Source: Candidatus Methanomethylophilaceae archaeon
GTDB lineage: Archaea; Thermoplasmatota; Thermoplasmata; Methanomassiliicoccales; Methanomethylophilaceae
DNA: 32,144 nt
NCBI GenBank assembly: GCA_017519045.1
Contig: JAFWTC010000065.1
Location: 1-32,144, forward strand
Reading direction: 5' to 3'
Below, one piece after another: positions 1 through 32,144 of the stretch. How positions within the stretch are numbered: position 1 is the stretch's first letter; the number at the start of each line of letters is the position of its first letter. The notes below the pieces were generated by a model. It did not search any database and was not told where the DNA came from. It was given only the letters and a program-made list of their open reading frames with translations. The translations under genes and the position numbers were made by a program.

Positions 1-130
1 ACCGTCCAGGCGGTCCCCAGCGGGCCCGGGAAGGAGCTTTGCGCCTACGTCGTCGGGGAGGCCGGCGCGGAGGCCGTGAAGGCCTGGGTCGCGGAGAGGA
101 AGCCCTCCTACATGGTCCCTGCGTTCGTCG
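1..130 (+). repeat. Exact 130-bp repeat in A-domain C-terminal region, copy 1 (module 1)
   Basis: Identical to 2902-3031. The repeat may extend further left than the window edge. Confidence 0.88.
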
Positions 131-430
131 TTGGCTTGGAGTCCGTCCCGCGCAACGTCAACGGGAAGGTGGACCGCAGGGCGCTTCCCGCGCCGGACGC
201 CTCCTCGCTCAGAGCCGAATACGTACCGCCGAGAGACGAGGCCGAAAGGAGGCTGTGCGAGGCCTTCGAGGACGTTCTAGAGGTCGGACGCATAGGAATC
301 GACGACGACTTCATTCGCCTCGGCGGGGACTCGCTGAAGGCCATCAGGATACAGAACCTGACGCCAGGAACCCGCACCGCGGACATACTGAGGTACCGCA
401 CGCCGAGGCTCATATCCCGGAGGACCGCCG
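1..430 (+). other. NRPS module 1 remnant: A-domain C-terminal subdomain and carrier domain
   Basis: The window opens inside the mobile C-terminal subdomain of an adenylation domain. The A10 motif NGKVD follows, with the catalytic Lys at codon 56 (bases 166-168). A carrier domain follows with DDDFIRLGGDS, the phosphopantetheine Ser being codon 111 (331-333). The substrate-pocket half of this A domain is outside the window, so its specificity cannot be read. Bases 1-130 are identical to 2902-3031 in module 2. Confidence 0.93.
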
Positions 431-3400
431 CCCAGGGCGCCGGACACATGTTCGACGAGCAGACAGGCTGTCCCCTCACGGAGAGCCAGATGAACGTCTA
501 CCTCGACCTGGAGGCCAAGGGGAAGAAGGGCGCGTACCTCATTCCGTTCAAGTTCCAGGTGCCGCCGGGAAAGACCGCCGAGGACGCCAGAGCGGCCTTG
601 GAAAGCGTCATAGCCGCGCAGCCTGCCCTCAGAGGGAGGATCGCGATGGTCGACGACGGCCCCCGGATGCTCTTCGACTCCCATCCGGCCATTTCCGACG
701 ACCTCCCGGACTCGATAGACGTGGACTCGTGCATGTCCGCCTTCTCCGTCTCAGATAGGGAGATACGCGGGCTGATCAGCCATCTGGCGTTCGACGGGAT
801 GTCGTCCGCCATACTGTCCGACGATCTCGCAGACGCGCTCAACGGGATGCCGCAGCAACGGAACGAAGGGGTCCTCAGGGCGGCGGAGGCGGAGGCAGCG
901 TACAGGAAGACCGGATACGGCTCCGCGGAGGCTTTCTTCGATACCATCCTAGGCGGCGCGGACTGCGAGACCGGGCTGCTCCCGGACCGGGACGGCACGT
1001 TCGGAACCGTGGAGAAGGCCATTCCCCTGCCCATAGGGAGGATCTCCTCCAAGGCGGGATCCATGGGATCCACGACCGGAGCGTTCCTCGCGTCCGCGTT
1101 CGGATACGCCCTTTCCAGATTCACAGGCCGCTCCGACGCGGTGTTCTGCGTGCTCGACAACGGAAGGGATTCACCGGATGTCGACAGGACCGTCGGAATG
1201 TTCGTCAGGACCGTGCCGGTCCGCATGGACTGCTCCGACCGCGGAATCCTGGAGTTCATATCCGAATCGTCCAAGACCGTCTACGAGGCGACGTCCCACG
1301 GCCGCTATCCGTTCAGAAAGCTGTCGGAAGCCTACGGAGTGGGCTCGGACACCTTGTTCCAGTACATTCCGGGTGACGAGGCCGCCTCCTTGGAGAGGGA
1401 CCTGACTGGCGCCGACCCCAGGGCCACCGGACTGATCTCCGACCTGACCGTGATGGTCGGCGACATGCCTGACGGGCCGCGGGTGTACGTCTCGCACTCC
1501 GACAGGTACTCCGACGCCACTGCGGAGCGCCTGGCGGACGCGTTCGCCAGGATCGTCGAGGGCATGACGTCATGCGACCGCCTGTCGGAGATAGGCTTGA
1601 TCTCGGAATCCGACTTGGAGATCGTCAGGAAGATGAACGACACGTCCAAGCCGCTGGAATGCGACGGGCTCGTCCAAGCGTTCCGCGTGAGCGTCTCCAG
1701 GTTCCCGGAGAGGGCCGCGGTGTCGTACGACGGCCGCTCCGTCACCTATGCGGAGGCCGACGGTATCACCGACGGGATCGCGTCGGAGCTGTCCAGGCTG
1801 GGAATAGGGAGCGGGGACTTCGTGGCCGTCCTGGTCCCGAGGAGCGAGTGGTACTTCCTGTGCGCCATAGGCGTCCTCAAGACCGGAGCGGCGTACGTCC
1901 CTATGGACGACGCGTACCCCGACGAGAGGCTGTCGTTCATGGCCAGGGACTCCGGGGCGGCCGTGACGCTAGTGACGCCGGAGACCGCCATACGCGCCGA
2001 GTCCATGGGGCTGGACGCGATAGACTGCATCTCATGCGAAAGAAAGAAGTTCCAGCCGGTAGCGACCGCCCCCTCGTCTCCGGCCGTCATCCTTTACACG
2101 TCCGGGACCACCGGGAAGCCGAAGGGCTCCGTGATCACCCACAAGGCGATAGACAACATGTGCGAGTGGTACGTCGGGTACACCGGCATGTCCGAAGAGG
2201 ACGTCTATTCTCTGTACACGTCCTATTCCTTCGACATCCACACCATGGGGATCTTCGCGCCCCTGTACCGCGGAGCCTCCGTCGACATCGTGCCGGAGAG
2301 GGTGCGCCTCGACATGGCCGAGCTGAACAGGCACTTCGTGGACGCCGGCGCCACGCACACGTTCATGACCACGCAGATCGGGAAGCTGTTCGCGTCCATG
2401 GACATGCCATCGAGGATCAAGGCATTGATGTACGGGGGCGAGAAGCTGGGAGAGTTCCACGCTCCGGAGCATCTGGGCGCCATAGAGACCTACGGTCCGT
2501 CGGAGAACCTCGCCCTGTCCACTGCCGTCATGGTCAACGACAGAAACTATCCGGATTCGGTCGGCCGCCTCCTGCCTAACATAAAGGCCTACGTCCTGGA
2601 CGCAGAGAAAAGGATGGTCCCCTGCGGAGCCGTGGGGGAGCTTCATCTCTCCGGGTACCAGCTTTCGCTCGGCTACCTGAACCGCGACGACCTGAACTCC
2701 AAGGCATTCCTGGAGAACCCGTTCTCGGACGAGCCCGGATTCGAGAGAATGTACGCCACCGGAGACTTCTTCAGGGTGCTCCCGGACGGGACCCTAGGGG
2801 TCATAGGCAGAAGGGACGGGCAGGTCAAGATCAGGGGCAACAGGGTCGAGCTCACGGAAATAGAGACGGCGATCAGGGACATGCCCGGGATCAGGGACGT
2901 GACCGTCCAGGCGGTCCCCAGCGGGCCCGGGAAGGAGCTTTGCGCCTACGTCGTCGGGGAGGCCGGCGCGGAGGCCGTGAAGGCCTGGGTCGCGGAGAGG
3001 AAGCCCTCCTACATGGTCCCTGCGTTCGTCGTCGGTCTGGAATCCATCCCCCGTAACGTCAACGGGAAGGTGGACCGCAGGGCGCTTCCGGAGCCTGACG
3101 TCTCGTCCTTGAAAGCGGAATACGCCGCGCCCAGGAACGAAGGCGAAAGAAAGGTCTGCGAGGCCATGGCGAAGATCCTGGGGGAGGAGAAGGTCGGGAT
3201 AGACGACGACTTCATCCGCCTGGGCGGGGACTCCCTGAAGGCCGTACGCCTGGCGGCCGCATGCCGCTCCATGGGGATAACCGTCCCGGCCCAAGAAGTG
3301 ATAGCCAGGCGCACCGTCAGGTCGCTGTCGCCGTTGATATCCGCGGCCGTGGACGCCGGCCCGTACTCGGGACCTATCGGGCTCTCCCCAATCCAGGAGA

Positions 3401-6400
3401 GGTTCATGTCCTCCGGCACGGCATCGCAAAGGGACAGGCACAACCAGTCCGTGATCCTTCGCTCGTCGGAACGCATAGACTTGAAAGCGCTGCAGAAGGC
3501 CGTGGACGCCGTCACGGACCATCACGACATGCTCCGCGCCCTGTATTCCTATCCTTACAGCGTGAGGGCCCCGGGCGTGCGGGTATGCGAAGTCGAGGCG
3601 AATCCCGCCGCCGACCGCGAGCGGATGTCGGAGGCGATGGACGCAGCCCAAGGCTCCCTGTCACTCGAAGAAGGCCGGAACATGGCCTGCCTGCTGTTCT
3701 CCCTCGAGACGGACTACGTATTCATCGCGATACACCACATGGCGGTCGACGGGGCCTCCTGGAGCGTCATCCTCGACGACCTGTCGTCAGCATACCGCTC
3801 GATCAAGTCCGGTAACATCCCCCGCCTTCCCCCGCGCACGTCCTCTTATGCTTCATGGCTGGACGCCTGCTCCGAGCCCCTCCGCAGGGAGGAGTCGGAA
3901 TACTGGAAGGCCGCCGAGGGCGCCGTGCCGGAGGCCGTGAGAATCGCATCCCAGCAGGATTTCACGCTCGTGTCCGATTTCCCGCTCCCCTCCGCAGAGG
4001 ACGGCCCGTTCGGATTCGACTCCGCCGACATCCTGGCCGCCGCCCTGGCCGAGGCCTATTCCGAGCTCGCGGAAGAAGACGGGGTGACGGTCCGCATGGA
4101 AGGCCACGGACGCGTCATCGGCGACGTGGAGCGCACCGTGGGATGGTTCACCGACATGTATCCCCTACGCCTGGCCGCGACTGGAGACCCGCTCAAGGAC
4201 CTTTTCGAGTCCAGGAGAAGGCTACATGAAGTCCCCCGCGGAGGCATCGGCTACGAATCCGAGCGCCGCGGAAGGCCGCTTCCGCAGATCACCCTAAACT
4301 ACCTGAGCAATGCGTTCTCGTTCTCGGACGGGCTGTTCGAGACCGTCTTCGACATCCCGATGGGAAGGGCCTCCGACGTCCTCCCGGACGACAGGATCTC
4401 CCTGAACGTGAGCGACGTCGGCGGCGTGTTCGCAATCACGGGATACCACGACGGGACCGACGTCATGTCGCGTCTTCCCGAGGCCTTCATGAAGGCGATA
4501 AGGAGGGTGTCCAAGGCCGCCACAGAACCGGACGTCTACATGCGCCCGCTGTCGGAAGGCCAGCTCAACGTGTATCTGGACGAGATGGCCGAGAGCAAGG
4601 GCACCGGATACAACGCGCCCGGAATGGTCTCCGTAAAGGGGATTCCCGCAGATAAGGTCAGGAAGGCCGTCGAGGCCGTGATAGAGGCCCACCCGGTGCT
4701 GAAGTCCCGCATCACGGAATACGACGGGACGCCGTGGATGGTAGCGGATTCCTATCCTGAGATCTCGGAAGGGCCGCTGGATGGATTCGCGCGTCCGTTC
4801 GACCTTGGCGGCTGCCTGTCCAGGTTCCGCATATCGGATGAGTTCCTGGTATGGGACGTCCACCATGCGATAATGGATGCCAGCTCCAGGAACGTGCTCA
4901 TCCGCGACCTGCGCGATGCCCTGTCCGGAAAAGACGTGGCTTTCGAGACCCGCGCCTTCGACGTGTCCGAATGGCACGCCCCGGAGAGCATCTGGAAGGC
5001 GGAGGAATTCTTCGACGGGATGCTCGACGGAGCCGACGCGGACCCCGGACTCGTCCCGGACCTGGATGGAAAATACGGCATGAGCCGCAAGAGGATCTCC
5101 TGCGGAAGGAAGGAGATCGAGAGGACGGCGCTCTCCAACGGAGCCGCCGTTGGAAGCCTGTTCGCATCGGCGTTCGCATACACGCTGTCCAGGTTCACCG
5201 GCCGCTCCGACGCCGTCTTCGTGATCACGGACACCGGGAGGGCGTCTGCGGACATGTCGGATGCGGTCGGGATGTTCGTCAGGACTGTCCCTCTGAGGAT
5301 AGACTGCTCCGACGCCGCCGTGGGGGAATACATCCGCAAGACGTCCTCCGCCCACCTCGGCGCCATGGCCAACGACTTCATCCCGTTCAGGGAACTGTCC
5401 AGGCGCCACGGGGTCGGGATATCCGTTCTGTTCGAGTACAACGCCGGGATCAACGCGGACTTCGAGTCTGAGGCGTCCTTGGCGGGTGAGGCACTCGACG
5501 CTCCGCCAGAATACGGCATAGTATCGGACATCCAATGCGTGGTCACCGACTCCGAGGACGGGTTCGACGTGTCGGTGTACCATTCGGACTCGTTCTCCGT
5601 CGGCACCGCGGACCGCATGGTCCAGGTCTTCGACTCCGTCGTATCCGGACTGGCCTCATGCGAGAGGCTGTCCGAGATCGAGATAGCGTCCGAAGAGGAC
5701 CGGATGCTCTCCGAAAGGATCAACGAGACGTCCAGAGAACTCAGGTTCGGAGACGTTCTGGAGGCATTCCGCGATGCCGTGGCGAAGGTTCCGGACAATG
5801 CGTTCGTCTCCGTCTCCGGCAGAAGCCTGAGCTATGCGGAATGCGACCGGATGTCGGACTCGGTAGCCGGAACGATGATCTCCGCCGGCGTCAAGCCGGG
5901 AGACTCCGTCGCCGTGCTGGTTCCCAGGGGCGAGTGGTACGTGCTCTGCGCGCTCGGAGCCCTCAAGGCCGGCGCCTCGTACGTCCCGATGGACGACGCG
6001 TACCCGGACGAGAGGCTATCGTACATCGTCAAGGACTCTTCGGCAAAGGCGCTGCTGTGCACCCCAGAGACTCTGAGGCGCGGCAGGTCCCTGTCCCCCG
6101 TGCCGGTCCTGGACTGCACGGCCGAGTCCGATACTCCGACATCCCTTCCTGGAACGAATCCTGAGGACCCCATGGTCGTCCTGTACACGTCCGGGACCAC
6201 CGGCAAGCCGAAAGGGTCCGTCCTGTCCCGCCGCGCGATAGAGAACCTTTCCGAGTGGTACTGCGAATATACCGATTTGAAGTCAAACGACGTCGTTGGC
6301 ATGCACACGTCGTATTCGTTCGACATGCACGCCGTCGCCATCTACCCGCCCATCCTGGCCGGAGCGTCCGTGTACATCGTGCCCGAGGAGGCCAGAAGGG

Positions 6401-9400
6401 ACCTCGACGCCCTGGAAAGCCGCATCTCGGAGGCCGGCGTCACCCACATGTTCATAACCACGCAGCTCGGGAAGATGTTCGCCCCCAGGGCCGCGGGCCG
6501 CCTGAAGGTGCTGATCCTGGCAGGCGAGAAGCTCGGCCCGTTCGACGCCCCGGAAGGCGTCAGGACGATAGACGCGTACGGACCGTCCGAGAACCACGTG
6601 TCGACGGCGATAGACGTGTCCCAGAGGTGCTGCGCATACTCGGTGGGAAGGCTGCTCCCCAACGTCAAGGGATACGTGCTGGACGCCGAGAAAAGGATGG
6701 TGCCGTACGGCGCGATAGGGGAGCTCCACCTCTCCGGATACCAGCTGTCGCTCGGCTACTTGAACCGCGACGATCTGAACTCGAAGGCGTTCCTGAGGAA
6801 CCCGTTCTCAAGCGAACCGGGATTCGAGAGGATGTACGCCACAGGGGACTTCGTGAAGATACTTCCTGATGGAACTATAGGGATACTCGGAAGGAGGGAC
6901 GGCCAGGTCAAGATCAGAGGAAACAGGGTCGAGCTCACCGAGGTCGAGGCTGCCATCAGAGAAATGCCAGGAGTTAGGGACGTCACCGTCCAGTCCGTGC
7001 CGGGCGCTTCCGGAAAGGAGCTCTGCGCATACGTCGTCGGCGATGCGGACGAGGATGCGATAAAGGCGTGGGTCGCGGAGAGGAAGCCGGACTACATGGT
7101 GCCTTCCTTCGTGATGCATCTCGATGAGATACCGCTCAACGTCAACGGAAAGGTCGACTGGAGGGCGCTTCCCGCTCCGGACGCGTCCTCGCTGAGGTCC
7201 GAATACGTCCCGCCGAGGAACGCGGACGAATCGTCCGTCTGCCATGCGTTCGAGAAGGCCCTGGGAATCGACAGGGTCGGAATCGACGACGACTTCATCC
7301 GCCTGGGCGGGGACTCACTGAAGGCCATAAAGGTCCAGAGCCTGTCCGGAAGGGCCTCCGCATCCGACATCCTCAGATACCGCACGCCCAGGGCGATAGC
7401 GTCGCATTCTATCGGCGGCCGCCCCCAGGAGTACTCCGAGGAGACCGGATGCCCGCTGTCCGAGAGCCAGCTGAACGTCTATCTGGACATGGTGGCCAAT
7501 CCTGAGGCAGGAGACTACGTCATACCGTTCTCTTTCAAGATTCCGGACGGAAGGACCGAATCGGATGCGAGAGTCGCGCTGGAAAGGGCCATATCGGCGC
7601 ACCCGTCGCTCAGAGGCAGGATATCCGAGAAGGACGGGACGCCGTGGATGCTCTTCGACGCTTCCCCAGAGATATCCTCTGAACGTCCGAGGATGCCGGC
7701 CATCGACGAGTGCGTCTCGTCGTTCGCGATATCCGACGGCATGATACGCGGCCTGATCAGCCACGTGGCCTTCGACGGATACTCGTCATCCGTGCTCTCC
7801 GAGGACCTGGCGGAGGCGTTCGATGGAAAGGAGCCGGCCAAGGATCCCGGAGTGCTCGTCTCGTCGTCTTTCGACCGGTCCGTGGCTGAAAGCCCCAGAT
7901 ACGAAGATGCCGAGAAGTTCTTCGAATCCATGCTATGCGACGCCGACGTCGATGCCGGCCTGATCGAGGACGTCGACGGATCCTCGGGATCCTCCACTAT
8001 AGTGCTATCCTGCAGTTCCGAGGAGATGGCGTCCAAGGCCGCGGCCTGCGGCTCCTCCCCGGGAGCCTTGGCGACCGCCGCGTTCGCATATGCGCTGTCC
8101 AGGTTCACCGGCCGCTCGGACGCCGTGTTCTGCATCGCGGAGAACGGAAGGGACGTCCCCGGGCTGGAGAGGTCCATAGGGATGTTCGTGAGGACCGTCC
8201 CGCTCAGGATAGACTGCTCGGATTCAACCGTGGATGAATTCGTCTCCAAGGCGTCAGAGACCGTGTACGGTGCCATGTCGTCGGGATTCGTCCCGTTCAG
8301 AAAGCTCTCGAGCGAATACGGCGTGAAGCCGGACGTCATATTCCAATACGCCCCCAGAGGGGAGGCCTCCGAGACGATGCAGGACATCCTCTCCGAGTCC
8401 CCGGACAAATTCTCTTCGTCCGGGACTTCCGTCGCCGTGATGGACCTGCCGGACGGGATGCGCGCCGTCATATCCCACGGGCTCTCCATGTCCGCCGAGA
8501 CGGCCGAGGGTATCCTGGATGCCCTGGACCGCACCCTCGCAGGCATCGTCCGCGATGAAAGGATGTCGGAGATAGTCTACGTCGATCCGGAGGACGCCGG
8601 AAGAAGCATCGCGGACGGAGGACGCGCCGACTACAGGTACGGAAGCATCGTCCATGCCATGCGCGCCCACATCTGCGACGACGTCATGCTGACGCATCTC
8701 GACAAGTCGTACACCTACCGCATGGCCGACCTCATCACCGACGGGATCGCCGCGAGGCTTCACAAGTCCGGCATCGGCAAAGGGGACGCCGTGGCGTTCC
8801 TGGTGCCCAGGAGCGAGTGGTACGTGCTCTGCGCCCTCGGCATAATGAAGTCCGGCGCGGCGTTCGTCCCGATGGACGACGCATACCCTGATGAAAGGCT
8901 GTCGTTCATGGCCGAGGATGCCGGCATCAAGGCGATCCTTGCCACCGCCGAGACCCTGTGCCGCGCATGGTCCGTCGCCGGAGTGGAGACGATAGACTGC
9001 ACCACCTGCGAATACGTGGGCGACGACGATTCGAACCCGGACCCCGATTCAACGGCGGTGATCCTGTACACGTCAGGGACAACCGGCAAGCCGAAAGGGG
9101 CCGCGCTCACCCATGCCGCCCTGGCGAACATATGCGAAAGCGTAGTCAAGTGCTTCGAATTGACGAGCAAAGACAAGATGGGCCTCCACGCCTCCATAGG
9201 GTTCGACGCGGGCCTGACCGTGTATTCCGCCCTGTTCGTAGGCGGCTCCATGGACGTGCTGCCTGAGGACGTGCGTCTAGACATGGGGAGGATGAACGAT
9301 TATCTGGCCTCCAACCACGTCACCGGGATGTCCGTGACCGCGCAGGTAGGGCGCATCTACGCCGCCGGCGTGAAGGAGCATGCCCTGAGGAACATCATGG

Positions 9401-12400
9401 TGGGAGGAGAGATGACGGGGTTCATCGAGCCGCCTCCCGGACTGAGGATCATCGACGCATACGGGCCTACCGAATGCGCCGTCTTCGTGACGCAGACCGA
9501 CGTGACGAAGAAGAGCACGCCCAGGTCCGTCGGACGCCCCAACGCCAACCTCAGAGCATACGTCCTGGACGCGGAGAAGAGGATCATGCCCCGCGGAGCC
9601 GCAGGCGAGCTGCACGTATCAGGGATACAGGTCTCGCCCGGATACCTCAACCGCGCGGACCTCGACTCGAAGGCGTTCATCGGAAACCCGTTCACCAACG
9701 ACCCCAGGCATTCCAGGATGTACTGCACCGGGGACTTCGCGAGGATACTCCCCGACGGATCGGTGGAGATGCTCGGAAGGAGGGACGGCCAGGTCAAGAT
9801 CAGAGGCAACAGGGTCGAGCTCACTGAAATAGAGACAGCGATCAGGGACATGCCCGGAGTCGACGGAGCCGTAGTCCAGGCCGTGGCCAGAGGCTCCGGG
9901 AAGGAGCTGTGCGCATACGTCGTCGGAGACGTGGATGAAGACGAGGTCAGGAGGCACGTGGGGGACGTGAAGCCCTCGTACATGGTGCCGACCTATGTCG
10001 TCAAGGTGGACTCCATCCCGCTGAACATCAACGGGAAGGTCGATTGGAGGGCGCTTCCGAAGCCGGACCTCTCCGAAGGCAGGGCCGAATACGTGGCGCC
10101 TAGGAACCATGCCGAGTCCGCCCTGTGCAAAGCGTTCGAGAACGCCTTGGGCATAGAGGAGATAGGAATCGACGACGACTTCATCCGCCTGGGCGGGGAT
10201 TCCCTCAAGGCCATAAGGGTGCAGAACGAATCGCAGGTGTCCACTACGGTGGACGTCCTCAGATACCGCACGCCCAGGGCGATCGCGGAGCACTCCGCGT
10301 CCATGGACTTCGACAGGGGCATGTTCTCCTACGAGGAGGGCTGCCCCCTGAACGAGAGCCAGATGAACGTCTATCTGGACATCGAGGCCAATTCGAAGAG
10401 CGAGGCGTACCTCGTGCCGTTCGAGTTCGAGATTCCTGCCGGAAGAAGCGAGGATGAGGCCGAGGAGGCACTGAGGAAGGTCATAGACGCCCACCCGATC
10501 CTCCGTTCCAGAATCGTCGAGAAGGACGGGGAGCCGTGGCTGGCGTTCGATTCCGAGCCGAATATCACCAAAGGGGCGTTGGAAAAGCCGGACCTGAGGA
10601 GATGCCTGTCATCGTTCTCCCTGTCGGAAGGATCCGTCAAGGGCGAGATCAGCCACATGGCCTTCGACGGGATGTCCTACGCGGTTCTGGCGGAAAGCCT
10701 GTCCAAGGCGTTCGCCGGGGAGACTCTGGAGAAAGACGTGGGGACGCTCGTATCGTCCGCGTTCGACAGGTCCGTCAAGGACAACGGCCGCTTCGCCGAG
10801 GCCGAGAGGCTGTTCGACTCGATGCTCTGCGACGGCGATGCGGATTCCGGCCTCGTCGGAGACCACGGGGCCCCAGGCAAGGTCGATCGCAGGATATCCG
10901 CCGACATCTCGTCCATAAAGGATGCGGCTAAAGGCTTCGGCACCTCCGTCGGGAACCTGATGACCTCGGCGTTCGCATACGCGCTGTCCAGGTTCACCGG
11001 CCGCTCGGACGCGGTGTTCTGCGTGCTGGACAACGGCAGGTCCATACCCGGGCTGGAAAAGTCCGTGGGGATGTTCGTGAGGACGGTGCCCGTCCGCATA
11101 GACTGCTCCGACAGGGACGCGGACGCATATGTGGCGAAGGCGTCGGAGACGGTGTACAGGTGCGTGGAGAGCGGCTTCATGCCGTTCAGGGAGCTGTCCA
11201 GTAAGTACGGCGTGAAGGCCGACGTGCTGTTCCAGAACATGCCTGTAACAGAGCTGCGCGACAGCCCTGATGCGGAAGAAGAGAGCATAGCCGACCTCGT
11301 CGCCGTCACCGTCGAGCTGCCCGACTCCGCACGTCTGGTGATATCCCACTCGTCGAGATTCACAGACGAGTACGTTTCCCGGTTCGTCGAGACGTTCGAC
11401 TCGGTTCTGAGCGGGATGATAGCCGGAGAAAGACTTTCGAAGATCAAGTTCGCAGGATGCATCCCGAAGCGCGGAGAGGCCAAGGCATTGAATCACTATA
11501 GTGCTATTGATGCCTTCCGTGAGAGCGTCGGCAAGTTCCCGGACAGAGCGGCGGTCACCTTTGAAGGTAGAACTACATCCTATGCCGAGGCCGATGCGAT
11601 TACCGACGGGATAGCCTCCAAGCTGTCCGAAATAGGCGTAAGAGCAGGCGACAGGGTGGCCGTCCTGGTCCCGAGGAGCGAGTGGTACTACCTGTGCGCC
11701 GTCGGGGTGCTCAAGACCGGCGCCTCATACGTCCCGATGGACGACGCGTATCCTGACGAGAGGCTGTCGTTCATGGCTAGAGATGCCGGGATCAAAGCCG
11801 TTCTAGTGACTTCCGGCACCATCGGCCGTGCAAGGTCCGTCGCCAAGACGGAAGCCGTGGACTGCGCGCGCTGCGGCAACAAGACGTTCCAGCCCATCAG
11901 CATCGAACCGCTCTCGCCCGCCGTCATCCTCTACACGTCAGGGACCACCGGCAAGCCTAAGGGCTCCATGATCACTCACAGGGCGATAGTCAACCTGAGC
12001 GAATGGTACGTCGGCCGCACGGAGATGAGGGAAGAGGACGTCTATGCCCTGTACACCTCGTATTCGTTCGACATGCACGCCATAGGGATGTTCCCGCCGA
12101 TGTTCTGCGGAGCATCCGTCGACGTCGTGCCCGAGGACGTCCGCCTCGACATGCGCAAGTTCAACGACCATCTTGTAGAAGCAAAGGCGACGCACACGTT
12201 CATGACCACCCAGGTCGGCAAGATGTTCGCGTCCATGGACCTGGCCTCCGGCCTCAAGGTGCTCCTCGTAGCCGGAGAGAAGCTTGGGGAGTTCCATGCC
12301 CCGGAGCACCTGGATGCGATGGACGGATACGGGCCGTCGGAGAATCTGGCCATATCCACCGCCGTTCCGATCAACGCCAGGATCGATCCCGACTCCGTCG

Positions 12401-15400
12401 GATTCCCGCTTCAGAACGTGGCGGCTTACGTTCTGGACGCCGAGAGGAGACCGGTCCCGCGCGGAGCGGTAGGAGAACTATTCCTCTCCGGATACCAGCT
12501 GTCTCTCGGATACCTGAACCGCGAGGACGCCAATGCCAGGGCGTTCTTCGCCAACCCGTTCTCAAGCGAACCGGGATTCGAAAGGATGTACGCCACAGGG
12601 GACTTCGCCAGGATCCTCCATGATGGAACTATAGGGATACTCGGAAGGAGGGACGGCCAGGTCAAGATCAGAGGCAACAGGGTAGAGCTCACCGAGGTCG
12701 AGGCAGCCGTCAGGGGAATGCCTGGCGTGAGGGACGTCACCGTCCAGGCCGTGCCTGGAGCTTCAGGAAAGGAGCTCTGCGCATATGCGGTCGGAGATGT
12801 CGATGAAGAAGCCGTGAAGGCCTGGGTCGCGGAGAGGAAGCCGTCGTACATGGTCCCTGCGTTCGTGATTGGTCTGGAGTCCATCCCGCGCAACGTGAAC
12901 GGGAAGGTGGACCGCAGGGCGCTTCCCGCGCCGGACTCCTCCTCCCTAAGAGCGGAGTACATACCGCCTAGGAACGAGATCGAGAGAAGGCTGTGCGAGG
13001 CCATGGAAGCCGTCCTGGATGTGGAAAGCATAGGGATCGACGACGACTTCATCCGCCTGGGCGGGGATTCCCTCAAGGCCATAAGGGTGCAGAACGAGTC
13101 GCAGGTGTCCACTACGGTGGACGTCCTCAGATACCGCACGCCCAGGGCGATCGCGGAGCACTCCGCATCCGTGGACTTCGACAGGGGCATGTTCTCCTAC
13201 GAGGAGGGCTGCCCCCTGAACGAGAGCCAGATGAACGTCTATCTGGACATCGAGGCCAACGGGAAGTACGACGCGTACCTGATCCCGTTCGCCTACGACA
13301 TGCCGTCCGGAACGACCGAGGAAGACGCGAAGGAAGCACTCGGCAAAGTCCTCGAGGCATATCCTGCCCTGTCATCCAGAATCACGGACAAGAACGGAGA
13401 GCCGTGGCTGATGTTCAATGCCAGACCCGAGATAAGATCCGACAGACCTGAGGCTCCCAGCCTGAGCAGGTGCCTGTCATCGTTCTCCGTCTCCGACGGC
13501 AAAATAGAGGGGCTGATAAGCCACATCGTGTTCGACGGGATGTCCTACGCGGTGCTGACGGAAAGCCTGTCCAAGGCGTTCGCCGGGGAGACTCTGGAAA
13601 AGGACGACGGATTGCTCGTATCGTCCGCGTTCGACAAGTCTGTCAAAGATACCGGCCGCTTCGCCGAGGCCGAGAGGCTGTTCGACTCGATGCTCTGCGA
13701 CGGAGATGCGGATTCGGGACTCGTCGGAGACTCCGGACGGTCTGGAGAGATGGCTAAGGATCTGTCGTCTCCAACCGAAGATATCAAGACAATGGCAAAG
13801 TCGTGCAGCACGTCGGTCGGGACCCTGATGACCTCGGCGTTCGCATACACGCTGTCCAGATTCACCGGCCGCTCTGACGCGGTGTTCTGCGTGCTGGACA
13901 ACGGCAGGTCCATACCGGGGCTGGAGAGGTCCATAGGGATGTTCGTAAAGACGGTGCCCGTCCGCATAGACTGCTCCGACAGGGCAGTCAAGGAATACGT
14001 CTCAATGGCATCCAAGACGGTGTACGGAAGCATCGCATCCGGATTCGTGCCGTTCAGGGAGCTTTCCAGCAAGTACGGGGTGAAGGCGGACGTCCTGTTC
14101 CAACACATCCCTGTCGCGAAATATTCCGCCGTGGAATCGTCCGACCCGTATGAAGCGGGCGGAATCGCGGACATGATCGCAATAACCGCTGAGCATCAGG
14201 ACAGGATGCGTCTGATCATTTCGCATTCATCCAGATTCAGCGATGAGTTCATCGCCAGGTTCGCGAAGACCTTCGACGACGTCCTTGCGGAGATGCTTAC
14301 AACAGAGAAGCTATCGGACATCAAGTTCCACGGAGACATCCCTACCAGAGGGGAATCCAGAGCATTGAATCACTATAGTGCTATGGATGCGTTCCGCGAG
14401 AGCGCAGACAAGTACCCGGACAGGGCGGCGGTCACCTACGAAGGTAGAACTACATCATATGCCGAAGTCGACGCCGTCACTGACGGAATAGCCTCCAAGT
14501 TGTCGGAGATCGGAGTGGGGGCAGGCGATAGGGTGGCCGTTCTGGTCCCGAGAGGCGAGTGGTACTACCTGTGCGCCGTCGGGGTGCTCAAGACCGGCGC
14601 CTCATACGTCCCGATGGACGACGCGTACCCTGATGAAAGGCTATCGTTCATGGCCGAGGACTCCGGAGCCGTAGTCACCCTCGTGACGCCGGATACCGCT
14701 GGAAGAGCCGCGGCGATGGGATTGGAGGCCTTGGACTGCACCTCCTGCGAAAGAAGGAAATTCCAGCCTGTAGGAATAGACCCCCTTTCGCCCGCCGTCA
14801 TACTTTACACGTCAGGAACCACCGGCAAGCCGAAGGGCTCCGTGATCACCCACAGGGCGATAGTCAACCTGAGCGAATGGTACGTCAGATACACCGGCAT
14901 GTCCAAGGATGACGTCTATGCGCTCTACACGTCGTATTCGTTCGACATGCACACCCTGGGGATGTTCCCGCCGATGTTCTGCGGAGCCTCCGTCGACATC
15001 GTGCCGGAGAGGGTGCGCCTCGACATGGCCGAGCTGAACAGGCACTTCGTGGACGCCGGCGCCACGCACACGTTCATGACCACCCAGGTCGGGAGGCTGT
15101 TCGCTTCCATGGACATGCCCTCAGGAATCAAGGCTCTCATGTACGGAGGCGAGAAGCTGGGAGAGTTCCACGCTCCGGAGCATCTGGGCGCCATAGAGAC
15201 CTACGGCCCCTCGGAGAACCTCGCGCTGTCCATGGCCATCCCGGTCAATACCAGAGCCACGCCCGATTCCGTCGGATTCCCGCTTCAGAACGTGGCGGCG
15301 TACGTGCTGGACGCAGAGAAGAGGCTGGTGCCGTACGGCGCGATAGGGGAGCTCCACCTCTCCGGATACCAGCTTTCGCTAGGATATCTGAACCGCGACG

Positions 15401-17307
15401 ACCTGAACTCCAAGGTATTCTTGAGAAACCCGTTCTCGGACGAGCCGGGATTCGAGAGGATGTACGCCACCGGGGACTTCTTCAGGGTCCTCCCTGACGG
15501 CACCCTCGGCGTCGTCGGAAGGAGGGACGGTCAGGTAAAGATAAGAGGCAACAGGGTCGAGCTCACCGAGGTAGAGGCTACCATCAAGGACATGCCCGGG
15601 ATCAGGGACGCGACCGTCCAGGCGGTCCCCAGCGGGTCCGGCAAGGAGCTGTGCGCCTACGTCGTCGGAGAAGCCGATGCGGAAGCAATGAAGACATGGG
15701 TCGCGGAGAGGAAGCCCTCCTACATGGTCCCTGCGTTCGTTGTCGGTCTGGAATCCATCCCCCGCAACGTGAACGGGAAGGTGGACCGCAGGGCGCTTCC
15801 GGCCCCGGACTCCTCCTCCCTGAGAGCGGAGTACGTCCAGCCCAGGAACGAAACGGAGGAGAAGATCTGCAACGTATTCGAAACCGTCCTGAACGTCGAA
15901 AGGGTCGGAATCGACGACGACTTCATACGCCTGGGCGGAGACTCTCTGAAGGCGATACGCGCGCTGGCGGACATCCGCAGGGAAATGCCGGGATTCGACA
16001 TCACCCCGGCGGACCTCATGAGGTATCACACGCCCAGGCTGATCGCCGAGCATACACGTTCCGCGGCAGGTTTGGAATGCCTGTACACGTTCGAGGAGGG
16101 CTGCCCGCTCCCTGACGCCATGCGCAACCTGTACGAGATCATCAAAGAGCACCCGGACGCCCATTACAACCGTCCGTTCCTGTTCACCTCGGAGAGCTGG
16201 AAGTGCGCCGAAGACGCGGTCGATGCCGTCAAGAGGCTGGTCGACGCCCACCCGATACTCCGCGCCAGGATAGCCGAGCGCGAGGACGGCCCCTGGCTCA
16301 CGTTCGACGGACCCGCCGACATCAAGGTCGTGAACGCGGACCCGGCCGATTCGAAGGACGCGTTCGTACGCGGATTCGACATCTTCGGCGGAGAGCTCTG
16401 CAGGTTCCAGGTACACGAGTGGGGAGGGTCCGTGTCCCTCCTGATGGATGCGCACCACATCGTGTTCGACGGAGTGTCCTTCGTCCCGATGGCCATGGAC
16501 TTCGCATGCGCCATCAACGGCATAGGGATCCCAATGGATGACGGCGTGCTCCGCTCCGCCTCCTACGACGTGTCCTCCAAAGGCAGGACCAGGTACAACA
16601 GGTCCAAGGCCCTGGCCGAAAGGGCGGTCATCGGATGCTCCGCCAACTTCCTCGAGGAAAGGCCGTGCGAGCGCGTCTTCGGCGACTTCGAAGGGGGCTT
16701 CAGCACTCCGAGGGACAGGATAGCCGAATGCGTCAAGAAGAACGACACCTCCGTCACCGCGTTCTTCGCGACCGCCTTGGAATACGCCTTCAAGAACATC
16801 TCCGGGAAGGAGAAGTGCCTGTTCTTCATAACGGAGGACGGGAGGGGCCACATGGACCTGTCCGGCTCCATAGGAATGTACGCGAGGGGATTCCCGGCCG
16901 CCGTGGCCATAAGGGAGCGCAGCCCGGCGAAGGTCCTTCAGAAGATGACGGACCACGTCATGGCCTCCATGACCTACGACGAGTACCCCTATTGGGAGCT
17001 CAGGAGGTACATGGACGTCGAATCCGTCGTCAGGCTCCAGTACGCCCATTTCACAGGGATGGACTCCGACGTCGTGGACCGCGTGCCCTTCGAGGTAGAG
17101 CCGCTGATCAGAAGCGAATACAGGCCTCTCACCGACCTGTGGATGAGGGTATCCGACGACGGCGACGGCTACTCCCTGCAGATCTACGCGTCGGAGAGGT
17201 ACGACGACGCCGTGGTCTCCGAGGTGGCGGAGGAGTTCGACAAGGCCGTCGCATTCCTGACGGAGGAGCTGAGCCGAGGTCAGGAGGCGTCCTCGCTCAC
17301 GGTGTAA
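1..17307 (+). CDS. Giant multimodular non-ribosomal peptide synthetase (5' end outside window)
   Basis: One uninterrupted frame from base 1 to a TAA at 17305-17307 encodes 5,768 residues; the true start lies to the left. Each module's adenylation (A) domain activates an amino acid as aminoacyl-AMP, the carrier (T) domain holds it on phosphopantetheine, and condensation (C) domains join residues. Visible order: A(C-terminal part)-T, C-A-T-E, C-A-T, C-A-T, C-A-T, C-A-T, C. All five complete A domains have the P-loop-like SGTTGKPKG and all six A ends have NGKVD with the catalytic Lys. All six T domains have GGDS with the Ser at codons 111, 1078, 2439, 3401, 4357 and 5315. No thioesterase, reductase, MbtH-like protein or phosphopantetheinyl transferase is seen in the window. 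The product is unknown; at least six residues are added by the part seen, one of them epimerised. NRPSs are uncommon in archaea. Confidence in the class is very high. Confidence 0.98.
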   Translation, partial: TVQAVPSGPGKELCAYVVGEAGAEAVKAWVAERKPSYMVPAFVVGLESVPRNVNGKVDRRALPAPDASSLRAEYVPPRDEAERRLCEAFEDVLEVGRIGIDDDFIRLGGDSLKAIRIQNLTPGTRTADILRYRTPRLISRRTAAQGAGHMFDEQTGCPLTESQMNVYLDLEAKGKKGAYLIPFKFQVPPGKTAEDARAALESVIAAQPALRGRIAMVDDGPRMLFDSHPAISDDLPDSIDVDSCMSAFSVSDREIRGLISHLAFDGMSSAILSDDLADALNGMPQQRNEGVLRAAEAEAAYRKTGYGSAEAFFDTILGGADCETGLLPDRDGTFGTVEKAIPLPIGRISSKAGSMGSTTGAFLASAFGYALSRFTGRSDAVFCVLDNGRDSPDVDRTVGMFVRTVPVRMDCSDRGILEFISESSKTVYEATSHGRYPFRKLSEAYGVGSDTLFQYIPGDEAASLERDLTGADPRATGLISDLTVMVGDMPDGPRVYVSHSDRYSDATAERLADAFARIVEGMTSCDRLSEIGLISESDLEIVRKMNDTSKPLECDGLVQAFRVSVSRFPERAAVSYDGRSVTYAEADGITDGIASELSRLGIGSGDFVAVLVPRSEWYFLCAIGVLKTGAAYVPMDDAYPDERLSFMARDSGAAVTLVTPETAIRAESMGLDAIDCISCERKKFQPVATAPSSPAVILYTSGTTGKPKGSVITHKAIDNMCEWYVGYTGMSEEDVYSLYTSYSFDIHTMGIFAPLYRGASVDIVPERVRLDMAELNRHFVDAGATHTFMTTQIGKLFASMDMPSRIKALMYGGEKLGEFHAPEHLGAIETYGPSENLALSTAVMVNDRNYPDSVGRLLPNIKAYVLDAEKRMVPCGAVGELHLSGYQLSLGYLNRDDLNSKAFLENPFSDEPGFERMYATGDFFRVLPDGTLGVIGRRDGQVKIRGNRVELTEIETAIRDMPGIRDVTVQAVPSGPGKELCAYVVGEAGAEAVKAWVAERKPSYMVPAFVVGLESIPRNVNGKVDRRALPEPDVSSLKAEYAAPRNEGERKVCEAMAKILGEEKVGIDDDFIRLGGDSLKAVRLAAACRSMGITVPAQEVIARRTVRSLSPLISAAVDAGPYSGPIGLSPIQERFMSSGTASQRDRHNQSVILRSSERIDLKALQKAVDAVTDHHDMLRALYSYPYSVRAPGVRVCEVEANPAADRERMSEAMDAAQGSLSLEEGRNMACLLFSLETDYVFIAIHHMAVDGASWSVILDDLSSAYRSIKSGNIPRLPPRTSSYASWLDACSEPLRREESEYWKAAEGAVPEAVRIASQQDFTLVSDFPLPSAEDGPFGFDSADILAAALAEAYSELAEEDGVTVRMEGHGRVIGDVERTVGWFTDMYPLRLAATGDPLKDLFESRRRLHEVPRGGIGYESERRGRPLPQITLNYLSNAFSFSDGLFETVFDIPMGRASDVLPDDRISLNVSDVGGVFAITGYHDGTDVMSRLPEAFMKAIRRVSKAATEPDVYMRPLSEGQLNVYLDEMAESKGTGYNAPGMVSVKGIPADKVRKAVEAVIEAHPVLKSRITEYDGTPWMVADSYPEISEGPLDGFARPFDLGGCLSRFRISDEFLVWDVHHAIMDASSRNVLIRDLRDALSGKDVAFETRAFDVSEWHAPESIWKAEEFFDGMLDGADADPGLVPDLDGKYGMSRKRISCGRKEIERTALSNGAAVGSLFASAFAYTLSRFTGRSDAVFVITDTGRASADMSDAVGMFVRTVPLRIDCSDAAVGEYIRKTSSAHLGAMANDFIPFRELSRRHGVGISVLFEYNAGINADFESEASLAGEALDAPPEYGIVSDIQCVVTDSEDGFDVSVYHSDSFSVGTADRMVQVFDSVVSGLASCERLSEIEIASEEDRMLSERINETSRELRFGDVLEAFRDAVAKVPDNAFVSVSGRSLSYAECDRMSDSVAGTMISAGVKPGDSVAVLVPRGEWYVLCALGALKAGASYVPMDDAYPDERLSYIVKDSSAKALLCTPETLRRGRSLSPVPVLDCTAESDTPTSLPGTNPEDPMVVLYTSGTTGKPKGSVLSRRAIENLSEWYCEYTDLKSNDVVGMHTSYSFDMHAVAIYPPILAGASVYIVPEEARRDLDALESRISEAGVTHMFITTQLGKMFAPRAAGRLKVLILAGEKLGPFDAPEGVRTIDAYGPSENHVSTAIDVSQRCCAYSVGRLLPNVKGYVLDAEKRMVPYGAIGELHLSGYQLSLGYLNRDDLNSKAFLRNPFSSEPGFERMYATGDFVKILPDGTIGILGRRDGQVKIRGNRVELTEVEAAIREMPGVRDVTVQSVPGASGKELCAYVVGDADEDAIKAWVAERKPDYMVPSFVMHLDEIPLNVNGKVDWRALPAPDASSLRSEYVPPRNADESSVCHAFEKALGIDRVGIDDDFIRLGGDSLKAIKVQSLSGRASASDILRYRTPRAIASHSIGGRPQEYSEETGCPLSESQLNVYLDMVANPEAGDYVIPFSFKIPDGRTESDARVALERAISAHPSLRGRISEKDGTPWMLFDASPEISSERPRMPAIDECVSSFAISDGMIRGLISHVAFDGYSSSVLSEDLAEAFDGKEPAKDPGVLVSSSFDRSVAESPRYEDAEKFFESMLCDADVDAGLIEDVDGSSGSSTIVLSCSSEEMASKAAACGSSPGALATAAFAYALSRFTGRSDAVFCIAENGRDVPGLERSIGMFVRTVPLRIDCSDSTVDEFVSKASETVYGAMSSGFVPFRKLSSEYGVKPDVIFQYAPRGEASETMQDILSESPDKFSSSGTSVAVMDLPDGMRAVISHGLSMSAETAEGILDALDRTLAGIVRDERMSEIVYVDPEDAGRSIADGGRADYRYGSIVHAMRAHICDDVMLTHLDKSYTYRMADLITDGIAARLHKSGIGKGDAVAFLVPRSEWYVLCALGIMKSGAAFVPMDDAYPDERLSFMAEDAGIKAILATAETLCRAWSVAGVETIDCTTCEYVGDDDSNPDPDSTAVILYTSGTTGKPKGAALTHAALANICESVVKCFELTSKDKMGLHASIGFDAGLTVYSALFVGGSMDVLPEDVRLDMGRMNDYLASNHVTGMSVTAQVGRIYAAGVKEHALRNIMVGGEMTGFIEPPPGLRIIDAYGPTECAVFVTQTDVTKKSTPRSVGRPNANLRAYVLDAEKRIMPRGAAGELHVSGIQVSPGYLNRADLDSKAFIGNPFTNDPRHSRMYCTGDFARILPDGSVEMLGRRDGQVKIRGNRVELTEIETAIRDMPGVDGAVVQAVARGSGKELCAYVVGDVDEDEVRRHVGDVKPSYMVPTYVVKVDSIPLNINGKVDWRALPKPDLSEGRAEYVAPRNHAESALCKAFENALGIEEIGIDDDFIRLGGDSLKAIRVQNESQVSTTVDVLRYRTPRAIAEHSASMDFDRGMFSYEEGCPLNESQMNVYLDIEANSKSEAYLVPFEFEIPAGRSEDEAEEALRKVIDAHPILRSRIVEKDGEPWLAFDSEPNITKGALEKPDLRRCLSSFSLSEGSVKGEISHMAFDGMSYAVLAESLSKAFAGETLEKDVGTLVSSAFDRSVKDNGRFAEAERLFDSMLCDGDADSGLVGDHGAPGKVDRRISADISSIKDAAKGFGTSVGNLMTSAFAYALSRFTGRSDAVFCVLDNGRSIPGLEKSVGMFVRTVPVRIDCSDRDADAYVAKASETVYRCVESGFMPFRELSSKYGVKADVLFQNMPVTELRDSPDAEEESIADLVAVTVELPDSARLVISHSSRFTDEYVSRFVETFDSVLSGMIAGERLSKIKFAGCIPKRGEAKALNHYSAIDAFRESVGKFPDRAAVTFEGRTTSYAEADAITDGIASKLSEIGVRAGDRVAVLVPRSEWYYLCAVGVLKTGASYVPMDDAYPDERLSFMARDAGIKAVLVTSGTIGRARSVAKTEAVDCARCGNKTFQPISIEPLSPAVILYTSGTTGKPKGSMITHRAIVNLSEWYVGRTEMREEDVYALYTSYSFDMHAIGMFPPMFCGASVDVVPEDVRLDMRKFNDHLVEAKATHTFMTTQVGKMFASMDLASGLKVLLVAGEKLGEFHAPEHLDAMDGYGPSENLAISTAVPINARIDPDSVGFPLQNVAAYVLDAERRPVPRGAVGELFLSGYQLSLGYLNREDANARAFFANPFSSEPGFERMYATGDFARILHDGTIGILGRRDGQVKIRGNRVELTEVEAAVRGMPGVRDVTVQAVPGASGKELCAYAVGDVDEEAVKAWVAERKPSYMVPAFVIGLESIPRNVNGKVDRRALPAPDSSSLRAEYIPPRNEIERRLCEAMEAVLDVESIGIDDDFIRLGGDSLKAIRVQNESQVSTTVDVLRYRTPRAIAEHSASVDFDRGMFSYEEGCPLNESQMNVYLDIEANGKYDAYLIPFAYDMPSGTTEEDAKEALGKVLEAYPALSSRITDKNGEPWLMFNARPEIRSDRPEAPSLSRCLSSFSVSDGKIEGLISHIVFDGMSYAVLTESLSKAFAGETLEKDDGLLVSSAFDKSVKDTGRFAEAERLFDSMLCDGDADSGLVGDSGRSGEMAKDLSSPTEDIKTMAKSCSTSVGTLMTSAFAYTLSRFTGRSDAVFCVLDNGRSIPGLERSIGMFVKTVPVRIDCSDRAVKEYVSMASKTVYGSIASGFVPFRELSSKYGVKADVLFQHIPVAKYSAVESSDPYEAGGIADMIAITAEHQDRMRLIISHSSRFSDEFIARFAKTFDDVLAEMLTTEKLSDIKFHGDIPTRGESRALNHYSAMDAFRESADKYPDRAAVTYEGRTTSYAEVDAVTDGIASKLSEIGVGAGDRVAVLVPRGEWYYLCAVGVLKTGASYVPMDDAYPDERLSFMAEDSGAVVTLVTPDTAGRAAAMGLEALDCTSCERRKFQPVGIDPLSPAVILYTSGTTGKPKGSVITHRAIVNLSEWYVRYTGMSKDDVYALYTSYSFDMHTLGMFPPMFCGASVDIVPERVRLDMAELNRHFVDAGATHTFMTTQVGRLFASMDMPSGIKALMYGGEKLGEFHAPEHLGAIETYGPSENLALSMAIPVNTRATPDSVGFPLQNVAAYVLDAEKRLVPYGAIGELHLSGYQLSLGYLNRDDLNSKVFLRNPFSDEPGFERMYATGDFFRVLPDGTLGVVGRRDGQVKIRGNRVELTEVEATIKDMPGIRDATVQAVPSGSGKELCAYVVGEADAEAMKTWVAERKPSYMVPAFVVGLESIPRNVNGKVDRRALPAPDSSSLRAEYVQPRNETEEKICNVFETVLNVERVGIDDDFIRLGGDSLKAIRALADIRREMPGFDITPADLMRYHTPRLIAEHTRSAAGLECLYTFEEGCPLPDAMRNLYEIIKEHPDAHYNRPFLFTSESWKCAEDAVDAVKRLVDAHPILRARIAEREDGPWLTFDGPADIKVVNADPADSKDAFVRGFDIFGGELCRFQVHEWGGSVSLLMDAHHIVFDGVSFVPMAMDFACAINGIGIPMDDGVLRSASYDVSSKGRTRYNRSKALAERAVIGCSANFLEERPCERVFGDFEGGFSTPRDRIAECVKKNDTSVTAFFATALEYAFKNISGKEKCLFFITEDGRGHMDLSGSIGMYARGFPAAVAIRERSPAKVLQKMTDHVMASMTYDEYPYWELRRYMDVESVVRLQYAHFTGMDSDVVDRVPFEVEPLIRSEYRPLTDLWMRVSDDGDGYSLQIYASERYDDAVVSEVAEEFDKAVAFLTEELSRGQEASSLTV
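2270..2372 (+). repeat. Exact 103-bp repeat in A domain, copy 1 (module 2)
   Basis: Identical to 14981-15083, between the A4 and A5 motifs that line the substrate pocket. A further exact 59-bp match follows at 2437-2495 with 15148-15206. Confidence 0.88.
2902..3031 (+). repeat. Exact 130-bp repeat in A-domain C-terminal region, copy 2 (module 2)
   Basis: Second copy of bases 1-130. A diverged relative is present at the end of the module 6 A domain (from about 15610). Confidence 0.88.
4540..7420 (+). other. NRPS module 3: C-A-T, C domain accepting the epimerised donor
   Basis: The C domain directly follows the E domain. It differs from its sister C domains in having a full HH pair (codons 1621-1622) but Ala in place of the Gly of HHxxxDG (HHAIMDA). 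By position it should be the D-donor/L-acceptor type. The A domain (about 5740-7190) has SGTTGKPKG after codon 2063, YGPSEN at codon 2193 and the A10 Lys at codon 2384. The carrier Ser is codon 2439. Tentative pocket code: D-M-V-I-I-A-A-V-S-K, unlike the other modules. Confidence 0.92.
7430..10310 (+). other. NRPS module 4: C-A-T with the most divergent A domain
   Basis: The C domain has SHVAFDG with His at codon 2588. The A domain (about 8620-10075) differs from the others at the pocket: GFDAGLT instead of SFDMH/SFDIH, and YGPTEC at codon 3154 instead of YGPSEN. Its A10 Lys is codon 3346 and its carrier Ser is codon 3401. Tentative pocket code: D-A-T-V-M-G-A-V-F-K, suggesting a small or hydrophobic substrate different from those of the other modules. 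This is inference from a hand alignment to gramicidin synthetase positions. Confidence 0.92.
10168..10391 (+). repeat. Near-identical T-C junction repeat, copy 1 (modules 4/5)
   Basis: 224 bp spanning the carrier Ser region and the start of the next C domain. It matches 13036-13259 with three mismatches by hand alignment, far closer than the surrounding module sequence. Confidence 0.85.
10320..13175 (+). other. NRPS module 5: C-A-T
   Basis: The C domain has SHMAFDG with His at codon 3552. The A domain (about 11480-12930) has SGTTGKPKG near codon 3980, YGPSEN at codon 4110 and the A10 Lys at codon 4302. The carrier Ser is codon 4357. Tentative pocket code: D-M-I-M-L-A-G-A-I-K. The carrier-to-next-C junction at the end of this module is nearly identical to the one at the end of module 4. 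Confidence 0.92.
13036..13259 (+). repeat. Near-identical T-C junction repeat, copy 2 (modules 5/6)
   Basis: Second copy of the 224-bp segment at 10168-10391. It lies one module period (2,868 bp) away. Confidence 0.85.
13190..16060 (+). other. NRPS module 6: C-A-T, A domain sharing its pocket region with module 2
   Basis: The C domain has SHIVFDG with His at codon 4508. The A domain (about 14370-15810) has SGTTGKPKG near codon 4937, YGPSEN at codon 5068 and the A10 Lys at codon 5260. The carrier Ser is codon 5315. Tentative pocket code: D-M-L-M-M-G-T-A-L-K, matching module 2 at eight of ten positions. This suggests that the two modules load the same or closely related amino acids. Confidence 0.92.
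14981..15083 (+). repeat. Exact 103-bp repeat in A domain, copy 2 (module 6)
   Basis: Second copy of 2270-2372, 12,711 bp away, in the pocket-lining part of the module 6 A domain. Confidence 0.88.
16070..17304 (+). other. NRPS terminal condensation-like domain (probable release domain)
   Basis: The protein ends in a C-type domain rather than a thioesterase or reductase. It is the only C domain in the window with a full canonical HHxxxDG (HHIVFDG, codons 5485-5491). No carrier domain follows it, so it cannot pass the peptide to a further site on this protein. Terminal C domains in other NRPSs release the chain by cyclisation or by transfer to a soluble amine or alcohol, and the same role is inferred here. 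Transfer to a carrier on a separate protein is the alternative. Confidence 0.85.
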
Positions 17308-18800
17308 CCGTTGTCCATGAGCACGCCCAAGACGGCCAGCGCGATGTAGACGATCCCGGTGACGGTGCCGAAGGCCACGAACCCGTCGCCGAAGAACCCC
17401 GTGACGGCCTCCGTGATGCCCGGATATATCTGCTCGAAGGCGTCCGTAGCCAGCTCCAGAAGCCCGGTCCCGCTGTAGCCGGTCTCCTCGGCCACGTAGG
17501 CGAACGGCGACGCCGCCATCTCCGAGTCCATGACGAAGGATATGATGAACGCGGAGACCGCGGCTCCGAGCGTGGCTCCCATGGAGCGGACCAGGCTGAC
17601 CGTGGCCAGGCTCATCCCCATCTCATCCTTGGGCGTGTGGTTCTGAAGGGACACGGATATCGTGCTCCCCAAGGCTCCGCATCCGGCCCCGAACAGCGAC
17701 ATCACGACTATGACCGCTGTTATGGGGGCGTCGGTTCCGAAGAAGTAGAGCAGGGTCAACGATATCCCCATCAGGAAGAAGCCTGCCATCACCCAGAGCC
17801 TGTATCCGGTCCTGGGAAGGAGCATCCCGTTCAGGACGGTGAACACCCCCATGGTGATGAAGAGCGGAATGCACAGGAACGCGCAGTCCATCTCCGACAG
17901 TCCGTACACGTAGATTCCGAAGAGCGCGATGAAGGACACCACGCCCAGCATCCCCAGGTTGTTCATGAACATGAAAAGGGCCGAAAGCCTCACCGCCTTC
18001 CTGCGCAGAAGGGAAGGGGACATCACCGGCTCGGGAGCCTTGTTCTCTATGCGGACGAACACGACCAGGAGCACGACGGCGACCGCCGCCACGGCCATGA
18101 CCTGCAGCGCGTCCATCGACGAATAGAACTGGAACGCGAGCAGGAACGCCAGGATCAGCAGGGACAGGACGGCCATCCCGGAGTAGTCTATAGCCTTCCT
18201 TCCCTCCGAAGCCGTCTTGGGGAATCCCTTGGACGTCAGCAGGAAGAACACGGCTACCAGGGGCAAATTGATCAGGAACACCCAGTGCCAGGTCGTCACC
18301 GCGCATATGAATCCGCCGACGAACGGCCCGGCGACCATGCTCAGCGTGGACAGCAGGTTTATCCCGGCCATAACCCTGGCCCTGTCCTCCGGGGCGTATA
18401 TGTCGGCTATGAAGGCGTTGGACACGGGCATTATCATTCCTCCCCCCGCCCCCTGGACGGCGCGGCTGACGACCATCATGTCCGGGCTGAAGGACGCGGC
18501 CGCCATCATCGACCCTATAGTGAACAGCCCCACGCCCAGGTACAGGACCGGCCTGCGGCCGAACTGGTCGGAGATCTTCCCGGCTATCGGTATCATGACC
18601 GCCTGGGTGAGAAGGAACCCAGCCGTGAGCCAGGAATAGTAGCCCAAGCCGTCCAAATCGGCCATTATCTGCTTCCCGCAGATGCTGATTATGGTTCCGT
18701 CGAGGCATGTGACGATGAATATCATGCACAGTCCCGCGAGAAGGCGCCTCCTCACGGCACCGTCCATGGCTCCGCATGACTCCTGACCGGCGGCCGACAT
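17280..18800 (-). CDS. MFS drug/metabolite exporter, DHA2 (EmrB/QacA) family
   Basis: A 506-residue membrane protein with about 14 predicted helices that exports small molecules in exchange for protons. Family marks: CLDGTIISI near residue 32 in helix 1; motif A GKISDQFGRRP at 74-84; a glycine-rich GAGGG stretch at 118-122; and WHWVFLINLP at 171-180, typical of DHA2 pumps. Start: ATG at 18800, because a box A element (CTTTTATCG, 18822-18830) lies about 26 bp upstream, leaving a leaderless transcript; the open frame continues to 19019 but that stretch runs through the neighbouring gene. The stop is TGA. The gene is tail-to-tail with the NRPS and overlaps its last 28 bp. Export of the NRPS product is the likely job, inferred only from position. 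It begins 32 bp after the hydrolase gene but has its own promoter. Confidence 0.93.
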   Translation of the reverse strand: MSAAGQESCGAMDGAVRRRLLAGLCMIFIVTCLDGTIISICGKQIMADLDGLGYYSWLTAGFLLTQAVMIPIAGKISDQFGRRPVLYLGVGLFTIGSMMAAASFSPDMMVVSRAVQGAGGGMIMPVSNAFIADIYAPEDRARVMAGINLLSTLSMVAGPFVGGFICAVTTWHWVFLINLPLVAVFFLLTSKGFPKTASEGRKAIDYSGMAVLSLLILAFLLAFQFYSSMDALQVMAVAAVAVVLLVVFVRIENKAPEPVMSPSLLRRKAVRLSALFMFMNNLGMLGVVSFIALFGIYVYGLSEMDCAFLCIPLFITMGVFTVLNGMLLPRTGYRLWVMAGFFLMGISLTLLYFFGTDAPITAVIVVMSLFGAGCGALGSTISVSLQNHTPKDEMGMSLATVSLVRSMGATLGAAVSAFIISFVMDSEMAASPFAYVAEETGYSGTGLLELATDAFEQIYPGITEAVTGFFGDGFVAFGTVTGIVYIALAVLGVLMDNGYTVSEDAS

Positions 18801-18821
18801 GTCCAGCCCTATCGGGAATGG

Positions 18822-18830
18822 CGATAAAAG
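18822..18830 (-). promoter_or_regulatory. Box A promoter element of the exporter gene
   Basis: The minus strand reads CTTTTATCG, centred 26 bp before ATG 18800. It lies just inside the 32-bp gap after the hydrolase stop codon. Confidence 0.55.
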
Positions 18831-18832
18831 GA

Positions 18833-19351
18833 TTAGCGGGCGGCGGAGAGCCTGTCCAAGGACACCGTGCGGCAGATGGCCTCCACGCGCTCCACGTTGG
18901 CGTCGTCGGTGGCGGCCGTGCCTCCTTCCAGGATGAACGGCGTGAACCCCAGGTCTATCGCGCAGAAATAGGTGGAAAGGACGCAGAGATGGGCCACCAT
19001 CCCCGCCAGGACGATGCATTCCGCCCCGACGTCATGCAGGACGCGGGCCAGGTCCGACCCTAAGAACGAGTTCATCTCGTCCTTATGGACGCGGATGTCC
19101 GAATCGGAAACCCTGAGGCCGTCCACGAACGCCTCCGGATCCTCCATCTAGTCGGACGTGTTGCTGTTCATCGGGTCGTAGCAGATCAGGACCACCGGGG
19201 AGCCGGACTCGTGGAACAGGTCCAAGGCGCGGTTCATCTCCCCTATATGGCGGTTCACGGACCCGTACAGCCCCTCGCTGACCGTATAGAACTTGTTCTG
19301 GACGTCCACCACGACGAGGGCCACCTTCCTCCCCTCCACTTCCAAGGCCAT
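18833..19351 (-). CDS. Cysteine hydrolase, isochorismatase/nicotinamidase fold, with in-frame UAG at codon 68 (candidate pyrrolysine protein)
   Basis: Reading through one TAG (19148-19150) gives a 172-residue protein of normal family length with all three catalytic residues: Asp16 in VVVDVQ, Lys90 in VHKDEMNSF and Cys123 in AHLCV. The Asp lies before the UAG and the Lys and Cys after it, so neither half could work alone. The frame is unchanged across the UAG, the next codon is ATG, and the true stop is TAA. Family members hydrolyse amides (nicotinamide, ureido compounds) or isochorismate; the Cys argues for an amidase-type hydrolase, substrate unknown. The start ATG at 19351 lies about 25 bp from a box A element (GTTATTATCG). 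The simplest reading is UAG decoded as pyrrolysine; a nonsense-mutated pseudogene is the alternative. The gene is divergent from rfcS and upstream of the exporter gene. Confidence 0.82.
19148..19150 (-). other. In-frame amber codon (UAG), possible pyrrolysine site
   Basis: The minus strand reads TCC GAC TAG ATG GAG. Homology to the cysteine hydrolase family continues in the same frame on both sides. The codon falls in the loop before the conserved FVDGL segment, away from the three catalytic residues. Confidence 0.7.
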
Positions 19352-19370
19352 GGGTGCGCCAAGGCTTGGA

Positions 19371-19380
19371 CGATAATAAC
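19371..19380 (-). promoter_or_regulatory. Box A promoter element of the UAG-containing hydrolase gene
   Basis: The minus strand reads GTTATTATCG, centred about 25 bp before ATG 19351. An intact promoter argues that the gene is expressed. Confidence 0.5.
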
Positions 19381-19403
19381 ATGTGCGGTCCGCGAACGAT
19401 ACC

Positions 19404-19411
19404 GTTTAATC
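19404..19411 (+). promoter_or_regulatory. Box A promoter element of rfcS
   Basis: GTTTAATC, about 28 bp before ATG 19436, in the 84-bp divergent gap shared with the hydrolase gene. Confidence 0.5.
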
Positions 19412-19435
19412 GGATTAACAACATGGAAGAGGGCA

Positions 19436-20512
19436 ATGAACGAGATCTGGACGGAGAAGTACAGGCCCAGGACGCTGGACGACGTCGTGGGGCAGAAGCA
19501 TGTGTCCGAGAGGCTGAAGGCGTACGTCGCATCGAGGAACATGCCTCACCTGATGTTCACCGGACCCGCAGGCACCGGGAAGACCACCTGCTCCCTGGCC
19601 TTGGCCAAGGAGATGTTCGGCGGAGAGTGGAGGGGCAACTTCATAGAGCTCAACGCCTCCGACGAGAGGGGGATCGACGTCGTGCGCGGGAAGATCAAGG
19701 AGTTCGCCAGGACGGCTCCCCTCGGGGGCGCCGAGTTCAAGATCATCTTCATGGACGAGGCCGACGCCCTGACCTCGGACGCCCAGGCGGCGCTCAGGAG
19801 GACCATGGAGAAGTACTCGTCCATCTGCCGCTTCATACTCTCCTGCAACTACTCGTCGAAGATCATAGACCCCATCCAGTCCAGATGCGCGGTATTCAGG
19901 TTCAAGCCCCTCTCGGCCGAGGACGTCGAGGCCTACCTCAGGAAGATCGTAGCCCAGGAGAATATCCAGATCGACGACGACGCCATGAAGGGGCTGGTCA
20001 TGGTCGCCAGGGGGGACATGAGAAGGGCGGTCAACTCCCTCCAGGTGGCTGCGTCCCTCGGGAAGAAGATCGACCTGGACCTCATCTACCAGACCATCGG
20101 CATGGCCAACCCGGAGATCGTCAAGAACATCCTCGAGACCGCGCTCGGCGGCAACTTCGTCAAGGCCCGCGACACCCTCGAGAACGTCATGATAGAGTAC
20201 GGGCTCTCCGGCCAGGACATCATAAGGCAGATCCATTCCACGTTCTTCGACCTGAGCCTATCGGATTCCGAGAAGGTCAGGCTGGTGGACAAGACCGGGG
20301 AGATCGAGTTCCGCATAGTCGAGGGGAGCAACGAGAGGATACAGCTCGAGGCCCTCCTGGCATATCTGGTGATGATCGGCGGAAACAGGAGGCGACGTCG
20401 CTCCAACGCCCTCAGGATCCTGGGGAGCATCCTCTCCGAGGCCTCGTCCAGGACCTCCCGCGACGAGCACAGCAGCAGGACGTCCCTCTCCCTCTGGAGC
20501 TCTTTATCATAG
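19436..20512 (+). CDS. rfcS: Replication factor C small subunit (clamp loader ATPase)
   Basis: An AAA+ subunit of the archaeal clamp loader, which opens the PCNA ring and places it on primed DNA. Start ATG 19436 gives the classic MNEIWTEKYRP opening; the open frame extends upstream to 19085, but that stretch is antisense to the hydrolase gene. Motifs: Walker A GPAGTGKTT (43-51), Walker B IIFMDEAD (103-110), and the SRC box with the arginine finger (149-151). Family similarity ends near residue 317 (base 20386). The frame then lacks a stop and runs about 40 more residues antisense to the phosphatase gene, ending at a TAG. The tail is Arg/Ser-rich and looks non-native. Box A GTTTAATC at 19404-19411 lies about 28 bp before the start. 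The function is secure; the 3' end is not. Confidence 0.95.
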   Translation: MNEIWTEKYRPRTLDDVVGQKHVSERLKAYVASRNMPHLMFTGPAGTGKTTCSLALAKEMFGGEWRGNFIELNASDERGIDVVRGKIKEFARTAPLGGAEFKIIFMDEADALTSDAQAALRRTMEKYSSICRFILSCNYSSKIIDPIQSRCAVFRFKPLSAEDVEAYLRKIVAQENIQIDDDAMKGLVMVARGDMRRAVNSLQVAASLGKKIDLDLIYQTIGMANPEIVKNILETALGGNFVKARDTLENVMIEYGLSGQDIIRQIHSTFFDLSLSDSEKVRLVDKTGEIEFRIVEGSNERIQLEALLAYLVMIGGNRRRRRSNALRILGSILSEASSRTSRDEHSSRTSLSLWSSLS

Positions 20513-21183
20513 ACGGCGCCGGCCTTCTCAGCGATGTACAGCCCCGGCAGGTAGTCCCAGATCTTGTTGGTGAAGCGGACGTGGACGTCCGTGCGGCCGC
20601 AGGAGAGGAACGCGAAGTCGACGCATGCCGCGCCGAACACCTTGAACCTGGCGACGTCCCCGTAGCATTCCGAGAACACCGCCGCCTGGGCCCTTCTGAA
20701 CGCCTCGGACCTCCTGCTGAAGTCGCCGGTGGACACGAGGCACTCCCTGAGGGGGCGGGGCGCCGCCGCATGGATCAGGACGTCCCCCAGGAACGCGCCC
20801 TTCTCCGTCGCATGGAACATCTCGCCGCTCTCGGGCAGGTATATCGCCGCCGCCTTCGGGACGCCGTCCTCCAGGAACGCCGCCTGGATCCCGTAGAGGG
20901 GTATCCCGCGGGAGAAGTTCACGGTGCCGTCGATGGGATCCACCACCCACGACCTGGAGGAGGCCTCCGCGTCGGGGCTGGACTCCTCCGAGATTATCGC
21001 GTCGTCCGGGAACTCCGAGCGGATCTCGGAGATTATCGCGTTCTCCGCGCCGATGTCCGAGGGCGTGACGGCGTCGTAGACCCCCTGTGGATTGGCCTTC
21101 GTCCCGGCGGTCCGGTCGGATATCGCGCCCGAGGCCTTCATAAGGGCGTTCTTCATGACCTCCAGCTCGCGCGAGGCGCCCAT
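20086..21183 (-). CDS. Inositol-monophosphatase/fructose-1,6-bisphosphatase family phosphatase, with run-on 3' end
   Basis: A metal-dependent sugar or inositol phosphate phosphatase. Family marks: Glu pair in ISEESSPD (64-71), metal-binding DPIDGT (82-87), and the C-terminal metal site IWDYLPGLYIAEKAGA around 208-223. Recognisable protein ends near residue 262 (base about 20398), the usual length. The frame has no stop there and continues for about 100 residues antisense to rfcS, ending only at a TAG (20086-20088), so the last third is doubtful. Start ATG 21183 lies 8 bp after the TGA of the CoA-ligase-like gene, making it the last gene of the minus-strand operon. In archaea this family supplies fructose-1,6-bisphosphatase or inositol monophosphatase activity; which one applies here cannot be told. 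Confidence 0.85.
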   Translation of the reverse strand: MGASRELEVMKNALMKASGAISDRTAGTKANPQGVYDAVTPSDIGAENAIISEIRSEFPDDAIISEESSPDAEASSRSWVVDPIDGTVNFSRGIPLYGIQAAFLEDGVPKAAAIYLPESGEMFHATEKGAFLGDVLIHAAAPRPLRECLVSTGDFSRRSEAFRRAQAAVFSECYGDVARFKVFGAACVDFAFLSCGRTDVHVRFTNKIWDYLPGLYIAEKAGAVYDKELQRERDVLLLCSSREVLDEASERMLPRILRALERRRLLFPPIITRYARRASSCILSLLPSTMRNSISPVLSTSLTFSESDRLRSKNVEWICLMMSWPESPYSIMTFSRVSRALTKLPPSAVSRMFLTISGLAMPMVW

Positions 21184-21191
21184 GGGATCCC

Positions 21192-22427
21192 TCAGTACCT
21201 GTTGTCAAAGAACCTGTTGGTCTTCTTCTCGCTGCGGGGGAGGTACCCCAGGTCGACGGCCTTGGACACCACCGTGACCCCGATGCGCGACTTGATGAGC
21301 GCGGTCATCTCCTGCTCCAGGGCGCGGCGCGACTCCGGAGGCACGTCGGTCTCGAAGTACAGGGTGACGATGTCCTTGCCCTCGAGATGGTCGATCATGA
21401 CCTGGTACTCCCCTGTGGCCCCCTTCATGAGGGAAATGGCCTCGTCGAAGTGCGCGGGGAACATGTTGACCCCCTTCACCTTGACCATGTCGTCGGTCCT
21501 GCCCATTATGATGTCTATGCGGGGGAATCTGGAGCCGCAGGGGCAGTCCCCGGGTATTATCCTGGTGAGGTCGTGGGTCCTGTACCTGATGAGCGGGGCC
21601 CCCTCCTTCCTGAAGGCGGTGATCACCAGCTCGCCGGGCTCCCCGTCGGGAAGGACCTCGCCGGTCTCAGGATCGATGATCTCGAAGTAGACGTAGTCGT
21701 CCCACATGTGGATCCCGTTGCGATAGTCGCAGCTGATCCCGATTCCGGGACCGTATATCTCGGTCAGCCCGTAGATGTCGTAGAAGTCCACCCCGAGGCT
21801 GTCGGCGATGCTCTGCCTCATCTTGTCGCCCCAGCGCTCGGAGCCTATGATCCCCTTCTTCAGGTACAGCTCGTCCCTGATCCCGCGCCTCTCTATCTCC
21901 TCGGCCAGCAGAAGCGCATAGGACGAGGTACCGGTGATGACCGTGGACTTCATGTCCTTCATCATCCGGATCTGCTTCTCGGTGTTGCCCGGCCCCATCG
22001 GGATGGCCATGGCCCCAAGCCTCTCGCATCCGGCCTGGAAGCCTATCCCGGCGGTCCACAGGCCGTACCCGGGCGTGATCTGGACCCTATCGGCCTCGGT
22101 GACCCCGGCCATCCTGTAGCAGCGCTCGAAGATGACCGCCCAGTCCTCGACGTCGCGCCTGGTGTAGGGTATGACGACAGGGGTTCCGGTGGTCCCCGAC
22201 GAGGAGTGGATCCTCACTATGTCCCTCTCCGGGACCGCGGCCAGACCTAGAGGGTACGCTTCGCGCAGGTCGCCCTTGTCGGTGAAGGGGAGCCTCTCGA
22301 ACTCCTCCTGGGTGGTTATGGAGGCCACGTCTATGCCCTCGAACTTCTTGGCATAGAACGGGCTCTTCTCCTTTATCGTGGAAAGCAGCCTGATGATGTT
22401 CTCCTTCTGATAGCCGTTCATCCTCAT
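21192..22427 (-). CDS. Phenylacetate-CoA ligase family (PaaK-like) AMP-forming enzyme
   Basis: A 411-residue adenylate-forming ligase that should convert an aryl or other carboxylic acid plus ATP and CoA to the acyl-CoA. Seen: the phosphate loop SSSGTTGTPVVIPY (from about 75), YGLTEIYGPG in the core, the hinge region IRYRTHDL, a CPCG pair, and the C-terminal GRTDDMVKVKG stretch typical of PaaK. Length fits the family (about 430). The start ATG overlaps the TGA of the upstream Sel1 gene as ATGA, which suggests translational coupling. Archaeal PaaK relatives often work with 2-oxoacid:ferredoxin oxidoreductases in aryl-acid metabolism, but no such genes are in the window. The acid used is unknown; it could feed an unusual starter to the NRPS, but nothing in the sequence links them. 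Confidence 0.92.
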   Translation of the reverse strand: MRMNGYQKENIIRLLSTIKEKSPFYAKKFEGIDVASITTQEEFERLPFTDKGDLREAYPLGLAAVPERDIVRIHSSSGTTGTPVVIPYTRRDVEDWAVIFERCYRMAGVTEADRVQITPGYGLWTAGIGFQAGCERLGAMAIPMGPGNTEKQIRMMKDMKSTVITGTSSYALLLAEEIERRGIRDELYLKKGIIGSERWGDKMRQSIADSLGVDFYDIYGLTEIYGPGIGISCDYRNGIHMWDDYVYFEIIDPETGEVLPDGEPGELVITAFRKEGAPLIRYRTHDLTRIIPGDCPCGSRFPRIDIIMGRTDDMVKVKGVNMFPAHFDEAISLMKGATGEYQVMIDHLEGKDIVTLYFETDVPPESRRALEQEMTALIKSRIGVTVVSKAVDLGYLPRSEKKTNRFFDNRY

Positions 22428-23161
22428 TTCCGTTCCTCCTTGATCCTGTCCAGCATCTCCGCGGCCTCGAGGCTCCCGCGGCTCGCGGCCTTCCTAAGCC
22501 ATTTCTCGGCGTTGCGCTCGCTCTTCACCATGCCCTCCCCCGAGAGGGAGAGCTTTCCGAGCATGAGCATCGCGTCCTCGGAACCGGCGTCCGCCGCCTT
22601 GGCGAGGCATTTGACGGCCTTTCCCTGATTGCGCGGGACGCTTTCACCGTCGAGGTACATCATCCCGAGGCGGTATCCTCCCTTGGGATAGCCGTTCTCC
22701 ATGCAGACCGTGTACGCCTTCACGGCCTTCGCTGGGTCCCTGGGCGTGCCGCGGCCCTCCTCGTCCATGACGCCCACGCGGTACATGGCCATCAGGTTGC
22801 CGGCATCGGCGGCCTTGGAATACCACTTGTACGCCTCCTCCCAGTCCTGCTCCACGCCCTCGACGTCGGTCAGCATGAAGGCCAGGTTGAACATCGCCCG
22901 GGGGTATCCGAGCTCGGCGGATTTGCGATAGAGCTCCAGCGCCTTCTCCAGGTCGGGGCGGAGCCCCTCCCCGTGGGCCCTCATGTGGCCCAGGTTGCAC
23001 ATGGCCTCCGCATTGCCCTGGTCGGCTGCGAGGCCGAACCACCTGGCTGCCTCCCTGCGGTCCTGGACCACGCCGTCGCCTTTGAAGAACATGTAGCCCA
23101 TGGCGACCTGCGCGTCCTGGTCGCCGTCCCTCGCCGCCTTCATGACGGATTCGAACGACAT
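22424..23161 (-). CDS. Sel1-repeat protein (third in operon)
   Basis: A 245-residue all-helical solenoid of about six Sel1-like repeats, each about 36 residues with the pattern A..LG.MY..G.GV..D..KA..W..KAA..G. No signal peptide or membrane helix is visible. Start ATG 23161 gives MSFESVMKAARDGD, and the longer open frame upstream is antisense-free but belongs to the preceding gene in another frame. The gene overlaps the end of the preceding Sel1 gene by 22 bp, and its TGA overlaps the start of the PaaK-like gene. Sel1 proteins act as scaffolds in protein-protein interaction; the partner is unknown. Confidence 0.9.
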   Translation of the reverse strand: MSFESVMKAARDGDQDAQVAMGYMFFKGDGVVQDRREAARWFGLAADQGNAEAMCNLGHMRAHGEGLRPDLEKALELYRKSAELGYPRAMFNLAFMLTDVEGVEQDWEEAYKWYSKAADAGNLMAMYRVGVMDEEGRGTPRDPAKAVKAYTVCMENGYPKGGYRLGMMYLDGESVPRNQGKAVKCLAKAADAGSEDAMLMLGKLSLSGEGMVKSERNAEKWLRKAASRGSLEAAEMLDRIKEERK

Positions 23162-24243
23162 CGGCGGCCCCTCACCCTGCGCACGTACGTCTCGGGGTGC
23201 TCCATATAGTTCCCCAGGTAGTAGAACGCCGCGAGGAAGCCGTTGGCGGCCGCCTGGGCGTAGTACTGGATGGCGAGCGTCTCGTCGCGGGGGTACTCGC
23301 TGTTGTCGTAGAACCGCCCCAGCATGAACTGCGCGTCGCAGGATCCTGCGGAGGCGGCGCGGGTGAGGATCTCCATCGCCTTGCGGTCGTTGCGCTTGAG
23401 ATACATCCCCTGATGGTACATCATGGCGATCGCGAACATGGCATCGGGATCGCCGAGGTCGGCCGCCTCCGAATAATTCTCGTAGGCGGCCTTCTCGTCG
23501 CCCATGGCCAGGCTCTCGTCCCCGCGGCGGACCGCCGCATCCCTGACGTCGGTCTCCCTCTGGACGGCGGTGCGGTCCAGGCCCGCCAGACGCTCCTTGT
23601 AGCTGTCCGGATTGGCGCCGGAAAGGATCTCCAGGGCCCTCCTGTAGCAGAGGATGCACTTCTCGTGCCCCATGTCCGCGCCGTACTTGTACCAGCGCAC
23701 CGCCTCCATATGGTCCTGGGAGATGTCGTCGAGGCCGTACTCGTAGTCCAGGCCTATCTCCAGGAAAGTGTCTCCGTCCCCGGACATCCCGGCGGAGAGG
23801 AACCACATCTCAGCATCCGCGGAGGATCCTCCGGACTGGCCGTTCTGGATCAGGTACCCGACCATGAACTTGGCCTTCACGTGGCCTTTCTCGGCCGCCC
23901 TCCTGAACCATTCGGACGCCTCGCTGACGTTGCGCCCCAGGATGTCGCCCGAGTAGAGCTCCTTGGCCAGGGCGTACTGGGCGTCCACGTTCCCCATCTC
24001 CGACGCCGACCTCAGATGCCTCACGTATGCGGAGACGTCCGTGTTGTCCAGGATGCCCTCGGAGTACAGCTTCGCCAGCTCCCAATGCGCCCTGGGGCAG
24101 CCTCTGGAGGCGGCCCGCCGGTACCATTCGACCGCGAGCCCCATGTCCGGCTCGACCTCCTTGCCCTCGTGATAGTAATATGCGACCCCGAGGCAGGCGT
24201 ACGGGTCGCCCATCTCGGCCGCGCGGAAGATCGGATCCCTCAC
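23140..24243 (-). CDS. Sel1-repeat protein (second in operon), GTG start
   Basis: A 367-residue Sel1-repeat protein. The chosen start is a GTG at 24243 that overlaps the preceding stop as GTGA, with a purine-rich GGAGA ribosome site just upstream; the frame stays open far upstream but only antisense-like, Arg/Gly-rich sequence is there. About four Sel1 units precede a less regular middle (about 190-230, with a charged linker), and a further three or so follow. The C-terminal RRVRGRRCRSNPS tail is read through the start region of the next gene and may be non-functional. Cytoplasmic scaffold, partner unknown. Confidence 0.88.
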   Translation of the reverse strand: MRDPIFRAAEMGDPYACLGVAYYYHEGKEVEPDMGLAVEWYRRAASRGCPRAHWELAKLYSEGILDNTDVSAYVRHLRSASEMGNVDAQYALAKELYSGDILGRNVSEASEWFRRAAEKGHVKAKFMVGYLIQNGQSGGSSADAEMWFLSAGMSGDGDTFLEIGLDYEYGLDDISQDHMEAVRWYKYGADMGHEKCILCYRRALEILSGANPDSYKERLAGLDRTAVQRETDVRDAAVRRGDESLAMGDEKAAYENYSEAADLGDPDAMFAIAMMYHQGMYLKRNDRKAMEILTRAASAGSCDAQFMLGRFYDNSEYPRDETLAIQYYAQAAANGFLAAFYYLGNYMEHPETYVRRVRGRRCRSNPS

Positions 24244-25715
24244 CAGCGTCTCCTCTCCCTCTTCATGGCCTCCAGGAAGGCCGCGGCATCCGGATCGCCC
24301 TTCTTGGCCGCTCTCGTGAGATGCTTCTTCGCGCGCGACATGTTCTTCTCCACGAACTCCCCGTCGTAGTACAGCTTGCCGAGATAGAAGTCGGCGTCCG
24401 GGAAGTCGGCCTCTGCGGCCTCGTTGAGGTCCTTGAGCCCCTGCTCCGCGTCCCTCTCCACCCCGGTCCCGGTCACGCGCATCATGCCCAGGAACGCCTT
24501 GGCGGCGGGATGGCCCTGGTCGGCGGCCTGGTCGAACCAAACGGCGGCCTTCTTCAGGTCCCTCCCCACGGCGCGACCCTCGTAATAGAAGCGAGCCAGG
24601 CAATACTGGGAGTTGATCTCCCCCATCTCCGCGGCCTCCTTGAACCATTTGAACGCCTCCTCGTCGCTCTGCTCGAAGTACATCCCGTTGCCGTACATGC
24701 AGGCCAGGGTGTACTGGGCGTATCCGTTGCATCTCTCCGCGGCCACGGTAAGCCAATGCGCGGCCTTCGCGAAGTCCTGGGGAAGCAGCTGGCCGTCCAC
24801 GCGCATGTTCGAGTAATCGACCATCGCCTGCTGGAACCCGTTCTCGCATGACTTCTCCAGCCATTTGACGGCCGCGTCCGGGTTCCTGGGGACCCCGTCC
24901 CCGTAGGCGTAGCTCATGCCTATCTGGTACTGCGCCTCCGCGTGCCCCTGCTCGGCGGCCTTCTCGAAATAGGACATGGCCTTCCTGATGTCCGTGTACT
25001 TGGTCTTCGGAGTGGAGCAGATGCATCCCATCGAGAAGCGGGCGTCCATGTCTCCGGCGTCGGCGGCGCGGGTGAACCACTCCACGGCCTTCCCGAGGTC
25101 AGGCTCGGTGTCGCACAGGCCCTGGTCGTACATCTGGCCCATGTGGTACATGGCCTCGGCGGACCCGTTCTGCGCCGCCTTCTGAAGCCACAGGACGGCC
25201 TTCTCGCGGTTCTTGCGTATCCCCTTACCCATCAGATACATGAATCCGATGGTGTTCTGCGCCGCCACGTCGTCGTTCTCAGCGCAGACGGTGTACCATC
25301 TTATCGCCTCAGCATGGTCCTTCCTGACCGCGGACGTCCCATGGTCATACATGTCGAAAAGCCTCGAACAGGCGTCGACGTCCCTCTGCTCGCCCCTCAG
25401 CCTCAATCCGATCAGGCCCTCCATGACGTCCTCCGGATTCCTTTCAATCTCCGCCGCGACGATGGAGGCGGGACGGCTTCCCCCCGAGGCGGCCAAAGAG
25501 AACAGCTCGGAAGCGGTCTTCCTGTCGACGGCGACGCCGGCCTCCCCGGCATAGAGGAACAGCGCATAGAGGTACTGCGCGTCGGGGACCGCCGCGCCGG
25601 CGCCGCGCTCGGCTGCGGAGGCCGCCTTCCTCAGGTCGTAATCCATGGAGCCGCAGTCCATCAAAGAACGGGCCGGAACGTACTGGCCGTCCAGGGAGAT
25701 CGCATCATCGGACAT
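24240..25715 (-). CDS. Sel1-repeat protein (first in operon)
   Basis: A 491-residue protein made almost wholly of about ten to eleven Sel1-like repeats from residue 36 to the end, with consensus AEAMYHMGQMYDQG-type helices. No secretion signal. Start ATG 25715 gives MSDDAISLDGQYVPARSL and lies about 26 bp from a box A element on the minus strand (25736-25746), so the message is probably leaderless. The TGA overlaps the GTG start of the next Sel1 gene. It leads a five-gene run (three Sel1 proteins, PaaK-like ligase, phosphatase). The solenoid is expected to bind other proteins; its role is unknown. Confidence 0.92.
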   Translation of the reverse strand: MSDDAISLDGQYVPARSLMDCGSMDYDLRKAASAAERGAGAAVPDAQYLYALFLYAGEAGVAVDRKTASELFSLAASGGSRPASIVAAEIERNPEDVMEGLIGLRLRGEQRDVDACSRLFDMYDHGTSAVRKDHAEAIRWYTVCAENDDVAAQNTIGFMYLMGKGIRKNREKAVLWLQKAAQNGSAEAMYHMGQMYDQGLCDTEPDLGKAVEWFTRAADAGDMDARFSMGCICSTPKTKYTDIRKAMSYFEKAAEQGHAEAQYQIGMSYAYGDGVPRNPDAAVKWLEKSCENGFQQAMVDYSNMRVDGQLLPQDFAKAAHWLTVAAERCNGYAQYTLACMYGNGMYFEQSDEEAFKWFKEAAEMGEINSQYCLARFYYEGRAVGRDLKKAAVWFDQAADQGHPAAKAFLGMMRVTGTGVERDAEQGLKDLNEAAEADFPDADFYLGKLYYDGEFVEKNMSRAKKHLTRAAKKGDPDAAAFLEAMKRERRRW

Positions 25716-25735
25716 ACGTCTCTCAATGGCGAGTC

Positions 25736-25746
25736 TCTATATTAGT
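25736..25746 (-). promoter_or_regulatory. Box A promoter element of the Sel1 operon
   Basis: The minus strand reads CTACTAATATAGAG around 25735-25748, an AT-rich core in GC-rich surroundings centred about 26 bp before the ATG at 25715. This is the spacing expected for an archaeal TATA element with a leaderless start. Confidence 0.6.
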
Positions 25747-25803
25747 AGTTCTCTGGCATGTGGACGGAGAAGCCACTTTCGGCCACCCCTCCCCTTCATA
25801 GGC

Positions 25804-25811
25804 TTAAATAT
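25804..25811 (+). promoter_or_regulatory. Possible upstream box A of the plus-strand Sel1 gene
   Basis: TTAAATAT, 26 bp before an ATG at 25833 that is in frame with the Sel1 gene. The 80 codons from 25833 to 26073 have weaker third-position GC and no recognisable repeats, so this may mark a second transcript start rather than the protein start. Confidence 0.4.
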
Positions 25812-26042
25812 TCTCCAGCAGTGGAATCATTCATGGAAGCGACTTATTCGAGACAGGAGACGTTCCGCGCCGATAACGCCGTACGTTTCATAGAGGAAGT
25901 CAAGAACCCGAGCCGCACACTGCCTGCGGATACGGGAATCGGATTTCTCCCGGCCAGAAGGGATCCCAGACTGAGGAGGCCTACGATGCCAGGGGACCGT
26001 GCGCCCTCCGGAATAGGGGCCCCGGTGAAGAAAGTAATAAAC

Positions 26043-26050
26043 GTTTTATC
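26043..26050 (+). promoter_or_regulatory. Box A element just before the plus-strand Sel1 start
   Basis: GTTTTATC, centred 26 bp before ATG 26073. The TTTTATC core is the same as that found before the exporter gene and before the gene at 31706, which supports 26073 as the start. The rest of the 357-bp gap between the divergent Sel1 genes (25716-26072) holds nothing else that is recognisable. Confidence 0.5.
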
Positions 26051-26072
26051 TGCAATAGCGTTGGGTAAAGAT

Positions 26073-26798
26073 ATGCGGTCTTTCCTGATGGACATGGAGC
26101 CGATGGAGAGGGCGGAATACTACGTCCTCAACAAGGTCAGCGACGGCTATCAGGAGGCTTTCGAGACTTTCAACGACTACGCCCTCTCGACCAAGGCCCA
26201 GTTCTTCCTCGGAATCATGTACCTTCAGGGCCTAGGAGTCGACGTGGACCCCGCCAAGGCTTTCGAGTGCATGGATAACGCCTACAAGGGCAAGAACATC
26301 AACGCCGCGTTCTACCTCGGCAAGATGTACCTCGAGGGGATCGGAGTCAAGAAGACCGTATACAAGGCCGTCGACTTCTTCAAGGAGGCCGCGCGCTACG
26401 AGGACCATCGCGCCGAGCTCGAGCTCGGGAAGCTGTACCTGGAGAACAAGGACGTCGCCTGCGACAAGGAGAAGGCCGCCAAATGGATGCTCAAGTCGGC
26501 CCAGCACGGCAACCCGGAGGCCCAGTTCATAATGGGGCAGCTGTACAAGACCGGGACGGGCGTCAAGAGCGACTCCGCCTTGGCTGTGGAATGGCTGGAA
26601 AGGGCCGCCAACAAGGGCCACAAGGGCGCGCAGATACTCCTCGGCAACATCTACCGCAACGGGGAGGGCGTCCAGATCAGCAGGAGCGAGGCCGAGTACT
26701 GGTACGCCGTCGCCGACGGGAAGAGGCCGCTCAGGCGATCCCCGAGCCGACCTCAAGATTTTTCAAAGAAAGAAAAAGGGGGCGCTCGGCCCCTGTGT
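26073..26798 (+). CDS. Sel1-repeat protein, 3' end unresolved (no stop codon before the convergent gene)
   Basis: ATG 26073 begins MRSFLMDMEPMERAEYYV, followed by about five Sel1 repeats (for example FFLGIMYLQGLGVDVD, AFYLGKMYLEGIGVKK, AQFIMGQLYKTGTGVKS) up to about base 26722. The expected stop is missing: the frame runs into the antisense of fhs and meets no TAA or TGA, only a TAG at 28194-28196. The end given here is simply the last base before the fhs stop codon. A shift near 26715 would give GKEEAAQAIPE, a more natural Sel1 ending, and a TGA at 26831-26833. An in-frame ATG at 25833 is an alternative start. Similar in type to the three Sel1 proteins on the other strand, with which it is divergent. 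Confidence 0.75.
26761..26793 (-). terminator. Hairpin plus T-tract after fhs
   Basis: On the minus strand, just past the fhs TGA, GGGGC and GCCCC arms enclose a short loop and are followed by CTTTTTCTTTCTTT. A GC hairpin followed by a T-rich run fits a transcription terminator for fhs. The same bases are read in sense by the convergent Sel1 gene. Confidence 0.6.
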
Positions 26799-28472
26799 TC
26801 ACTTCAGCCCTACGATGGTGCCGTCGTCCTTGAGGTCCATCCTCATGGCGGCCGGGACCTTCGGAAGCCCGGGCATGAGCGTCAAAGTCCCGCAGACGGG
26901 CACTATGAATCCCGCTCCCGCGGACAGCCATACCTCCCTGACGTTGAGCTTCCATCCCTTGGGGGCGCCCTTCCTCTTCGAATCGTCGGTGAGAGACGCC
27001 TGGGTCTTCGCTATGCAGACCGGGAGCCCGCCGTAGCCCTTGGCCTCCATGTTCGCGATGGCCTTCTCCGCCGCGGAGGAGTAGACCACCCCGTCCGCCC
27101 CGTAGATCTTCTTGGCGACGATCTCGATCTTGTCCTTGACAGGAAGGTCCAGCCCGTACAGGAACTTGAAGTCCTTGGGCTTCTCGACGGCTTTTATCAC
27201 CGCCTTCGCGATCTCCTCGGCGCCCTTTCCTCCCTCGATGAACCCGTCGGAGAACGCCACGTCGACGCCCATGTCCTCGCAGTGGCGGCGGATGAGCTCG
27301 ATCTCCTCCGGCTTGTCCTGCGCGAAGTGGTTGATGGACACGACTATGGGCACGCCGTAGTAGGACATGTTCTCGATGTGCTTGTCGAGGTTGCACAAGC
27401 CCTTCCTGAGGTTGTCCAGGGTCAGCGTGGACTCGTCCTCCAGGATTCCTCCGCCGTGGGTCATCAAGGCCTTGATGGAAGCCACTATGACTACGCAGTC
27501 GGGCGAGAGGCCTCCCTGCCTGCATACGATGTCCATGAACTTCTCTCCGCCCAGGTCGGAAGCGAAACCCGCCTCGGTGATGACGTAGTCGCCCAGCTTG
27601 AGGGCGGTCTTGGTCGCCATGAGGCTGTTCGTCCCGTGGGCTATGTTGGCGAACGGGAACCCGTGCACGAAGACCGGCTGACCCTCCAGGGTCTGGACCA
27701 AGTTGGGGTTGATGGCGTCCTTCAGGAGCACCATGAGGGCCCCGACGCATCCGAGGTCCTTGACGGTGACCTGCTCGTTGTCATAGGTGTACGCGACCAC
27801 CATGTTCTCGAGCCTGCGCCTGAGGTCCTCGCGGCCGGACGAGAGGGCCAGTATCGCGGAGATCTCGGAGGCCGAGGTTATCAGGAATCCCGCCTCGTGC
27901 GGCACGCCTCCCAGCGTCCTGTCGTTGCCCAGGCCGACCACGATGTTCCTGAGTTCCCTGGCGTTGATGTCCATGGCCTTCTTCAGGACTATCCTGGTGG
28001 GGTCGATGTTCAAGGGATTGTCCCTCACGAGCTGGTTGTCCACGATGGCCGACAGGAGATTGTGGGCCGCGGTGACTGCGTGGATGTCCCCGGTGAAATG
28101 CAGGTCGATGTCCCACATGGGGTACACCTGGGCGTATCCTCCGCCGGTGGCGCCGCCCTTGACTCCGAAAGTGGGTCCGATGGACGGCTCCCTTAGAGCG
28201 CCGACGACCTTCTTGCCGAGGCGTCCGAGACCCTGTATGAGACTTATGGTGGTGACGGTCTTCCCCTCCCCGGCGGGAGTGGGCGTGATGGCGGTCACCA
28301 TGACGAGCTTCCCGTTCGGACGGGACTCGTACTTCTTGATGACGTCGAGAGGCACCTTGGCGACGTATTTTCCGTAAGGGACTATCTCGTCCTCCGTAAG
28401 GCCGATCGTCGCGGCGATCTCCTTGATAGGCTTGACGACCGCCGTTTGGGCGATCTCGATATCGGTTTTCAT
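26799..28472 (-). CDS. fhs: Formate-tetrahydrofolate ligase
   Basis: A 557-residue enzyme joining formate to tetrahydrofolate with ATP, giving 10-formyl-THF for one-carbon biosynthesis (purines, and after reduction Met and Ser). Family marks: the nucleotide loop TPTPAGEGKT (63-72), GLGRLGKKVVGALREPSIGP-type sequence just after it, GGGYAQVYPM, and HFTGDIHAVTAAHN. Length matches the usual 550-560. Start ATG 28472 lies about 28 bp from a box A element; the stop is TGA. THF-dependent Fhs is irregular among methanogens. In lineages without the tetrahydromethanopterin methyl branch it would serve biosynthesis, consistent with Methanomassiliicoccales, but that is inference. It stands alone between convergent Sel1 and divergent feoA. 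Confidence 0.97.
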   Translation of the reverse strand: MKTDIEIAQTAVVKPIKEIAATIGLTEDEIVPYGKYVAKVPLDVIKKYESRPNGKLVMVTAITPTPAGEGKTVTTISLIQGLGRLGKKVVGALREPSIGPTFGVKGGATGGGYAQVYPMWDIDLHFTGDIHAVTAAHNLLSAIVDNQLVRDNPLNIDPTRIVLKKAMDINARELRNIVVGLGNDRTLGGVPHEAGFLITSASEISAILALSSGREDLRRRLENMVVAYTYDNEQVTVKDLGCVGALMVLLKDAINPNLVQTLEGQPVFVHGFPFANIAHGTNSLMATKTALKLGDYVITEAGFASDLGGEKFMDIVCRQGGLSPDCVVIVASIKALMTHGGGILEDESTLTLDNLRKGLCNLDKHIENMSYYGVPIVVSINHFAQDKPEEIELIRRHCEDMGVDVAFSDGFIEGGKGAEEIAKAVIKAVEKPKDFKFLYGLDLPVKDKIEIVAKKIYGADGVVYSSAAEKAIANMEAKGYGGLPVCIAKTQASLTDDSKRKGAPKGWKLNVREVWLSAGAGFIVPVCGTLTLMPGLPKVPAAMRMDLKDDGTIVGLK

Positions 28473-28494
28473 GCACGATGCCAGACCGTGAATT

Positions 28495-28504
28495 GTAATA
28501 AACT
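28495..28504 (-). promoter_or_regulatory. Box A promoter element of fhs
   Basis: The minus strand reads AGTTTATTAC, centred about 28 bp before ATG 28472. This is the same spacing as the other archaeal promoters in the window. Confidence 0.55.
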
Positions 28505-28535
28505 CTCCTATAGCCGGCCAGAGTGGAATAATTTA

Positions 28536-28551
28536 TTTAGGAAAATCTAAA
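28536..28551. promoter_or_regulatory. DtxR-type operator, distal site of feoA1
   Basis: TTTAGGAAAATCTAAA, read as TTAGG-N4-TCTAA: one mismatch from the TTAGG-N4-CCTAA inverted repeat bound by DtxR/IdeR/MntR-type metal repressors. Its centre lies 29 bp upstream of the perfect proximal site. Confidence 0.7.
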
Positions 28552-28555
28552 AGTT

Positions 28556-28564
28556 AAAATATAT
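28556..28564 (+). promoter_or_regulatory. Box A promoter element of feoA1
   Basis: An AAATATATT core between the two operators, about 25 bp before the ATG at 28585, consistent with a leaderless start there. Confidence 0.6.
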
Positions 28565-28565
28565 T

Positions 28566-28579
28566 TTAGGTATTCCTAA
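28566..28579. promoter_or_regulatory. DtxR-type operator, proximal site of feoA1 (perfect)
   Basis: TTAGGTATTCCTAA is a perfect TTAGG-N4-CCTAA inverted repeat. It ends 5 bp before the start codon and covers the space between box A and the predicted transcription start. A bound metal-loaded repressor would block polymerase. Confidence 0.8.
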
Positions 28580-28584
28580 CCAAT

Positions 28585-28860
28585 ATGGGCCTTACATCTG
28601 TCGCATCCAAGACCAAGCCCCTATCGGACAGCAGGGGCCCCACGATGCCGCTTTCATTCCTGAAATCGGGAGAGTCCGGCTCAATCGTGAAGATCTCATG
28701 CAAAGAAGAAACCAAGAAGCACCTGTCGAACCTTGGATTCGTGCCCGGCGCCACCGTCAGGATGATCTGCGGTAACAGCACCGGATTCGTGCTCGAAGTC
28801 AAGGGCTCCAGGATGGCCTTGGATCCCAAAATGGCTTCAAAAATCATCCTTTCCCAATAA
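28585..28860 (+). CDS. feoA: FeoA-family ferrous iron transport protein (first copy)
   Basis: A 91-residue protein whose SH3-like FeoA core begins near residue 24 (LKSGESGSIVKI, KKHLSNLGFVPGATVRMI, and a C-terminal LDPKMASKIILS). FeoA is a small cytoplasmic partner of the FeoB iron transporter. Start ATG 28585 is chosen because box A lies about 25 bp upstream; it adds about 20 residues before the core, and an in-frame ATG at 28645 would give just the core. The stop is TAA. It is separated from feoA2-feoB by a 0.18-kb AT-rich gap carrying its own operator pair, so it is a separate, co-regulated unit. Confidence 0.93.
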   Translation: MGLTSVASKTKPLSDSRGPTMPLSFLKSGESGSIVKISCKEETKKHLSNLGFVPGATVRMICGNSTGFVLEVKGSRMALDPKMASKIILSQ

Positions 28861-28895
28861 ATTTCTTAATTTATTATAATTTATATTTTATGTAG
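28861..28895 (+). terminator. T-rich termination region after feoA1
   Basis: An AT-only stretch with T runs begins directly after the TAA of feoA1 (ATTTCTTAATTTATTATAAT and on). T-rich non-template runs end transcription in archaea; no hairpin is obvious. The remaining AT-rich sequence up to 28940 shows no gene. Confidence 0.35.
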
Positions 28896-28941
28896 TACTA
28901 AATTTTCAATTCGTCAGTTTGTTATTATCATTTAAAACTAA

Positions 28942-28959
28942 TTTTAGGAATAACTAAAA
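28942..28959. promoter_or_regulatory. DtxR-type operator, distal site of feoA2-feoB
   Basis: TTTTAGGAATAACTAAAA, read as TTAGG-N4-ACTAA: one mismatch from the perfect inverted repeat. Its centre is 29 bp from that of the next operator, exactly as at feoA1. Confidence 0.7.
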
Positions 28960-28965
28960 ATAAAT
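28957..28965 (+). promoter_or_regulatory. Box A promoter element of feoA2-feoB
   Basis: AAAATAAAT lies between the two operators and predicts a transcription start near 28987. This gives either a leaderless TTG at 28990 or a leader of about 57 nt to the TTG at 29044. Confidence 0.5.
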
Positions 28966-28972
28966 ACATCAT

Positions 28973-28986
28973 TTAGGATTGCCTAA
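28973..28986. promoter_or_regulatory. DtxR-type operator, proximal site of feoA2-feoB (perfect)
   Basis: TTAGGATTGCCTAA is a perfect TTAGG-N4-CCTAA inverted repeat placed over the predicted transcription start. Confidence 0.8.
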
Positions 28987-29043
28987 TAATTGTATCTGCA
29001 GGTCTGCCGTATCGTTTCGGACGGACCCGCCGAAGGAGAAGCA

Positions 29044-29301
29044 TTGAAAGTGAGTGAAATGACCAATCTGAAGGAAGTCCCCGTCGGCTCCACCGTCAGG
29101 GTAAAGAAGATCACAGGCGAGGGCGCCGTCAAGAGGCACATCATGGACATGGGGATCACGAAAGGCACCGAGGTCCGCGTCCGCAAGGTGGCGCCTCTGG
29201 GCGACCCCGTGGAAGTCACCGTGCGCGGCTACGAGCTGAGCCTCCGCAAGATGTACGCCGAGATCATAGAAGTGGAAATGATAGAGAACGGAGGCGCCTG
29301 A
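29044..29301 (+). CDS. feoA: FeoA-family protein (second copy), upstream of feoB
   Basis: An FeoA-domain protein of 85 residues: LKEVPVGSTVRVKKI, VKRHIMDMGITKGTEVRV and a C-terminal SLRKMYAEIIEVEM are the family core. Start choice: TTG 29044 follows an AAGGAG ribosome site by about 5 nt; alternatives in the same frame are TTG 28990 (leaderless, 103 residues), GTG 29050 and ATG 29059. The TGA is 1 bp before the feoB start, so the two are surely cotranscribed. FeoA is thought to bind FeoB and tune iron transport. Two FeoA proteins behind matching operators may work together on one FeoB. Confidence 0.93.
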   Translation: MKVSEMTNLKEVPVGSTVRVKKITGEGAVKRHIMDMGITKGTEVRVRKVAPLGDPVEVTVRGYELSLRKMYAEIIEVEMIENGGA

Positions 29302-29302
29302 G

Positions 29303-31447
29303 ATGGGCCTCACAATAGCTTTGGCGGGAAACCCCAACTGCGGGAAGACCACGCTGTTCAACGCCTTGACCGGATCCTCCCAGAGGGTCGGGAACTGGCC
29401 AGGAGTGACGATCGACAAGAAGGTCGGTAAGATCAAGGGAACGGACCATCAGCTCGTCGACCTTCCCGGTATCTACTCGCTGTCGCCGTACTCCCCGGAA
29501 GAGATCGTGTCCAGGAACTTCATCATCCAGGACAAGCCGGACGCCGTGATCAACATCGTGGACGCGACGAACCTCGAAAGGAACCTGTTCCTCTCGCTGC
29601 AGCTCATCGATACGGGCAGGCCCATGGTCATAGCCCTGAACATGATGGACGAGATCGACCGTCTCGGCGACAAGATCGACGCGGACGGCCTGTCCAAGGC
29701 GCTGGGCGTCCAGGTGGTGCCCATATCCGCGGCCAAGAAGACCAACATAGACAAGCTTGTGGAGGCGGTGACCAAGGCCGCCGAGGCCAAGCAGAGGCCG
29801 AACGCCCCGAAATACGACGAATCCATAGAGAAGGCCGTCGCCGCCGCGGAGGAGGCCATCAAGGGCAAGGTGCCCGAGGAGAGCTCCAGGTTCTATGCGT
29901 TCAAGCTGCTGGAAGGGGACAGCGCCGTGGAGGAGGCCCTTCCCGGATCCAGGGAGTCCCTGAAAGCCGTCATAGACGAGCTCGAGGAGAAGAACGACGA
30001 CTCCGCCGACTCGATCATAACCGACAGCAGATACGACATGATATCCGAGACCGTCTCCAAGACCGTCAAGAAGGCCGAGAGGGACGAGAGGGGAAGCCTC
30101 TCGGACAGGGTGGACAGGATCGTCACCAGCAGGATCCTGGGAATCCCCATCTTCATCGCCGTGATAGCGGCCGTCTACTTCATCGCCATGTATGACGGGG
30201 ACTGGGGCGTCTCGCCCGGGGCCTGGGCCACGGGATGGCTCAACGACGCCTTCGGGGAGCTCGGGGAGATCGTCAGGGAGTGGTGCGAGAGCAACGGCGT
30301 GGACGCCATCGTCACCGGCCTCCTGGTCGACGGTATCATCGGCGGAGTCGGAGCCGTACTTGGATTCCTCCCGCAGATGATCATACTCTTCATATGCCTC
30401 GTGATATTGGAGGAGGTCGGCTACATGGCGCGCGTCGCGTTCGTCATGGACCGCGTCTTCAGATACTTCAACCTCTCCGGAAAGTCCTTCATCCCCCTTC
30501 TCGTGGGAACCGGATGCGGAATCCCCGGAGTCATGTCCTCGCGCACCATCGAAAGCGAATCCGACCGCCGCATAACCGCGATGACCGTCACGTTCATGCC
30601 CTGCGGAGCGAAGCTCCCCGTGATCTCCGCCATCGCCGGAGCCATCGCCGGAAGCTGGTGGATCGCCCTCTTCGCCTACTTCGGCGGGATCGTCATGGTC
30701 ATAATGTCGGGAATCATCCTGAAGAAGTTCAAGTCACTTGCCGGGACCCCCGCGCCCTTCATCATGGAGCTGCCCCCGTACCACATGCCCTCGTTCTTCA
30801 CCAGCGCCAAGGCCGTGCTGGACAGGGCCTGGGCTTTCGTCAAGAAGGCCGGGACCATCATCCTCCTGACCGCCATCCTCATCTGGTTCCTGTCCCACTT
30901 CGACCTCTCGCTCTCCTTCATCGAGGCCGACGAGGACCTCGGAGAATCCATACTGGCGGGAATAGGCAACATCGTGTCCTACCTCTTCGTGCCCATCGGA
31001 TGGGGAGACAGCTGGGAGCTCGCATCCGCCAGCATCACCGGACTCATCGCCAAGGAGAACCTCGTGGCCACCTTGGGAATCGTGCTCCTGGGTGACGGAG
31101 AGGCGGAGGAGGAGCTCATATCGCTCGCCCTCGCATCCCTGCTCTCGCAGTCCGGGATCCTGTCGTTCTTCGCCTTCAACATGTTCTGCGCGCCCTGCTT
31201 CGCCGCCATCGGAGCGATACACAGGGAGCTCGGAACGTGGAAGATGACCGGGATCGCGGTGGTCTACCAGTGCCTCATGGCGTACATGGTGGCCTCCATC
31301 GTGTACGTGGTGTTCGGAACGCTCATCGGAGACCCGATCGCATGGTACTCGTACCTCGCCGCCGCCGTATGCGCGGCCATCCTGGCATACCTGCTGGCCG
31401 CCAAGGACCCTTTCAGGCAGCTCGGCAGGAGGGAGGCCGCCCGATGA
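29303..31447 (+). CDS. feoB: Ferrous iron transporter FeoB
   Basis: A 714-residue Fe(II) transporter of the cytoplasmic membrane. N-terminal G domain: G1 GNPNCGKT (9-16), G2 Thr in GVTID (about 36), G3 DLPG (53-56), G4 NMMD (113-116). A helical linker follows, then the membrane part from about residue 275 with the Gate/core motifs GTGCGIPGVMSSRT and FMPCGAKLPVI, and a late FNMFCAPCFAAIGAI. Length is within the usual range for the family. The start ATG is 1 bp after the FeoA2 stop, and the TGA overlaps the ATG of the Cys-rich peptide gene. Expression is expected when iron is scarce, through the paired operators upstream. Confidence 0.98.
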   Translation: MGLTIALAGNPNCGKTTLFNALTGSSQRVGNWPGVTIDKKVGKIKGTDHQLVDLPGIYSLSPYSPEEIVSRNFIIQDKPDAVINIVDATNLERNLFLSLQLIDTGRPMVIALNMMDEIDRLGDKIDADGLSKALGVQVVPISAAKKTNIDKLVEAVTKAAEAKQRPNAPKYDESIEKAVAAAEEAIKGKVPEESSRFYAFKLLEGDSAVEEALPGSRESLKAVIDELEEKNDDSADSIITDSRYDMISETVSKTVKKAERDERGSLSDRVDRIVTSRILGIPIFIAVIAAVYFIAMYDGDWGVSPGAWATGWLNDAFGELGEIVREWCESNGVDAIVTGLLVDGIIGGVGAVLGFLPQMIILFICLVILEEVGYMARVAFVMDRVFRYFNLSGKSFIPLLVGTGCGIPGVMSSRTIESESDRRITAMTVTFMPCGAKLPVISAIAGAIAGSWWIALFAYFGGIVMVIMSGIILKKFKSLAGTPAPFIMELPPYHMPSFFTSAKAVLDRAWAFVKKAGTIILLTAILIWFLSHFDLSLSFIEADEDLGESILAGIGNIVSYLFVPIGWGDSWELASASITGLIAKENLVATLGIVLLGDGEAEEELISLALASLLSQSGILSFFAFNMFCAPCFAAIGAIHRELGTWKMTGIAVVYQCLMAYMVASIVYVVFGTLIGDPIAWYSYLAAAVCAAILAYLLAAKDPFRQLGRREAAR

Positions 31448-31692
31448 CGGCGGGCACCATCCTCGTCGCTGGGATCATAGCGCTTCTCGCCGTCGTCGCG
31501 ATATGCGTGCTGATCCGCGACAGGGCGAACGGGAGGAGCAGCTGCGGTTGCAACTGCAAATCCTGTTCGAAATGCTCGTGCTCCAACGTCACCATCGACG
31601 AGGGAGACGGGAGCCACGACGGAAACCGACGGGGGTCCCCCCCCGCCAAACCTCTTTCCAGCCCTTTTCCAGATACATTTTATCAGCATTAG
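31444..31692 (+). CDS. FeoB-associated Cys-rich membrane protein
   Basis: A small protein of 82 residues with one N-terminal membrane helix (about 4-24), a short basic stretch, then a Cys cluster CGCNCKSCSKCSC (about 34-46). This is the architecture of the Cys-rich peptide often encoded right after feoB, thought to help FeoB handle Fe(II). The ATG overlaps the feoB stop (ATGA). The known part would end near residue 55; beyond it the frame passes a run of eight C and ends at TAG (31690-31692), so the tail may be a frameshift product or UAG may not be the real end. Confidence 0.85.
   Translation: MTAGTILVAGIIALLAVVAICVLIRDRANGRSSCGCNCKSCSKCSCSNVTIDEGDGSHDGNRRGSPPAKPLSSPFPDTFYQH
31676..31684 (+). 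promoter_or_regulatory. Box A promoter element of the gene at 31706
   Basis: CATTTTATC, centred 26 bp before ATG 31706. It shares the TTTTATC core with the exporter and plus-strand Sel1 promoters. Confidence 0.5.
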
Positions 31693-31705
31693 ACGATACG
31701 GCATC

Positions 31706-32144
31706 ATGGCCTCATCCATGAACGGCTCCCAATTCCTGATGCTCTGCGCCACCATCCTCGCCCTAGGAGTGATAGGTACGCTCGTGCTCAACTCCGACCC
31801 GGACTACTTCATAGGGTTCGAGCTGGACGTCACCGGGGACGAGGGGATCGAGAGCATAGACGGGACGGGGCACTACTGCACCGACGACTTCGTGGTCCTG
31901 TACGCGAACGTCAGGGACGGATACGTCTTCGAAGGCTGGTATGACGAGGACGGCGGCATCCTGTGCAGGGACGAGGAATACGATTTCTACGCCGAGAACA
32001 TGAAATACTATGCGAAGACCACGAGGGGCGCCTACGTGGAGATAATCCGCATGGACGGGCTCATCACGTCCGACAGCCAGACATACAGGCTGGGGGAGAC
32101 CGCGACGGCCGTCGCCCTGACCTGCGGGAATGATATGCCCTCGT
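31706..32144 (+). CDS. Membrane-anchored extracellular protein, partial (runs off right edge)
   Basis: An open frame from ATG 31706 to the window edge (146 complete codons) with no stop. An N-terminal hydrophobic segment, about residues 9-28 (QFLMLCATILALGVIGTLVL), acts as a signal anchor. The exported part contains VRDGYVFEGWYDEDGG followed by YYAKT, resembling the InlB B-repeat (Listeria-Bacteroides repeat) often found in surface proteins of gut archaea and bacteria. Acidic composition fits an outside location. It has its own promoter after the feo operon. Function unknown, probably surface or adhesion; this is inferred from one repeat-like unit. Confidence 0.75.
   Translation, partial: MASSMNGSQFLMLCATILALGVIGTLVLNSDPDYFIGFELDVTGDEGIESIDGTGHYCTDDFVVLYANVRDGYVFEGWYDEDGGILCRDEEYDFYAENMKYYAKTTRGAYVEIIRMDGLITSDSQTYRLGETATAVALTCGNDMPS

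Follow-up and report, generated by a model that had tools for sequence, protein, structure and literature searches.

The window analyzed in this study, a stretch of 32,144 nucleotides from a Candidatus Methanomethylophilaceae archaeon, contains the minus-strand frame of a small cysteine hydrolase that is interrupted by a TAG codon, which raises the question of whether this codon ends the protein or is read as an amino acid. The first-pass annotation favored the latter, with pyrrolysine as the inserted residue, and described a frame of 172 codons with TAG at codon 68 and TAA as the final stop. Translation of 18833-19351 (-), where TAG was written as O, confirmed the description in every point, yielding 172 residues, with codon 68 as the only TAG and TAA as the final codon (Table 1). 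When read through the TAG, the protein matched PF00857 over residues 11-152 with 78.4 bits, against a cut-off of 27. The part after the TAG scored 58.7 bits on its own, and the part before it had no family match at E 0.001. PF00857 was the sole family match, with no similarity to MtmB, MtbB, or MttB. The TAG splits a set of three residues that had been proposed as catalytic, with Asp16 before it and Lys90 and Cys123 after it; each was identical in all 32 aligned match regions, and together they form what we take to be the catalytic triad of the isochorismatase-like family.

Table 1. Features of the hydrolase locus and other genes with an in-frame TAG. Positions refer to the window unless a locus (L) is given; G000 is the genome of the window, and L005 is the region with the homologue in G070.
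Feature	Position	Strand	Basis or remark
Isochorismatase-like cysteine hydrolase gene	18833..19351	-	172 codons, interrupted by a single TAG and closed by TAA
TAG, codon 68, proposed pyrrolysine codon	19148..19150	-	Translation; TAG also at this codon in L005
Asp16 codon, proposed catalytic residue	19304..19306	-	Asp in 32/32 aligned; role presumed from the family
Lys90 codon, proposed catalytic residue	19082..19084	-	Lys in 32/32 aligned; role presumed from the family
Cys123 codon, proposed catalytic nucleophile	18983..18985	-	Cys in 32/32 aligned; role presumed from the family
ATG, codon 69, directly 3' of the TAG	19145..19147	-	Possible restart site if the enzyme were split
TAA stop of the hydrolase gene	18833..18835	-	Translation; L005 ends in TAA as well
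TTATTA, TATA-box-like, 28 nt before the hydrolase ATG	19374..19379	-	Sequence; similar box in L005
Replication factor C (RFC) small subunit-like gene, divergent neighbor	19436..20512	+	PF08542, 88.2 bits
MFS transporter frame, downstream neighbor	17280..18803	-	PF07690, 162 bits
RNA polymerase subunit A'' (PF04998), TAG codon 101	L060 2173-3657 (G000:C28)	+	Also L078, L079, L080, L085, L086, L087
Dihydroneopterin aldolase (PF04038), TAG codon 46	L063 11031-11414 (G000:C39), and L098	-	Site also TAG in G070; G057 has Ala
YjeF-like / NAD(P)H-hydrate dehydratase, two TAGs	L066 14729-16117 (G000:C52), and L101	+	First common with G070; second is Asp there
Amino-acid kinase family gene with TAG	L054 7743-8474 (G000:C4)		Site without TAG in relatives compared
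Chorismate mutase/prephenate dehydrogenase (TyrA-like) with TAG	L061 7289-8407 (G000:C32)		Site without TAG in relatives compared
Polyprenyl synthetase with TAG	L066 6437-7423 (G000:C52)		Site without TAG in relatives compared

The TTATTA box 28 nt upstream of the hydrolase ATG has a counterpart 29 nt upstream of the ATG in the second TAG species. The promoter at a leaderless distance that had been noted earlier is borne out to this extent, and its placement fits a leaderless start without proving one. The RFC frame has a TAG as its own end (20512), outside the part that some relatives conserve; this TAG says little about termination because it lies past the point at which the relatives' sequences diverge. 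Elsewhere in the window, positions 76-17307 (+) form a single open frame of 5743 codons.

Membership of the hydrolase in PF00857 follows from a score above the curated cut-off and the presence of the Asp-Lys-Cys triad. Scores against NCBIfam equivalogs remained far under their cut-offs, at 49.9 of 195 bits for the PRK11440 hydrolase, 35.6 of 370 for biuret amidohydrolase, and 29.9 of 377.95 for RutB. The top match both by sequence (E 4e-9) and by fold (E 2e-7) was 3eef, an N-carbamoylsarcosine amidase-related protein of Thermoplasma acidophilum, whose Asp, Lys, and Cys align with the triad of the hydrolase. However, the two share only 27% identity, so the activity of 3eef is not transferable. 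We know of no UAG in the 3eef protein. The hydrolase is presumably an active enzyme, and by analogy with its fold neighbors the substrate might be an amide or a ureide. An AlphaFold model was built from three sequences; the best model had a mean pLDDT of 75.8, and three of the five models were at 33.5-36.3. Residue 68 sits between strands 53-57 and 86-88 of the model, which is poor in that stretch, and since residues 60-76 are below pLDDT 50, the structural claim on residue 68 is limited to its location in a loop.

The means for reading UAG as pyrrolysine are encoded in the same genome. The window itself contains no tRNA gene, and, as noted in the first-pass annotation, no pyl genes; a search of the rest of the genome found all of them on contig C8, which encodes tRNA-Pyl with anticodon CTA as well as PylS, PylB, PylC, and PylD. 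Genes mtmB, mtbB, and mttB with in-frame TAG lie beside them, and a second mtmB with in-frame TAG is on contig C82, so that mtmB occurs twice and mtbB and mttB once each. All four belong to the class of genes in which pyrrolysine is usually found. The search for pylS, pylB, pylC, and tRNA-Pyl covered this genome, and that for PylD covered seven genomes (G000, G070, G062, G057, G069, G067, and G064), where a protein above the family cut-off was found in every one. The stretch near the pyl genes (L034) also encodes a BrxD-like (BREX) ATPase (15371-16633 (-), 152.9 bits, cut-off 350) and an MrcB_N protein (11966-12634 (-)).

Homologues of the hydrolase were found at E 0.001 in 64 of 102 genomes of the family, and among the match places listed, an in-frame TAG occurred in three: the window, G070, and G064. 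The alignment covered 32 of the match regions, namely that of the window, two paralogues of its genome (L002 and L003), and 29 from other genomes. The TAG at codon 68 was found in two of them, the window and G070 (L005), and among the aligned regions is limited to these two species; L041 and G070 were counted as one witness of this TAG, not two. The residue at this codon in other relatives, which the first-pass annotation had left to be compared, is encoded by GAA in G062, GCC in G057 and G069, and GAC in G067, and nine different residues occupy the site among the other 30 aligned regions. The two TAG68 genes are sisters in the tree (support 95/87), and neither contains a frameshift or a second stop. 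A chance in-frame TAG is ruled out, because the family similarity spans the codon and the same TAG is present in the second species. The gene order RFC-hydrolase-MFS transporter is common to the window's genome, G070, and G062, and RFC adjoins the hydrolase in G067 and lies about 2 kb away in G057 and G069. Neither RFC nor the MFS transporter was found in the G064 stretch around the homologue, and the TAG of that homologue (L014, G064:C37, match position 22), which falls opposite residue 26 of the hydrolase in the alignment, is a separate event.

The window and G070 hydrolases are 78% identical in protein and 78% in nucleotide sequence, and their divergence allowed selection to be compared on the two sides of the TAG. 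Before the codon, dN was 0.155 and dS 0.923, and after it, dN was 0.138 and dS 0.827, which gives a dN/dS of about 0.17 on each side and hence equal purifying selection. Downstream of the TAG, 29.7 changes over 235.5 nonsynonymous sites stand against 38.3 over 76.5 synonymous sites (Fisher p 1e-10). The TAG was kept although the two genes differ at about half of their synonymous sites, or by about 0.9 changes per site.

Use of UAG beyond the hydrolase was surveyed in a sample of 320,116 bases, composed of the window and 21 further stretches and covering about 17% of the assembly. Among 212 predicted genes of at least 100 residues, 169 ended in TGA, 23 in TAA, and 20 in TAG. Across all six frames of the sample, TAG was commoner than TAA (3335 versus 1961); being rarer at gene ends, TAG is under-used as a stop. 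Seven of the 20 apparent TAG ends were interrupted genes of known family, one of them in L071. In the other 13 of the 212 genes the TAG still seems to be the end, and no clear coding sequence continues past it, so UAG may terminate translation at least in part. A scan for TAGs with coding sequence on both sides returned 12 rows representing 11 distinct genes: four methyltransferases, one gene with no family, and six genes of other families, namely RNA polymerase A'', polyprenyl synthetase, chorismate mutase/prephenate dehydrogenase, amino-acid kinase, YjeF-like, and dihydroneopterin aldolase. The gene sample required 100 residues before the TAG, by which the hydrolase was invisible to it. The scan listed a frame only if it contained one or two TAGs and scored at least 8 for coding on both sides; the hydrolase was absent from its output as well, and an overlapping, higher-scoring RFC frame from the first possible start (19085) is the suspected cause. 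As both missed the hydrolase, other UAG genes have probably been undercounted.

For RNA polymerase A'', 31 genomes of the genus were searched, and seven of the 26 with a match carried the TAG. All seven TAGs fall in one alignment column, and the five aligned among the other 19 carry Lys (4) or Met (1). The Pfam match starts after the TAG, so it is the alignment with relatives that supports the claim here; the RNA polymerase TAG is a stronger case than that of the hydrolase. The aldolase TAG was present in two of 29 genomes with a match, and searches for the polyprenyl synthetase and the amino-acid kinase found TAG only in the genome of the window; no orthologue of either was found in G070, which is 61% complete. 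TyrA-like TAGs in G059 and G056, each the second position of its match, were left uncounted. Other TyrA-like matches contained TAA (G057 and G069) or TGA (G074 and G052).

With the hydrolase included, an orthologue from G070 was available for the comparison of six non-methyltransferase UAG sites. The TAG was kept at four of them (hydrolase 68, RNA polymerase 101, aldolase 46, and YjeF-like 91) and was replaced by a sense codon in G070 at two (Asp at YjeF-like 137 and Glu at TyrA-like 240), about as expected from the 78-94% identity of the proteins themselves between the two genomes. UAG therefore seems to be gained and lost in the ordinary manner of a sense codon, and the hydrolase appears typical of the set. 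The first-pass annotation had called the hydrolase an unusual case, but it is less unusual than was supposed, with many non-methyltransferase genes predicted to carry pyrrolysine in the order and several more in its own genome.

The earlier proposal of a candidate pyrrolysine protein is thus supported as the best explanation, and a search for the contrary results named in the first-pass annotation did not turn them up. UAG68 is very probably read as pyrrolysine, a decoding that we infer, together with its efficiency, from sequence. The account that we consider highly probable is that of a full-length hydrolase of 172 residues with a pyrrolysine at UAG68 that arose in the ancestor of the two species and is tolerated. 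PylS would charge tRNA-Pyl(CUA) of the same cell, the ribosome would insert pyrrolysine at UAG68, and a single isochorismatase-fold cysteine hydrolase would be made from the whole frame. The codon would have arisen in the ancestor of the two sister species, at a site between strands two and three that is variable, and would have persisted by being usable as a sense codon in the lineage. Since site 68 varies freely in relatives, the pyrrolysine is most likely tolerated and not catalytic. No Rfam family was found in 18700-19500 up to E 1, and elements of this type near UAG are not regarded as obligatory (PMC4153887). RNA folds near the TAG were weak in the two TAG species, with z of -2.06 and -1.59 downstream and +1.25 and +0.89 across the codon. 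A similar hairpin in both was given no weight, as it lies over conserved codons.

Selection might instead maintain the pyrrolysine for a specific role, such as lining the substrate pocket. The survival of the TAG through this much synonymous change would suit such a role, as would the position of the equivalent loop, which is close to the active site in related amidases. However, the diversity of residues at site 68, a UAG retention roughly that given by protein identity, and the unreliable modelling of the loop make it unlikely. An enzyme in two pieces is rather improbable as well. Here translation would stop at the UAG and restart at the adjacent AUG, and chains of 67 and 104 residues would assemble into the hydrolase. 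Both TAG68 species contain TAGATG, and a two-chain enzyme would likewise demand equal constraint on its halves, but Met69 is also found in the sense-codon relatives L007 and L008 and so predates the TAG or is independent of it, no Shine-Dalgarno-like run was seen just 5' of Met69, and the cut would, according to the model, separate strands of one domain. Decay of the gene beyond the UAG or an error in the base, both raised in the first-pass annotation, might be suspected because the stop is in frame, the assembly is a draft of 86 contigs, and the genome has paralogues of the family, but are very unlikely given the recurrence of this TAG in a second species that was assembled independently, the intact frames of both genes, the equal constraint on both sides, and the invariant Asp16, Lys90, and Cys123.

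More broadly, it is tentatively proposed, as a plausible reading that falls somewhat short of probable, that UAG is an ordinary pyrrolysine codon in household genes of this clade, where pyrrolysine synthesis would be needed for transcription itself, given the RNA polymerase A'' UAG in seven species, beyond the use of methylamines. If so, the hydrolase would be one of many genes tied to pyrrolysine synthesis. The hydrolase offers a clean and testable case, being a small protein with UAG in two species and with sense-codon relatives as natural controls. Taken with the other UAG genes, it shows how, by drift, a stop codon can become an ordinary sense codon. Standard annotation would split such genes in two.

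Archaea in which all TAG codons stand for pyrrolysine were reportedly described in a 2025 paper in Science, and Thg1 of the Methanosarcinales is said to carry pyrrolysine by neutral evolution. Thg1 resembles the hydrolase in that it has no relation to methylamines and its pyrrolysine is reportedly neutral, and differs in being another protein of another order. A literature search that covered texts exclusive of supplements yielded no matching description of a pyrrolysine isochorismatase-like protein. Besides methyltransferases, only transposases and Thg1 are named as pyrrolysine proteins in the available part of one paper (PMC8211752), and that of another contains nothing on extra UAG genes (PMC10804542).

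Closer parallels are found in the methanogens of the same group. In the rumen strain ISO4-H5, an in-frame amber codon is reported for 46 genes, among which are the methylamine genes and also metabolic enzymes such as adenylate kinase, but the terms isochorismatase, nicotinamidase, and cysteine hydrolase are absent from the main text of that paper, to which the comparison was confined (PMC5011839). In Ca. M. alvus, 16 non-methyltransferase pyrrolysine proteins were predicted and linked with rare TAG ends (1.6%), according to the available text (PMC4153887). The likeness extends to the same order, the presence of pyl genes, in-frame TAGs within non-methyltransferase genes whose homologues lack them, and the rarity of TAG ends; Table 7 of that text names no isochorismatase-type protein, with some rows hypothetical and without comment (PMC4153887). 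As presented there, the UAGs of Ca. M. alvus were predicted in single genomes (PMC4153887), whereas the hydrolase UAG is common to two species and the constraint on both of its sides was measured. The hydrolase is thus a well-supported addition to the pyrrolysine proteins outside methylamine metabolism, of a kind already predicted in this order.
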